From NCBI GenBank assembly GCA_937899905.1, contig CALCCF010000081.1, forward strand, positions 1 through 58,555: 58,555 nucleotides of DNA, read 5' to 3'. The translations under genes were made by a program, and so were the position numbers. The stretch is from an uncultured Phycisphaeraceae bacterium (GTDB lineage Bacteria; Planctomycetota; Phycisphaerae; Phycisphaerales; UBA1924). Shown one piece after another: positions 1-58,555 of this stretch. Position 1 is the first letter of the stretch; every line of letters begins with the position of its first letter. The notes under the pieces were generated by a model, which made no database searches, was not told the origin of the DNA, and was given only the letters and a program-made list of their open reading frames with translations.

Positions 1-1
1 A

Positions 2-442
2 TCATCCCAAGCGGGCACGCAAGTCACCCTTCGGCCACAGATTGCCGAAGGCGATCATCTGATCCTGGAGTATGACATCTCGCTCAGTTCGTTCGTGGGT
101 GACTCGAGCGATCCAGCCCTCCCGCCACCGCGGCAGGACAGCTCTTTGTCGAGCATTGCCACGATTCCGGACGGCTTCGCAATCGTGCTTGGTGGTCTTG
201 AGTTCTCCCAGGACGGCGAAGCCGAGAACCGGCTTCCGCTGCTCGGCCGCATCCCAATCCTGGGCAACTTCTTCAAGAATCAATCGCGGTCGCAAAGTAG
301 TACGAAGTTCTATGTGTTGATCCGTGCTAGCGTCATGCGGGGCGAGAGATTCGAGGCCCTGAAGTATCTCGGACGCCAGACCGCGCTGCAACTGGGCGTG
401 GACGACGGCTGGCCCGCGGTCGAGCCGCAGCTAATCCACTGA
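2..442 (+). CDS. gspD: Type II secretion secretin GspD, C-terminal part (5' end outside window)
   Basis: The reading frame is open from base 2 and ends at a TGA at 440-442, so only the last ~146 residues are present. The sequence contains the secretin-family C-terminal signature: a beta-strand run, then GFAIVLGGL, then RLPLLGRIPILGNFF, followed by a short hydrophilic tail. In known systems this region forms the outer-membrane multimeric beta-barrel pore through which folded proteins leave the cell. The gene is the first of the gsp operon here and lies 9 bases before gspE. Pilus or type III secretins share the fold, but the following gspE-to-gspM order supports type II secretion. Confidence 0.9.
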   Translation, partial: SSQAGTQVTLRPQIAEGDHLILEYDISLSSFVGDSSDPALPPPRQDSSLSSIATIPDGFAIVLGGLEFSQDGEAENRLPLLGRIPILGNFFKNQSRSQSSTKFYVLIRASVMRGERFEALKYLGRQTALQLGVDDGWPAVEPQLIH

Positions 443-451
443 AGAGCATTG

Positions 452-2019
<1,568 letters not shown>

Positions 2020-2023
<4 letters not shown>

Positions 2024-3300
2024 GTTCCTGGAAGTACAAGGCAGCATCCGCTACTGGTGATGTTCGGTCCGGTGTTCTGCAGGCGGCATCGGCCTCTGAA
2101 GCACGATCACTGCTGAGACGCGACGGCTTGCGGCTGCTCGATCTTCGGCCAAAGCATGAAGTCCCCCGGCGTAAGCAGCGCCCCGGCGGAACTCGATCAA
2201 AGATCGGTGTAGAGGACTCTGTTCGCGACGTTGCGCGAAGCTACGCCCGAAGCCGTCGTGCAGGGATGCGAGCCGAGTTCTACGACGCCGTGGCGACGAT
2301 GCTCGACGCCGGACTCCCACTGACCGAGGCCCTCTCGACGCTTGCCGAGTCTGCAGATGATGGGAGGCGAAGGACTCAACGCGCACTGATACGAAGCCTC
2401 ACCCGCGCCGTAGCCGAAGGTGACGCGTTGCACGAAGCGATGTCGGGAGCGCCAGGATGGTTTGGGCCTTCGGAAGTGGCCATCGTCGAAGCCGGCCAGC
2501 ATCGAGGCGAGCTCGCCGCTGCGCTGCGAGTGCTCGGAGAACGCCAGGCGAGATCGAATGAACTCGCGGGGAAGCTGGCGGGAGTCTTGGCCTATCCGGC
2601 ACTAGTTTCATTGGTTGGGCTCGGGGTCGTCATCTTTCTCAGCCGTGGCCCACTGCCGAGGCTGGTCGAGGTCCTCTCGGATGCCGGTATCGAGCCTCCG
2701 GCATTGACGCGAGCCGTGATTGCCGTGGGCTCGGGTCTGGCCATCTGGTGGCCGATCGCGCTCGTCTTGCTGGTGATCGGCGGAGCAATGCCGATCGTCA
2801 TCGCGCGTGGGATGGCCGGTTCCGGCAGGAACTGGCCACCAATCGCTCGCAAGCTGGTCCCCGGAGCGCTGCGCGCTGGGGCTCTCGCTCGGGTCGCCGG
2901 GGAACTGGCCGCGATGGGGCGATGCGGTGTGCCACTGGTCGAGGCGCTGCGGGCGTGCGCCGCTACGTGTGGCGGACCGATCACGGCATCGCTAGGGCGT
3001 GCGCTAGACAACGCGGCGAAGGACGTCGAGCGAGGCGAGACCCTCGCACGCTCGATTGAGGATCGGCTGTGGTTCAACGCGGAGTTTCGACGCCTCGTCG
3101 CTGCTGCGGAGGCAGCCGGCGAACTCGAAGACATGCTCGAACGCCTCGCTGATCGGGAGAGCCGACGGGCGGGCCGCCTCATCGATCGCCTCGCAGCACT
3201 CGCTGAGCCAGGAGTGATCTTGGTGCTCGCATCGGTTGTGGGTGTGGTCGTCATGGCGGCGGCTCTGCCTCTAGTCAGGTTGCGGGAGGTGCTCGGATGA
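2020..3300 (+). CDS. gspF: Type II secretion inner-membrane platform protein GspF
   Basis: Polytopic membrane protein that anchors the GspE ATPase and drives pseudopilin addition. At 426 residues it has the usual family length (~400). Two repeated T2SSF domains are visible: one at about 85-205 (FYDAVATMLDAGLPLTEAL) and one at about 290-415 (AAMGRCGVPLVEALRACA). Hydrophobic membrane segments lie at about 190-210, 235-262 and 400-420. The N terminus has the short LQAASASEARSLLRRDGL motif typical of GspF. The GTG start overlaps the gspE stop by 4 bases, implying translational coupling. Confidence 0.94.
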
Positions 3301-3770
3301 ACGGAACAGATGGGTTCAAGACGATGGCGCATCGCAATACTCGAACTCTCGGCGAGGTCCGATCGCGTTGTGGCATGACACTTGTCGAAGTGCTCGCCGT
3401 GGTGGTCATCCTTGGCCTGCTCGCCGCGACCCTGACCGTGGGATTCAGCGGTGTCTTCGGCAAGGGCAAACGCGAACTGGCACGAACTGGCATCGGCGTC
3501 ATTGCCGGGAAGCTCGAGACCTATCGCATCGAGCATTCGTCGTGGCCGGAGTCGCTGGACGCGCTCACCACGCCAACCGCTTCGCCGAGCTCTGCCTACT
3601 ACGTCGGGAAGAGCCAGTTGCTTGATCCGTGGGGCAATGCGTACCGGCTGGTTGTTCCTGGGCCAGACCAGCATCCCTACGAGGTGCTCTCTCTAGGAAG
3701 CGATGGAGCACTCGGGGGCGAGGGAGAGGCTGCGGACGTGAGCTCGATCAATCTGCGGGACATGGACTGA
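3297..3770 (+). CDS. gspG: Major pseudopilin GspG
   Basis: Major subunit of the type II pseudopilus. After a 26-residue basic leader there is a prepilin peptidase site G/MTLVEVLAVVVILGLLAA, with Glu at +5 and a hydrophobic helix. The C-terminal part contains LLDPWGNAYR and a GSDG-type segment, matching the calcium-binding loop region of GspG. The length of 157 is normal for the family. The ATG start overlaps the gspF stop (ATGA). The leader is longer than usual; an internal ATG would shorten it, but the overlap favours the upstream start. Confidence 0.92.
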   Translation: MNGTDGFKTMAHRNTRTLGEVRSRCGMTLVEVLAVVVILGLLAATLTVGFSGVFGKGKRELARTGIGVIAGKLETYRIEHSSWPESLDALTTPTASPSSAYYVGKSQLLDPWGNAYRLVVPGPDQHPYEVLSLGSDGALGGEGEAADVSSINLRDMD

Positions 3771-4210
3771 TGCCCAAAGGTGTGACGCTCATCGAGACAC
3801 TTGTAGTGCTAGTGCTCCTCGGCATGCTTGCTGGTGTTGGGGCGGTCACGCTCGCTGGCACGAGCACGCAGGCGAGCATCATGGATGCATACACCAGCGC
3901 GCTCGACCTGGACGGCAAAGCCCGGACCGCGGCCGTGCGCGGCCAGAGTGTGCAGATCCGTCTGGAGGACGGCCACATCGAACTCGTTGAATCGGACAGC
4001 GAGGAAGTGCTTGCCTCGAGATCCGTTGGACCAGATGTGGATCTCCGGTGGTTTGATGGCAGCGGGCTCGAACCCCTCTACACACTTCATTTTGACAGCC
4101 GGGGCCACACTCGAGACTCTCAGCTCGTGATCGGGATCGAAGGGGATCCCGCAACACCGAAACGATGGGCTATCAGCGGGCTGACAGGCTGGCCGGAGTC
4201 CATGCCATGA
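3770..4210 (+). CDS. gspH: Minor pseudopilin, GspH-like
   Basis: A 146-residue protein with a very short leader (MPKG) and type IV prepilin N terminus VTLIETLVVLVLLGMLAG, Glu at +5. The rest is a predicted beta-rich globular domain, as in GspH/FimT proteins. ATG at 3770 shares one base with the gspG stop (TGATG); a longer in-frame extension upstream to 3629 lies wholly within gspG and would bury the cleavage site, so it was rejected. The H assignment rests on position after gspG and on size. Its role is assembly or tip formation of the pseudopilus. Confidence 0.8.
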   Translation: MPKGVTLIETLVVLVLLGMLAGVGAVTLAGTSTQASIMDAYTSALDLDGKARTAAVRGQSVQIRLEDGHIELVESDSEEVLASRSVGPDVDLRWFDGSGLEPLYTLHFDSRGHTRDSQLVIGIEGDPATPKRWAISGLTGWPESMP

Positions 4211-4674
4211 CTCGGACCCCAAGAGCATTCACGATCGTCGAAGTCTTGCTCGCCACGGCGCTGCTCGCAATCCTGGCCGCCGCCTCGGCGGGCTTGCTCC
4301 GCAGTGCCGCGAGGCTCAGCCAGCCCGAAGCGCAGCAGCCGTCAGCGACTTCTGGCCAGATCGTTCTGCTCGGTTTGTATGCGGATTTCGTGCTTGGGAA
4401 CCCGGAGGACTTTGGCCTGACTGCCTCGCCCGATCCGAGTTGGGACGGAGTCCGGATCAATGCATCCAGTATCATCCTGTTCTTGAGCCCACAGCTACCC
4501 CAAGCTCCAGTGGATGTCCTACGCGTCCGCATCGCTCCTGATGGACGAACAACCGATCAGCCTCCAGACTCGTCCTCGAACGCCTGGTTGGTGTTCACGG
4601 CTTTGGATCGGTCCGATCAGCTCATTGCAGAGGTCGCCCGACGGGTTTACCTTCCCGAGGAGGCCACACCGTGA
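4207..4674 (+). CDS. gspI: Minor pseudopilin, GspI-like
   Basis: Prepilin-type protein with leader MTRTPRA and mature N terminus FTIVEVLLATALLAILAA. Position -1 is Ala instead of the usual Gly, which prepilin peptidases often tolerate. Glu at +5 is kept. The protein is about 155 residues. In well-studied systems GspI, J and K form the pseudopilus tip. The start ATG at 4207 overlaps the previous stop by 4 bases; the upstream in-frame extension to 4165 lacks such support. Assignment among H, I and J is by gene order, since sequence identity is low outside the N-terminal helix. Confidence 0.75.
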   Translation: MTRTPRAFTIVEVLLATALLAILAAASAGLLRSAARLSQPEAQQPSATSGQIVLLGLYADFVLGNPEDFGLTASPDPSWDGVRINASSIILFLSPQLPQAPVDVLRVRIAPDGRTTDQPPDSSSNAWLVFTALDRSDQLIAEVARRVYLPEEATP

Positions 4675-5219
4675 ACAGTCCGCGTCGAAGTCGATCTAGG
4701 CCTGGCCTCACATTGATCGAGACGCTGGTCGCACTTGTGCTCCTCTCCGGCGTCGCGGTCTCCACGAGTACGCTCCTTCGATCGATCTCAAAGCTCCATA
4801 GCGGCATTGTGCCGGAGCTTCGTTGGATCATGCACGCCGAGCGCGCTCTGCTATGCGTTGCCGATGACGCGTCCGTGGGTGACCGGTCGCATCCCGGGCG
4901 CCACGTTACCTTGAGCGACGGGCAATTGATTGTACGTACTCGGGGCGTCGATTCCGATGCCACCGTAACCCAGCTTGAGGTCCGTTTTGCGTTGGATGCC
5001 ACAACGGGCACCCTCGTCCGGCACGCCCAGGCGCTCGATGAGCGCGAACGCCCGGCCGGACCAAGCCATACCAGAACTCTGGTGGGATCGGTAGATCGGT
5101 TTTTGATCGAGCCCATCTACGAGGACGAAGATCAGCAACAGGGCACCGCCCCACCACTGGCCTATGTGCTCGAACTACGCTCGGGGGACAACATCGTGCA
5201 GCGGGTGATCCGGCCATGA
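4671..5219 (+). CDS. gspJ: Minor pseudopilin, GspJ-like
   Basis: A 182-residue prepilin-type protein. A basic 12-residue leader ends in Gly, followed by LTLIETLVALVLLSGVAV with Glu at +5. The C-terminal domain has alternating strands ending in YVLELRSGD, consistent with a GspJ-like fold. The GTG start overlaps the gspI stop by 4 bases, and its own stop overlaps the gspK start by 4 bases. It probably joins GspI and GspK in the pseudopilus tip. Confidence 0.75.
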   Translation: MNSPRRSRSRPGLTLIETLVALVLLSGVAVSTSTLLRSISKLHSGIVPELRWIMHAERALLCVADDASVGDRSHPGRHVTLSDGQLIVRTRGVDSDATVTQLEVRFALDATTGTLVRHAQALDERERPAGPSHTRTLVGSVDRFLIEPIYEDEDQQQGTAPPLAYVLELRSGDNIVQRVIRP

Positions 5220-6088
5220 GAGCTCCGCGAACCAGCCATCACAGAGCCGGTGCAGCGCTGCTAATCGTCCTCGCGGCGCTCGTGCTCACGACATCGGTTC
5301 TTTCCACCCTGGTTTCTACTGCTCATCAGAGCCATGCTGCGAGCAATGACGCCATCGATGCCGCGCTTTCCTCGGATCTCCTCCGACAGGCCGACGCGAT
5401 GTCGGTCGAGTGGCTGACGAACTCATCTGCATCGGTCGTCTTGCCACCCGAGAGCCCGAGCCCTCGAGTTCATGTCGAGGGCTTCGAGCTCGTTCTTGCT
5501 GACACACCGGTCCGCCTGACGCTGACCGCGTTCGACCAGCACGGATTGGTTTCCCTCGCCGGTGCGCCGTCCGCCGTGCGGTCCACGCTGCCCGCAGATA
5601 TCCAGGGCGTTTTGTCAAGCATGGCGATTGGTGCGTTGCCCGAACCCTTCGGCCTTGACCAAGTACCCAATCTAGTACGAACGGATGCGCAGCGCCTGAC
5701 CTATCCGAACCCTGCATCCCAATCGAGTTCGGGCGAGTCACTCGCCATCGGCGAGCTGATCGCAACCCATAGCGGCACATCCCGAGCCACGATAAACCCG
5801 AACACGGCACCAATCCCGCTGGTTGCCGCGGCCCTGCGAGAGGCCAGCCTCGGCGGGCTCGAGTCGATAATCGAAGCCCGAAGCAATGGAAGGCCGGTTC
5901 CGATGGGGAGCCTAGTCGTGGTTGGCGATCACGATGAGAGACGTTCGATCGATTTCGTGTCGTCGAGTCCGTGCTGGGCTATCAGGACCGATCTCGTCAT
6001 CGGCTCACACCAACAATCATGGTGGACGATCTGGGAAGGGCGCGGATCGAGATGGACGCTCGCTCAGCGGCTGAGGGTCTCGGGATGA
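5216..6088 (+). CDS. gspK: Tip pseudopilin, GspK-like
   Basis: The largest minor pseudopilin at 290 residues. The leader ends in Gly at residue 12, followed by AALLIVLAALVLTTSVLSTL. The +5 position is not Glu, which is characteristic of GspK, the tip subunit added first. A large globular domain follows with the TINPNTAPIPLVAAAL segment, resembling the GspK 'VNVNTA' motif and helix-hairpin-helix-like region. Four-base overlaps at both ends keep it in the operon. Confidence 0.85.
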   Translation: MRAPRTSHHRAGAALLIVLAALVLTTSVLSTLVSTAHQSHAASNDAIDAALSSDLLRQADAMSVEWLTNSSASVVLPPESPSPRVHVEGFELVLADTPVRLTLTAFDQHGLVSLAGAPSAVRSTLPADIQGVLSSMAIGALPEPFGLDQVPNLVRTDAQRLTYPNPASQSSSGESLAIGELIATHSGTSRATINPNTAPIPLVAAALREASLGGLESIIEARSNGRPVPMGSLVVVGDHDERRSIDFVSSSPCWAIRTDLVIGSHQQSWWTIWEGRGSRWTLAQRLRVSG

Positions 6089-6624
6089 AGCTCCCCGGAT
6101 TACAGCGCAGGCACCCCGTTCACCCTCTGCGTCGCTGGCGCGTGCTGGAGGCTACTGCACTCATAGGTGGATGCTTCGTTCTGTGGCTCGCGGCAAGCTG
6201 GGCTTTCGACGACACGCGAACACAGGTGGCGACCTCATCAGAGCACACAGATGGCTCTGCTGAAGACGGGCCAGACGGAGCTCCCGTACGCGATGTCATC
6301 GATGTCGATCCTTCCGCGTTCGATGTTGCGCTCTGGAATCCACCAAATCCGCCACCGCCGCCGCCACCGGCCACGCCGCCGGTACGCGAAGTGGCACAGC
6401 GCGTTCCGCCGCTCAACGTGCAACTCTTGGCCATTGTCCGGAGTCCGGTTGATGGCACGCTCGCCGCGATGCTCTATGACCCGAGGACGGACACGCTCTA
6501 CACCATTGGAGCCGGCGAGGAGATCCTCGGACACACCGTCGCGGCTGTGAAGGACGACTCGGTGATGTTCAAGGCGGCGAGCACGGAGACCAGACTGTCG
6601 TTGATGCCGGAGGATCGGCAGTGA
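6085..6624 (+). CDS. Inner-membrane linker protein, GspC-like
   Basis: A 179-residue bitopic protein: a short basic cytoplasmic start, one membrane helix at about 22-41, an acidic linker, a proline stretch at about 95-105 (NPPPPPPPATPP) and a C-terminal domain (LNVQLLAIVRSPVDGTLAAML) resembling the HR domain of GspC or PilP. In type II systems this protein links the inner-membrane platform to the secretin. There is no PDZ or coiled-coil C terminus, so it is shorter than proteobacterial GspC (~270). ATG at 6085 overlaps the gspK stop; a longer upstream extension lies inside gspK and was rejected. Confidence 0.65.
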   Translation: MKLPGLQRRHPVHPLRRWRVLEATALIGGCFVLWLAASWAFDDTRTQVATSSEHTDGSAEDGPDGAPVRDVIDVDPSAFDVALWNPPNPPPPPPPATPPVREVAQRVPPLNVQLLAIVRSPVDGTLAAMLYDPRTDTLYTIGAGEEILGHTVAAVKDDSVMFKAASTETRLSLMPEDRQ

Positions 6625-7502
6625 GCCAAGACCGCACACATCCTGCCTGGCTGCACACCACGGAGCGTTGCTACTGGTCCATCCTGCACGAACCCTGCCA
6701 ACCCAGGCTGTCGACACGAGATCGGATACGACTCGGTTTTGCGTTTGAAGACGAGTTGCCGATGCCCCTGGAAGGTATCGTGACGGCATACGCGCCGATT
6801 GATGGGCAACGCACGCTTGCATGTGGTGTGGATCGCACAGAAGTGGATGAGGCACTTTCCAGCGGCGCACTGGCACTGCGTCCAAGCCAGCCACCAGCGT
6901 TCGTGACGGTCGAGTTTGCTGACGGTAACTGGCCAAGAGCCTCGCTAGATTTTCTTACTGGTCCCACAGCTGCGCGGCCCATGCGGAGGTCACGGCTGCG
7001 GGTCTCGATCGAGATTGCGGCCGTCATCGCACTCGTGACCAGCCTTGTGCTACTGGGCATGCAACGGCGAATAGACCTTTTGGGCGGCCAGACGCAAGAC
7101 CTAGACCTTGCTCGGCAAGCGCTAATTGAAAGTGCGCTTCCTGATGCCAAGATCGCCGACGAATTCACCCTGCTCTCCGAGCTCCGCCGACTCGAACGCT
7201 CGCGCGCACCGGGGGCCATGCCTGCCGAGTTGGCCGCACGGCAGGACATCACACCCGCCCTCGCCCAGGCGCTCCAGAGTTGGCCGCGTAATCTGCACGC
7301 ACGCACTCGACACCTTGCCGCGACTTCGGACCAACTCCAGATCCAGACCGAGGTCGACGATATCGAGCAATCCGAGCAACTCGCGCAGGCTTTGGCCGCC
7401 AGCGAGCGGTGGAATGCGGGCGTGCCGCGGGTCGAATCACAGGGACGCGGCGGCTTCCTGGCCACGATCACGCTTGAGACAACGCCTGGAGGCACACCGT
7501 GA
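6621..7502 (+). CDS. Inner-membrane protein, GspL-like
   Basis: A 293-residue protein with a ~125-residue cytoplasmic part, one membrane helix at about 130-148 and a periplasmic region with a helical segment and a ferredoxin-like C terminus (LQIQTEVDDIEQSEQLAQAL). This layout matches GspL, or a PilM/PilN-type fusion, although the cytoplasmic part is about half the length of the proteobacterial actin-like domain. The GTG start overlaps the previous stop by 4 bases. GspL binds GspE and GspM; the assignment relies mainly on topology and position. Confidence 0.6.
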   Translation: MSQDRTHPAWLHTTERCYWSILHEPCQPRLSTRDRIRLGFAFEDELPMPLEGIVTAYAPIDGQRTLACGVDRTEVDEALSSGALALRPSQPPAFVTVEFADGNWPRASLDFLTGPTAARPMRRSRLRVSIEIAAVIALVTSLVLLGMQRRIDLLGGQTQDLDLARQALIESALPDAKIADEFTLLSELRRLERSRAPGAMPAELAARQDITPALAQALQSWPRNLHARTRHLAATSDQLQIQTEVDDIEQSEQLAQALAASERWNAGVPRVESQGRGGFLATITLETTPGGTP

Positions 7503-8023
7503 GCCGGCCCGTCCTGACCCTCGGGATTCTCTCGTGTGTATGTGCATTGCTCTTAGCGATCCAAGGACGCCGTATGGCCTCCGCCGATCAGAGCTTCCAA
7601 GCCGCCCACTCACGCCTGCTACAAACTCGATCGACGACGAACCAGCTGGAGTCGCTTCGAACACAGGACGAGTTGATATCGCTTGGTCAGCGCCCGCCGC
7701 AGGACGTTATCGCCCGTCTGCGTTCTACCATGTCGGAAGTCGGAGTCGATCCCCGTCGCCTTACGGGAGTGCAGGCGGATACGAGCACCGCAAGGCGTGT
7801 AGTGGTCGGTAGTCAGGCCGATCGGTTCCAAGTCCAGTCGGTGAGGGCGATCCTTGAAGGCGTGACACCCGTTGAAGTTGGTCGTTTGCTCGTGGCGTGG
7901 CGACAGTCGCAACGACTCTGGACGACGACGACGCTGACGCTCACACACCGCAGCGGTAACGAGAATCGCTATCGGGCCGAGCTCGGATTCTCCGCGGTAT
8001 ACCTTGATGAGGCCGTCCAATGA
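7499..8023 (+). CDS. Inner-membrane protein, GspM-like
   Basis: A 174-residue bitopic protein with a membrane helix at residues 5-22 (LTLGILSCVCALLLA), an alpha-helical coiled stretch after it and a C-terminal alpha/beta region (FQVQSVRAILEGVTPVEVGRLLVAW) like the ferredoxin fold of GspM/PilO. GspM partners GspL under the platform. The GTG start overlaps the GspL-like stop and the stop overlaps the lipoprotein start. Sequence similarity to GspM is weak, so the call is positional and topological. Confidence 0.6.
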   Translation: MSRPVLTLGILSCVCALLLAIQGRRMASADQSFQAAHSRLLQTRSTTNQLESLRTQDELISLGQRPPQDVIARLRSTMSEVGVDPRRLTGVQADTSTARRVVVGSQADRFQVQSVRAILEGVTPVEVGRLLVAWRQSQRLWTTTTLTLTHRSGNENRYRAELGFSAVYLDEAVQ

Positions 8024-8622
8024 GAACCATAGGAACTGCAATCATCCTCGCGATTGCCTTCGGAAAGGTCGGGTTGAGTACCGGTTGTTCGGGCACGCGC
8101 TCTGGGCCCTACCAGCCAGCCAGTGAGCGTTCACGCGACACAGAGCAAGCACAGAAGCTGACACAGCAAGCCGCCAAGGTGATGCGTGAAGAAGACGGGG
8201 CCGAAGCACTCGATCGCGCCGAGAAGCTGCTGCTCGACGCTCTCACTGCAGACCTGTACCACGGACCGGCCCACAACAACCTCGGCGTGGTTTACCTCCA
8301 GAAGGGCATGCTGTACGAGGCCGCCAACGAGTTCGAGTGGGCCCGCAAGCTGATGCCAGGCCACCCTGACCCACGCATGAACCTTGCGCTGACCCTAGAG
8401 CAGGCCGGCCAGATCGAGCAGGCCATCGAGACGTACATGACAGCACTGGAAACGTACCCGGGCCACATGCCCACGATCCAGGCGCTGACACGACTAGAAC
8501 TGTACGAGCAGCGTCAGATACCCGAGACGATCGATCGGCTCAATCTGATTGCTTTGCGGGGCGACTCCGATGTGTGGCAAGCTTGGGCACAGCAGCAACT
8601 GGCTCGCCTGTCTGCGAGGTGA
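8020..8622 (+). CDS. TPR lipoprotein at the end of the type II secretion operon
   Basis: A 200-residue protein with a signal peptide and lipobox LSTGC, placing the lipidated Cys at residue 23. Residues ~70-155 form at least two tetratricopeptide repeats (AHNNLGVVYLQKGMLYEAANEFEWA, split here for clarity as AHNNLGVVYLQKG then MLYEAANEFEWA; and NLALTLEQAGQIEQAIETY). TPR lipoproteins act as outer-membrane scaffolds; in type IV pilus and some secretion systems they are pilotins that help secretin insertion. Its place as last gene of the gsp operon (ATGA overlap) suggests a pilotin-like or assembly role, which is inference only. Confidence 0.8.
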   Translation: MRTIGTAIILAIAFGKVGLSTGCSGTRSGPYQPASERSRDTEQAQKLTQQAAKVMREEDGAEALDRAEKLLLDALTADLYHGPAHNNLGVVYLQKGMLYEAANEFEWARKLMPGHPDPRMNLALTLEQAGQIEQAIETYMTALETYPGHMPTIQALTRLELYEQRQIPETIDRLNLIALRGDSDVWQAWAQQQLARLSAR

Positions 8623-8676
8623 CCCGGGGCGCTCTCATGGATCTTGACGTCGACACAACCATCCGGGCAATCTGAC

Positions 8677-8699
8677 CTCGCCCTGAGTTCCAGGGCGAG
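8677..8699 (+). terminator. Stem-loop after the type II secretion operon
   Basis: A perfect 9-bp inverted repeat (CTCGCCCTG / CAGGGCGAG) with a 5-base loop lies 55 bases after the lipoprotein stop, in the 261-bp gap between convergent operons (8623-8883). There is no long T run after it, so it may need Rho or only protect RNA ends. Further on, a small palindrome CGGCGATGTCGCCG lies at 8816-8829. I see no gene in the gap. Confidence 0.5.
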
Positions 8700-8883
8700 T
8701 TCCAAAGCTGCGCCTCAAGACCTGCAAGAATCGGCCAAGAGCAGCATTCTGTCGGAACGTTTAAGTATCTGTATTAGCTGCACATATGGCGCTTTCTGGA
8801 CTTCACGGCCCATCCGGCGATGTCGCCGTCTCGAATCCCCCCCTCTCCGCTTGTCTTCGTGGCCATGCAGGGCCTCTATCGCG

Positions 8884-11136
8884 TCATTGGTTCGTTCGCG
8901 CGTGGGCCAATGCGATCTGGCCGACACTGATCCCGCCATCGTTGCACGGCACATCACGGCTGATCCGCGCCTCCAGGTCCGGAGGCAAAGCGTCCAGAAA
9001 CAAACCGAGCAGACGAGCGTTTTGCCACACACCTCCGCTGAGCGCCAGCGTAGCCACCGAGGCGTCACGGGCATGATTCGTCGCGATGTCCGCCAGGTCT
9101 GCGGCGAATTCGGCGTGAAATCGCGAGGCGACGTGCGCTGGCGTTGCTCCTCGGAGGCGTTGTGCAATCGCTCGAGTGACGTATGCGGCGGCAGCAAGCG
9201 GCGCACTCGTGGGCGCACAGGATGAGGGCGATCCATGCTCGCGAGCCAGTTGCTCTAGCCAGATTGCGGCCTGGCCTTCGTATGTGGTGGGGCGAGTGAA
9301 TCCGCAGACAGCGGCGATCGCGTCGAACAGCCTGCCAGCCGATGTCGACTGGATGCACCGCGTTCCACGAGCGATCATTCTCCTTGCGAGCCGGAAGCGA
9401 TCAGGAAAGCAAAATGGCTCTGTTTCCATCACAGTTTCATTGCGTGCTCCGATATATGCCGCAGCTGCCTGGACCGGATGCTTCGCCGCTGCATCGCCTC
9501 CGGGCATCACAACCGGGGCCAGACCATTGACGCGTTCGAATCCCTTGGAGATCGATCCGACGAAGATCTCTCCGCCCCATATTGAGCCATCATGTCCATA
9601 GCCCGTGCCGTCGAGCGCAATCCCCACGACGGTGGTGTCCAGTGACTCGTATTCAAGCATTGTCGAAGCGATGTGGGCTTCGTGATGCTGAACTGCGATG
9701 CGATGCGCGCAGTCCAACTGCGCAGCTAGCCTGGTAGAAACAAACTGTGGGTGGAGGTCGTGGGCTATGACGAGTTGGCTCCTATCGACCTCGTACATTT
9801 CGAGTAAGTCGTCGATAGTCTCGCGAAATGCTCGATCGGTTTCTACATCGCCGAGGTCGCCGATGTGCTGGCTGAGGAGTACTTGCTCGTCGATCGCGAG
9901 TGCCACCGAGTTTTTCAGGTCGGCTCCAACAGCGAGGATTGGTCGGCGAGAGGGGATCGTGGCAACACTGCTCGGTGCGTAGCCACGTGCCCGCCGTATC
10001 ACGGTCGGTCGCCCGCTGCGAATGGCAACGACCGAGTCATCGACACGACGCTGGATCGGACGGTCCCCAACGAGCATGCCGTCGGCGATTCCGGCGAGCG
10101 ACTCTCGAGCGTGGTCGTCGCGGTACGCGATTGGCTCGCTCGATCGATTGGCGCTCGTAAGAACCAGCGGGCTCGGCGCTCCGGCAGCAAAGAGCAGATG
10201 GTGGAGAGGCGTGTAGGGGAGCATAAGCCCGACCTCGCTGACGCCCGGATGAACCCCAAGCAACTTCTGGCGGACCGGTGCGAGCACGATGGGTCGGGGT
10301 GTTGAAGTGAGGAGTTTCTTGTGTTGGGCGCTCAGGTCGGCCAGCGCCTCGGCTGCGGACAGATCGCGTACCATGATGGCAAAGGGCTTTTCTTTGCGGA
10401 ACTTGCGCTCTCGCAGCTCACCGATCACTCTTGCATTGCTCGCGTCGCACGCAAGGTGGTACCCACCTAGCCCCTTGATTGCAAGGATGGCTCCCTCAGC
10501 AAGCAACTGAGCGGCGGCCTCAACGGCTCGTGAACCCGTTGCGGTGACCTCACCTTTGAGTTCCAGTCGGTACTGCGGCCCACAAGCGGGGCAGGCTGTG
10601 GGTTGGGCATGGAATCTGCGGTCGAGCGGATCGTCGTACTCGCGTTGGCACTCGTCGCACATGGGCCAATCGGCCATGGTGGTTCGCGGTCGGTCATACG
10701 GAAGCGATCGGATGATCGAGTACCGCGGGCCGCAGTTCGTACAGTTCGTGTAGGCGTACCCGAAGCGCCGATCGTTCGGATCGGTGATCTCTCGCAGGCA
10801 GTCGTCACAGACGCAAAGGTCCGGGCTGAGGCGAGTGGTCGGCCGACCATCGGACGTGCTCTCTCGGATCTCAAACCCACGAAAGCCCTCGGGCACCTTC
10901 GACTCGATGTCCACGGCGTCGACCCTGGCGGCCGGCGGATGACGATCCTTCATGGAAGCCTCGAACGCACCGAGCGCGTCGGGGGCTCCCTCAACGTGCA
11001 CACGCACGCCATCGATGCCGTTGAGCACCCATCCGGCGAGGCCCAGTTCCCGGGCCGTCTGGTAGACGAACGGACGGAATCCGACACCTTGGACGATACC
11101 GGTGATCAACAGCCGCCTGGCCTCGACACCGGGCAT
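8884..11136 (-). CDS. hypF: Hydrogenase maturation carbamoyltransferase HypF
   Basis: Makes the cyanide ligands of the NiFe active site: hydrolyses carbamoyl phosphate and transfers the carbamoyl group, via an adenylate, to the HypE C-terminal Cys. The 750 residues show, in order, an acylphosphatase domain (GIVQGVGFRPFVYQTA), a double zinc-finger region (CVCDDC, CTNCGP, CDEC, CPACGP), a YrdC-like domain, and a C-terminal Kae1-like domain with VQHHEAH and GIALDGTGYGHDG. Start ATG at 11136 overlaps the hypE stop (ATGA); an upstream in-frame extension to 11253 lies inside hypE and precedes the acylphosphatase domain. Last gene of the hydrogenase operon. Confidence 0.96.
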   Translation of the reverse strand: MPGVEARRLLITGIVQGVGFRPFVYQTARELGLAGWVLNGIDGVRVHVEGAPDALGAFEASMKDRHPPAARVDAVDIESKVPEGFRGFEIRESTSDGRPTTRLSPDLCVCDDCLREITDPNDRRFGYAYTNCTNCGPRYSIIRSLPYDRPRTTMADWPMCDECQREYDDPLDRRFHAQPTACPACGPQYRLELKGEVTATGSRAVEAAAQLLAEGAILAIKGLGGYHLACDASNARVIGELRERKFRKEKPFAIMVRDLSAAEALADLSAQHKKLLTSTPRPIVLAPVRQKLLGVHPGVSEVGLMLPYTPLHHLLFAAGAPSPLVLTSANRSSEPIAYRDDHARESLAGIADGMLVGDRPIQRRVDDSVVAIRSGRPTVIRRARGYAPSSVATIPSRRPILAVGADLKNSVALAIDEQVLLSQHIGDLGDVETDRAFRETIDDLLEMYEVDRSQLVIAHDLHPQFVSTRLAAQLDCAHRIAVQHHEAHIASTMLEYESLDTTVVGIALDGTGYGHDGSIWGGEIFVGSISKGFERVNGLAPVVMPGGDAAAKHPVQAAAAYIGARNETVMETEPFCFPDRFRLARRMIARGTRCIQSTSAGRLFDAIAAVCGFTRPTTYEGQAAIWLEQLAREHGSPSSCAPTSAPLAAAAYVTRAIAQRLRGATPAHVASRFHAEFAADLADIATNHARDASVATLALSGGVWQNARLLGLFLDALPPDLEARISRDVPCNDGGISVGQIALAHARTNQ

Positions 11137-12161
11137 CAGCAGATCCGAGGCAGCGGATCTCCGACCAGCACGTCGATGACCCTCTTTCCGCCAAACTCCG
11201 TCTGGCCGATCACGCGACCGCGGTGCTCTTCGGTGATCGTTCCAATGCGGCACGCGGATTCGCCACCCGAGACTCCGCCGAGCGCGTCCAAAGCTTCATC
11301 TGCTCGGCTACCGTCGACGACCGCGATGAACTGCCCCTCATTGGCCACGTGCAGCGGATCGAGACCCAAGAGTTCGCACGCACCCCGGACCTCGTCCCGT
11401 AGCGGAACGGCAGCCTCTTCGACAATAACTCCGGCGCGAGACGACTCGGCCAGCTCGTTGAGCACGGTCGCCACGCCGCCGCGCGTTGCATCGCGCATCC
11501 AACGAATCGAGGACCCCAACGTATCGATCAGCGCACGGGTCAACGGCAAGACGCTCCTGGAATCCGACCCGAGATCAGACTCGATGTCGATCTCGTCTCG
11601 GGCGATCATGATCGCGATGCCGTGATCGCCAATCGGGCCGCTGACGAGGACCGCATCACCGGGCTGGACAAGTGCTGGATCGAGCCGGGCTTCTTCTCTC
11701 ACAAGTCCCACGCCGGCGGTATTGATGTACATCCCATCGGCGCGGCCGTTCTCCACGACCTTGGTGTCGCCGGCAATGACGGAAACTCCGGCTTCCCTCG
11801 CCGCGTCCGACATCGCACGGACCTGTTCGCGGAGCTGCTCGACCTCGAGTCCAGCCTCGAGCACGAAGCCCGCGGTCAGCCCGATCGGCTCGGCTCCGGA
11901 CACCGCGAGGTCGTTTACGGTACCGTGAACGGCTAGTGATCCGATGCTACCACCCGGAAACGTGTGCGGACTGACAACAAATGTGTCGGTTGTCATCGCG
12001 AGACGCAGCCCGCCGGCCGAGAGAATGGCCGCGTCACCCATCGCATCGAGAACATCGTTCGACAACGCAGCGGCGAAGAGCCCGTCAACGAGCCGGCGCG
12101 TTGCCTGCCCGCCAGAGCCGTGCTGCATCGAGATCTGTTCGTCGTTGAACTCGGCCGACAT
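11136..12161 (-). CDS. hypE: Hydrogenase maturation protein HypE
   Basis: ATP-dependent dehydratase that converts the HypF-derived thiocarboxamide on its C-terminal Cys into thiocyanate, the CN donor. The 341-residue protein begins with the AIR-synthase-like motif MQHGSGGQATRRLVDGLF and ends in LPRIC, the conserved family terminus whose Cys carries the ligand. ATG at 12161 lies 1 base after the hypD stop and was preferred over a TTG at 12179 within hypD. The stop overlaps the hypF start by 4 bases. Confidence 0.96.
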   Translation of the reverse strand: MSAEFNDEQISMQHGSGGQATRRLVDGLFAAALSNDVLDAMGDAAILSAGGLRLAMTTDTFVVSPHTFPGGSIGSLAVHGTVNDLAVSGAEPIGLTAGFVLEAGLEVEQLREQVRAMSDAAREAGVSVIAGDTKVVENGRADGMYINTAGVGLVREEARLDPALVQPGDAVLVSGPIGDHGIAIMIARDEIDIESDLGSDSRSVLPLTRALIDTLGSSIRWMRDATRGGVATVLNELAESSRAGVIVEEAAVPLRDEVRGACELLGLDPLHVANEGQFIAVVDGSRADEALDALGGVSGGESACRIGTITEEHRGRVIGQTEFGGKRVIDVLVGDPLPRIC

Positions 12162-12162
12162 G

Positions 12163-13278
12163 TTAGCCTGTGGTCCCAATCGTCACGTCGGCGTACTTGT
12201 ACTGGGCTGCGCATGCGCCCTCGCTGGAGACCATGAGCGCTCCGACGGGCTTTTCCGGCGTGCACCCTTTGCCAAAGAGCTTGCACTCGGTCGGTTTGAG
12301 CGCTCCCTTGAGCACCTCGCCGCACTGGGCTTCAATCGGATCGGGGAACGTCTGGCCGTGTACCCCGATCTGGCGCTCCGCATCGAATGCCGCAAACTCC
12401 TCGCGGATGGCAAGGGCAGACTTTGGGATGTCGCCCATGCCCCGCCACTCGAACGCGTCACGAGTTTCAAAGACCAGATCCATTGCGGCAATCGCCGAGG
12501 GATTGCCATTCCAAGACACGGCACGTGTGTATTGATTCTCGACCTCGGAGCGCCCCTCATTGAGTTGCCGCACGAGCATGGCGATCGATTGCAGGATATC
12601 GAGCGGCTCGAATCCAGACACCACAATCGGGCGATCGAATTCGTCTGCGATGAAGCGATACGGCTCACAACCAATGACCGTGGATACATGTCCTGGCCCA
12701 ATGAAGCCATCCAGCCTCATGTCGTCCATCTCGAGCAGGGCGCGGATGGCGGGATTCACCAGAATGTGGTTGCAGTACACGTAGAAGTTCGTTAGGCCAA
12801 GCTCGCGAGCACGCAAGAGTGTCACGGCGGTCGATGGCGTGGTCGTCTCAAAGCCGATCGCAAAGAACATGACGGGACGGTCCGGGTTCTCTTGCGCAAT
12901 CTTCAGTGCATCCAGGGGCGAATACACCATTCGGATATCCGCCCCGCGAGCTTTCGATTGTAAAGGACTGCCCTTGGAGCCCGGCACACGCATCATGTCG
13001 CCGAATGCCGTGAAGATCAGATCGTCGCGTTCGGCCATCGCGAGCCCAACGTCCATACGCCCCATTGGTAGGACGCACACGGGGCAACCCGGGCCATGGA
13101 TGAGTTCGATGTTCTCTGGGAGCAACTGCGACAACCCGAACCGGAAGATCGTGTGCGTGTGTCCGCCGCAGACCTCCATGATCCGGTATGTCTCACCGGG
13201 ATCGACCGATCGGTGGATCTCTTCAGCGACTGCTTTGATGCGCGCAGCGTCTCGGAACTCGTCAACATATCGCATCAC
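12163..13278 (-). CDS. hypD: Hydrogenase maturation protein HypD
   Basis: Fe-S scaffold on which the Fe(CN)2CO unit is assembled with HypC. The 371 residues contain the HypD signatures MEVCGGHTHTIFRFG, HGPGCPVCVLP and, near the C terminus, the Cys positions of the [4Fe-4S] cluster (CGEVLKG, CKLFGKGCTP). GTG at 13278 overlaps the previous stop as GTGA; an ATG at 13275 (TGATG) is an equally plausible start that removes one residue. It sits between the two HypC-type genes and hypE. Confidence 0.96.
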   Translation of the reverse strand: MMRYVDEFRDAARIKAVAEEIHRSVDPGETYRIMEVCGGHTHTIFRFGLSQLLPENIELIHGPGCPVCVLPMGRMDVGLAMAERDDLIFTAFGDMMRVPGSKGSPLQSKARGADIRMVYSPLDALKIAQENPDRPVMFFAIGFETTTPSTAVTLLRARELGLTNFYVYCNHILVNPAIRALLEMDDMRLDGFIGPGHVSTVIGCEPYRFIADEFDRPIVVSGFEPLDILQSIAMLVRQLNEGRSEVENQYTRAVSWNGNPSAIAAMDLVFETRDAFEWRGMGDIPKSALAIREEFAAFDAERQIGVHGQTFPDPIEAQCGEVLKGALKPTECKLFGKGCTPEKPVGALMVSSEGACAAQYKYADVTIGTTG

Positions 13279-13496
13279 CGCACCCCCATGGCCGGTGCGA
13301 TCGCCACGCCCTGGTGAACCAGCACACGATCACCGACTCGAATACCCGGAATCAGGTCGACGGCCACGGTGGAGCGCGAGCCATCCTCAAACTCCACGCT
13401 CGCGTCCGCTCCGTCGAGCGCGACGATGCGAACGGCATCGGCCCGATCGGAACACGTGGCGCAAGAGTGCTCGTCAGAAGTGCATCGCCCGTTCAT
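13275..13496 (-). CDS. Small HypC/HupF-like protein with Cys-rich N terminus
   Basis: A 73-residue protein related to HypC in its C-terminal half (VDLIPGIRVGDRVLVHQGVAIA), but without the MCLAIPG start of true HypC. The N terminus instead has Cys residues at about 5, 12 and 15 (CSDEHSCATCSD). Similar short HypC relatives occur beside canonical HypC in some actinobacterial-type hydrogenase operons. It could be a second chaperone, for example for the large subunit, with canonical HypC serving HypD, or a metal or redox protein. It overlaps hypC and hypD by 4 bases each. Confidence 0.8.
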   Translation of the reverse strand: MNGRCTSDEHSCATCSDRADAVRIVALDGADASVEFEDGSRSTVAVDLIPGIRVGDRVLVHQGVAIAPAMGVR

Positions 13497-13780
13497 GTGG
13501 ATTGCTCCTGGGTCGCTCCGAATGCGTATCCCTCGGCCTCCTCGCGAGCCTCGTCGTCCTCGCCGAGCAATTCAAGGAGTTTCATCTGTTCTTCGGCCTG
13601 CTCCGCACTGATCTTGCTCATCGCGAAGCCCACGTGGATCAGCACCCAGTCACCCTCCACAGGCGGCTCCTGGCGTAGCAGATCGATGTTGACCCTGCGG
13701 CGAACACCCATGACGTTCACGGTCGCAAGTCGCTCAGCGTCGTCGATGGCACTGATCTGACCGGGAATCGCTAAGCACAT
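13493..13780 (-). CDS. hypC: Hydrogenase chaperone HypC
   Basis: A 95-residue HypC/HybG protein: MCLAIPGQI at the start (the Cys2 thiol binds the Fe(CN)2CO precursor after Met removal), then VNVMGVRRRVNIDLL and VEGDWVLIHVGFAMSKI. HypC works with HypD and carries the precursor to the large subunit. ATG at 13780 has GGAG about 9 bases upstream and gives the invariant MC start; an in-frame ATG at 13801 would add seven residues before it and overlap the NHL gene. The acidic tail after residue 75 is slightly longer than usual. Confidence 0.95.
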   Translation of the reverse strand: MCLAIPGQISAIDDAERLATVNVMGVRRRVNIDLLRQEPPVEGDWVLIHVGFAMSKISAEQAEEQMKLLELLGEDDEAREEAEGYAFGATQEQST

Positions 13781-13793
13781 ACCAATACTCCGT

Positions 13794-14936
13794 TCATTCA
13801 CCGACCGCCTCTTGGGTCGTCCGCCAGATCATCACGCGGTTGTTTCCCGAGTCGGCGATCGCGAGACGGTCTCCATGGAGATGCAGCCCATAGGGCCAGC
13901 AGAGCGTGTCCCGTTCGACCGCCTGCCAGCGATTCTCGCCGTTGGCTTCGAAGTCGGGTTGGGCCACGACGCCTTGAGCATCGGGGGCCGCCCCATCTCT
14001 TGGAATCGGATCGTGCACCAGGATGCGATTGTTTGCAGTATCAGAAATCACCATGCGGCCACGATCGATCGACAGGCAGTACGGGAATCGATGCGTGTGC
14101 GCCGACTGTGGTCCGTACGGCCACTCGACCGCGGATTCGAAGTCGGGCTGGCCCATCACCAGATCTGGTTTGGCACCCTCACACGCGGCGTCGGCGTTTT
14201 GCCATCCGAGTACACGGTGGTTTCCGGCGTCGGCGATGTATAGCGACTCGTTGTGTCCGGCGATGGCATGCGGCCAGCGGAACGTCGTTGGGCCGACTGG
14301 CCCGTCGCGATTCTCGCCGCGTGACTCCCAATCGTCCTGGCCGATGAGCCACTCGGGCGGCTCGTTGTCCCACGGCACATCGGGCCAACCGAGCACGCGT
14401 CGGTTACCGGTATCGGCCACGAAGAATCGGCGATCAACCCGGCCGAACGCGTACGGCCAATAAAGGCCATTGCGTCGGGCGTTGCTTTCGCCAAGATTCG
14501 GTTCGACGCCATCGAGATCGCTCTGGCCGATGACTCGATCCGGTGGCGTGCCGTGTTCGCCGGGGACCCGGTCCCACACGAGCAGCCGATGATGCCAGGC
14601 ATCGGCTACGACCAGTTTGCCATCGATGACCATGACGCCCGTCGGAAGGTGCAAGAGTTCAGGACCCTCATCGGCGAATGTTCGTTGGCCTAGCACCACG
14701 TCAGCGGGCGTGCGGTCATCTTCTGGCACCCCATTCCAGATGAGGACCCGATGATTGCCCGAGTCGCTGACGACAAGGACATCATCATCGAACCACACAC
14801 CCCTAGGAGCATACAGCGTGTCCGACGCTGGAATCGCGCTGGGCAGCGCAAGGCCTCCAGGCGCAGGCGCGCCGAGCCACACCGCGGGTGCGTATCCGAT
14901 GCTGTGCGCAGAACCCGACTCGGCCACAATGCTCAT
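13794..14936 (-). CDS. NHL-repeat beta-propeller protein of the hydrogenase operon
   Basis: A 380-residue protein built from NHL-type repeats with recurrent VVSDSGNHRVLIWN, VADTGNRRVLGW, IADAGNHRVLGW, ISDTANNRILVHD and IADSGNNRVMIW, each followed by an 'xGQxDF' type segment (MGQPDFESA, IGQSDLDG). Such repeats fold as a beta-propeller used for protein-protein contacts. There is no signal peptide, so it is probably cytoplasmic. It starts in an ATGA overlap with the NifU-Rieske gene and ends 13 bases before hypC. It may be a structural or assembly partner of the hydrogenase; no catalytic residue can be assigned. Confidence 0.85.
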   Translation of the reverse strand: MSIVAESGSAHSIGYAPAVWLGAPAPGGLALPSAIPASDTLYAPRGVWFDDDVLVVSDSGNHRVLIWNGVPEDDRTPADVVLGQRTFADEGPELLHLPTGVMVIDGKLVVADAWHHRLLVWDRVPGEHGTPPDRVIGQSDLDGVEPNLGESNARRNGLYWPYAFGRVDRRFFVADTGNRRVLGWPDVPWDNEPPEWLIGQDDWESRGENRDGPVGPTTFRWPHAIAGHNESLYIADAGNHRVLGWQNADAACEGAKPDLVMGQPDFESAVEWPYGPQSAHTHRFPYCLSIDRGRMVISDTANNRILVHDPIPRDGAAPDAQGVVAQPDFEANGENRWQAVERDTLCWPYGLHLHGDRLAIADSGNNRVMIWRTTQEAVGE

Positions 14937-15832
14937 GTGCCGTCACCAGTCGGTCGGACCCAGACGATGCCGTGCTCAACCCGAAGCGGGAAGGGCTCGA
15001 GCTGGACCTGCGGTTCATTCAGGCACTCACCGCTGGTCACATCGAACACCATGCCATGCCATGGGCAGGTGAGCGTGTCTTCCTGGCATTCGCCATCGTG
15101 CAGGCTCAGCCCCTGGTGTGGGCAGGCGTTTCGATAAGCGAACAGTCGGCCGTCCCGACGAACCACGATCGCATCGCACCCATCGCCCTGAACGCGCACG
15201 CACTTACCTTCGTCGATGCTCTCGGCAACCGGCCCCTCGATCCAGCCGTGTGTCTCGGACAACGAGCCGGACGCACCGATGGTCACCTGCACGACACCGG
15301 CAACCGGCTCGGTCGCGACCTCTTCGACACGCTCGATCTCGGGCACCGACTGTCGGATGACCTCTTCGACACCATCCTTGAGCGTCGCGGCGGACATGCT
15401 GCACCCGGCGCACGCGCCGTGCATTCGGACATACACCACACCATCTTCGACGCGGACGAGTTCGATCTGGCCGCCATGCCCCGAGACGTAGGGCTTGATG
15501 CGCTCCATGGCCCGAGCCACGCGAGTGGTTACGTCGGGCCGGACGATCCCGAGCTCCATCAGCACGGCGTAGACCAACGGATCGTCCACGGCCTCGAAGA
15601 GTACCTCTCTCGCGCGCTCGTCGGCCTTGAATCGGCGGACCAACTCCCGCACGCCCGCGGCCAGGAACGAGTCGCGGGCTTTCAGGAGGGCATCGGCGCG
15701 TTTGCGGATGTCCTCGTCCAGAGGTGCCATCTGCTCTCGGGCACGATCGACGGCCGCTGCCAGCGTTTCCGGACTATCGCCGGGCTCGTGCTTCCCGTTG
15801 GTGTTGGCTGGCGAGGATGACATTGCGGTCAT
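14933..15832 (-). CDS. NifU-like / Rieske Fe-S fusion protein, candidate hydrogenase electron relay
   Basis: A 299-residue protein: an alpha-helical N terminus (~30-105), a NifU C-terminal-like domain with CAGCSMSAATL (CxxC, Fe-S binding) at about 140-150, and a Rieske domain with CPHQGLSLHDG and CPWHGMVFD supplying the Cys/His pairs of a [2Fe-2S] centre. Group 1h operons in actinobacteria encode similar proteins, proposed to pass electrons from the hydrogenase to the respiratory chain. No membrane segment is present. ATG at 15832 overlaps the previous stop by 4 bases; ATG at 15823 is possible. It could instead serve in Fe-S delivery during maturation. Confidence 0.88.
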   Translation of the reverse strand: MTAMSSSPANTNGKHEPGDSPETLAAAVDRAREQMAPLDEDIRKRADALLKARDSFLAAGVRELVRRFKADERAREVLFEAVDDPLVYAVLMELGIVRPDVTTRVARAMERIKPYVSGHGGQIELVRVEDGVVYVRMHGACAGCSMSAATLKDGVEEVIRQSVPEIERVEEVATEPVAGVVQVTIGASGSLSETHGWIEGPVAESIDEGKCVRVQGDGCDAIVVRRDGRLFAYRNACPHQGLSLHDGECQEDTLTCPWHGMVFDVTSGECLNEPQVQLEPFPLRVEHGIVWVRPTGDGT

Positions 15833-16200
15833 GCCGGGGCTCCTTCGGACACGCTGGCACGCTCCAGCGATTCCTCGGCTTTCAGGCGAACGAGATCGGT
15901 GAACACGGCGACGCTCGCCGCACGCAGCGACTCGCCGACAGCCCCACCATCTACAGATGGCATCGGGCGACGCTCAAAGGCCTCAAGGATGGCGCACGCG
16001 CCGGCCGTGCTCGCCAAGGAGTGCTCTCGGAGGAACATGTCTACAAAGCGATCGAGCCAGACACCCTCGGCGTTGGGATCATCGCGCAGAACCCTCAGCG
16101 CGTTCGTCGGACCGTCGCAGCGGTGCATGGCCGTCTCGCAGAGGAGGTCGCAGGCTTCGTGAACAAGACTGTCCATGTGCAACCGAACATGATCATCCAT
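15829..16200 (-). CDS. Conserved-context protein of unknown function (123 aa), hydrogenase operon
   Basis: I do not recognise a domain. The protein is acidic and mostly predicted helical, with Cys residues in CDLLCETAMHRC (residues ~17-28) and one later in ACAILEAF. No signal peptide or membrane helix is visible. ATG at 16200 overlaps the TPR gene by 8 bases; a longer upstream reading to 16374 is antisense-like Arg/Ser-rich sequence inside the TPR gene and was rejected. Its stop overlaps the NifU-Rieske start (ATGA), so the two are likely made together and may work together. Confidence 0.75.
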   Translation of the reverse strand: MDDHVRLHMDSLVHEACDLLCETAMHRCDGPTNALRVLRDDPNAEGVWLDRFVDMFLREHSLASTAGACAILEAFERRPMPSVDGGAVGESLRAASVAVFTDLVRLKAEESLERASVSEGAPA

Positions 16201-17386
16201 GGCTCGCCTCCCCAACCGATGCGGGGCATGCCAGCATCTCGGCCTCGATCGCATCGATGCCCGCGAGCCCAGCGGCATCGCGAGACTGCTCGAAGATCGA
16301 CTTCGCCTCCACGAGCATCGGCCGCACCTCGTCATACCGCCCGAGGTGCGCCAGGGCGTTGGCCTTGCTGGCAAGCGTGCGGGCCCTCGCCGGAGTGGCT
16401 TCAGACCGTCGCTCCAGCACCTGACCGTACAACTCGATCGACTCCAACATGTTCTGCCCTGGGTGGGCGCTGGGGAGATGCTGGAGCGCGTTTGCGAGAT
16501 TCAGCGTGGCGCTCTCCCACAACTCGGGATGCTCGTCCGCCGTCACGATCTCGAGCGCTTCACGCAACGACTGAACGGCGATCGCACCGCGCAGCTTGCC
16601 GGCGTGCGCGTTCATCGGCATGGAGAGATACGCCACGGCGATGTTCATGTGGCACACCGCGAAGGACACGGGCTGGGTCCGCCTGGGCAGCGCCTGTGTC
16701 GCCTTCTGCAGCAGTTGGATGGCCTGCTGGAGCAATGCGGGGCGCTCGGCACCCATGGACAACATGCCATCCGCCGCCGCCATGAGGAGTTCGCCGCGAA
16801 GTGACTCGAAGCCGAAGCCCTCGAGCCATCCAGCCGCCCGGTGGAGCTCGTGGAGCGACCGATGATCGAGTTCGGCTACGGCCGCGGCCTCGCCCACATA
16901 TCGAGCGGCCGCGCACGGGCTGATAGAGGCAACAGCCTCTGCCGCGGCGCGCAAGCCATCGACTGCTTCGGCCCCCAGTCCTCGACTGGCCTGAGCGTGC
17001 GCGAGCGTGGCAATCGCATACGCCCGAACCCGCGGATCGATGGATGCGTCCGTCGTCGCGAGTTCCACATCTCCCCCCATCCGGTACACCACAGAGGCCG
17101 CATGGGCACGAACGTCGGGATCCGGATCGGAGATCGCATCGCCCATCGCGCGATTGTCGCCAGCCAAAAGGGCGATGTTGAACGCACCGCGCACGCGTAC
17201 GTCCCGACCGAGCCAGGCATCTCGCACGAAGCCCCACGCCTCGGGCAACGCATCCCACTCGCCGGACGCCAGGGCTGCTGCGGCCGTGGCGGCGGCACTC
17301 GGCAAGAGCGCAGCGCCCATGGACCCCGGTAGCATGCCGATGGCCGCAAATTGCGTGTCGAATGTGCTCAGGCGTGCGTCATCCAT
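16193..17386 (-). CDS. TPR/HEAT-like repeat protein of the hydrogenase operon
   Basis: A 397-residue all-helical, Ala-rich protein. Residues ~40-150 look HEAT-like (DVRVRGAFNIALLAGDNRAM, DPDVRAHAASVVYRMGG, DPRVRAYAIATLAHAQ); residues ~215-390 look like tetratricopeptide repeats (SFAVCHMNIAVAYLSMPM, ESATLNLANALQHLP, ARTLASKANALAHLGRYDEV). It lacks an export signal. TPR proteins also occur in actinobacterial-type hydrogenase operons, where their role is not settled. It is presumably a scaffold or chaperone for subunits; the molecular partner is unknown. It starts 4 bases after the 66-residue gene. Confidence 0.82.
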   Translation of the reverse strand: MDDARLSTFDTQFAAIGMLPGSMGAALLPSAAATAAAALASGEWDALPEAWGFVRDAWLGRDVRVRGAFNIALLAGDNRAMGDAISDPDPDVRAHAASVVYRMGGDVELATTDASIDPRVRAYAIATLAHAQASRGLGAEAVDGLRAAAEAVASISPCAAARYVGEAAAVAELDHRSLHELHRAAGWLEGFGFESLRGELLMAAADGMLSMGAERPALLQQAIQLLQKATQALPRRTQPVSFAVCHMNIAVAYLSMPMNAHAGKLRGAIAVQSLREALEIVTADEHPELWESATLNLANALQHLPSAHPGQNMLESIELYGQVLERRSEATPARARTLASKANALAHLGRYDEVRPMLVEAKSIFEQSRDAAGLAGIDAIEAEMLACPASVGEASHG

Positions 17387-17390
17387 CGTC

Positions 17391-17591
17391 TTACAACCCC
17401 GTTGGTGTCGAGATCTGCCGCCGTGCGGCCCATGCGATCCATCGGGCGGCTATCCGGGCCTTGTGCTCGGACGGATATGAGTCAATCCGCTTGCGTTCGA
17501 TGCCATCCACGAACCAGACCTCCAGGTACACCGTCCACGCCCCATTCTCAAGGAGCACCTCGCACTGAGCGAGAATGGGATCCTCGCTCAC
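17391..17591 (-). CDS. Small protein of unknown function (66 aa), hydrogenase operon
   Basis: A short soluble protein with LLENGAWTVYLEVWFVDG followed by a basic helix (HKARIAARWIAWAARR). It looks like a beta-sheet plus amphipathic helix; no Cys pair and no known domain. GTG at 17591 overlaps the upstream stop by 4 bases (GTGA) and fits operon style; a longer upstream reading to 17687 lies within the neighbour and is low-complexity Arg/Gly. Genes this short between structural and accessory hydrogenase genes may encode small subunits or assembly factors. Confidence 0.7.
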   Translation of the reverse strand: MSEDPILAQCEVLLENGAWTVYLEVWFVDGIERKRIDSYPSEHKARIAARWIAWAARRQISTPTGL

Positions 17592-17902
17592 GCGAAGGAT
17601 CCCACAACACCGTCCTCCACACACAACGGCACACAAAGCGTTCGAGACCTCGCGTCCCACTCTGCCTCGCGCACGCCCGCGTTCCACTGAAGATCGCGGA
17701 TCTGCGCGACGACGAGGACGGCGCGGTCACCCGCCGCGCTCGTTCGATTCAGGATCAGCCCGCCAACCGCATTCCCCGGCAGCATCGTCAGGCTGACCGA
17801 CGACTCGTCGGCACGCACCAACACGCCCTCGGCCGCACCGATCTCGTCGGCGCAGCGCGCATCAATCCTGACCGAACCGCGTTCGGTTAGTTCGACGCGC
17901 AT
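17588..17902 (-). CDS. Protein of unknown function (104 aa), hydrogenase operon
   Basis: A soluble 104-residue protein beginning MRVELTERGSVRIDARCADE, mostly predicted beta strands (VLVRADESSVSLTMLPG, RAVLVVAQIRDL), with two Cys near the C terminus (CVPLCVED). No domain recognised. ATG at 17902 overlaps the protease gene by 16 bases; longer in-frame upstream sequence reads as a shadow of the protease. Its place directly after the maturation protease suggests a maturation or stability function, which is only inferred. Confidence 0.72.
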   Translation of the reverse strand: MRVELTERGSVRIDARCADEIGAAEGVLVRADESSVSLTMLPGNAVGGLILNRTSAAGDRAVLVVAQIRDLQWNAGVREAEWDARSRTLCVPLCVEDGVVGSFA

Positions 17903-18405
17903 TGCGGTGCCCCCTGAGCCGACGGGGCTCCCGATCCGAATCGGCCGAGCAGGAGATCGACCAACTCGTCCATCGCCCGTTCGACGGGCTCGGAAAGCGT
18001 CATCCCCGGCGCCGTCGTCTCGGCTTCGATCAGGAAGACCGTGATGTCCTGGGGATACTCGTCCTTGAGCAGCCACTTGGCGAACGGGATGGCGTGATCC
18101 CATCGGAAACTATGCAGGTTGCCCGCCGCTTCGAGCGGGGCGCTAGCAGCCTCGTCTCCGGGCAACTCGAAGATGGCCCCGGGCTCCGAGCCCGACGTGC
18201 ACGCGTCAACGAACACGATCTTCGGGACGCCACGCATACGGAACGCCACATCCATGCCCGAGGTGCCGGCGTCGGCGACCCCCACACCCTCGGGCAGCCC
18301 CCGATCGAGCAGCCGGCGGATGAATACCGGCCCAACGCCGTCATCGGATCGCAGCAGATTGCCGCAACCGATGACCAGCACATCCTCGCGTTCGTCCCTG
18401 ATCAT
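17887..18405 (-). CDS. [NiFe]-hydrogenase maturation protease (HyaD/HupD/HybD family)
   Basis: Nickel-dependent endopeptidase that removes the C-terminal extension of the large subunit after metal insertion. The 172 residues show the family start VLVIGCGNLLRSDDGVGP (acidic nickel ligand in the DDG segment), then DAGTSGMDVAF and VFVDACTSG, and a His-containing segment HSFRWDHAIPF. ATG at 18405 begins 17 bases after the large-subunit stop; longer upstream reading lies inside the large-subunit gene. The large subunit here has a 19-residue tail after its last ligand His, consistent with a need for this enzyme. Confidence 0.9.
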   Translation of the reverse strand: MIRDEREDVLVIGCGNLLRSDDGVGPVFIRRLLDRGLPEGVGVADAGTSGMDVAFRMRGVPKIVFVDACTSGSEPGAIFELPGDEAASAPLEAAGNLHSFRWDHAIPFAKWLLKDEYPQDITVFLIEAETTAPGMTLSEPVERAMDELVDLLLGRFGSGAPSAQGAPQCASN

Positions 18406-18421
18406 GCCCAAGGCCTCAGAG

Positions 18422-20029
18422 TTAGCAACCGCCGCCCACGCGGAAACGTGCGAGCTCACGGTTGGACTTGGCGTCGTACGCGTGCACGGTGCACACCAAG
18501 CACGAGTCGTACGACCGCACGACATGGCCGAGCTCCACCGGATCATCCGGGTTCTCGATCGGCGCTCCGCACAAGGCTTGTTCCATCGGACCCATCGTGC
18601 CCGTGGCATCCCGCGGCCCGATGTTCCACGCCGTCGGCGTGACCACTTGGTAGTTCTCGATCTTGCCGTCCTTGATCTTGATCCAGTCCTGCAGCGCACC
18701 ACGGCTGGCCTCGGTCGCGCCCCAGCCACGACCTTCGGCGTGCTCGGTGGGCTTTACGTAGAACTTCTCGTGCAGGTCGATGTCGGACAGCCACTGGCGG
18801 ATCCGCGCGACGTACTTCGGACCCTCATGCATGCGCGAGAGCACGCGCGTCATGACACTCGGGCCGAGCTTCTGATGCACATCGAGGAAGAACGGATCGT
18901 TGTCCTGGTGATCACCGCCGCCGGGCTTCGCGCACATAAGCTGTCGGGCATACGTGCCCACTTCCATCGGCTGCATCTTGCCGTCAAGCATGTACCGCGG
19001 CGCCTTGGCCCAGGTGTACTTGCCCTCGCGAGCACCCTGCGCCGGATCGAGCGGATCGGTCACGCCATCGAAGGGGTGCAGAGCATCCGATCCACGGAAG
19101 AAGCTGTAGGTATGATCCTCACGCACGTTCGCCTGGTCATAGTCGTGGAAATTCTGACCGTCGAAGATGCCACCCTTGCTGATGACCGAGTCCTGACGGG
19201 AATCGATATCCGGATGGACGTAGTGGCCCTTGTCGATGTACGCGCCAGGCGTCATGAACATGCCGGGGCCAGTACCATACTTGTCGAGCCCCACGTCCTG
19301 GCAATAGCGGATGAAGAACGCCAGGTCGGAATTGTGCTGGCTCTCGTTTTCGTCCATCCAGGCGAGCATGTCGTCCCAGGACTTGATCTCCATGTACCGA
19401 TCGATGGAGCAGCCGAGCCAGTACTTTTCGAGCCACTCGTCCTTCCAGTACTCGAGGATGGCCCGCGAACGCGTTACGTCGGCAAGCGTCGGAGCGCACA
19501 TCACGCCACCGGGCACCATGAAGCTCGAGTGCGGCCACTGGCCGCCAAAGATCGCATAGATCTCCACCGGCTTGTTGGACAACGTGACGCCCGGCTCGTA
19601 GTACGTGCCGACAAACGGGGCCCAACGGCGTACCGCCTCGTCGTACAACTTGCTCTTGGCATACTTCTGGTTGACGAGATCGATGCCGAAGAGGGCATAG
19701 AACCAGCGCGGGATCGACTGGATGGTCTCGGCCGCCTGCGCGATCGAACGGATCAGGTGCGCGTTCGGCGGCACCTCGGTCTTCCACGCGACGTCGAGCG
19801 CATAGCTCGCCTTGGTCAGGTGGCTGCCGCCGCAGATGCCGCAGATGCGCGGCGTGACGATCAAACCAGCCTGCGGATCCTTGCCCTTCAGGATGATTTC
19901 GAAGCCGCGGAACATGGTTCCTTCGGTCCAGGCTTCGGTGACCACGCCATCGTCGATCTTGCATTTGACGTCGAGTTCGCCCTCGACGCGGCCCATTGAT
20001 TCGGCCTTGAGTTCCATGGTGACGCCCAT
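18422..20029 (-). CDS. hhyL: [NiFe]-hydrogenase large subunit, group 1h-like
   Basis: Catalytic subunit holding the NiFe(CN)2CO centre. The 535 residues carry the L1 motif RICGICGGSH (Cys63, Cys66) and the L2 motif DSCLVCTVH (Cys510, Cys513, His516), which together supply the four Cys ligands. In L2, Ser replaces the Pro of the common DPCxxC form. A 19-residue extension ending GGGC follows His516 and is probably clipped off. There is no export signal. The start at 20029 has AAAGGAA upstream. The sequence resembles the actinobacterial-type (former group 5) enzymes that oxidise atmospheric H2; group assignment is from recalled family features. Confidence 0.95.
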   Translation of the reverse strand: MGVTMELKAESMGRVEGELDVKCKIDDGVVTEAWTEGTMFRGFEIILKGKDPQAGLIVTPRICGICGGSHLTKASYALDVAWKTEVPPNAHLIRSIAQAAETIQSIPRWFYALFGIDLVNQKYAKSKLYDEAVRRWAPFVGTYYEPGVTLSNKPVEIYAIFGGQWPHSSFMVPGGVMCAPTLADVTRSRAILEYWKDEWLEKYWLGCSIDRYMEIKSWDDMLAWMDENESQHNSDLAFFIRYCQDVGLDKYGTGPGMFMTPGAYIDKGHYVHPDIDSRQDSVISKGGIFDGQNFHDYDQANVREDHTYSFFRGSDALHPFDGVTDPLDPAQGAREGKYTWAKAPRYMLDGKMQPMEVGTYARQLMCAKPGGGDHQDNDPFFLDVHQKLGPSVMTRVLSRMHEGPKYVARIRQWLSDIDLHEKFYVKPTEHAEGRGWGATEASRGALQDWIKIKDGKIENYQVVTPTAWNIGPRDATGTMGPMEQALCGAPIENPDDPVELGHVVRSYDSCLVCTVHAYDAKSNRELARFRVGGGC

Positions 20030-20086
20030 CGCGTGTTCCTTTCTTTGCGTACCTGTTGAGAGAGAAGGGGTGTGCGGGGGCGTCCC

Positions 20087-21058
20087 TTACACCACGAACA
20101 TGTCTTCTTTGGCCCACTCCGGCGCGGCGGCGCGTGCCGCCGCGGCGTGGAGCGTGTAACTCAGCGGATCGGTGCCCTCGGGCACGTCACGCGGTACGAC
20201 GCCCAGGACCTTCTGCGTCTTGAACACGGTGCCGGGAGCGAGGTCGTAGAACGGCCAGTTTGGTTCGGTGCAGCCGTGGCACGGTTGGCCCGAACGGGTC
20301 TTGCTTGACTGGCGATTCCACAGAATGCGGTTGCAGCTCGAATGCGTGAACGAGCCGCGGCAACCCTTCTCGTAGAACAGGCAGCCCGTGCGCGTGCCCT
20401 GGCCGAACTCCTCGACCGACTGCTTCCACTCGAAGTACTGGTTACGGGTGCAACCGGTCTGCGTGAAGCTCTTGAAGAACGTCTGCGGTCGCTGGTAATC
20501 GTCCAAGGCGATGTCGCCAACCCGACCCGTGGCAAGCGCGACGAGGATCTGGCTGATCCAGTCCGGGTGAGCCGGGCAACCGGGGATGTTGATCACCGGG
20601 AGGCCACTTCGAGCCACGAACGACTCGCCAAGGAACCCGCCTCGTTTGCCCTTGCGGAACTGCAGGCCTTCAGAATCGGACGGATTCGGAGCGGTCGATG
20701 GCACGCCGCCAAAGCTCGCGCACTCGCCTACGCCGACCGTGACAAACGACTTGGGTGCAAGGTCGGCGACCCAGTCCTTGAATGGCCGCCCCAGGAACAT
20801 GTCATACCGACCCGTACCGTTGGGACCGTTGATGATGGTGCCCTCGACGACCAGCACATCGAGCTCTCGCTCACCGCTGATGATCGAGTTCAGCAGCGCC
20901 TTGGCCTGTTCGCCCATGTCGGTGACGAGCGCGTGGTGGTACAGCACCTCGATACCGAAGTCGGTGACCAGATCGATCACCGTGGGTTCCTCGGCATTCA
21001 GGAAGGATTGGGTGTTGCCATTGCACGCCCCGCCGTGGAGCCAAACCACTGTTGCCAT
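20087..21058 (-). CDS. hhyS: [NiFe]-hydrogenase small subunit, group 1h-like
   Basis: Electron-transfer subunit with three Fe-S clusters. The 323-residue protein begins with WLHGGACNGNTQSFLNAEEP. Most small subunits have CxxC here; this one has only Cys12, and in the structurally known Cupriavidus necator enzyme of this group an Asp replaces the missing Cys at the proximal cluster. Other ligand Cys are in GECASFGG, IPGCPAHPDW, TGCLFYEKGCRG, SSCNRIL and PCHGCTEP. No Tat signal is present, as is usual for this group. ATG at 21058 has AAAGGA upstream; the longer in-frame reading to 21298 precedes the conserved start. First gene of the operon. Confidence 0.95.
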   Translation of the reverse strand: MATVVWLHGGACNGNTQSFLNAEEPTVIDLVTDFGIEVLYHHALVTDMGEQAKALLNSIISGERELDVLVVEGTIINGPNGTGRYDMFLGRPFKDWVADLAPKSFVTVGVGECASFGGVPSTAPNPSDSEGLQFRKGKRGGFLGESFVARSGLPVINIPGCPAHPDWISQILVALATGRVGDIALDDYQRPQTFFKSFTQTGCTRNQYFEWKQSVEEFGQGTRTGCLFYEKGCRGSFTHSSCNRILWNRQSSKTRSGQPCHGCTEPNWPFYDLAPGTVFKTQKVLGVVPRDVPEGTDPLSYTLHAAAARAAAPEWAKEDMFVV

Positions 21059-21249
21059 TTGAGCGGTCCTTTCCAGCCGAGCCTCTGCCCGACTTGTCGG
21101 CCTCGAACCTCGATTGACAAATCGACGTCCGATTTCGTCTTTTGCCGAGTATACTGGGACCCAGGGCGCATTTACCCATATCTCTATGCTTAAATGTAAT
21201 TGACACCGAGTCTCAGTTGAGTCCTCAATTGCACTAGGGAGCAACCCGA
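21059..21249. promoter_or_regulatory. Divergent promoter region between hydrogenase operon and DUF1641-hypAB
   Basis: This 191-bp gap separates two divergent units and is AT-richer than its surroundings, especially 21111-21230. TTGACA occurs on the + strand at 21114-21119 and 21200-21205, and TATACT at 21150-21155, but no pair has standard 16-18 bp spacing, so no exact promoter is assigned. GGGAG at about 21237-21241 is the likely ribosome site of the + gene. Shared control of structural and maturation genes is expected. Confidence 0.55.
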
Positions 21250-22056
21250 ATGATCTCGAATGGCGAGCACCAGAACGCGGTCGATCGCTTGAACACATTG
21301 CTTGACGATCCCGAGACGATGGGCGGCCTAGAGCAGTTCCTTACGAGACTTCCCGAACTCAATGCGACGGTTGAGTTGCTCTCCGGCTTCCTCGCGAACT
21401 CGTCTCGGCTAGCGGAGAACGCCAACGGCATCATCTCGACGGCGCGAAAGGCCGCCGGCGATATTGATGCTGTCGAACAGGGCGAACGTCTGCGCGGCGC
21501 GGTCGAGCGCGGTACACGCATCGCTGAGACGCTGGGTGAACCGCTGAGCGATCCGGAAACGCTCGAGAGCATGAAGTCGCTCGTGGACATGCTGCCCAAG
21601 CTTGTTGCCTTCGCCCAGATCCTCGAGCAATTCCTTGAGAGCTCCAGCCGGTTTGCTGAAAACGTGAACACCATCGTCGCGACGGCGCGCAAGGCCGCCG
21701 CCGACAAGTGGCCGGACCTGCTCGACCGCCAAGGGCTGCTCGACCTGCCGCAGCAGGTGCACGAATTGATCAACTCTCCCTCGCTCCGGCGACTGCTCGA
21801 CAGTCGCGTGCTCTCGGACGGCGCTCTGCACGTCATGGATCAGGTCGCCGCGGCGACCGTGGAGGCTCACGCCACATCCGTCGAGAACGATGCGCGACTG
21901 TCACGTATCGGCGCTTTCAAGTCACTGGGCGACCCCGACGTGCAGCGTGGCCTCGCGTTCACCGTGGCGCTCGCTCGCTCTCTTGGCGTCCATATGCGCG
22001 AGCAGACGGAAGCAACACCGGGCGCAACGCGCGATCTGGAGCCCGACCGTGCATGA
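21250..22056 (+). CDS. DUF1641-containing protein in hydrogenase locus
   Basis: A 268-residue soluble, helical, acidic protein. It contains two related helical repeats (LLDDPETMGGLEQFLTRLP and PLSDPETLESMKSLVDMLP; then SRLAENANGIISTARKAAG and SRFAENVNTIVATARKAAA), suggesting internal duplication with a spacing of about 88 residues. The C-terminal GAFKSLGDPDVQRGLAFTVA resembles DUF1641, a domain found beside hydrogenase and formate dehydrogenase genes. No metal motif is visible. It overlaps hypA by 8 bases, tying it to maturation or assembly of the enzyme. Confidence 0.8.
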   Translation: MISNGEHQNAVDRLNTLLDDPETMGGLEQFLTRLPELNATVELLSGFLANSSRLAENANGIISTARKAAGDIDAVEQGERLRGAVERGTRIAETLGEPLSDPETLESMKSLVDMLPKLVAFAQILEQFLESSSRFAENVNTIVATARKAAADKWPDLLDRQGLLDLPQQVHELINSPSLRRLLDSRVLSDGALHVMDQVAAATVEAHATSVENDARLSRIGAFKSLGDPDVQRGLAFTVALARSLGVHMREQTEATPGATRDLEPDRA

Positions 22057-22462
22057 GTTGTCGATCGCTACTGCATTGGTCTCGGGGGTGACGGACGCGC
22101 TGAGCCAGGCCGGTGAGCATCGCCCCGTGATCGCCGTGACAGCCTTGATCGGCGATCTCTCGGGCGTTGTACCAGATGCTCTCCTCTTTGCGTGGCCCAT
22201 CGCAGCCGAGGGCTCGCGTTGCGAGGGCGCACAGCTCCGCATCAACAGCAGCCCCGGCCGCGTGTGGTGCGAGGGCTGCCAGGTCGAGACCCGGCTCACC
22301 CAGCCACCGCGATTCCGCTGCGGCACGTGCAACACGCCCACGCCGCACGTGCGCGGTGGGCGAGAGATGGAACTCGTTTCGGTTGAGCTCGCAGACGAAG
22401 AAACTGAACCCACCGACAGCCCCCACAACGAGGAAGCCCGCCATGCAACCACGCATCCTTGA
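22049..22462 (+). CDS. hypA: Hydrogenase nickel insertion protein HypA
   Basis: Nickel metallochaperone that works with HypB. The 137 residues start MHELSIATALV (His2 is the nickel ligand), and the zinc site is C74xxC77 (CEGC) and C91xxC94 (CGTC). The C-terminal tail after about residue 105 is longer and more acidic than usual. The GTG start at 22049 is required to give the invariant MHE start and overlaps the DUF1641 gene by 8 bases; it overlaps hypB by 20 bases. Confidence 0.94.
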   Translation: MHELSIATALVSGVTDALSQAGEHRPVIAVTALIGDLSGVVPDALLFAWPIAAEGSRCEGAQLRINSSPGRVWCEGCQVETRLTQPPRFRCGTCNTPTPHVRGGREMELVSVELADEETEPTDSPHNEEARHATTHP

Positions 22463-23138
22463 GGTTCGCACGAAAATCTTGAAGAAGAACGACGAGATCG
22501 CCCGAGCCCTGCGCGGCCGCTTCTCCGATCTCGGTGTCTACGTCATTAATGTGGTATCGAGCCCGGGTGCTGGTAAGACAGAGCTCCTGACGCAGGTCAT
22601 GCGCACGCTTCGCGAGCGTGGGCTCTCGGTTGCCGCGGTCGTTGGAGACCTCGCAACCGAGAATGATGCCGACCGCATGGGCGAAAGCGGCTGTCCGACC
22701 AAGCAGATTCTCACCGGGACCATGTGCCATCTTGAGGCCGACATGGTCGAATCCGCGGTCGAGGACTTCGATTTGGCCAACACAGACGTGCTCTTCGTTG
22801 AGAACGTGGGCAATCTCGTGTGCCCACAAGGCTTCGACCTGGGAGAAGACCTTCGCGTGCTGTTCTTCCCGAGCACCGAGGGCGAAGACAAGCCCCTCAA
22901 GTATCCCACCCTCATCAATACGTGTGACCTGGTCGTACTGAGCAAGATGGATCTCGCGGATGCCGTGGCGTTCGATACCGCCCTTGCCCGCCGCAACTGC
23001 GATGAGGCACGTCCTGGTGTCCCGATCATCGAAACGTCGGCTAAGTCGCGTAGCGGGGTCGATAAACTCGCGGATGCGATCAGCCATCGTGTGACTACGA
23101 AGCAGTCTGTTGCGAGCGGGCGCGCGGTCGGCGCTTGA
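22443..23138 (+). CDS. hypB: Hydrogenase nickel incorporation GTPase HypB
   Basis: GTPase that delivers nickel to the large subunit together with HypA. The 231 residues carry the P loop SSPGAGKT (39-46), the switch region VGDLATENDADR, the metal-binding Cys in ENVGNLVCPQ and the guanine motif SKMD. There is no N-terminal His-rich or CxxCGC nickel store, so it is the short form. ATG at 22443 lies within the end of hypA; earlier in-frame sequence belongs to hypA in another frame. The 80-bp gap after it (23139-23218) separates it from the convergent kinase gene and holds only a weak 5-bp hairpin. Confidence 0.95.
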   Translation: MQPRILEVRTKILKKNDEIARALRGRFSDLGVYVINVVSSPGAGKTELLTQVMRTLRERGLSVAAVVGDLATENDADRMGESGCPTKQILTGTMCHLEADMVESAVEDFDLANTDVLFVENVGNLVCPQGFDLGEDLRVLFFPSTEGEDKPLKYPTLINTCDLVVLSKMDLADAVAFDTALARRNCDEARPGVPIIETSAKSRSGVDKLADAISHRVTTKQSVASGRAVGA

Positions 23139-23218
23139 GTGCTTGCATCGCAAGGCGCTCTTAATCGTCGGTCTTCATACGCAGTTGTTCGCCTATTGGA
23201 AGCCAATGGGCCGGCGTA

Positions 23219-26200
23219 TCACTGTCCGAATCTCTCCAGAAGCATGCCTGTAAGTATTAGGTGTCCGACATCGGCATCCTCGCCTTCCAGTCCGAGCGCT
23301 GCGAGGGCTGCCCAGGCATCTGCGGCATCCTCCCGGACAGACTCGTCCACGATCCGTGCGACCTTGGGGCGCAGACGGTCATGGATTAACTTTCTTGCTG
23401 CGACAAAGTCGGCTTGCTGTGCGGATGTGCGCGTGTTCCAGGTTCGGAATGACCCGTCGCCGGAGATCGTGTATAGGGATCGATTGTCGGGTGCGAACGC
23501 TACTTCCTGGATGTAGCTCGTGTGCCCTGATAGAACAGCAAGCAGAACGAGGCTCTCGCCATTCCACAGGCGGACGACAGCGTCCTCTCCGACGGTCGCG
23601 AAGACTGAATCGTCGGGGCTCCACTCGATCCGTAGCGTGTCGGTTGTGTAGTCGGGAAGCGCACCAATCAAGCGGCCGGTCTCGATCTCGTACACTCGTA
23701 CCGGGGCTTGTCGCTGAGGAATTGCGATGAGGGTCTCCTCATTCGATATCCGTGCATGAGGAAGAAGGAAGGATTCCGGCGCTTCGAATCGCTGAACGGT
23801 CTCGCCCGTGTCTCTTCGGATCACCTCGAGCCACGATGAGGATGCGAGGCCGGCATAGCGGATATCGAGCGATCGTTCCGGTTCGGACCTGCCAACCAGA
23901 TACTCAGCCGACACATCAGTGACCAGTTCGGGTCCGGCACGCTGTCGGCCATCGAGGGCACCATACTCAAATGGAGCAAGAACCACCCGCGAACCGTCTT
24001 CATTAAAACGCAAGGACCACTCGAACCAATGCGGCGTGTCTGCCAGGCTTTTTGTCCACAGCCTCCGGCCAGAGCGCAGGGACCACACAACCAGAGTCCG
24101 TGTCGCCTGCGCACTTCCTCTGACACTCGTCACCGTTGCGAAATGCGATCCACTCGGGTCGATCGCGAGTGGATGCCCGCTGACCCCGGGCTCGAGCAGG
24201 CGCGCCACCTCAACCCCACAGAGCGGATCGATGAGCAGGACTCCGCCAGCTTCGAGGAGGAAGTGCGGATCCCAGTTGGCACACACGGCGAGCATTCCGT
24301 CCGGCGCGAGCCGCATCGAGCGTCCCGATGTGAGCGCGATCGGGGCGGCGTGGGGTTCACGCCACTCATCGAGATCGTAGAGTCGAACTCCTGCGCCCAC
24401 CGTGTCGACGAGGAGTCGTCCGCCGTCTCTATCGAGGTCGACAAACGATGCCGACGCCCCGACGTCGATCGGTTGCGTGAGCTGCTCGCCCGTGGCGACA
24501 TCGATCAGATGGACGCTTCGCACCGCCTTGATGATCGCGACACCATCGCGGACCTGATAGCCGGTTATTCGGCTCTGGGCTGGGAACGTCCAGCCGTATG
24601 CGGGCGTGCCAGAATCATCGAGCCACCAGCACTCGACGAGCTGGCCCTCGTGCCACAGGACCACGCCTTGATCCGAAGTCCACGGTCGCTCCAGTCTCGT
24701 GGTGCGGCCATCGATCATGACCGAGGTATTGAGGTCGCTTACAGAAGCTGCCAACACCCCGCCGCCATTCTGGTTGAAGCACCAGAACCAGTCGCCCCCA
24801 GCAGGCTCGACGACACCAGCGAGGGTCGCGAGGCCCGGGAAGATTCGTTCTGCCCGAACGCGACCCTCGGTTAAGTCGATCACAAGGAGCGAGAGGTCAT
24901 CTCCACGGATCCTGTGTCCCACGAAGAAACGATCCCCGACAACACCGGGATTAATGGTGCGAAACCACTGGGTCACATCGATCTGTGGACCGATCCGTTC
25001 GAGCGTGCGGGCGTCCACAAGTTCCGCCCCGTTGTTGAGGAGCATCAGTGTGTTCGGATCCGTGGTCCATTTCACACGACGACCATTCGGAGAGAGGTCG
25101 CGCAGCGTCCGCAGGAGCTCGAAAGTCTCTCCGTCGCGGATCTCGAGGCGATCCGTGAAGATCGCCGACACGAGCGAATGGTCGGCGTTCCACCGAAACC
25201 TGCCACCCACTGGCGCGAGCGTTTGGTAGCCCATTGTCGACGAGGCGCGAGCGACCCTCCACCAGTGAGAACGATCTTCTTCCTGGATCCGGTCCAGCAG
25301 ATCGGCGGACTCGGCGTACTTGCCATCTCGCTTGGCCTGGCCTGCCGACAGCATGAGGGCCTCGTAGGCGGCTTCGCGGGCCACCATCTCGCTCTCGACC
25401 GCCGATTCGGTCGCTTCTCGGGCGATCGATCGCTCGCCGAGCGCCCAAAATAAGCCGGACGTCGTTCCGACGACGCCGAGTACGAGGGCGATGAGCACCA
25501 GGGCCGCGGCTGATACGACGACACGATTGCGCCGCACGAGCTTTCTGGTCCGGTACAACTTTGACGGCGGTGACGCCTCCACCGCATCGTCGGCGAGGTA
25601 TCGATCGACATCGCGGGCGAAGTCCTCTGCGCTGTTGTATCGACGACCTCGGTCCTTCTCGAGCGCCTTCATGACGATCCAGTCGAGTTCGCCGCGGACG
25701 AGTGTGCCGAGCCGATGTGGCTGTGCCCGGCGCTGGCGTGCGATCTCGTCGAGCGAGTCACCCATCGTGCTTAGGCGCGTTGATGGCTTCGGGGGATCGG
25801 CTTCGCGGATGATCCGCAGCATCTCGCCGTAGCCGGCTTCGCGAAGCTCGCGTGCGGGGAACGGAGGCGCGCCCGTCAGGAGTTCGTATAGCAGTACACC
25901 GAGCGAGTACACATCGGTCCGTGTGTCTACATCGGCTAGCGAAGCGGTGTCGGCCTGCTCGGGGCTCATGTACTCCGGGGTGCCAATGAGCTGACGAAAC
26001 TCGGTAAAGAGCGTGCGATCGGTGAGTTGGGTGCTGGTAGCCTTCGCAACGCCGAAGTCGATAACCTTAGGGACGGGCTTTCCGTCCAGCATGCCGACGA
26101 GGATGTTGGAGGGTTTGAGATCTCGGTGGATCACCCCTTTCATGTGTGCGTGCTGGACGGCCGAGCACACCGTACGAAACAGACGCAGCCGCTGCTCGGT

Positions 26201-26746
26201 CGAGAGGCTCTCGCGATCACAGAACGTGGTAATCGGGTCGCCGGGCACCAGTTCCATCACGAAATACGGCCGGCCCGCATCCGTCTCGCCGGCATCGAGC
26301 ACCGTGGCGATGCTCGGATGGTCCATGACCGCGAGTGCCTGGCGTTCGGCCTCAAAGCGTGCGAGGACCTGCTTGGTGTCGACACCGGGCTTGAGGATCT
26401 TCAGCGCAACTCGTCGGCGTACCGGGCGCTCCTGCTCGGCCATATACACGATGCCGAAGCCACCCTCACCGATCTGCTGCAAGATCTTGTAGCGACCGAT
26501 GACGGCGCCGGCATCGATCCCCAATGGGACGGAAGCGAAAGCTGCGTTGATGGCTGCATCGGATACGTGATCGATGGTTGGTTCGACGAAGAAGCCCGAG
26601 GCGCGATCGCCCACTTCGAGCAGGTGCTTCACCTCGATAAGGACGCCGGGATCATCGGCGCAGCTCGACTCGACAAAGCCGGCGCGCTCCGCTGGTGGGC
26701 GTTGCAGCGCCTCGTCAAGAACTGACTTGACTCTCGTCCAATCCAT
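23219..26746 (-). CDS. Transmembrane Ser/Thr protein kinase with WD40-like C-terminal region
   Basis: A 1,175-residue Hanks-type kinase. An N-terminal helical region typical of sigma-linked kinases precedes the kinase domain (~85-385) with IGEGGFGIVYMAEQ, VIHRDLKPSNIL, VIDFGVAKA and SPEQAD. A single membrane helix follows at about 412-435 (VVVSAAALVLIALVLGVVG), then a ~720-residue extracytoplasmic beta-propeller-like region whose last part has clear WD40 features (IEWSPDDSVFATVGEDAVVR, VAFAPDNRSLYTISGDGSFR). ATG at 26746 overlaps the sigma gene by 32 bases. Substrate and signal are unknown. Confidence 0.92.
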   Translation of the reverse strand: MDWTRVKSVLDEALQRPPAERAGFVESSCADDPGVLIEVKHLLEVGDRASGFFVEPTIDHVSDAAINAAFASVPLGIDAGAVIGRYKILQQIGEGGFGIVYMAEQERPVRRRVALKILKPGVDTKQVLARFEAERQALAVMDHPSIATVLDAGETDAGRPYFVMELVPGDPITTFCDRESLSTEQRLRLFRTVCSAVQHAHMKGVIHRDLKPSNILVGMLDGKPVPKVIDFGVAKATSTQLTDRTLFTEFRQLIGTPEYMSPEQADTASLADVDTRTDVYSLGVLLYELLTGAPPFPARELREAGYGEMLRIIREADPPKPSTRLSTMGDSLDEIARQRRAQPHRLGTLVRGELDWIVMKALEKDRGRRYNSAEDFARDVDRYLADDAVEASPPSKLYRTRKLVRRNRVVVSAAALVLIALVLGVVGTTSGLFWALGERSIAREATESAVESEMVAREAAYEALMLSAGQAKRDGKYAESADLLDRIQEEDRSHWWRVARASSTMGYQTLAPVGGRFRWNADHSLVSAIFTDRLEIRDGETFELLRTLRDLSPNGRRVKWTTDPNTLMLLNNGAELVDARTLERIGPQIDVTQWFRTINPGVVGDRFFVGHRIRGDDLSLLVIDLTEGRVRAERIFPGLATLAGVVEPAGGDWFWCFNQNGGGVLAASVSDLNTSVMIDGRTTRLERPWTSDQGVVLWHEGQLVECWWLDDSGTPAYGWTFPAQSRITGYQVRDGVAIIKAVRSVHLIDVATGEQLTQPIDVGASASFVDLDRDGGRLLVDTVGAGVRLYDLDEWREPHAAPIALTSGRSMRLAPDGMLAVCANWDPHFLLEAGGVLLIDPLCGVEVARLLEPGVSGHPLAIDPSGSHFATVTSVRGSAQATRTLVVWSLRSGRRLWTKSLADTPHWFEWSLRFNEDGSRVVLAPFEYGALDGRQRAGPELVTDVSAEYLVGRSEPERSLDIRYAGLASSSWLEVIRRDTGETVQRFEAPESFLLPHARISNEETLIAIPQRQAPVRVYEIETGRLIGALPDYTTDTLRIEWSPDDSVFATVGEDAVVRLWNGESLVLLAVLSGHTSYIQEVAFAPDNRSLYTISGDGSFRTWNTRTSAQQADFVAARKLIHDRLRPKVARIVDESVREDAADAWAALAALGLEGEDADVGHLILTGMLLERFGQ

Positions 26747-27320
26747 CGCCGGCACCGCCCTCGAGCAATTCTCTAGCCATCCAACGCCGTGCAAATGCCC
26801 ATTCACGCTCGACGGTCCTCACACTGACCTCCATTGCCTGCGAGACCTGCGTGTTCGTTAGACCCGCAAAGACCCTGAGGCGGGCCACCCTGGCCGCACG
26901 AGGATCGACATCCTCCAAGCGTTGGAACGCGGCGTCCACCGCCAACATTGTCTGAGAATCTGCACCCGCAAGATCTTCAACGCTGGCAAGCTCAAGCGAC
27001 ACTGGTCTCTGACTACCACCGCGTTTGAGCCGTTGCTTCGCCCGCGCGTGATCGAGCAGGATCTGCCGGATGGACTCAGCGGCAGCCGTGTAGAAGTGCG
27101 CACGGTTCTGCCACGGTACTTCTCTGTTGCCGATGAGCTTGATGTAGGCCTCGTGCACGAGCGCGGTTGCGTCGAGCGTGTGATCCGACCGCTCGTGTGC
27201 CATCGCCATATTGGCCGCCGCCCGGAGCTGTGCGTAGACATGTGGCAGTATGCGACGCGCACGCTCGTCTGCGTCGATCTCCGGATCAACCAGGATCGCG
27301 GTGACCTCGGTGTGCTCCAT
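26715..27320 (-). CDS. ECF-type RNA polymerase sigma factor
   Basis: A 201-residue sigma factor of the ECF subfamily common in planctomycetes. Region 2 is LPHVYAQLRAAANMAMAHERSDHTLDATALVHEAYIKL (two adjoining stretches from residue ~29), and region 4 is VARLRVFAGLTNTQVSQAM with the helix-turn-helix. No anti-sigma gene is adjacent; instead the following gene is the overlapping Ser/Thr kinase, and kinase-coupled regulation of sigma factors of this type is known in related bacteria. ATG at 27320 was chosen because the upstream extension is low-complexity. The 217-bp gap upstream (27321-27537) holds its promoter and the terminator of the next gene. Confidence 0.9.
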   Translation of the reverse strand: MEHTEVTAILVDPEIDADERARRILPHVYAQLRAAANMAMAHERSDHTLDATALVHEAYIKLIGNREVPWQNRAHFYTAAAESIRQILLDHARAKQRLKRGGSQRPVSLELASVEDLAGADSQTMLAVDAAFQRLEDVDPRAARVARLRVFAGLTNTQVSQAMEVSVRTVEREWAFARRWMARELLEGGAGDGLDESQVSS

Positions 27321-27489
27321 GGCGCGGAGTGTATCCGGTGGAACCTGGGCACCGACGCCGATGCCAGCGCCTCGACCCGGTCGCACCTAGCTCCGGTAAC
27401 CAGGGTTGGTAGCAATCGTCGCCGTTGTGGACCCAGTTCGGGCAAGAGCGTTGAGCTTGGCTTCATCATGAGACTGTGCCAAAGGGGCA

Positions 27490-27514
27490 CACGCACGCCC
27501 CCACGGCGTGCGTG
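27490..27514 (-). terminator. Strong stem-loop after the dockerin-protein gene
   Basis: A perfect 10-bp inverted repeat (CACGCACGCC / GGCGTGCGTG) with a 5-base loop begins 23 bases after the stop of the minus-strand gene at 27538. On the minus strand it is followed by a short CCCCTTT. This is consistent with intrinsic or hairpin-assisted termination of the dockerin-protein transcript. Confidence 0.65.
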
Positions 27515-27537
27515 CACCTGGACTGGGAGGCTCCAAA

Positions 27538-28554
27538 TTAGCCGCAGCCGGCGCTGAACGCGTTCTGGAAGCAGAGGAAGTCGAACAGCGTGAGTGCCCC
27601 ATCGCTATCGCAGTCGGCGGCCATGTCACCGGCAGCAAATGCGTTCTGGAAATCGAGGAAGTCGAACACGTCGAACGAGCAGTCGCGGTTGAAGTCGCCG
27701 TAGCAGTCGAGCCGCAGCATCGCCTTGTCCGTCCCGGGTCCCAGGTCGTACTGGATCTGCCAGATGTGGAACGGGTAGTCCGGGTCACCAACAACCTCAT
27801 CGTTGAATCGGCCCGACGTGTTGATGCTGCGGAAGAACTCGTGTGTCGAGCAGGGGCGGAGCACGTCGCCACGCGGTGCCAGTTCGGAGAGATCGACCTC
27901 GATCGAACCGCCGAACGTAACGGTGCCGACGCCCTGGATCCGGCCGTTGTTGCCGATGTCATTGGCGAACACGACACGGATCGTGCCTTCGTCTTCGAGG
28001 ATGAGATCGCCACCTCCACCGATGAAATCCATCGCATCGAAGGTGAGTGGCTCCAGAATGCCCCGGTTCACGAACCGCTGCCGTGCCCCAGTGGTGAACT
28101 CGACATCAACGCCCCGCAAGGTATGGCCCGCCCCATTGGTGAATTCGACGCCACTCGTGAACTCGACCAACTGTCGCCGGAGAACACCCGAGCCGCGAAT
28201 GGTCGAATCCTCTCGCGGTACAAGGATTGCACCAATCACTCCGTTGTTCACGATCTCTGGACCCCAGATGTTGAGCCTGCCGACGGCCAACTCAAGCTCC
28301 GGGTTCAGCAATTCCAGACCGAAGAGATCGAAGCCGCGGGAAGGCGCCAAGATGTCATAGTTGCCGTCTAGTGCAATCCGGGCGATGTGCGTGCGATCGT
28401 CCGGGAACGTGTCCTGGTCCCAACTGTCAGCGTCAAACCAAGCGCCGCCGTCGGGGTTGGTCCACTCGAAGACGGTGACCTGGGCGCTCGCCGTGGTGGT
28501 GGCCAGGCCGGCGGCGAGGATCGTTGCGGTCGTCATCAGGGTGGTGCGGGTCAT
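27538..28554 (-). CDS. Secreted protein with C-terminal GC-type dockerin-like repeat
   Basis: A 338-residue secreted protein: signal peptide to about residue 24 (ATTTASA), then a beta-rich, autotransporter-like or beta-helical region (PDGGAWFDADSWD, NNGVIGAILVPRED, GTIRVVFANDIGNNGRIQGV). The C terminus holds two dockerin-like calcium-binding motifs, DFNRDCSFDVFDFLDFQNAF and DCDSDGALTLFDFLCFQNAF, ending AGCG. Such Cys-flanked repeats are typical of phycisphaeral exported proteins and may anchor them at the surface. The type II secretion system in the window is one possible exporter. A structured leader precedes the start. Confidence 0.9.
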   Translation of the reverse strand: MTRTTLMTTATILAAGLATTTASAQVTVFEWTNPDGGAWFDADSWDQDTFPDDRTHIARIALDGNYDILAPSRGFDLFGLELLNPELELAVGRLNIWGPEIVNNGVIGAILVPREDSTIRGSGVLRRQLVEFTSGVEFTNGAGHTLRGVDVEFTTGARQRFVNRGILEPLTFDAMDFIGGGGDLILEDEGTIRVVFANDIGNNGRIQGVGTVTFGGSIEVDLSELAPRGDVLRPCSTHEFFRSINTSGRFNDEVVGDPDYPFHIWQIQYDLGPGTDKAMLRLDCYGDFNRDCSFDVFDFLDFQNAFAAGDMAADCDSDGALTLFDFLCFQNAFSAGCG

Positions 28555-28560
28555 GGTGAA

Positions 28561-28654
28561 TCTCCCAGCCCCAGTGTGTTTTTGTCGGTCAACGCCTGGG
28601 GCTGGGGGCGTCGCTCTGGCTCATGGCCCCCTTGGGGCTTGACCTCAGAGCGAC
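28561..28654 (-). promoter_or_regulatory. Structured 5' leader of the dockerin-protein gene, one hairpin covering the ribosome binding site
   Basis: Two hairpins can form directly before the start codon. The proximal one has a perfect 11-bp stem (28564-28574 with 28596-28606; CCCAGCCCCAG / CTGGGGCTGGG) and a 21-base loop rich in A. Its 3' arm on the minus strand includes the GGG of the GGGAG ribosome site 7 bases before the ATG. The distal one has a 9-bp stem (28610-28618 with 28646-28654; GTCGCTCTG / CAGAGCGAC) and a nested GCCCC/GGGGC stem. The layout suggests translational control, but could be coincidence of GC-rich sequence. Confidence 0.5.
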
Positions 28655-28757
28655 ATCCCGGCTCTCCACCGACAAGCTCGATGAAAAATTTTTGCGATTG
28701 ACGCCGAATCGGCCCTGGGTGGCCCTGAAGGCCGTTCCGCAGGCAGATTCATCCACA

Positions 28758-28790
28758 CGACAGCACCAGCCGAGGGTGGCTGGTGTTCGT
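28758..28790 (-). terminator. Stem-loop after clpV, end of the T6SS operon
   Basis: An 8-bp perfect stem (CACCAGCC / GGCTGGTG) with a 6-base loop, extended by outer ACGA/TCGT pairs, starts about 30 bases after the clpV stop on the minus strand. There is no clear T run. The rest of the 265-bp gap (28555-28819) contains the leader described above and a short AAAAATTTTT tract near 28684-28693; no gene is seen. Confidence 0.5.
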
Positions 28791-28819
28791 GGCGATGCAG
28801 ATGGGGGCCGCAGGGCGAG

Positions 28820-31528
28820 CTAATCGAATGCGTAGCTGAGGGCGCCGGACTCGATACCGATTCGGACAGACCGCAGTGGCGTGCCTGCCATCATCCGCTC
28901 GAGGATCTCGCGGCCAACGGTCGGGACGACGTGGTTGGCGAGGATCGCGTCGATGAGGCGGCCGCCACTCTCCAGTTCGGTGCATCTCGCGACCACATGC
29001 TCGACAACCTCGTCGTCGTAGCCGAACTCGATCTCGTGCGCTGCCTCGACGCGCTTCTTGATCCGGCCGATCTGGAGCTTGGTGATCTCGCGCATCATCT
29101 CGTCGTTCAGGGGGTAATAGGGAATCACGGCGATGCGGCCGAGTAGGGCGGCTGGGAACACCTTGAGCAACGGATCGCGCAACGCGTTGGCCAGGCTGTC
29201 CGAATCGGGCAGCAGAGCCGGATCCTTGCACATGTTCATGATGAGGTCGGAACCGACGTTGGAGGTCAGCAGGATGATGGTGTTCTTGAAGTCGATCTTG
29301 CGGCCCTCGCCGTCCTCCATCACGCCCTTGTCGAACACCTGGAAGAACAGTTCGTGCACGTCGGAGTGGGCTTTCTCGATCTCGTCGAGGAGGACCACGC
29401 TGTACGGCCGCCGGCGGACCGCTTCGGTGAGCACGCCGCCCTCGCCGTAGCCGACGTAGCCGGGGGGGCTGCCCTTCAACGTGCTGACCGTGTGGGCCTC
29501 CTGGAATTCGCTCATGTTGATGGTGATGACATTGTCCTCGCCGCCGTAGAGCGAATCGGCGAGCGCGAGCGCGGTCTCGGTCTTGCCCACTCCGCTGGGT
29601 CCGGCGAGCATGAACACGCCGATGGGCTTGGTTGGATTCTCGAGGCCTGCGCGAGAGGTCTGGATCCTGGTGGCGATGCGCTCGAGCGCGTGGTCTTGCC
29701 CGATGACGCGTTTGCTGAGCGTATCGGCGAGGTTGAGCACCGCTTGGATCTGGTCGCTCACCATCTTGCCCACGGGCACGCCTGTCCAGTCCTGGACCAC
29801 GGCCGCGACCGCGCGTTCGTCGACGCTCGGCAGGATCAGGGGTTGCTCACCCTGAGCATCTTCGAGCTTCGCTCGTGCCTGGGTTAGCTCATCGATGAGT
29901 GCTTCGCGCCGTGCGGGATCAACCGGCTCGGGCTTGTTCTCCACGCCTTCGCTTTCAGCGCTTTCGTCAGCTTGTTCGGCAGGATTGTCGAGCGACCGTA
30001 GCTCGCCCCGCAATCGCAACACGTCATCGACCAGCAACTTCTCTTGCTCCCACTCCTGCTCGAGTTCGGCGAGAACGTTCTCCTGTTCAGCGATGTGGTC
30101 GGCCAGCTTCTTGGCACGATCGGCGTGATCGGCGCCGACAGCTTGCTCGCGGCCGAGGATCTCCATCTCGTCTTTCAGTGCGTCGATGCTGCGCCTGGTG
30201 TCCTCGACACGTGCGGGAATTGCATGCTGGGCCGTGGCAACTCGAGCTGCGGCCGTGTCGAGCAGGCTGACCGCCTTGTCAGGAAGCTGTCGGGCCGGGA
30301 TGTACCGATGGCTCAGCGTGACGGCCGCGCCGATCGCCTCGTCGAGCAGCTCGACCTGATGGTGCCGCTCGAGCGCTCCGGCCATTCTGCGGAGCATGAC
30401 GGTGCACGACTGTTCGGTCGGCTCCTGGACCTGCACGACCTGGAACCTGCGCGTGAGCGCTGGGTCCTTCTCGAAGTACTTCTTGTACTCGGCCCAGGTT
30501 GTCGCCGCAATCGTGCGTAGGGTGCCGCGAGCGAGCGCGGGCTTGAGGATGTTCGCAGCATCGCCTGTGCCCGCGGCACCGCCAGCGCCGACGAGCGTGT
30601 GGGCTTCATCGATGAATAATATGATCCGTGAGGGTGAGGATTGCACCTCTTCGACGACCTGTTTGAGCCGTTCCTCGAATTCGCCCTTCATGCTGGCGCC
30701 CGCCTGCAGCAGGGTCACATCGAGGGCGAGTAGCCGTACGTCCTTCAGCGCTGGCGGAACGTCCCCGCTCGCAAGCCGGTGGGCGAATCCCTCGACGACC
30801 GCCGTCTTGCCGACACCGGCCTCACCGGTCAGGATTGGATTGTTCTGGCGGCGCCGCATGAGGATATCGACGACTTGCCGGGTCTCGTAGTCGCGGCCCA
30901 CGATGTCGTCGATCTCACCGCTACGGGCGCGCTCGGTGAGATCAACCGTGAACCGCTCGAGCGCTTCCTGTTTGCCCATTTGTGCAGGAGCCATAGCCCC
31001 ACTGGCCTCGCCGGGAGCGGCACTCGCATCCGCCCCGGAGTCCAGCCCGTCCTCTGGGGAGCCTCCGACGATGTTCGAGAAGTTGCCGCTCAGCTCTTCG
31101 GCATTGACCTTTGAGAACTCGGATGAGATGGCAGTCAAGACGTTGCGAAGCGACCTGGTCTTGAGCGCCCCGAGGACAACGTGGCCGCTTCGTACCTTGC
31201 CAGCGTTGAAGAGGAGCGAGCCGTAGACCCACGCCCGTTCGACCGACTCCTCAAGATGCGCAGAGAGATCGGAGATCGACGTGGCACCGCGGGGCAGCCG
31301 ATCGAGGGCCGCCGTCAGGTCCGCAGCAACGCGCGCCGGATCGACCTCGAAATGTCGGAGTATGCGGTGGATGTCCGTATCTTGCTGATTGAGCAACTGG
31401 TTGAGCCAGTGCTCCAACTCGACGTAGGGGTTGCCTCGCAGCTTGCAAAACACCGTCGCGCCTTCCACGGCTTCGTAGCAGATCTTGTTCAGCTTCCCGA
31501 AGAGCGCGGTACGACTAATTTCGGCCAT
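28820..31528 (-). CDS. tssH: T6SS sheath-disassembly ATPase ClpV/TssH
   Basis: AAA+ unfoldase that disassembles the contracted TssB-TssC sheath for reuse. The 902 residues have an N-terminal Clp repeat domain (1-160), first Walker A GEAGVGKT and Walker B ILFIDEAHTLVGAGG, a coiled-coil middle domain (~410-530), and second Walker A GPSGVGKTET with NMSEFQEAHTVSTLKGSPPG. Length and the VGAGGAAG segment fit ClpV rather than ClpB. ATG at 31528 has AGGAG upstream. It is the last gene of the minus-strand tssB-to-clpV operon, 23 bases after tssG. Confidence 0.95.
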   Translation of the reverse strand: MAEISRTALFGKLNKICYEAVEGATVFCKLRGNPYVELEHWLNQLLNQQDTDIHRILRHFEVDPARVAADLTAALDRLPRGATSISDLSAHLEESVERAWVYGSLLFNAGKVRSGHVVLGALKTRSLRNVLTAISSEFSKVNAEELSGNFSNIVGGSPEDGLDSGADASAAPGEASGAMAPAQMGKQEALERFTVDLTERARSGEIDDIVGRDYETRQVVDILMRRRQNNPILTGEAGVGKTAVVEGFAHRLASGDVPPALKDVRLLALDVTLLQAGASMKGEFEERLKQVVEEVQSSPSRIILFIDEAHTLVGAGGAAGTGDAANILKPALARGTLRTIAATTWAEYKKYFEKDPALTRRFQVVQVQEPTEQSCTVMLRRMAGALERHHQVELLDEAIGAAVTLSHRYIPARQLPDKAVSLLDTAAARVATAQHAIPARVEDTRRSIDALKDEMEILGREQAVGADHADRAKKLADHIAEQENVLAELEQEWEQEKLLVDDVLRLRGELRSLDNPAEQADESAESEGVENKPEPVDPARREALIDELTQARAKLEDAQGEQPLILPSVDERAVAAVVQDWTGVPVGKMVSDQIQAVLNLADTLSKRVIGQDHALERIATRIQTSRAGLENPTKPIGVFMLAGPSGVGKTETALALADSLYGGEDNVITINMSEFQEAHTVSTLKGSPPGYVGYGEGGVLTEAVRRRPYSVVLLDEIEKAHSDVHELFFQVFDKGVMEDGEGRKIDFKNTIILLTSNVGSDLIMNMCKDPALLPDSDSLANALRDPLLKVFPAALLGRIAVIPYYPLNDEMMREITKLQIGRIKKRVEAAHEIEFGYDDEVVEHVVARCTELESGGRLIDAILANHVVPTVGREILERMMAGTPLRSVRIGIESGALSYAFD

Positions 31529-31551
31529 CGATGGAACTCCTGTGGAAGCAC

Positions 31552-32523
31552 TCAGGCTTCAGAATACGGCGACGCGCCGGTGACAATCTGATCGGTGAGG
31601 TGCTCACGTGGTTCGTTGGTTCGCAGCCAGCACCCCCGTCCAAGCGTGCAGGACTGGCCCAGTCGAGCAAACTGGAAGGCATCGGCTGAGAGGATGATCT
31701 GCATGTCCCACGCGAGATGGGACAAGCCAAGAGATGCCATCCATGAGTTGATTCGATTGTGCAACGTCCGACCCGGGAGCAACTCTTCGAGCTGCGATCG
31801 GCCGACGGGCCCGACCCGCAATCGCAGCGAACCCGCGGGATCCCAGACTCGTTCGCCGAGGACGCCGGAGGCTCCGAGCTGGGATGTGCCAAGCCTCGAC
31901 CGAGCCGTGGCATCGGTTGTCAACCATCCGCCGGCGTAGGGCTGAACTGCAACGGGTAGCCCAAGGTCTTCCTCGAGAATGACCTGCACGGTCTTAGCCG
32001 AAGCCGTTCCGCGCGACAGCAGCCCTGCAAAGTGTGCCCGCGTCTTGCCCGATACGGCGTCTTCGGCAGCGTGATCCGCCTCCACGTCCAGCGTACCCGC
32101 CATGCTCGCATGGCGAAGTTGCATCGGGTCGGCGTCGCTTTGGGTAGTGTGGCTCGGAGCCGCTTGCTGCCATGCTCGAAAGAAGAGTGCGATGAGGCGG
32201 TCCTGGAGCGCATTGAGGAAGGGCAGCAACGCCTCGTCTTCTTCGTCCGCACGGTGTAGGCGGTCCGTGAGATGCAGCGGCATTGGGCCATTGGGCCCGA
32301 GCAGGCCCATAAACTCGACGGCGACGCCTGTCACGCCGCTGCGCGTCTCGCCCACACGGGCTGTCGACCGAGCGAACGCGAGGTTTGCTGGCTGGGCAAA
32401 CCGGAGCACATCTTCGCCAACGACTACGGATTCACCGACTCTCGGGCGACCTTCATGGGCTCGACTTAATGCACGCACGAGTGCGTACGGGTCATCGTAT
32501 CGGTCGCCCGGAGCCGGGGTCAC
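31552..32523 (-). CDS. tssG: T6SS baseplate protein TssG
   Basis: Wedge component of the contractile baseplate, which binds TssF and TssE. The 323 residues have the family features FAQPANLAFARS and VEFMGLLGPNGPMPLHLTD in the N-terminal half, and LLPGRTLHNRINSW toward the C terminus. It lies directly after tssF with a GTGA overlap (GTG start at 32523). Cytoplasmic. Confidence 0.92.
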   Translation of the reverse strand: MTPAPGDRYDDPYALVRALSRAHEGRPRVGESVVVGEDVLRFAQPANLAFARSTARVGETRSGVTGVAVEFMGLLGPNGPMPLHLTDRLHRADEEDEALLPFLNALQDRLIALFFRAWQQAAPSHTTQSDADPMQLRHASMAGTLDVEADHAAEDAVSGKTRAHFAGLLSRGTASAKTVQVILEEDLGLPVAVQPYAGGWLTTDATARSRLGTSQLGASGVLGERVWDPAGSLRLRVGPVGRSQLEELLPGRTLHNRINSWMASLGLSHLAWDMQIILSADAFQFARLGQSCTLGRGCWLRTNEPREHLTDQIVTGASPYSEA

Positions 32524-34325
32524 CGTGCACCCCTTGCAAGCGGATCGGGTAGGTCGATCGACGGTTCATTGCCGACCGCAACGCGCAGGTCAACGAACGA
32601 GTTCAGCGGCGCACAATCCTGCACGCTGGCCGACATGACCCGAGCAAAGAGCGGAACGCTCGTGCCTTCGAATGCGACCGGGTCGAGATCCACGGACACT
32701 CGGCTACCCGGCACCATCGCGGTCCGCGAGCCCGATCCCGCTACGCGTGTCGCCTGGGATACCGAAACCCGAGAGATGCCATCAATGAGGCTCTCGGCCT
32801 GGCGTAGGCCGTAAGGCGCGAGTGACCTCCAGCGGGTTCGAAGGACCTGGCGGCCGACATCGGACGACACTGGAGTCCGGGCCGCTGCGATCATCGTTGA
32901 CGCGGCGACGGCGGTTGTCGTAAGGATTCGAGGTGGTCGGGGGGGTGTTGGGCCGTGTACAAACTTGATCGAGCTGACGCCATCGATCCCGTCCGTAGCC
33001 AAGTCGCTATCAGATGTGCGGCGGCTGATCAGCAGGGGCAGATCCCGGTTGGTAACCATCGCGCGTATCGAGAGGGTGCAGGGCGTGTTCGACTCGTCGT
33101 ATTCTGGGGCGTCGACCCATGTCAGGAAGACATCGCTGCCCGTGTAGCTCGTTCGAGATCCGCGTCTTTGCTCAGCCTCGCTCCGAACCCTTCCAGCACG
33201 ACGAAGCACAAATCCGGGCAATCGCTTGGCATGGCGGACGACATCCGCGAACACGCTGTCAACCTCGATGGAGTCCAGATCCTGAGTCATCGCCGAGACG
33301 GAGCGCACGGTGTGGACTTCGAAGTCCTGGGGGTGCGCTCGATCGGGCTGGACTTGGTATTCGTGGATCTGGTCTGAATGCAGGATCGGATCCACACGTT
33401 TCGCAAACAGGTTGACGCAAACGGCACAGTTCGTCGCGACGGCGTCGTCCTCGAGCGAGCGGGACAACCGCTCATCAAAGGCATCGACGTCGAAACGCAG
33501 GACGAATGACCGCTCGGAGCCTCGAGCGGCGGCCTGCCAACCCTCTATGGCCACCGCGGCGAATCGCTCGGGGAACGCGAGATACTCCTGCACGGTTCGG
33601 TCGCTATCGACGCCGAGGCGATCCATGTCGAACATCGGCGAGGCAGATTCGAAGCCGAGGGGCTTTGCTTTCAGACCTTGAGCAGGCCCTGCGGCCTTGG
33701 TTCCTGCGCTTATGCGGGCACCTGGCCCGGTCAGGAGGTCATAGAGCTTCCACATCGACTCACCGCCGTTCGTCAGCGTCAGGACCAACGGGCAGGTTGC
33801 TGCGGATGCGATGGCGTTCCACTCTTGGCCGTGGCTTGGCTCGAGGTGGATTTCGAGCCGCCCAGCGCGACTCCCGACGGCAATGTACCGGCTGGCCACA
33901 ACGCGGATGGGGAGCAGGTGGGTATCGTCGATGACGCGATAGGTGCACCGCTGATCGATTCCTTCGACCGTCGCCTGCAGCTTGGTGTCTCGATCGATGC
34001 AAACGCCGCCAGCCGAAAGGTCGGCGTTTGGGTCAAGCTCGATCCGGACGACGGCCGCGGAAGGAATGGGCTTCTCGCAGCAGGGGACGACCGAGGCGAG
34101 CAGATCGTGCGCGACGCGCACCTCTTGTGCGTCGAGTTTCACGTCGACCCGAGTGGCGAGGTAAGCGATGCCTTCGATCAGCCGTTCGACGTGAGGATCG
34201 ACCGCACCGGGGGTGGGCGCCACCAGCTGTGGAGCAAGCTGCGGATACTGCGAGCCCAAGTAGGGCGCGACGGCGTGCAGCCAGTCGAGCCGCTCGGTGT
34301 ACTTCTCGAGCATCGTGTCATTCAT
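32520..34325 (-). CDS. tssF: T6SS baseplate protein TssF (first copy)
   Basis: Wedge protein of the baseplate that, as a dimer with TssG, connects the spike to the sheath. The 601-residue sequence has the TssF N-terminal signature FLxxYPxLAxxL (YLGSQYPQLAPQLV) followed by DPHVERLIEGIAYLATRVDVKLD. A central and a C-terminal domain follow (SMRVSVDLDPVAFEGTSVPLFARV-type segment near residues 540-565). ATGA overlap with tssE upstream, GTGA overlap with tssG downstream. A second tssF copy lies at 38511. Confidence 0.93.
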   Translation of the reverse strand: MNDTMLEKYTERLDWLHAVAPYLGSQYPQLAPQLVAPTPGAVDPHVERLIEGIAYLATRVDVKLDAQEVRVAHDLLASVVPCCEKPIPSAAVVRIELDPNADLSAGGVCIDRDTKLQATVEGIDQRCTYRVIDDTHLLPIRVVASRYIAVGSRAGRLEIHLEPSHGQEWNAIASAATCPLVLTLTNGGESMWKLYDLLTGPGARISAGTKAAGPAQGLKAKPLGFESASPMFDMDRLGVDSDRTVQEYLAFPERFAAVAIEGWQAAARGSERSFVLRFDVDAFDERLSRSLEDDAVATNCAVCVNLFAKRVDPILHSDQIHEYQVQPDRAHPQDFEVHTVRSVSAMTQDLDSIEVDSVFADVVRHAKRLPGFVLRRAGRVRSEAEQRRGSRTSYTGSDVFLTWVDAPEYDESNTPCTLSIRAMVTNRDLPLLISRRTSDSDLATDGIDGVSSIKFVHGPTPPRPPRILTTTAVAASTMIAAARTPVSSDVGRQVLRTRWRSLAPYGLRQAESLIDGISRVSVSQATRVAGSGSRTAMVPGSRVSVDLDPVAFEGTSVPLFARVMSASVQDCAPLNSFVDLRVAVGNEPSIDLPDPLARGAR

Positions 34326-34858
34326 GGCGAGCTACCCGTCTGCTCGCTGCTGCTCGTGCGCCCAATCTCACCGAGTTCGCAACGCCCTGTTTCGAGATCG
34401 AACGTGGTCCTCAGGAACAGCGGCTCGGGGACTGGCCCAACCCAGAGGTCGCCGCTGATCTCGATCACCAGCGCGTTACCGGCGGACTCATCTTCAGTAC
34501 TCGCTCGCAGCTTGAGTGTGTCGGAGACGATCCGCGGCTCGAATCGCCGGATCGCGCGAAGCAACCGCCGTTCGATCTCGACGAGTGAGACACTGGACAA
34601 CGTGGAGCCAACAAGGTCCGGTGAACCAAAGTTGAGCACCGAATCGCTGACAGCGGGCCACGACCGCTCCTCGGCCTCATCGAACATAGCCGGGGTGTTG
34701 AGCAGGGCCTCGAGGTCTTGGAGCACCGCTTGGCGGTACGCCTGCACGGAGAGGTCGCCCGAAGATCGCACCCGATCGAATAGGCACGGGAGGGCGAAGT
34801 CGCGATTGGACCGACGCGACTGGCTGACTCGTTCGCCTCTTGACTCAGGGCGTGCCAT
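34322..34858 (-). CDS. tssE: T6SS baseplate protein TssE (gp25-like)
   Basis: Lysozyme-fold-like gp25 baseplate protein that starts sheath polymerisation. The 178 residues include LFDRVRS at the N terminus, VLQDLEALLNTP, VLNFGSPDLVGSTLSS and a C-terminal strand set with FRTTFDLETGRCE-type sequence (seen as LRTTFDLETGRC). It overlaps tagJ by 14 bases and tssF by 4 bases. Cytoplasmic. Confidence 0.92.
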   Translation of the reverse strand: MARPESRGERVSQSRRSNRDFALPCLFDRVRSSGDLSVQAYRQAVLQDLEALLNTPAMFDEAEERSWPAVSDSVLNFGSPDLVGSTLSSVSLVEIERRLLRAIRRFEPRIVSDTLKLRASTEDESAGNALVIEISGDLWVGPVPEPLFLRTTFDLETGRCELGEIGRTSSSEQTGSSP

Positions 34859-35642
34859 GATCGAGCGTGAGGGTCTGGATCGCCAGCAAGGGGTACTCGC
34901 CGGCGTCGGTCACGAGGACGCGTTGGCCCACACCCGCGAAGCACGCTTCGGAGAGTTCGTTCCAGTCGGTCTTACGAGCCATCAGGGCGCCCTCGTCGTC
35001 GGTTGCGGTCGTCCCGGCGTATCGCGTGGGGACGAACGCGACGGCCTCGCCGCCATTAGACCACGTGATCGAGGTCGGTTGCCAGACAACGTCACGCAGA
35101 TCAGTCGCTGGCTCGAATTCGAGAGACTTGATGGCGGTAAACGGTACCCAGAAGTACCGGCCATCGAGCACGATCTCGAGTACGGGCCCAAGCCGGCTGT
35201 CGGCGTCCGCAACCCACTGGAAGGGCTCGCCATTGATCGAGCCCGGTGCGGTCGGCGCCGCTTCGAGCGACTTGGCTCGTAAGTCAGCCGCCTGATCATG
35301 CCCACCGGCTGCATCAAGTCGTGCCGCCTCGATCAGTTCGGCGAGCCATGCATCCGGCTCACCGAGCACGTGTGGGGTGTGTTCGCCTCGAAACACCGCT
35401 TCGCGAAGGGCCTCGCATTGGAGCGCGGCGACGTAGATCTTGGAGATCGCCTCGTTCGCTCGGTCCATCTCTCCGGCAACGTTGAGCTGCGTGAGAGCAC
35501 GGTCCCACTGCCCAAGCACGGAAAGGAGTTGGAATAGGAACACGCGATGCCGCGATGACGCGGGATTCGCTCGGACTTCCTGTTCCAGTGCCCCAAGGGC
35601 TTCACGCGGCCTTCCGGCCTTCACGAGTTCTTCGGCTTGCAC
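34845..35642 (-). CDS. tagJ: T6SS accessory protein TagJ (ImpE/SciE family)
   Basis: A 265-residue protein of the ImpE family: N-terminal TPR-like helices (EELVKAGRPREALGALEQEV, HRVFLFQLLSVLGQWDRALT) and a C-terminal beta domain with GEPFQWVADADSRLGPVLE and YFWVPFTAIKSLEFE. TagJ binds the TssB sheath protein and assists ClpV-dependent recycling in some systems. GTG at 35642 gives the start just before the first TPR helix. A 72-bp gap separates it from hcp. Confidence 0.9.
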   Translation of the reverse strand: MQAEELVKAGRPREALGALEQEVRANPASSRHRVFLFQLLSVLGQWDRALTQLNVAGEMDRANEAISKIYVAALQCEALREAVFRGEHTPHVLGEPDAWLAELIEAARLDAAGGHDQAADLRAKSLEAAPTAPGSINGEPFQWVADADSRLGPVLEIVLDGRYFWVPFTAIKSLEFEPATDLRDVVWQPTSITWSNGGEAVAFVPTRYAGTTATDDEGALMARKTDWNELSEACFAGVGQRVLVTDAGEYPLLAIQTLTLDHGTP

Positions 35643-35714
35643 AGATCAATCCGTTTCTGTCGGCGATCGATCGGACCGACACCCCACACGATGTATGCGC
35701 CGGCACAACGAGTC

Positions 35715-36215
35715 TTACGCCGAGGCGTTCTCCAGGGTGCTCCAGCCAGACTGCATCGCTGCCCCGGTCTTTCCGCCACCCTTCGGATCGGTAGGGGTGT
35801 ATTCCCAATGAATCTCACCGTACCGGAAGCTGACTTCCTCGACGGGGATCGAATCATCGCCAGATGCCTTGCCGGTTGGCGAGACCTCGCTGACGATGGC
35901 GTCCTTGAGGGTGAACTGCATGAACTTGGTCTTGTCACCCATCGCCCTGCAGAGCTCAACCTTGATCTCCGGGATGGGCTTGCCGTTGCAACAGTGCAGC
36001 GCAAGGCCGGGCGTCGCGCTGTCGAGGCGCTTGATGATCTTGAAGTCGTTGTGGTCGGCTCGGCCTCCGGCGTGCGTTCCCTGGGCGCTGCCGGTGCCGC
36101 CGGTAGGCTGGTGGATGCGATGCTCGAAGCCGAGAATCTCGATCCACTCCTTGTGGGCCTTATCGGTGCTGTCGCCCTTGATGCCCTCTACTTCCATGAA
36201 TCCGTCAAACGGCAT
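35715..36215 (-). CDS. hcp: T6SS inner-tube protein Hcp (TssD)
   Basis: Hexameric ring protein that stacks into the tube expelled from the cell. The 166-residue protein begins MPFDGFMEVEGIKGDSTDK and contains FKIIKRLDSATPGLALHCC and EVSFRYGEIHWEY, all Hcp-family features. ATG at 36215 has AGGAG upstream; an upstream extension to 36254 was rejected. Gaps of 72-74 bp on both sides leave room for independent translation and probably higher expression. Confidence 0.95.
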   Translation of the reverse strand: MPFDGFMEVEGIKGDSTDKAHKEWIEILGFEHRIHQPTGGTGSAQGTHAGGRADHNDFKIIKRLDSATPGLALHCCNGKPIPEIKVELCRAMGDKTKFMQFTLKDAIVSEVSPTGKASGDDSIPVEEVSFRYGEIHWEYTPTDPKGGGKTGAAMQSGWSTLENASA

Positions 36216-36289
36216 GGTGAATCTCCTGCCTGGTGCGACCCGAAGCCGCAACACAAAGTGGGTCTAGTTCTACGCGAACGGGAAGGGGC

Positions 36290-37786
36290 TCAGCTCTTGA
36301 TCGACGGCAGCTTCGAAACAAGCCGAAGCGAGACCGTGAGGCCTTCGAGCTGGTAGTGCGGGCGGAGGAAGAACTTCGAGGCGTAGTAGCCCGGGTTTCC
36401 TTCGACCTCCTGGACGGCGACCTCGGCGGCCGCGAGGGGCCGGCGTGCCTTGGCCTCTTCCGAGGCGTTGGCCGGATCGGGCTCAACATACTGCATAATC
36501 CAGTTGTTGAGCCACTTCTCCATGTCCTCGCGTTCCTTGAACGACCCGATCTTGTCACGCACGATGCACTTGAGGAAGTGCGCGAATCGGCACGTCGAGA
36601 ACAGGTACGGGAGGCGCGCGCCGAGGCTCGCGTTTGCCGACGCGTCGGCGTCGTCGTACTCGGCGGGTTTGTGCAGCGTCTGCGCACCAATGAAGGCGGC
36701 GTAATCCGTGTTCTTCCAGTGCGACAGTGGGAGGAGGCCGTTCTTGCCGAGTTCCGCCTCACGGCGATCGGTGATGGCGATCTCGGTCGGGCACTTGGCG
36801 TCCACGCCGCCATCGTCCGTTGGGAAGGTATGGCAGGGCAGGCCCTCGACCATGCCGCCGCTCTCAACACCACGGATACGCGAGCACCAGCCGTATTGCT
36901 TGAATGCACGAGTGATGTTGGCGCCCATGGCGTACGCCGAGTTCGACCAGATGTACTTGTCGTGCTGGTCGGCCTGCGTGTCCTCCTCGAATGCGAAGTC
37001 CTCGACGGGGTTGGTCTTGGCTCCATACGGCAGGCGAGATAGGAAACGCGGCATCGTCATCGCGAGATATCGCGAATCGTCCGATTCGCGGAGCGAACGC
37101 CACGCGGCGTACTCGGCGGTGCCGAAGATCTTGGTCAGGTCGCGGGGATTGGCCAGTTCTTGCCACGAGTCCATGTTCATGAGGCCCGGGCTCGACGCGG
37201 AGATGAACGGGGCGTGGGCGGCAGAGGCGATCTGCGCGATGCCAGCGAGCATCTCGACGTCCGGCGGAGAGTGATCGAACTCGTAGTCGCCGATGAGCAT
37301 GCCGTACGGTTCGCCACCTGGCGAGCCAAACTCCTGCTCGTAGATCTGCTTAAAGAGCGGGCTCTGATCCCAGGCCGCACCCTTGAACTTCTTGAGCGTC
37401 TTGCCCGCCTCCTTCTTGGAAACGTTCATGACGCGGATCTTGAGGGTCTCGTCGGTCTCGGTGTTGCTGACGAGGTGGTGCAGACCTCTCCAAGTGCCCT
37501 CGAGCTTGGCGAAGTCGGGGTGGTGCATGATGAGGTTGAGCTGTTCGCTCAGCTTCGCATCGATATGGGCGATCATGGCCTCGATCGTCTTGATGACATC
37601 ATCGCCGATTACCACCGAGTCGGCAAGCGCCTGCTCGGCGAGCGTCTTCACCGCGGCATCGATGGCCGCCTTAGCACCGTCGCTCTTCGGCTTGAACTCT
37701 TTCTGGAGGAGTTGCTCGAATTCGGACTTTTCCAGCGGCGGTGGTGCGGCTTCCTGGGCCTGGGCTTGGGGGTCGTTCTCAGCCAT
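36290..37786 (-). CDS. tssC: T6SS sheath large subunit TssC (VipB)
   Basis: Major sheath subunit that heterodimerises with TssB and contracts to push the tube. The 498 residues show LEGTWRGLHHLVSNTETDE, IGDYEFDHSPPDVEML, FISASSPGLMNMDSW and RFLSRLPYG, and end in FFLRPHYQLEGLTVSLRLV, all typical of TssC. ATG at 37786 overlaps the tssB stop by 8 bases; further upstream in-frame Met at 37825 lies within tssB. Confidence 0.96.
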   Translation of the reverse strand: MAENDPQAQAQEAAPPPLEKSEFEQLLQKEFKPKSDGAKAAIDAAVKTLAEQALADSVVIGDDVIKTIEAMIAHIDAKLSEQLNLIMHHPDFAKLEGTWRGLHHLVSNTETDETLKIRVMNVSKKEAGKTLKKFKGAAWDQSPLFKQIYEQEFGSPGGEPYGMLIGDYEFDHSPPDVEMLAGIAQIASAAHAPFISASSPGLMNMDSWQELANPRDLTKIFGTAEYAAWRSLRESDDSRYLAMTMPRFLSRLPYGAKTNPVEDFAFEEDTQADQHDKYIWSNSAYAMGANITRAFKQYGWCSRIRGVESGGMVEGLPCHTFPTDDGGVDAKCPTEIAITDRREAELGKNGLLPLSHWKNTDYAAFIGAQTLHKPAEYDDADASANASLGARLPYLFSTCRFAHFLKCIVRDKIGSFKEREDMEKWLNNWIMQYVEPDPANASEEAKARRPLAAAEVAVQEVEGNPGYYASKFFLRPHYQLEGLTVSLRLVSKLPSIKS

Positions 37787-38321
37787 CGTCCGAGCCCTCC
37801 TCGGCGGCCTCGCCGCCGTCGCCACCCTCAGGTTTCGGCGCCGATGTCAGCGCGCTGAGCAGGGCAGGGTCGTTCAGAGCCTTGGCCACGAGTTCCTCCG
37901 CACCGCTCTTACCGTCCATGTAGGTCAAGAGGTTGGCGAGTTCGGTCCGAGCGGTGAGGAGCTTGTTGAGGGCCCCCACTTTGCGAGCGACCGCCGCCGG
38001 GGAGAAATCGTCCAGGCTCTCGAAGGTCAGGTCGACGGCGACATTGCCCTCGCCCGTGAGCGTGTTGTCTACCTGGAAGGCAACGCGCGGCTTTGCGGCC
38101 TTCATGCGATCATCGAAGTTGTCGATGTCGATTTCTTGGAAGGAGCGCTGATCAACCCCGGGCAACGCCTCTTCGGGCTTGCCGCTCAGATCGGCCATCA
38201 CGCCGACGATGAATGGCAGATTTATCTTCTTCTCAGCGCCGTACAGCTCGAGGTCATACTCGATCTGAACACGAGGGGCCCGGTTTCGAGCCACGAACTT
38301 CTGACTACTCGCCTTGGCCAC
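37779..38321 (-). CDS. tssB: T6SS sheath small subunit TssB (VipA)
   Basis: Small sheath subunit. The 180 residues include VQIEYDLELYGAEKKINLPF, VGVMADLSGKPEEALP, RSFQEIDIDNFDDRM and FESLDDFSPAAVARKVG, all hallmark TssB sequence. The C-terminal tail is acidic and Gly-rich, longer than usual. ATG at 38321 has AGGGGG about 10 bases upstream. It is the first gene of the minus-strand T6SS operon, divergent from the second tssF. Confidence 0.96.
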   Translation of the reverse strand: MAKASSQKFVARNRAPRVQIEYDLELYGAEKKINLPFIVGVMADLSGKPEEALPGVDQRSFQEIDIDNFDDRMKAAKPRVAFQVDNTLTGEGNVAVDLTFESLDDFSPAAVARKVGALNKLLTARTELANLLTYMDGKSGAEELVAKALNDPALLSALTSAPKPEGGDGGEAAEEGSDDG

Positions 38322-38510
38322 AGATTACCCCCTGCAGGATGGGCTGATCGGCTCTCGAATCGAGCCGGAGAATCCGCCGTGCTGGTCGCACAACGGGCAC
38401 TGTAGCCGCTCAGGACGCGCGGTAAAGGCTATGCTCGGGCATCGGATCAACCCCAGACGCCGACCACGAATGGAGGTCTTGAGGCTGTTTTCGGTCCGTT
38501 CGAGCGTGCT
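38322..38510. promoter_or_regulatory. Divergent T6SS promoter region
   Basis: A 189-bp gap between tssB (-) and the second tssF (+). An inverted repeat CGGCTC-7-GAGCCG at 38349-38367 lies 28 bases before the tssB start and could be an operator or RNA hairpin in its leader. TATGCT at about 38430 is a possible + strand -10 element without a clear -35. No RpoN-type -24/-12 pair was recognised. Divergent layout implies joint regulation of sheath and spike genes. Confidence 0.45.
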
Positions 38511-40250
38511 ATGGAACGCCAACTCCTCGATCGCTTTAAGCAGGAATTGCGATGGCTTCGCAGTCGCATGGCGCTGTTCGCGTCGGACCATCCCGACGCG
38601 GCCGCCCGCCTGGGCATCACTGCTGACGGATGCTCGGACCCGCACACCGAGAGGCTGCTTGGGTCGGTCGCGCTCCTTTCGGCGGGTGCGCAGCGGAGCA
38701 TCGATAGCGCCTTTCCCAACGTGACGACTCAGATCCTGCATGGATTCGAGCCACAGTCCAGCCCGGTTTCGCCAGCCATGGTCATGTGCCGCCTGAGCGC
38801 AACCGTCGAGGCTCCCGCGGGCGGCCTCACCATACCGCGCGGCACCGTCTTTCAGGCTTCGGTCCGAGGTGCCCCGGAGTCGAGCACCTTCACAAGCTGC
38901 GAGCCCGTTGATTTGCGGCCGCTCGAGATCACAGCGAGTACTGAGCACGAACAGGATGTCGGCCGCTTCGGTCTCCCGATCCGCGCTCGGCATGTGATTC
39001 GCTTGGCCGTTGGTGTGATCGGCGAGTGCGAGTTGCGGGAGCTCGGTCTTGATGAGTTGGTCATCCACTGCCTAGGCGAGTCTGGCGGGATGGTCCACGG
39101 AGCCCTTCTCTCGCCACAAACCAGGGTCTTCGCAAGGCGTGCATCTGGTGGTCCATGGCATGAGATTTCGATAGGCATCCCTCGACTCTCGCCGGCGATC
39201 TCGACTGGCACCGAGGATCCGGTGGGTCGCCTCGACGCCTTGGCGCGTGAGTGCATAGGTCTTCCCGAGCGGTTCCGAGCGGTTCGGCTCACCGGACTCG
39301 GCGACGTGTGCCGCGGATGTGCAGAGCGATCAATAGAGATCGCAGCAGTGATTGATCGTCCCATTGTGGATCGCGGCGGGCCATCCGAGCTCCAGTGCGC
39401 GCTCCACTGCGTTCCGCTCGCGAACGTGTACTCAAAACAGGTCGAGGTCAGAGCGGACACCGACTCCGCCGCGATCGTGATCGACCCTGCTCGGCCGGGT
39501 CGGTTCGATGTGCTCACTGTTGGCGAGGTGCGCGTACTGGACGGAGACCGCACTCCTGTCGAACCATTTGGAACCACTTCGGCGACAAGCAGCCCCGTTC
39601 GCTTCCATATTGAAAGACGGGCAAGATGGGATGGATCGGCAAGCCGAGGAGGCTCGGATATCCGGCTTCGGTTCGTTGACACAGACGGTGCGAAGGCATC
39701 CCTTGGCAGTCAGAAGCTCACGGTGCGCACCCTCGTCACGGATGGCGAAGTGGTCGAGTCCATGGCGACCGCGGGCACGCCGTCGATCGAGGTGCCCGGC
39801 TCGATCCCTGCCGCCCGAGCCGAAGCCGTTGGGCCGCTACGGACGGCAAGTGCTCGGGCCCTCGATGGGGTTGAGACGTGGTCGCAAGCTGCCCGAGCCC
39901 ATGCACAGATCGCCGCGGAGGGCGTGCCAGGGCTCGTTCGGTGGCTTTGCGGCATCGACTCCGAAGGGAGCACCACTGCTCGTGATCTCGCGAGGGGTAT
40001 TGCTGGTGTACGGATCCGTCCCGTGCGGTCGGTCGCGTCCGCGGGTGTATCGCACGGGCTTGATGTCACCCTGAATCTCGGGCCACCGGCTTCTCGAGAC
40101 GATGGCTCGGCCGTCATGCTTGGATGGCTGGTGCACCGGGCGTTGGCCAGCCGTTCGTCGTCCAACACCTTCCTTCGCACGACCACTCACTTGGACGACG
40201 GCGAGATCCTGCGATTTGCGGATGAGCCGGGCCAGAATCCGACGATCTGA
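38511..40250 (+). CDS. Second T6SS TssF-family baseplate protein
   Basis: A 579-residue TssF/VasA-family protein: N terminus FKQELRWLRSRMALFASDHP followed by AARLGI and DPHTERLLGSVALLSAGAQ, and further PAGGLTIPRGTVFQA. It shares the domain plan of the copy at 32520 but low identity, including extra Cys residues (DVCRGCAERS). It is transcribed away from the main operon and sits 76 bp before vgrG, suggesting it was kept for pairing with this VgrG or for making an asymmetric wedge. It could also be a specialised or regulatory paralogue. No strong ribosome site is visible before ATG 38511. Confidence 0.82.
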   Translation: MERQLLDRFKQELRWLRSRMALFASDHPDAAARLGITADGCSDPHTERLLGSVALLSAGAQRSIDSAFPNVTTQILHGFEPQSSPVSPAMVMCRLSATVEAPAGGLTIPRGTVFQASVRGAPESSTFTSCEPVDLRPLEITASTEHEQDVGRFGLPIRARHVIRLAVGVIGECELRELGLDELVIHCLGESGGMVHGALLSPQTRVFARRASGGPWHEISIGIPRLSPAISTGTEDPVGRLDALARECIGLPERFRAVRLTGLGDVCRGCAERSIEIAAVIDRPIVDRGGPSELQCALHCVPLANVYSKQVEVRADTDSAAIVIDPARPGRFDVLTVGEVRVLDGDRTPVEPFGTTSATSSPVRFHIERRARWDGSASRGGSDIRLRFVDTDGAKASLGSQKLTVRTLVTDGEVVESMATAGTPSIEVPGSIPAARAEAVGPLRTASARALDGVETWSQAARAHAQIAAEGVPGLVRWLCGIDSEGSTTARDLARGIAGVRIRPVRSVASAGVSHGLDVTLNLGPPASRDDGSAVMLGWLVHRALASRSSSNTFLRTTTHLDDGEILRFADEPGQNPTI

Positions 40251-40326
40251 CACCGGCGTTGGGTTCGGTAGAATGCCCGTCCGCTCCGCTAGCCGGCGGT
40301 AGTGCTCGCTCTGGGGGTTTAGAGCC

Positions 40327-43095
40327 GTGATCCACGACGATGCCAACTTCGTGACTCTGCACGAGTCTCCCCAAGCTCTCGAAAACCTCGCCATCCATCT
40401 GGTTCGCGGCCGAGAGGCGCTGGGCCGGATGTTCTCGTACACGATCGGCGTCTTTGGCCCACCGGTGTCATCGACCACGAGTCTGGCCGACATCTTGGGC
40501 GAGCGACTGACGCTGAAGATCAAGACGAGCGAGGAAGGCGCGGACCTTGACGGCCAGGCCTTGCCACAGGTCCGGTACCTCAGCGGTATCATCCGGCGAT
40601 TCTGGCAACGCGACCAAGAGACGAGCGGCATCGAAAGCCACGTGGTCTACGAGTTGGAACTCGTACCCACATTGGGTTTGCTTGAGACGCGCACGAACAG
40701 CCGGATATTCCAGAACAGGAACACACGCGAGATCGTGGACCTTGTGCTTAAGGACCATGACATCCAGACGTCATTGGATCCTTCTCGACTTGGTGGGAGC
40801 GTCTGGCCTTGGAAGCCTCGCGAGTACTGCGTGCAGTACAACGAGACCGATCTCGACTTCGTGCAGCGTCTGCTCGAAGAAGATGGCATGGGCTACTTCT
40901 TCGAGCACGGCGAGAATGGCGATGTCTTGGTACTGGCGAGCGAGGAGTCACACTACGGCTCGTTCAACGAGCCCTACGCCGATCGGCAGGCACGTGATGC
41001 TGACGAGACGCTGCCGTCGTTTAGCGGAACGTACAAGCGACTGGAACTCAACCGCGCCGCCGCGGTGACCAGTGAATCGCTCTCCAGTTGGTGTCGGCAG
41101 TGGACGCGCACGCCCTCGCGGTACGAGTCCATTGACTTCGATGCCATGCAGCAGACTGCGGCCTCACAGGTCCTTCGCCGACAGTGGCCCGATGATGCCT
41201 CCGCCAGCGGCCCCGGCACGAGCTACGACGCCTACGCCGGGCTCGCCGCCGAGCAGGAGCAAACAGACTCTGGCGACCAAGATCCGTTCAATCCCCTGAC
41301 CGCTATCCGGCTCGCGGAACTCACCAGCAAGTCCGAAAGCTGGTTCGGGTCAACGCGTTCCCGGGGCGTCGCCACTGGTCATCGATACGAGGTCCAGACC
41401 GCAGACGACCTGAGGACGGTTCTTGCCGTCCGGGCGGATTTGCTTATCCAACGTATCCGTAACCCATCTGTGGGCCTCCAGGGTCACGCTCCGACGCCCA
41501 TTCCCGAACCGGGCACCAACAACACCTCGTGGTCGCACGAGGTGAACATGGAAGCGGTCTTGGCATCGGTCCGCTTTGTACCGGATCGCGTCACGCCCCG
41601 CCCGAGGATCCACGGCCCACACACGGCGTTTGTCGTCGATGACAATGGCCGCCTGCCCGGTGCATCGGCCGATGACTCCGTGCCGGCGAGCATGGACAAC
41701 AAGGCCCGCGTCCGCGTGAGGATGCACTGGAACCAGGATCCCGAACTCGATGACTCGGACGAGCCGGTAGAGATCGATTCGGAGACCCATCCCTGGCAGA
41801 CGTGCAAGCTGCGGGTTGCCCAGCCGACCGCAGGCAAGGGCTGGGGATCGTGGACAGTGCCGCACATTGGAGACGAAGTGCTGGTTTCCTTCATCAACGG
41901 CGACCCGGACCGCCCCGTTATCACCGGCCGCTTATACAACCGAAACCACTCGCCTGATGACAAGACCGTTGCCGAGCCAGCACTCTCTGACAGAGAGGAG
42001 CGCACCAACCACATGCAAGTCGTTGGCGACAAAGCTGGCAACCACGTCGTCATGAACAGCGACCCGAACGACACGAACATCGTTATACGTTCGCCGGGTA
42101 ATGCGAGTGATACCGGCGACTCACAGATCTGGATCGGCGGCCCTCGCAAAGTCAACCTGACCTACGTCAGCGATATCTTTGGCGGACAAGCCTCGTCATC
42201 AAAAGACCGCGGAGGGATCGCCCTTTACACCAGCTCCGACTACACGGTCAAGGTCGAGGGCAACGACATCCAGCAGATCGATGGCAACTCGTTCGACATC
42301 GTGACCGGCATGGACTATTCGGTCGCACTTACCGGCTCGATCGGTTTCACGGTCGGGTTCGCCATAGAGGGATTCGTGGGCATCAAGGCTGAGTACACGA
42401 TCGGCCTGTTGACGTACAACCAGTCCGCGGGCGTCAAGTACGAAGTGACCAACGAGAAGGGCTTTGGTTACCACTTCAACGATGGAGGCGGTGAAGCTCG
42501 TGGCAAGCACGAGGTGTTTGGCGGTGAAAAGGTCGTGCTTGGCGGTGGTGGCACGGTCAGGCCCTTTCCAGGAGGCCAGATGGGAGTTCGCGCGATGATG
42601 GCCGTGCCACTTGCACCATTGATCGCCAGTGCCGGTTCCAAGTTCCTGGGCAAATCTGTCATGCCTACGGCGTACAAGTCAGCGATGGTCCTCGACGCCG
42701 ACGGTGCAACCATGCGGTCGAACCTCGATGGCTGCAATGACTCCAAGTACTTCGACACCAAGCCGAAGACTCATGCGGGACTCGGGCGCGTATCTGTGCT
42801 CGCCGATGGCACGATCGAACTCCAGACCACGGAAGGCATGATCACGATCGGGTCGAAGGGTATCGAACTGACATCATACAGCGGCAAGGCGATCACTCTG
42901 TGGAGCGATGCTGCGGTAGAGATCAAGGGCAAGGAAGTCAAACTCGTTGGTAAGATCACTGCAAACGGCATGCAAATCGGCGCGCCACCCGCCCCGCCGC
43001 CACCGATGGGGCCGGCGGCAGCGCCCGCAGCGCCTGCTGCCTCGATCACTCCCGATGTTCTCTCTGCGGCAAAGGCGGCCCTCAAGCCCATCTAG
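40327..43095 (+). CDS. vgrG: T6SS spike protein VgrG (TssI) with long C-terminal part
   Basis: Trimeric spike that sits on Hcp and carries the tip and effectors. The 922 residues include the gp27-like N-terminal half (YCVQYNETDLDFVQRLLEED, MGYFFEHGENGDVLVLA), the OB-fold gp5 part (RVRVRMHWNQDPELDD, PWQTCKLRVAQPTAGKGWGS, GDEVLVSFINGDPDRPVITG and RLYN) and a beta-prism region. After ~residue 640 there is a long stretch with Gly/hydrophobic sequence (GSIGFTVGFAIEGFVGIKAE) and a Pro/Ala-rich tail (PPAPPPPMGPAAAPAAPAA). No known toxin motif was recognised. GTG start at 40327. Confidence 0.94.
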   Translation: MIHDDANFVTLHESPQALENLAIHLVRGREALGRMFSYTIGVFGPPVSSTTSLADILGERLTLKIKTSEEGADLDGQALPQVRYLSGIIRRFWQRDQETSGIESHVVYELELVPTLGLLETRTNSRIFQNRNTREIVDLVLKDHDIQTSLDPSRLGGSVWPWKPREYCVQYNETDLDFVQRLLEEDGMGYFFEHGENGDVLVLASEESHYGSFNEPYADRQARDADETLPSFSGTYKRLELNRAAAVTSESLSSWCRQWTRTPSRYESIDFDAMQQTAASQVLRRQWPDDASASGPGTSYDAYAGLAAEQEQTDSGDQDPFNPLTAIRLAELTSKSESWFGSTRSRGVATGHRYEVQTADDLRTVLAVRADLLIQRIRNPSVGLQGHAPTPIPEPGTNNTSWSHEVNMEAVLASVRFVPDRVTPRPRIHGPHTAFVVDDNGRLPGASADDSVPASMDNKARVRVRMHWNQDPELDDSDEPVEIDSETHPWQTCKLRVAQPTAGKGWGSWTVPHIGDEVLVSFINGDPDRPVITGRLYNRNHSPDDKTVAEPALSDREERTNHMQVVGDKAGNHVVMNSDPNDTNIVIRSPGNASDTGDSQIWIGGPRKVNLTYVSDIFGGQASSSKDRGGIALYTSSDYTVKVEGNDIQQIDGNSFDIVTGMDYSVALTGSIGFTVGFAIEGFVGIKAEYTIGLLTYNQSAGVKYEVTNEKGFGYHFNDGGGEARGKHEVFGGEKVVLGGGGTVRPFPGGQMGVRAMMAVPLAPLIASAGSKFLGKSVMPTAYKSAMVLDADGATMRSNLDGCNDSKYFDTKPKTHAGLGRVSVLADGTIELQTTEGMITIGSKGIELTSYSGKAITLWSDAAVEIKGKEVKLVGKITANGMQIGAPPAPPPPMGPAAAPAAPAASITPDVLSAAKAALKPI

Positions 43096-43120
43096 TCGCG
43101 ACCGGCGGAGATCGACACCT

Positions 43121-45406
43121 GTGGAGATCCAGAACCTCACCACGATGCCCTTCGCCATGATGCATGGCCGCCTCGGGTTCCCTGCGCACTCGCTGAGCCT
43201 CATCGTGCGTGGGACCTTCAAGCTTGTGGAGGGTGCACCGGCCGAGTTGCTCGAAGATCAGCCTCCGATCGTCGGCGACATCCACGACGAAGAAGAACGA
43301 CTCCGGTACGAAGGCGAGTTCGTGCCCTTCAAGCCCAAAGCCGATCTGCTTCTGGCCGGCCATTGCCACACGCCGGGTGAAGAACCCTTGCAGTCCTGCC
43401 CGGTGCTCTTTCGCGTTGGGCAAGTGGAACGGCTGCTTGGGATCTTCGGTGATCGACATTGGCAGAAGAAGGTGCTCGGTCTGGTGCCGGTCCGATCAGA
43501 CCCCGAGCCGTTCACGAGCATGCCGCTCACGTACGACCGTGCGTTCGGAGGTAATGGTTATGCGGCAAACCCGATCGGTATGGGTGCGTCCCCGTCCGAA
43601 TTGGAGAACGGCGAAACGGTGCACAGGCTGCCGAACATCGAAGACCCCCACGACCTGATCACTGCGACCGGGAGCAAGCCGCAGCCCGCTGGGTATGGAC
43701 CCGTGCCCAAGGAGTGGGCGCTGCGGTCGGGCAAGCTGGGCACGTACCGCAAAGATTACTTGCAAACACGCTGGCCCTGGTTTCCCGAAGACTTCGATCC
43801 CAGCTATTGGAACGCGGCACCGCCCGAGATGCAAGTCGAGTTCCTGAAGGGCGACGAAACGGTCTTCCTGCAGAACCTCGTCGCGGGAAAGCCAGAATAC
43901 TCGACCCAATTGCCAGGGCTGCGCGTCCGGTGCTTCGTTCATCGCACCCCAACTCCAGAAAACGAGATCGAGGGTACAGAAGAAGTGCCGATGGTGCTCG
44001 ACACGCTGCATGTCGACGCAGATGCGATGACCATGTGCCTTGTGTGGCGAGGGCATACCGCCGTTACGGACGAGGAGCACGCGGAGATCAGCCATGTGCT
44101 GATCGGTAGTGAGCCCGCAGATCAGCCACCGGTCGAGCCCGACTACGAGGCCGCCGCAAAGACCCAAGCCGTTGCCGAAGAAGCCCCATTCGCGCCAGAG
44201 ACGGCCCCCGAGATGCCGGTCAACATGCCCGAGCCCCCCGAAGCGAGCGGCCTGAGCGAAGCGCAGCTCGAGGAACTCAAGGGGCAAGTCGAAGCACAGT
44301 TTAAAGAGGCCGGAGGAGGCCTGGACGGCTTCGGGAAGGAGTCCGCACCGCTCGGCGAGCAGGTTGCGGCGATGCGCGAGTCTGGCATCGATGACGGCAC
44401 GATCGAAGAGCTGAGGCAACTGCTGGCCGGTCATGACTCCGCCGCCGTCCAAGCCGAAACGCCCGCTCAGGCGATGACACCTGCCGCCGCTGTAGAACAA
44501 CTCGTCGCTCTGGCTGCGGCGGGCGCGAGCCTTGCCGGTGTTGATCTCGCTGGAGCATCGATGGCCGAAGTTGAGTTTCCAGGTGCAGACCTCATGGGGG
44601 CCAGGCTCCAAGAGATCGATCTCGGCGGCGCGAAGCTGCCCGAAGCAGTTCTGAAGGGCGCCCAGGCTTCCCAAGCGAGCCTTGCCGGTGCAGATCTGGC
44701 CGGCGCAGATCTATCGGGTGCCGACCTCTCCGCCGCCGACCTGTCCGGGGCCAATCTCTCCGGAGCATGCCTTGATGATGCCGACCTGACCGGCGCGAAC
44801 CTCGCTGGCGCCAATTTGTCGGGTGCTTCCGCCGTGGGGGCCACGATGCCCGAGGTGGTCCTCGATGATGCCGATCTCAGCGGAGCGGATCTGTCGTCAG
44901 CAGATCTGTCGCATTCTTCGTGCCAGCGGACGAACTTCACCAGTGCGATAATGGTCGCCGCAAGCATAGAGAACACTCACGCGCCATCGGCATGTTTCAC
45001 CGGCGTGGATGGCGCCAATCTCCGCGCCTCGGGATCCAAATGCCCCGGAGCCGATGTGAAGGGGGCCCGTCTTGCCTCGAGCCAATGGAAGGGCGCGGAG
45101 CTACAAGAGGCTGAGTTCGATAATTGTGTCATGACACGTGTGAATCTTGAGAAGATCAACGCGGAGGGCAGCTCGTGGTCGGCCGCCGATCTTCGCGAGG
45201 CTCGGTTCTACAAGGCATCAGTACGGTCTGCGGACTTTTCCAAGGGCAACCTGATGGGCGCTTCGCTGGAGCGAGCGATCGCATCGAACGCAACGTTCGA
45301 TCTCGCGAACCTCTACGGCGTGGACTTCCATGCAACAGTGCTCGATGGTGTCCTGGGCGGGGGAATCGATCCCGCTGGCATCGGCGTACGCCAAGGTGGC
45401 CTGTAG
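43121..45406 (+). CDS. DUF2169 protein fused to pentapeptide repeats
   Basis: A 761-residue protein. Residues ~1-300 form a DUF2169 domain (LIVRGTFKLV, MPLTYDRAFGG, WPWFPEDFDPSYWNAAPPEMQ), a family found next to vgrG and PAAR genes and shown in Agrobacterium to act as an effector adaptor. A linker with acidic helical sequence follows (~330-470), then ~250 residues of pentapeptide repeats (ADLAGADLSGADLSAADLSG), which fold as a right-handed quadrilateral beta-helix. GTG at 43121, 25 bases after vgrG, gives the DUF2169 start VEIQNLTTMPFAMM; the upstream reading lies in vgrG. Likely loads or forms part of the VgrG tip. Confidence 0.88.
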   Translation: MEIQNLTTMPFAMMHGRLGFPAHSLSLIVRGTFKLVEGAPAELLEDQPPIVGDIHDEEERLRYEGEFVPFKPKADLLLAGHCHTPGEEPLQSCPVLFRVGQVERLLGIFGDRHWQKKVLGLVPVRSDPEPFTSMPLTYDRAFGGNGYAANPIGMGASPSELENGETVHRLPNIEDPHDLITATGSKPQPAGYGPVPKEWALRSGKLGTYRKDYLQTRWPWFPEDFDPSYWNAAPPEMQVEFLKGDETVFLQNLVAGKPEYSTQLPGLRVRCFVHRTPTPENEIEGTEEVPMVLDTLHVDADAMTMCLVWRGHTAVTDEEHAEISHVLIGSEPADQPPVEPDYEAAAKTQAVAEEAPFAPETAPEMPVNMPEPPEASGLSEAQLEELKGQVEAQFKEAGGGLDGFGKESAPLGEQVAAMRESGIDDGTIEELRQLLAGHDSAAVQAETPAQAMTPAAAVEQLVALAAAGASLAGVDLAGASMAEVEFPGADLMGARLQEIDLGGAKLPEAVLKGAQASQASLAGADLAGADLSGADLSAADLSGANLSGACLDDADLTGANLAGANLSGASAVGATMPEVVLDDADLSGADLSSADLSHSSCQRTNFTSAIMVAASIENTHAPSACFTGVDGANLRASGSKCPGADVKGARLASSQWKGAELQEAEFDNCVMTRVNLEKINAEGSSWSAADLREARFYKASVRSADFSKGNLMGASLERAIASNATFDLANLYGVDFHATVLDGVLGGGIDPAGIGVRQGGL

Positions 45407-45407
45407 C

Positions 45408-47270
45408 ATGGGAGTTCCGAATCAGGCCGTGAAGTTTGACGCACAGCAGGCGCAGGACAAGGTCGCCGCAATGTGCCCTCCTACTCGCGAAGACGTCGAG
45501 CGGTTAGCCGCCGCGGGCGAGCTGCCCGCCGGCGCGATCGTCGCCGATGTGGATCTTACCGGTATCGATATGACCGCCTGGAAGCTTGACGCGGTTCGGT
45601 TCGAGAGAGTGCGGCTCGCACGCGCGAATGGCAAAGGCGCCGTCCTCGTAGGGTGTGAGTTCGTTGAGTGTGACCTCACCGAATCGGACTTCTCTCAGGC
45701 GATGCTACCGACCTCGAAGTTTATCGATTGCCATGCGACTGGCATCGTACTTCGGGGCGCGGTCCTGGCGCAGGCTTCGGTGCGTCAGTCGCCACCCCCG
45801 GATACCGAGGAGCCCGGGTTCGAAGTGCCTGCACCAGTCCCTGGCAGCATGGCCGCGGAGGGTGCCCAACGGGCGCTGGCGTCTCGCAAGAACTTCCTCC
45901 CCGATGACATTACCTGGTCGGGCGCTTGTCTTTCCGAAGCGAACGCGCCCGGGATCGTCATTGATGGCCTCGATCTCAGTCAACTCGACGCTTCAAACGC
46001 CACGCTCACCTCCGCGACGTTCTCGCAGTGCGTCGTTACTCATGGACAGTTCGCTAGATCAAACGTCGAAGATTCCAATTGGCGTGAGTGTGACATGACG
46101 AGCGCGCAGTTTGGCGGCAGCAGCATGCAAAGGGCCCGATTCTCCCATTGTACGATTTCGGATGCGGATCTGGCCGACGCAAGCATCGCCGGGGCTCGAT
46201 TTGAGAGCAGCACGCTGACGCGCACCAAGCTGCCCACCAATCTGTCGGGATGCTCCTTTCCCGGTTCTGATGTCGGCGGCCGCTCTCTTGAAGGAGCGGA
46301 TCTGTCTGGATGCGATTTCAGCGGTTCGCAGCTCGGCGGTGTCTCCATGCGTGGCGCTTCGCTAGTTGGTGCGAATCTCGTGGCAGCGCGCCTTTCTGGC
46401 GCCGATTTGAGCGAGGCCGATCTCTCCGAAGCGGATCTGACCGACGCTGACCTGTCGGGTGCTGTCCTGGTTGGTGCGACGCTCGAAGCCACTGAGTGCG
46501 AGTCGGCCAACTTCTCGGGCTCGGTCCTCTCCGATGCCAAGATCTCGCTGAGTACCTTTGTCGGAGCATGCTTTCGCGGCGCGTCATTCGTCGGAGCCTC
46601 GGTCGCCCAATGCGTTTTTTCCGATTCGATCTGGGAGACCGCCAACCTCTCGGGTGCGACGATCCACGCTTCGGATCTTGGGGGTTGTGATCTATCCCGC
46701 GCGCGCCTCGACGACGTATCGATTTCGCTCAGTTCACTTCAGAACGCAGTGCTCCGAGGTGCGACACTACGTCGTGGTAGCCTTGAGGATTCGGACCTCA
46801 GCGGGGCCGATACTCGCGATGCCTCGCTCGTCGGCCTGTCGCTGCGTGGGTTGCGTGCGATCTCGGCAAATCTGGCCGGGACCGACCTCAGCGGTACCGA
46901 CCTGACCAACGCCCAACTGATCGATGCCAACCTGGAAGGTGTGACACTCGATCGTGCCACCATCGATGGCATGAATGCGGCTGGAGCGAACGCACGGGCT
47001 GCATCGCTGAAGGCGGCCTCGGGCGTGAGCGTCCAACTCGCGCATTGCAATCTGTCCAGAGCGACGCTGGACGCTGCCGTCCTCACATTCGCGAACCTGT
47101 CGCATGCCAACCTCCAACGCGCAAGCCTCATCGGGGCAAACGTCTCAGGCTCGAACCTGCACAGAACAGTAACCGATGGCGCGAACTGGGCAGGAGCGAA
47201 TCGTGAGGGCGTGCGCGAAACGGATCCAGAACTCGCACGTGCCGAAGACTTCACAGATACCCAGGCCTGA
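45408..47270 (+). CDS. Large pentapeptide-repeat protein
   Basis: A 620-residue protein consisting mostly of pentapeptide repeats A(D/N)LxX (GADLSEADLSEADLTDADLSG, shown here in part as ADLSEADLTDADLSG; ANLAGTDLSGTDLTNAQL), with a degenerate start and a linker around 140-160. It begins one base after the DUF2169 gene stop, with AAGGTGG upstream of ATG 45408. No signal peptide. Pentapeptide beta-helices can mimic DNA (gyrase-binding proteins) or act as scaffolds. In this position it may be an effector, an effector carrier or a tip extension; none can be decided from sequence. Confidence 0.9.
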   Translation: MGVPNQAVKFDAQQAQDKVAAMCPPTREDVERLAAAGELPAGAIVADVDLTGIDMTAWKLDAVRFERVRLARANGKGAVLVGCEFVECDLTESDFSQAMLPTSKFIDCHATGIVLRGAVLAQASVRQSPPPDTEEPGFEVPAPVPGSMAAEGAQRALASRKNFLPDDITWSGACLSEANAPGIVIDGLDLSQLDASNATLTSATFSQCVVTHGQFARSNVEDSNWRECDMTSAQFGGSSMQRARFSHCTISDADLADASIAGARFESSTLTRTKLPTNLSGCSFPGSDVGGRSLEGADLSGCDFSGSQLGGVSMRGASLVGANLVAARLSGADLSEADLSEADLTDADLSGAVLVGATLEATECESANFSGSVLSDAKISLSTFVGACFRGASFVGASVAQCVFSDSIWETANLSGATIHASDLGGCDLSRARLDDVSISLSSLQNAVLRGATLRRGSLEDSDLSGADTRDASLVGLSLRGLRAISANLAGTDLSGTDLTNAQLIDANLEGVTLDRATIDGMNAAGANARAASLKAASGVSVQLAHCNLSRATLDAAVLTFANLSHANLQRASLIGANVSGSNLHRTVTDGANWAGANREGVRETDPELARAEDFTDTQA

Positions 47271-47283
47271 TTGGAGAGCAGAC

Positions 47284-48078
47284 ATGAGCGCATCACAGGC
47301 TCAGAACTCCGTCCCCACTTCAATGCGCGTGCTCTCAACAGCGGAGCGTGGGCGACGTCTCCGAGTTCAAGCCCACGAGGGCAGCGCGCAGTGGGCGATC
47401 AATGCGTCGTCGGCCTCTGTCGAGGATGGTGACAGAGCCCTTATCGTGACCGGATCGGATGGCACGTACTACGCGATCGGCATTGTTCCGCATCGCCCGA
47501 GGCCGACCGCGAACTTCGAGAGTGGCTCATTGGTCGTTCGAAACGCGAGCGGAGAGGTTGTGCTTGAGATGGACGAGTCGTCGTCGAGCGTTCGGCTCGT
47601 CTCAACGCACGATCTCGAGGTCGCCGCACCAGCTGGTGACCTCGCGCTTTCTGCCGGTGGCCGGGTTCGAGTCTCCGGCGGTACCGGAGTAGACATTGCG
47701 ACCACGGGCGCTGTGCGGGCCATCACTCCTGGTGCATCATGGGTTGTCGGCTCGGGAGAGTTGCAAGGCAGGTCGCAGCGACTGGATCTTGCATCGAGCA
47801 GCACCCGAGCTAGTCTCGGCGACATCGCGGTGTCGGGCAAGCGTGCTTCTATCGTGTGTGAATGCGTTCACGCTTCGGTCCGACGACTCGAGAGCGTTTC
47901 GACGGAGGTTATCTGCCAGACGCGAGATCTGTTTTGTGATGTGGCCCGACTCGCTCAGACGACCACCGAGCGGATGCGAATCGTTGTTCGAGCCGGCCTG
48001 AACATCCGCACAGGCCGAACGCACATGCGGTCTCAGCAGGCCACGCGCATCGATGGTGAGAAGATCCATCTCGGTTGA
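47284..48078 (+). CDS. DUF3540-like protein
   Basis: A 264-residue protein with a beta-rich N-terminal part (VQAHEGSAQWAINASSA, YYAIGIVPHRP) and Gly-rich beta-helix-like middle (LVVRNASGEVVLEMDES, LSAGGRVRVSGGTGVDIAT), then a helical Cys/Arg-containing C-terminal (CVHASVRRLESVS). It resembles DUF3540, a family that co-occurs with DUF2169 and DUF4150 in vgrG-linked clusters; assignment is from recalled context and moderate. ATG at 47284 has GGAGAG upstream. Confidence 0.7.
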   Translation: MSASQAQNSVPTSMRVLSTAERGRRLRVQAHEGSAQWAINASSASVEDGDRALIVTGSDGTYYAIGIVPHRPRPTANFESGSLVVRNASGEVVLEMDESSSSVRLVSTHDLEVAAPAGDLALSAGGRVRVSGGTGVDIATTGAVRAITPGASWVVGSGELQGRSQRLDLASSSTRASLGDIAVSGKRASIVCECVHASVRRLESVSTEVICQTRDLFCDVARLAQTTTERMRIVVRAGLNIRTGRTHMRSQQATRIDGEKIHLG

Positions 48079-48114
48079 GTCGTCAGTTGGTCTTCAGCTG
48101 CAGGAGTGTCCGCC

Positions 48115-48519
48115 ATGTTTCCAGCTTCGACAACGATGGCAGGACAGACCATCGCGATGCCAAATGTCTGCCTGACTCCGTCCCCGGTGGGCCCCATACC
48201 GATCCCCTATCCGAGCATCTCGATATTGCAGCAGGCAACGCAGGTCTCGATGAAGGTAACCTTCGGGAACAAGCCGGTAGTGCTGCTGCAGTCGCAGACG
48301 CCGTCAACAACGGGAGACTCAGCCGGGAGTAACGGCGGCGTCGTATCCGGAGTCTTCATGGGACCCGCAGTCGTAAAGAAGGCGAGCGCGAAGGTCCAGG
48401 TCGAAGGGAAGGGCGCGGGCTATCAGACGGGCATGATGGGCATGAATGGATCGAATCCAAACGTGCCATCGTTTGCCCAAAGCGTCCCGAGCCAGTCGCA
48501 GATCCTGATTAGTCCGTGA
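48115..48519 (+). CDS. DUF4150 PAAR-like tip protein
   Basis: A 134-residue protein with the DUF4150/PAAR-like start FPASTTMAGQTIAMPNVCLT and PSPVGPIPIPYPS, then a domain with VTFGNKPVVLLQSQTPSTTG and GPAVVKKASAKVQVEGKGAG. PAAR-like proteins sharpen the VgrG spike. There is no C-terminal toxin extension. ATG at 48115 has AGGAG eight bases upstream; an in-frame GTG at 48106 is less well placed. Last gene of the + strand spike unit; 42 bases separate it from convergent tssA. Confidence 0.85.
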   Translation: MFPASTTMAGQTIAMPNVCLTPSPVGPIPIPYPSISILQQATQVSMKVTFGNKPVVLLQSQTPSTTGDSAGSNGGVVSGVFMGPAVVKKASAKVQVEGKGAGYQTGMMGMNGSNPNVPSFAQSVPSQSQILISP

Positions 48520-48561
48520 GGCTTTACGTATGACCACGCGATCACCTCGTTTGCCCTAGCC

Positions 48562-49656
48562 CTATTCGTCGTCTTCTGCAGCCGACCGCTCGCCGGCGAG
48601 CATCTCGATCTGGCTCACGGCCTCGGGAGTCAGGTCGCGAACGATATCTACGAACGACATTGTCACAAGCCTCCGGGCCCGTACGAGGAGCACCGGGACC
48701 GGGCTCGACGGCTCGCTCGCGACGTAGTACGCGCAAATGCGATCCAGCGCATCGAGCACATCTTGCCGAGAAGTGATGGCTCCCGTAGGCTGCGGAGCTG
48801 CGGGAGTACTGCTCGTGGCCGTGTCAACGGCGTCGGCCGGCGCAGCTTCAGAGACTTCCGATGCAGTATCGCCTGATGTCGCGTAGCCCCTCTCCGCTAG
48901 CCCTGTGTCGACTTGGGCAGCGATGGATTGCAGGAGAGATCGGAAAGCGCCCAGATCGGGTGCTTGGCCGGAACCAACCCGGTCCGTAAGGGTCCGGTCG
49001 ATCTCATCGACGCTCGCGATCGAGTCGGCGATCGACTGCGAGACGGCCTGCAACTGCTCGGCGGAGGTGTCCGATAGGGCCGCCTTGATCGTGGACATGC
49101 TTGCCGGCTCGCCATCGCCCGATGCCGACATCTCACCGTTGGCGATCTGCACATCGCGTAGGCCATACCGCCCGAGGCTAGCCGAGGCCGTAAATGGACA
49201 CGATCGAGCCCGCTGCTGAATGCGCATGGTGTCGTCGCCGAAGGCATCGGGAGGGGCGGCGAGGGACGCAACGATGTTCATACGCTCCGTAGGATCGTTG
49301 TCATCCTCGGGATCAAGCCTGGGATGCACGCCCTCCCAATGATCACTCACCATACCACGGAGCAGGGCAAGGCCGTCGCGCATGCCGTCGAATCCCTCCG
49401 TTTCGATCAACGCGGCCAGCGTCTGCATGCCAATGCGCAGGTCCAGGGTCCGTCCGAGCAGCGCAATAGCCTTGGTCCTCACTTCCGACCAGTTGGGATC
49501 CTCGGCTGGCACGACCATGTCCCCGACTTGTCGCTCTGGTGTGCCGGCTGCGAGGTCAAAAAGGGCCATGGCCTCGGGGTCGTAGGTCAGATCATCGCCA
49601 CACGGCGAGTCTGGTGAAACTCCGGCAAGGATCGCCTCGACATCGAGCGTGCTCAT
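48562..49656 (-). CDS. tssA: T6SS cap/baseplate-assembly protein TssA
   Basis: TssA (ImpA N-terminal family) coordinates baseplate and sheath assembly. The 364 residues begin with the ImpA-N signature SPDSPCGDDLTYDPEAMALF and VPAEDPNWSEVRTKAIALL, followed by DLRIGMQTLAALIETEGFDG. The C-terminal part RICAYYVASEPSSPVPVLLV matches the family EPSSPVP motif. ATG at 49656 overlaps by 4 bases the end of the giant exoprotein gene upstream, so the two are probably one transcript. Confidence 0.93.
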   Translation of the reverse strand: MSTLDVEAILAGVSPDSPCGDDLTYDPEAMALFDLAAGTPERQVGDMVVPAEDPNWSEVRTKAIALLGRTLDLRIGMQTLAALIETEGFDGMRDGLALLRGMVSDHWEGVHPRLDPEDDNDPTERMNIVASLAAPPDAFGDDTMRIQQRARSCPFTASASLGRYGLRDVQIANGEMSASGDGEPASMSTIKAALSDTSAEQLQAVSQSIADSIASVDEIDRTLTDRVGSGQAPDLGAFRSLLQSIAAQVDTGLAERGYATSGDTASEVSEAAPADAVDTATSSTPAAPQPTGAITSRQDVLDALDRICAYYVASEPSSPVPVLLVRARRLVTMSFVDIVRDLTPEAVSQIEMLAGERSAAEDDE

Positions 49657-52600
49657 GGGGTGGGTTCCTGTTCAGTGCTGTCCGATCGATCAAGTGAGGC
49701 TAGCAGCTTCTCAAAGTCCGAGACGGTCATAAACTCGGGACGCACTTGGCCCAAGATGACATCCCGGGCGTCCTCGCGCTCCTTCGGACTCAGACCGAGT
49801 GCTCCGAGGCGCACGAGCACATCACGCATCGTGCGCAGCTCCTGCAAGACCTCGGCGTGCTGCTCATTGATGTAGAGCGCGAAGGGCTCCCCGAGCTCTC
49901 CGGCGGTGTCCTGCTCCACGATGAATGCCTCGGCCTTGGCTGAGATGAGGTCCTTCAGCCTGCTGGCCGTGCTCTCGCCGTCCGAATCCGCCGAGAAGAA
50001 GCCTTCATACGCGTCGAGTGCCCGCTGCACTCGATCTCCGGATAGCCGGTCAACGGTGACTTGGTTCACCTCGGCCTGCGTGAATTCACCGACCTGGAGG
50101 AAGCTGCCATAGTCCTCGTACAGGGCTCGGCCGAGGAGGGCCTGCAGCCGAGTGCTGGTCGGCGCTTCGCGTGCGAATACGCCGAGACGCTGCAGCTTCT
50201 CGCGTTGGGCCGCGTCCACGAATGCTCCGCGCTGGACCGTCTCACCGCCTGCCACCCTGGGGGTAGCGCCCGCGAGGGCCTCGGCGACATTGGTGTTTGA
50301 AGGGCCGAGCGAACGAAGGTCAAACCTTCGCGAGCCCGACTCAAGGTCCTCTATGGCGACCTCACCGAATAGCCGCTGCTGGAACGAACGAATGTTCCCC
50401 GTGCGATCATCGCCGCCAGAGGGCGAGGCAAAGCTGGGTGCCGAGCCATCACCGACGACCACCGGTACCGTCGAGAACGCGAATCCGTCTCCTGTCACGA
50501 AGTCGAGGCCATCATCTTCGTCAAGGAACTCGAACCGATTCAGCACCACTCCAGCGGGGCGTGCGAGCAAGCGGATGGTGGGTGCCGCCACGCCGATCTC
50601 GCCAAGAGCGGAGATGTCCCCGAGCGTAATCACGCCGCCGGAGACCAACTCGACATCGCCCAAGACAGAGAGTTTCTCATTGGCGCCAAACGTGATGTCA
50701 CCAATGGAGATGATCCTGAGGTCGCCGGTCCCCGGCTGGACCGCACCACCGACGACCACGGCATCGCGTTCGATTGTCGGTACGACTGGCACCGCGGGTC
50801 GCCCGTCCGCGTTGATCGACAAGCTCCCGATCGGCGATTGCCCCCCCACGTCCCCGCCAAACACAACGAGGGGAATGGGATTGCCATCGGAGCCGTCACT
50901 GCTGGTATCGGTCGTGAGAACCAGCCCGGCAGGCATGCCCTCCACACCATTGATGCTGTCCTCGAAGCGGATCGACTGTCCCGCAAGGATCGAGGAATCG
51001 CCCACCAGTACCACGCTGTCGCCAAATGTGACCGGGCCGAGCACAACTACCGATGCACCGAGGCGCGTCGTCCCGCCAGCATCTGTCTCAAGCGTAGAGA
51101 GTGGGCTCTCGAGACCGATGTCACCGGTGAGCGAGACGTCACCCTGGCTGACCAGCGACAAGGATCGGGCGGTCCCCGATGAATCGATCGCGCCGGCCAA
51201 CTCGATTTCGGCTGCCGCGATCACGCGGTCCATGGGGAGAATCACCGGACCGCTCAGCGAGATCGTGCCGCTTGGCGAGCTCAGATCGGTGTTCAGCAGC
51301 ACGCTTCCCGACCCGTTCTGCACGAACGAAGCTACACCCTCGATGTCCAGATTTGGGCCAAGCTGCAAGGTACCCGTGTTCTCCACGCGAACCGTTCCGG
51401 AAGGCGACTCAATGATCGCATCGATGGCGATCGTGTCACCGACAAGCCGTATGCCATCTTGTCCTGACGCACCGAGCGTGCCACTGACATCGATCGATCC
51501 GCCATCGAGTACGAGGATGGCCCCTGATCGAACGAGCCCCTCCAGAGATGTTGCCGCCGCTTGCTCGATCCGGAGCAGCGTGGGTTCTGAGTCCTCGCCA
51601 ACGCCGCCAGCAATGCGCACCTCGGAGTCTGACGCACGAATCGACAACTGCCGCGCGCCCTCGATACCACCTCGAGCCTCGACACCTATTCCGCCCGACG
51701 ACTGTGACACGATCGTGGAGTCACCCGCCAGACTCAGCGTCCCCAAGAACAACACGGGGCCGCCGGCGTCGAGCACACCCGCCAGTCGGGTCGGAGACTC
51801 GAATTCGAGCGCGCCCGAAGTCGAGATGTTCCCTATCGAGGCCTCTATACCGGCAAGCTCGATCGCGGTGAGGGGGGAGTTCTGCCCAATCGTCCCGGCA
51901 AGCTCTACTTGGCCGCCATCCGCATCGACCGACATCGCGAATGGCCCATCCACGTTGGACAGCAGCCGCACGTCGCCGCTCCCCGGTGCCGAGAGTTGGA
52001 GATCTCCAGCCAACTCGATCGGCCCCTCCCACACCAACTCCGATCCGCTGAAGCGGCCAGACGCTCTCGTCGAACCGTCGTAAAGCTGCGAACCAGTCGT
52101 TGTCACATCGGAGACAACGATCGACTCTGCGGTTGCTTCGATAGTGTCTAGGGGCTGGACCGATCCGATCGCATCGGCAAGTGTGATCGAACTGTTTGGA
52201 GCACTCAGCCGCAGGCCGCCGGGGCCATCTACACGCCCGTTGATTACGACGGATCCACCCGTTGTTGGCGAGGTGCGGATGACCACGAACCGAGCAAGGC
52301 CGACATCGCCACCCAGCGTGATCGAGCCCGTTCCCAGCGATGCCACGTTGCCCTGCAGCGTGATGTCATCGGCGGCGGCCAGGATATCGCCGGTCGATCG
52401 AACGAGTCCGAGTTGTGCCGAGGCCGCCTGGATCTCCAAGCTATCAAGCGGTGTCGTGGAGCCTATATCGCCGGCGACAAACTCCCCACCCGCACGAATC
52501 ACCAAGGCATGGCTGCCGTCGACGGTGCCGAACTCGATGTTGGCGCCAGACTCAAGCAGCGTGTCGGCCGCGAGTGCGAGTGCGCCGTTGAATCGCTGTG

Positions 52601-55600
52601 AGCCGCTGGTCGTCGTCGAGTTGCCCAGAAGGAATGACTGCGATGCAGCATCGATGGATGCGATCGCGACATCCCCCTCGATATCGAGTGTGCCCGCACC
52701 GAGGTTGGCAGAGAGGCCAAAATCTCCTCCGATGCCGCCCACGACGGTCCAGTCTCCGCCGCCGGTCGTTGCCGAGCTGTCGGCGAGCAGCATGAGCGGT
52801 CCATCAAAAAGAATCGATCCGCCCTGCGTAGAAACGACTCCTCCCAATTCGATGCCGGCACCCCGGACCGTGAGGTTGGCGTCACCCACTCCGGTGATCG
52901 TGCCTTGAACCCGCGCGACGCCGGTACCAGCCTCAAGGATGACGGGGTCTCGGAACGTTGCGTCGAGCACGCTGAGGCCACCAGTGCTATCGCTCCGCCC
53001 AACGACGATCGAACCGATACCGTCTGCGAAGCGGTCGACTTCCGCAGCGGACAGCACCAGGCCGGTTCCAGCCCCCGACCCTCCCAAGACGATTGGCGTG
53101 GCCGCATCGCTCGTACGAACCTCAACGCTTGCGGCGGCAATCTCGCCGCCCAGATCAAGATCATCCGCGACAATGCTCAGGCCTCCCAGGCCATCGCTGC
53201 CGCCGAGCAAGATCGTCCCTGATCCGGCGTCGATCGAAACGGGTGCGGCACCGGAAGAGGACACATCGGCAACGGCGATATCACCCCCACTAGAGGCTAC
53301 ATCGAGGCTGCTGGCGTTACCCATCTGGACCGTTGGGAGGGACAGAATCCCGCCCGTCGTGGCAAACAACCGCCCAGCCGTTCCACTTAGGACGACCTCG
53401 GACGCGGCCACCTCGATCGACGCCGCTTGCCATGTTGTACCAGACATCGAGACACTGCCCGAAGCATCGATATCGAGCCCGGCATCGATCTGGGTGTTGT
53501 TGATGGATACCGAAGCAGCGTCGACGTCGAGGTCGGCCAATGCCACAGTTCCGCCGATCGGACTTACGAAATCTGCAGCACCACCCCGAGCATCAACGAC
53601 GAGCGCGTTCGCGCCATCGATGGTGCCATCGATCCGGACACCGTCGCCGCTGACCGAAGCATCGGCTACGAGCGTCACCGGGCCTACCAACTCCACCTCA
53701 TCGTCCGCGTTCACACTGCCACCCAAGCGGAGCAGACCATCGAGACGTATGGCGCCTTCGGCTTCGACTCCCCCGAGCACCTCGACCATGTTCGCATCGA
53801 CGGCCAGATCACCCCTGGCACGAATCGGACCAGCCGTCAGGGTGCCACCAGCATCAATGTCGATGTCGTTCACGCCCCCCGACACTCCAACACTGCCGTC
53901 AAGGTCAACATCTCCATTTGCGGCCTCAACAGTCAGTTGCCGAGGCGTCGCGGAGGAATCGCCCTCAACCGAGCCCTGGATGCGAACGTCTGCGGTCACG
54001 CTCCGTAGGACAGCGTCAGCTGTCAATGTGACATCGCCCGTGATATCGAGGCTAGAGCCAGCGTCAAACAAGCCGGCGATCGTCGCATCCGAGCCGATGT
54101 CCGCCGATCCGCCGACGCGAACATCGCTCTGGAACGCAGTACCAGCAGCATCGATATCGAGATCTCCTTGCAGAGCGAGCTCTCCGAACGCTATCTGTCC
54201 ACTCGTCATAGCCGCCAGTGACGCGAGTTCGTTGGCAACACCGACACCTGCGAGCGCGATATCACCGTCGCCCGCACGAATGTCGAGGTTTCTCGGCGAC
54301 CCTGGAGCATCCGAATCGACTGCTCCCGTCACAGTAATGTCACCACCGACGGCACCGTCACTCGAATCAAGCAGAACATCTGCATCGAGCGTGACCGAGC
54401 CGCCTGTGAGCAGGAGGTCGCCGCCACCGGTCTCGATCACTGCCCCTAGGAAGAGTGGTCCATTGATGGTGAACGCATTTCCATTCGAGTCGATCGGGCC
54501 GTCGACATCGACTGATCCCGAAGGCGCGCGCAGCGTTGTAGCGGTTCGGAAGGTCGTGGATCCAAGCAACACGGAGTGCGAGCCAGCTGCACGCCCGATT
54601 GTTGCCAAGCCGATGTCCGAGGCCAGCGCATCAAGATCGGTCTGGCTCAGGTCGAGCCCCGAGGCCGCTATCGCAGCGGACCCAATCCGTATCGCCGAAC
54701 CTGCCGTTGCCGGCTCGAACACAACCGTTCCACCCCCGCTGACGCTGGACGCACCGCCGACTAGATCGATTTCTTCGGCACGAAGTAGCAGCGTATTACC
54801 GTTGGTCTGAATAGTGCCAGCCTGTACCAGTCCACTCAAGGCGTCGACATCTGTGTCGGAGGCCAGTCGTGTCAACGCCCCCAACACGACGTCGCCCCCG
54901 ACGCTTTGTACATCACCATCAAGGTCGAACGTGCCGGTAACAGCAACTGAATCTCCGGCCGTCAGGCTGCCGCTGAAGGTCGTACCGACCGACGACTCGA
55001 TATTGACGTCATTGACCGCCGACAGGCCGCTGGCGAAACTAGCCGTCGCCGCCGAGACATCAACTCTGCTAGCACTCACCGCACCAGCGAAACCGAGCGC
55101 TCCGGTGAGCGGCGCGGTGGTTCCCAAGTCTCCCGTGACGGTCACGGCCTGGAACGACGCATCGTTCGCGGACACGATCGAAAGGTCATCGATGTCGCTG
55201 ACAGCGCCCCCGATGAGAACGTCGCCGCTCCCAGTATCGAATGCCACCGCTTCTGTCGCGCCTCCGGCCGTTCCGACCAACTCGCCATCGAATTGGATGT
55301 CACCACCCCCGCTATCGAACGTCACCGCTAAACCGTCGGCCAGGCGTACTCGATCTGTGACGATGGAACCGCCATCGGTCACAATGCCAGCAGCAGACTC
55401 TACAACGGCATCCCCTGCGATCTCCACGCCCGCGAGGCCGGTCATTGTCAGCCCACTCGTGATCGTCGTTGTACCAGAGGGTGCGCGGAACAGCACAGGA
55501 TCGGTGAACGTGACAGCACCGACCGAGATGGCGTGCGACCCTCCACCGCGACCGAAGATGAGCCTAGAAAAGCCATCGCTGAGGGCCGAGAGCGTCCCCG

Positions 55601-58555
55601 AGGAGAGAGCAAGATCGCCCGCCGCTCCGATCCCGATCGAGTCTCCACCGGCCGTCGGACGGAACGTGACCTGGCTCGTCCCCGTGACGGACCCGGCACC
55701 GCCAGCGAACACCAGCGAGTTGGTCGTGAGCACGAGGTTGTTGGTGCTTGTCTGGAGTGAGTCATTGAACGAGATCGCACCGCCGGTGGACTCGAGCGCG
55801 GTGGGCTGCGTAAGCACAGCCGGCACGTTGGCCGTTAGAGCGCCGTCTACAGTGATATCCGAGCCGATTCTGACATCTCCGGAGCCATCGAATGTCGCGG
55901 ACGCAGCGCTGATTGTCGTGCCGGAGAGTTCGGTGTCTCCGCCAGAATCGATGTCGAGGCCGCCGTCAAGCGTGACGTTTCCAGCGATAGTGGTTGCGCC
56001 CGTCGAGACGATCGCCACCGAACCGCTTGCCGCGTCGATCTGTCCCAGGTTGAACACGCTTCCCGTAAGCGACGCTCCGAAAGCGGACGAGACGTCGAGT
56101 GTGCCGATGGTCGTTGTCCCACTGCCCGCCAGTTGATCGAACCGAGACGCACGCACCACCCCGGCGGCGACGTCGCCGGCATCGGTAATCGTGAACGTGC
56201 CGAGCCTCGTTGAGTTGCCGACAGGCCCGCCGAGTGTGATGGCTCCTGTCCCAGCATCCAGTTCGAGGTCGTCTGTCGCGGCGGTCAGGCCATCTATAGC
56301 CCCACCAAAGTCGATGTCTCCATCAGAGGCGGACACCGTGATGCTGCCGTCTACGACCGTGTCGCCAGTAACCTCAATTCCTGCAGCGCCAACCAACACA
56401 TCCGCTTCGAGCGTACTGGCTCCGTTGACCGCAAAGCGCACCCCGGCGGTTGACGCTTGTGTCACCGTCACCGAAGGTGCGGTTACGTCGAGCGTGCCGC
56501 CGACGGCTACCGCTCCCAGCTCGATCGCGTTCGAACTCGCGAGCGTGGCATTACCCCCCGTGCCGAACGTAGACACATCCGTGGCGCCGCCGACGTCAAG
56601 GTCGGACAGATCGATGTCTCCCCCGACAGATGTGGCGTTGAGGTCGGCAGCACCCCCGACGACCACCGGGTCGCTACCCGTGATCGCAGTCGCGGTCACA
56701 TCGAGCGCACCACCGATGCCCAACGTGCCCAGCTCGATCGCGCCCGAGCTAACGAGCGTTGCGTCACCGCCGGCACCCAGCGTTGAGACGGAGATCGTCC
56801 CCGCGACGGCGAGGTTCGAGAGATTGACGTCACCCCCTGCGGCAGTCGCATCAAGAACGGCGGTACCCCCGACCGTAACAGGATCGCTGCCACCGATGGA
56901 TGTGGCGGTAACATCGAGCGATCCACCAATACCCAGCGTTCCAAGCGTGATGGCGCCCGAGCTCACCAGAGTCGCATCACCGCCCGCACCCGTCGTCGAC
57001 GCCGTGATGGTGCCGGTGACATTTAGGCCTGTGAGGTCGATATCGCCGCCAGCGCCCGTTGCATCAAACGTCGCCGCGCCGCCCACGGTGATCGGATCGC
57101 TGCCCGAGATGGAAGCCGCGGTCACGTCGAGCGCGCCGGATATGCCCAGCGTGCCCAAACCGATGGCCCCTGAACTCACGAGCGTGGCATTGCCCCCCGC
57201 GCCCGTTGTCGAGACATCGAGTGATCCTGTGACACTGAGGTCAGAGAGATTCACGTCGCCGCCAGCAGTCGTGGCCTCGAACTCGGCCGTGCCACCAACG
57301 ACGATCGCGTTACTGCTTGAGATTGAGGGTGCATCGACCGCGAGACCGCCACCGGTGGAGGTCGGCCCAAGCGTCGTAGCCACCGTGTTGCTCAGAGTGG
57401 CGGATACTCCAAAAGCGAGATCGATCGAGGAAGCGGTAATCGAGTGAGTCTGGTCAGCCGTGAACGACCCGGCACCACTGGCCTGCATAGTCCCGCCGTT
57501 GAGGTCGATCACGATCCCATCGGCAAGTGTCACACTACCCACGGAGTCGGGTGACGTTCCGGTGCCGGCTTCCAGCACAAGGTCGAGTGCGGCACCAGTC
57601 GCCGTGATGTTCGATTGCAAGTCGATCGAGCCGTTCGCATCGAGCGTGAGGCTCTGTCCGCCACCCAGGTTCACCGACAGCGGGTTGCCCGCCAGCCATG
57701 TGATGTTGCCCGTCTCTGGGCCCGCGACGTTGGTGGTGACAACGACGCTCGTGCCACCAGCGAGTACATCGCGGATGTCGTTCGCTGCCACCGTGGCCCC
57801 ACTCGCACCTGGACTGAACACGCCCCCCACCGGCGGATCGGTCGTGGCATTCGAGATGATCACGTCTAGAGGATCGAGAAGCCATACGCCACCGCGCCCC
57901 TCGGGCGCACTCGCGTCGACATGACCGGCAGCGCGCAGGCGGATCTTGCCCGACGTCTCTACGAGCCCACCGTTGCCTCCGGAACCCTTGCCGCGAGCGG
58001 TTGCGAGGCCGTCGTAGGTGGTCGTGCTATCCGCCCACACGATGACCTGCCCGCCATCGCCACGCACAGTCGCATCGGCGTGCAATATCGCGTCAGGCCC
58101 AATCGCCACCCGCTGCGCTCGATACTCACCCGCACCGCGATACCCACCGCCGACTTCGATTGTGCCGCCACCCGCATGGCCACTGGCATCCAGTACGGCG
58201 TTGTCAACATGCACCCGCTGGCCGATGATCGAGACCGTGCCCCCGGTAGCCCCTGGTTCGCTGGAAGAAACATCGACTTGGCCCGCCACGCGCACGGTTG
58301 AGGCCAGCCCCGCCCGGACCTCCACCTGTCGAGCTCGAACACTCGACGTACTGCGCATCGCAACGCTAAACAGATCTCCTGCCCCGATCGAGACGCGCTC
58401 CGCCTCGATCGTGCCAGCCTGTTCGATCGAGCCTGCCGCGCGGTTGTTTGGGCCCACTGAGTGCTTCGCGTAAATCCGCGTGCGCTGTGCCCCCATGAGC
58501 TCCTCGTCGCCGGCCCTTAGCGCAACGATGCCGTCATCGGCGATATTCGTACCGT
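49653..58555 (-). CDS. Giant filamentous-haemagglutinin-like exoprotein (5' end outside window)
   Basis: The frame is open through the right edge, giving >2,960 residues. Near the start is a two-partner-secretion-like signature: GGNGGLVETSGKIRLRAAG, VDASAPEGRGGVWLLDPLDV. The bulk is a Gly/Asp/Thr-rich beta-helix with many repeats, including four 71-residue units (56448-57299). Three further copies of an IGRxxGSHxVxVGxxTF-like motif lie deeper. The last ~250 residues are non-repetitive and predicted helical (REDARDVILGQVRPEF). Such proteins are usually secreted adhesins passed through an outer-membrane TpsB porin; none is in the window. The signal peptide lies outside. The stop overlaps tssA (ATGA). 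Confidence 0.85.
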   Translation of the reverse strand, partial: GTNIADDGIVALRAGDEELMGAQRTRIYAKHSVGPNNRAAGSIEQAGTIEAERVSIGAGDLFSVAMRSTSSVRARQVEVRAGLASTVRVAGQVDVSSSEPGATGGTVSIIGQRVHVDNAVLDASGHAGGGTIEVGGGYRGAGEYRAQRVAIGPDAILHADATVRGDGGQVIVWADSTTTYDGLATARGKGSGGNGGLVETSGKIRLRAAGHVDASAPEGRGGVWLLDPLDVIISNATTDPPVGGVFSPGASGATVAANDIRDVLAGGTSVVVTTNVAGPETGNITWLAGNPLSVNLGGGQSLTLDANGSIDLQSNITATGAALDLVLEAGTGTSPDSVGSVTLADGIVIDLNGGTMQASGAGSFTADQTHSITASSIDLAFGVSATLSNTVATTLGPTSTGGGLAVDAPSISSSNAIVVGGTAEFEATTAGGDVNLSDLSVTGSLDVSTTGAGGNATLVSSGAIGLGTLGISGALDVTAASISGSDPITVGGAATFDATGAGGDIDLTGLNVTGTITASTTGAGGDATLVSSGAITLGTLGIGGSLDVTATSIGGSDPVTVGGTAVLDATAAGGDVNLSNLAVAGTISVSTLGAGGDATLVSSGAIELGTLGIGGALDVTATAITGSDPVVVGGAADLNATSVGGDIDLSDLDVGGATDVSTFGTGGNATLASSNAIELGAVAVGGTLDVTAPSVTVTQASTAGVRFAVNGASTLEADVLVGAAGIEVTGDTVVDGSITVSASDGDIDFGGAIDGLTAATDDLELDAGTGAITLGGPVGNSTRLGTFTITDAGDVAAGVVRASRFDQLAGSGTTTIGTLDVSSAFGASLTGSVFNLGQIDAASGSVAIVSTGATTIAGNVTLDGGLDIDSGGDTELSGTTISAASATFDGSGDVRIGSDITVDGALTANVPAVLTQPTALESTGGAISFNDSLQTSTNNLVLTTNSLVFAGGAGSVTGTSQVTFRPTAGGDSIGIGAAGDLALSSGTLSALSDGFSRLIFGRGGGSHAISVGAVTFTDPVLFRAPSGTTTITSGLTMTGLAGVEIAGDAVVESAAGIVTDGGSIVTDRVRLADGLAVTFDSGGGDIQFDGELVGTAGGATEAVAFDTGSGDVLIGGAVSDIDDLSIVSANDASFQAVTVTGDLGTTAPLTGALGFAGAVSASRVDVSAATASFASGLSAVNDVNIESSVGTTFSGSLTAGDSVAVTGTFDLDGDVQSVGGDVVLGALTRLASDTDVDALSGLVQAGTIQTNGNTLLLRAEEIDLVGGASSVSGGGTVVFEPATAGSAIRIGSAAIAASGLDLSQTDLDALASDIGLATIGRAAGSHSVLLGSTTFRTATTLRAPSGSVDVDGPIDSNGNAFTINGPLFLGAVIETGGGDLLLTGGSVTLDADVLLDSSDGAVGGDITVTGAVDSDAPGSPRNLDIRAGDGDIALAGVGVANELASLAAMTSGQIAFGELALQGDLDIDAAGTAFQSDVRVGGSADIGSDATIAGLFDAGSSLDITGDVTLTADAVLRSVTADVRIQGSVEGDSSATPRQLTVEAANGDVDLDGSVGVSGGVNDIDIDAGGTLTAGPIRARGDLAVDANMVEVLGGVEAEGAIRLDGLLRLGGSVNADDEVELVGPVTLVADASVSGDGVRIDGTIDGANALVVDARGGAADFVSPIGGTVALADLDVDAASVSINNTQIDAGLDIDASGSVSMSGTTWQAASIEVAASEVVLSGTAGRLFATTGGILSLPTVQMGNASSLDVASSGGDIAVADVSSSGAAPVSIDAGSGTILLGGSDGLGGLSIVADDLDLGGEIAAASVEVRTSDAATPIVLGGSGAGTGLVLSAAEVDRFADGIGSIVVGRSDSTGGLSVLDATFRDPVILEAGTGVARVQGTITGVGDANLTVRGAGIELGGVVSTQGGSILFDGPLMLLADSSATTGGGDWTVVGGIGGDFGLSANLGAGTLDIEGDVAIASIDAASQSFLLGNSTTTSGSQRFNGALALAADTLLESGANIEFGTVDGSHALVIRAGGEFVAGDIGSTTPLDSLEIQAASAQLGLVRSTGDILAAADDITLQGNVASLGTGSITLGGDVGLARFVVIRTSPTTGGSVVINGRVDGPGGLRLSAPNSSITLADAIGSVQPLDTIEATAESIVVSDVTTTGSQLYDGSTRASGRFSGSELVWEGPIELAGDLQLSAPGSGDVRLLSNVDGPFAMSVDADGGQVELAGTIGQNSPLTAIELAGIEASIGNISTSGALEFESPTRLAGVLDAGGPVLFLGTLSLAGDSTIVSQSSGGIGVEARGGIEGARQLSIRASDSEVRIAGGVGEDSEPTLLRIEQAAATSLEGLVRSGAILVLDGGSIDVSGTLGASGQDGIRLVGDTIAIDAIIESPSGTVRVENTGTLQLGPNLDIEGVASFVQNGSGSVLLNTDLSSPSGTISLSGPVILPMDRVIAAAEIELAGAIDSSGTARSLSLVSQGDVSLTGDIGLESPLSTLETDAGGTTRLGASVVVLGPVTFGDSVVLVGDSSILAGQSIRFEDSINGVEGMPAGLVLTTDTSSDGSDGNPIPLVVFGGDVGGQSPIGSLSINADGRPAVPVVPTIERDAVVVGGAVQPGTGDLRIISIGDITFGANEKLSVLGDVELVSGGVITLGDISALGEIGVAAPTIRLLARPAGVVLNRFEFLDEDDGLDFVTGDGFAFSTVPVVVGDGSAPSFASPSGGDDRTGNIRSFQQRLFGEVAIEDLESGSRRFDLRSLGPSNTNVAEALAGATPRVAGGETVQRGAFVDAAQREKLQRLGVFAREAPTSTRLQALLGRALYEDYGSFLQVGEFTQAEVNQVTVDRLSGDRVQRALDAYEGFFSADSDGESTASRLKDLISAKAEAFIVEQDTAGELGEPFALYINEQHAEVLQELRTMRDVLVRLGALGLSPKEREDARDVILGQVRPEFMTVSDFEKLLASLDRSDSTEQEPTP
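56448..57299 (-). repeat. Four tandem 213-bp repeats encoding 71-residue units
   Basis: Four head-to-tail units, 57087-57299, 56874-57086, 56661-56873 and 56448-56660, each start with VGG and share GAGGxATLVSSGAIxLGTLGI and DVTAxxIxGSDP. All are exactly 71 codons, with the last (left-most) unit most diverged. They are inside the giant exoprotein and form one turn set of the beta-helix. Length-stable and mutually divergent copies suggest old duplications maintained by selection. Confidence 0.9.

Follow-up and report, generated by a model that had tools for sequence, protein, structure and literature searches.

What kind of [NiFe]-hydrogenase is encoded at positions 8884-23138 of this DNA, and what might it do for its host? 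Within the window (the whole stretch analysed, 58,555 nucleotides), profile searches identify a complete, divergent gene set in a single cluster, comprising hucS, hucL, a maturation protease, HypA-F and an Fe-S protein. The best family match for each gene ranges from E=1.4e-222 (HypF, TIGR00143) to 1.6e-24 (HypA, PF01155), far beyond chance. Both hydrogenase subunits exceed their Pfam cut-offs, and the NCBIfam hydrogenase models match them below the curated cut-offs, as would be expected of another subgroup. Sequence comparison makes it very likely that the locus encodes a complete high-affinity [NiFe]-hydrogenase system of group 2a (Huc type), which the lineage probably gained by horizontal transfer.

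The minus strand carries hypF (8884-11136; a carbamoyltransferase gene with a likely ATG at 11136; TIGR00143, 740.9 bits against a cut-off of 466.1), hypE (11136-12161; TIGR02124, 403.9 bits), hypD (12163-13278; TIGR00075, 496.3 bits) and hypC (13493-13780; PF01455, 88.1 bits), together with genes for an NHL-repeat protein (13794-14936; PF01436), HucE (14933-15832; PF01106 and PF00355), a TPR/HEAT-like protein (16193-17386; the TPR match is weak, E=0.0012, and below cut-off) and the HycI-family maturation protease HucD (17887-18405; TIGR00072, 123.9 bits against a cut-off of 47.45; PF01750). The NHL and TPR/HEAT-like proteins have homologues in Huc loci, as do most genes of the locus. Interspersed are three small conserved genes, orfX (15829-16200, 123 aa), orfS (17391-17591, 66 aa) and orfY (17588-17902, 104 aa), found in 32, 55 and 66 of 81 sources, respectively (window counted). 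The large subunit gene hucL (18422-20029; PF00374) and the small subunit gene hucS (20087-21058) complete this strand. A divergent intergenic region (21059-21249), little conserved when the corresponding regions of three loci were aligned, separates hucS from the plus-strand genes hucM (21250-22056; a DUF1641 scaffold/stalk protein of 268 aa; PF07849), hypA (22049-22462; GTG start; PF01155, 86.6 bits) and hypB (22443-23138; TIGR00073, 232 bits). Start codons were inspected for hypE, hypC and hypB. An earlier note on this DNA had already placed the two subunits, all six Hyp factors, a specific protease and a possible Fe-S relay here, and all of these are confirmed. The DUF1641/HucM, NHL, TPR and small conserved genes were not singled out there.

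The subunits are of the Huc type. Compared with Mycobacterium smegmatis Huc (group 2a), HucL reaches 813 bits (7uus_A) and HucS 517 bits (7utd_B), and 7uus/7utd are their best PDB matches. The hydrogenase phylogeny, a large-subunit tree of 69 rows, places HucL inside a 56-row Huc clade (SH-aLRT 100, by a quick method). Both CxxC pairs that ligate nickel are intact in HucL (C63GIC, C510LVC), and a 19-residue C-terminal tail is predicted after CTVH. HucS has nine cysteines at positions common to mycobacterial HucS, with N at position 15, and lacks the mycobacterial cysteines 59 and 115; its sequence can thus supply each of three clusters with three cysteines, as in Huc, where all are [3Fe-4S]. 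It also keeps the menaquinone-site residues K212, Y229 and Y301 (sites per PMC10017518), and no signal peptide was seen in it. The Fe-S protein is of the HucE type, combining a NifU domain with a single CxxC (CAGC) and a Rieske domain (CxH-x16-CxxH). The HucE motif printed in PMC6883350 has CxxC in its second half, where the window has CxxH. HucE is reported to be required in cells (PMC6883350) and not to be needed by purified M. smegmatis Huc for reducing menaquinone analogues (PMC10017518).

From these features a working scheme can be proposed. HypA-F and HucD would build the NiFe site in HucL, and HucSL would oxidise H2 in the cytoplasm, electrons passing through three three-cysteine Fe-S clusters to menaquinone at HucS K212/Y229/Y301. 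The HucM homologue would hold the HucSL lobes together while its stalk brings menaquinone from the membrane, with HucE, the NHL protein, the TPR-like protein and the three small proteins as putative accessory factors. Reduced menaquinone would then be re-oxidised by a respiratory chain ending in haem-copper oxidases. The host genome has genes for both menaquinone synthesis (two futalosine-pathway matches, PF02621) and haem-copper oxidases (two COX1 matches). Uptake of trace H2 into menaquinone is our best reading of the locus, and a 2a enzyme would usually be growth-linked. The suggestion that this self-contained hydrogenase could scavenge trace H2 stands because M. smegmatis Huc does so (PMC10017518). 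The starvation role proposed along with it is weakened: in three species the expression and activity of group 2a enzymes are reported to be highest during growth, and in M. smegmatis when growing cells turn to persistence (PMC7784904). Nor is the trait new to genome surveys of this phylum, since a planctomycete with a group 2a hydrogenase has already been published: PMC7784904 lists a single Planctomycetota genome that has group 2a, and PMC10305171 lists Planctomycetota MAGs with uptake hydrogenases.

An unlikely alternative is that the enzyme mainly recovers H2 that nitrogenase or fermentation releases inside the cell. Diazotrophic cyanobacteria use it in this way, and the role is the classical one for group 2a in Cyanobacteria (PMC7784904). 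The evidence from the host genome speaks against this. It contains no full-length NifH match, the NifH profile giving only three short matches (two of the three above the Pfam cut-off) that cover positions 3-46 of 271, as expected of P-loop relatives; and neither an [FeFe] hydrogenase nor another [NiFe] large subunit was found in it. Searches of the same genome for RuBisCO and for the CODH-type domain MoCoBD_2, the one domain family used for CODH, were also negative. The assembly comprises 113 contigs and is 95% complete, so these absences could be gaps.

We think it very unlikely that the contig was binned wrongly and that the locus comes from another organism. In favour of an error, hucL is found in none of 80 relatives at E<=1e-30, six of them from the same genus, the closest homologue (86%) lies in a MAG labelled Longimicrobiales, and the GC content of the window (62.8%) is slightly low beside 25 pieces from other contigs (mean 66.0%, SD 2.9). 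The GC content of the locus nevertheless equals that of its flanks, and in tetranucleotide composition the window lies inside the spread of the 25 background pieces. Moreover, the flanking T6SS block is collinear with that of G095, a same-genus genome among those that lack hucL; the sheath protein is 94% identical and the main T6SS genes about 48-96% identical. T2SS-like genes are likewise collinear with a second same-genus genome, G393. The contig thus fits the host genus by its T6SS collinearity with G095, and the label 'planctomycete-like' is compatible with the genome. The absence of hucL from all 80 relatives instead suggests that the locus was probably acquired rather than inherited by descent. 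Through such a gain, the candidate users of trace H2 would come to include a further lineage, which is likely to be aerobic and heterotrophic and may be related to Phycisphaerae. We also considered a huc-linked kinase/ECF pair, since the window kinase (23219-26806) has a relative beside huc in L082, and rejected any special link: such kinases are numerous at 1e-60 (5 matches in genome G000, 21 in G445 and 33 in G446), with same-genus copies up to 60% identical.

For comparison with group 1h we used HofG, which we take to be a 1h enzyme, with support from the title of a 'group 5' paper; the Kitasatospora and Streptantibioticus sequences were labelled 1h by clustering with it. The structural genes had been likened to this class (Hhy-type, for starvation survival). 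Actinomycetota have 1h enzymes too, the one in M. smegmatis has no cytochrome b partner (PMC6883350), and in the pHG1 hof locus a NifU-family gene lies alongside. The identity is nevertheless refuted and can be dismissed, both subunits falling outside group 1h, the outcome that the note itself had named as refuting its proposal: HucL scores only 149.6 bits against HofG and HucS 100 bits against HofK, a long branch sets the 1h references apart as their own clade in the large-subunit tree, the Fe-S protein does not match the HhyE type (two C-terminal CxxC, no Rieske), and the hof and Kitasatospora loci hold DUF5947/DUF6084 genes in place of the Rieske-bearing HucE, DUF1641/HucM, NHL and TPR genes seen here, so that the resemblance is instead to Huc, another actinobacterial high-affinity class.

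A distinctive component of this group 2a locus is HucM. The solved HucM tetramer is formed by a head of ~55 residues, and the window protein has this head twice in tandem. Head A (residues 14-68, 21289-21453) and head B (residues 95-149, 21532-21696), both recognised by a head profile, are identical at 26 of 55 positions and precede a stalk region with the DUF1641 motif (21697-22053), where profile positions 210-281 align with HucM 115-187. Alone, the window protein matches HucM (7uus_Q) at E=0.0021, and a profile of 22 tandem forms strengthens this to 2.7e-24. The same profile matches a designed helical bundle at 2.5e-5, which makes its E-values somewhat optimistic in a helical family, although 2.7e-24 is far stronger. 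Searched as a single sequence, head A gives weak evidence (residues 1-77 match HucM at E=0.24-0.33, behind unrelated aminopeptidases), and the case is carried by the 22-form profile and the head profile, whose E-values are flattering because it was refined with heads that it had itself found. As an independent check, each protein was aligned with itself and compared with 20 shuffles; 29 of the 30 proteins of at least 255 aa beat all their own shuffles, the exception (L139) having one head. An AlphaFold model of the monomer (mean pLDDT 74.7, pTM 0.39), for which Foldseek returned no PDB match at E<=0.001, speaks neither for nor against two heads, and the case rests on sequence.

Among 75 HucM proteins, 46 have one head, 27 two and two three, on a stalk of similar length in all three forms; all 42 of those classed as Actinomycetota or Bacillota are single-headed, and the isolate Chloroflexus islandicus (L103) has two heads. 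We found no mention of a two-headed HucM in those parts of the Huc literature available to us. With two heads where the solved protein has one, the oligomer may differ. More tentatively, HucM may be modular, with one, two or three head repeats on a near-constant stalk setting the number of lobes, and the single-head form of the solved Huc structures a reduced one that arose independently in Actinomycetota and in Bacillota. Mapped on the HucL tree, head number (one versus more) needs only two changes, fitting two losses; 48 rows carried a head state in this test, after removal of L145 and of 26 near-duplicates, most of them mycobacterial. A single ancient duplication does not follow from this. 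When the heads themselves were placed in a tree (59 columns, with 10 starred among the 73 inner branches), head A of the window clade joined head B of that clade (SH-aLRT 91), and in the Gemmatimonadaceae pair the two heads likewise joined each other (83). Separate duplications and homogenisation explain this pattern equally well. If the modular scheme is correct, two heads on a four-chain stalk would make a particle with two tiers, 16 HucSL and about 1.6 MDa, and a two-chain stalk the usual eight HucSL at about 0.8 MDa. Masses computed from the window proteins are about 803 kDa for 8 SL + 2 M, 861 kDa for 8 SL + 4 M and 1606 kDa for 16 SL + 4 M. Huc is among the few enzyme groups known for atmospheric H2 uptake, and the solved architecture found in this analysis comes from one organism. 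If most Huc outside Actinomycetota and Bacillota is two-headed, that architecture would not be general, and head number would offer a handle on complex sizing and on menaquinone delivery to the enzyme.

M. smegmatis Huc (PDB 7utd, 7uur, 7uus; PMC10017518) is one of the closest known systems. HucL and HucS align with it nearly end to end, HucS without gaps; K212, Y229, Y301 and a HucM homologue are shared, and related mycobacterial loci also hold HucE, NHL, TPR and protease genes. Its HucM, however, has one head and 188 aa, and its hucM lies directly upstream of hucS, whereas that of the window is divergent and followed by hypA-hypB. In gene order and orientation the plasmid locus of Sulfobacillus acidophilus is closely similar (DUF1641-hypA-hypB, divergent from hucS-hucL-protease-hyp-TPR-NifU-NHL-hypC), with an additional hypC-like gene and a glutaredoxin gene, and the Parageobacillus Huc locus is reported to include DUF1641, hypA and hypB (PMC12976888). 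Bacillota HucM has one head, in contrast to two here; Bacillota are a possible, weakly placed sister in the HucL tree (SH-aLRT 88; bootstrap 80 and SH-aLRT 15 in a second tree). Huc loci of Chloroflexota, Gemmatimonadota, Acidobacteriota and other Planctomycetota are the same kind of operon with a two-headed HucM (three-headed in Bryobacteraceae), their HucL being 63-73% identical and their hyp order different, with hypA positions taken from annotated records; HucL of L080, labelled Gemmatimonadota, is 86% identical. Further afield, group 2e Hys of Sulfolobales, likened here by description, is reported as a hydrogenase with a HucM-like HysM and given as ~45% identical to Huc (PMC11018855). Finally, the DUF1641 quinone-coupling proteins ForE (formate dehydrogenase; PMC8808070) and YjlC (NDH-2; PDB 9snk, 9pxk) align with the HucM profile in its C-terminal portion, but their partners are different enzymes.

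The hydrogenase encoded in the window is of the Huc type (group 2a) and not of group 1h, the class to which the earlier note had wrongly assigned it. In a PDB search, the large subunit HucL (18422-20029, minus strand) matched M. smegmatis Huc (7uus_A and 7utd_A, chains that carry the name 'Hydrogenase-2' there) with 813 bits over residues 6-516, as against 205 bits for the second-best PDB protein; HofG, a group 1h large subunit of actinobacterial type from C. necator, scored 149.6 bits. The small subunit HucS (20087-21058, minus strand) likewise gave 517 bits to Huc and 100 to HofK, the corresponding group 1h reference. A large-subunit tree built by a quick method from 69 rows (100 were collected and 31 near-duplicates omitted) places HucL inside a 56-row Huc-type clade with an SH-aLRT of 100, and three group 1h references form a separate clade on a long branch. 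The tree program warned of long branches, those of L005 and L006, which join just outside the Huc clade and leave the 1h question unaffected. Among the non-Huc references in this tree, pHG1 HoxG is labelled 1d, HoxC 2b and HoxH 3d, and other group labels come from clustering. The placing of Huc itself in group 2a follows PMC10017518.

The closest relatives of HucL, both joined firmly, are those of L080 (86% identical) and of L081, a locus from a Phycisphaerae MAG (73%). Beyond these, the junction with an Eremiobacterota row and the Bacillota clade has weak support (SH-aLRT 88 for the 69-row tree; bootstrap 80 and SH-aLRT 15 for another), and the named planctomycete loci L082 and L115, together with the same-phylum genome G344, lie elsewhere in the tree. 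L080 (1-11541) is labelled Longimicrobiales (Gemmatimonadota); its HucS is 95% identical to that of the window, it shares the sample name PL25a with L082, and its contig is possibly misbinned. The large subunits of L005 and L006, which come from the same-phylum genomes G019 and G051, are 45% and 42% identical to HucL.

The locus is a well-formed Huc locus of the ordinary class. It is a divergent gene cluster (8884-23138) whose minus arm is transcribed from hucS through hucL, the protease gene hucD (17887-18405), orfY (17588-17902), orfS (17391-17591), a gene for a TPR-like protein (16193-17386), orfX (15829-16200), hucE (NifU plus Rieske; 14933-15832) and a gene for an NHL-repeat protein (13794-14936) to hypC, hypD, hypE and hypF, in that order; the plus arm holds the DUF1641 gene hucM (21250-22056), then hypA and hypB. 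All six of hypA to hypF were found, as the earlier note had claimed, and its small-subunit start at 21058 is also correct: the HucS match begins at residue 82 of a longer ORF, which reaches 21298 and is over-extended. Pfam searches with orfY, orfS and orfX returned no significant match for any of them; the three occur in 66, 55 and 32 of the 81 sources searched, respectively. HucS has 323 residues, as in mycobacterial HucS, and no signal peptide was seen on it. Its cysteines number exactly nine (12, 113, 161, 203, 226, 233, 242, 260 and 263), all common to two mycobacterial sequences that have two extra (59 and 115); three per cluster agrees with Huc, which is reported to hold three [3Fe-4S] clusters. 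N15 is present in the first HucS motif, and K212, Y229 and Y301, named as menaquinone contacts in PMC10017518, are kept at identical numbering. HucL carries two CxxC pairs and, beyond CTVH, a 19-residue C-terminal tail, the expected protease substrate; HucE has the motifs CAGC and CxH-x16-CxxH.

The scaffold protein HucM has two heads in the window (residues 14-68 and 95-149), identical to each other at 26 of 55 positions. For M. smegmatis HucM, of 188 residues, PMC10017518 and PMC10792529 describe a tetrameric scaffold (20-79), the remainder being a tube to the membrane, and a complex of eight HucSL on four HucM. As a single sequence the window protein matches HucM with E=0.0021 from residue 97, i.e. 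via the second head (head B). With 22 tandem forms combined into one profile, M. smegmatis HucM is matched at 2.7e-24: the first head (head A) falls on the head of HucM (profile 14-128 to HucM 20-135), while profile 210-281, the stalk, aligns with HucM 115-187; the 60-residue HucM chain 7utd_Q matches this profile at 1.3e-14.

This two-headed type recurs in several phyla. In a sample of 87 sources, which is no census (the best 80 matches to HucL, six others and the window), HucM was found in 75; those without it are L025, L026, L027, L085, L107, L119, L123, L126, L138, L142, L146 and L148, a number of which lie on contigs that are short or truncated. Once filtered for coverage, the 75 comprise 46 with one head, 27 with two and 2 with three; unfiltered, the counts are 46, 26 and 3, the third head of L147 being partial. 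One head is found in Actinomycetota (35/35) and Bacillota (7/7), and two in Chloroflexota (16 of 17, all but L145, which has its start at contig base 8), Gemmatimonadota (3/3, including the doubtfully labelled L080), Vulcanimicrobiota (1/1) and Planctomycetota (3/3, plus the window and the same-phylum L028). Acidobacteriota have three heads in two Bryobacteraceae loci of identical coordinates and two heads in one; the three-headed HucM of Bryobacter (L155:4364-5467) has 367 aa. L023, L024 and L117, which carry no phylum label, have one head, and L095, likewise unlabelled, has two. The median number of residues beyond the last head is 111 with one head, 119 with two and 114 with three.

In such a complex HucSL would oxidise H2, HucM would anchor the assembly and supply menaquinone, and the final step would be left to the respiratory chain. 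For the second head we lean towards two tiers on four chains, since the three heads per chain of Bryobacteraceae are hard to fit into a single four-head ring and the stalk is no shorter in chains with more heads, both points being arguments only. Alternatively, two chains may do the work of four, or the extra head may be a spacer; the predicted HucM monomer is too uncertain to separate these readings. The available text of the open-licence Huc literature (PMC10017518, PMC13098282, PMC11018855, PMC10792529) yielded no mention of a duplicated head, and that of PMC10017518 mentions duplication for image particles only and repeats not at all. No description of a two-headed scaffold was found among the matches listed in open-licence literature, and absence is no proof.

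The contig fits the genus and the huc locus is most readily explained as an acquired island, because both flanking blocks have a collinear counterpart in the same-genus G095, the type II one in G393 too, and G095 lacks hucL. The genome, of which the window is contig C81, comprises 3.63 Mb in 113 contigs (95% complete, 0.3% contamination). The type VI secretion-like block (28820-58496) is collinear in G095, where window 28.8-58.5 kb corresponds to 892-921 kb; it encodes ClpV, TssG, two TssF on opposite strands, a VipB sheath, baseplate/VgrG-like proteins, DUF2169, pentapeptide repeats, ImpA and a 2947-aa ORF with DUF5649 repeats. The type II secretion-like block (95-8622; GspE, GspF and partners, a TPR protein) is collinear in several same-genus genomes, G393 among them; G095 has two copies, and its counterpart at 948-956 kb differs in orientation relative to the type VI block. 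At E<=1e-30, hucL was found in none of 80 relatives, 6 of them from the same genus. Across 392 genomes of the phylum, 24 had matches at 1e-30, the window's own among them, and only this one and G344 (65%) had a Huc-level HucL, the next-best identities being 45% and 42%. The GC of the locus equals that of its flanks. At 23219-27386, a WD40 serine/threonine kinase gene adjoins one for an ECF sigma factor (PF07638); the kinase has many relatives in both the L081 and the L082 genome. The abundance of such kinases there, like L081 itself, points to a possible kinship of the host with Phycisphaerae.

The genome has two matches each for haem-copper oxidase and futalosine-pathway menaquinone synthesis; at 95% completeness, RuBisCO, MoCoBD_2 and [FeFe] hydrogenase were not found in it, and of three matches to the NifH profile, all of them short (profile positions 3-46 of 271), two exceeded the cut-off. 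Trace H2 would therefore be a supplementary energy source to a host that lives as an aerobic heterotroph. One planctomycete genome with group 2a is already in print (PMC7784904), and no Phycisphaerae member using trace H2 appeared among the matches listed from the accessible open-licence literature.

When the window proteins except HypA were compared with 85 loci, the hucE, NHL, TPR and hyp neighbours mostly recurred among the matches listed. The Sulfobacillus acidophilus plasmid locus has a layout close to that of the window, with a DUF1641-hypA-hypB arm that is likewise divergent, but it has one gene in place of orfY and orfS, and it carries an additional hypC-like gene and a glutaredoxin gene.
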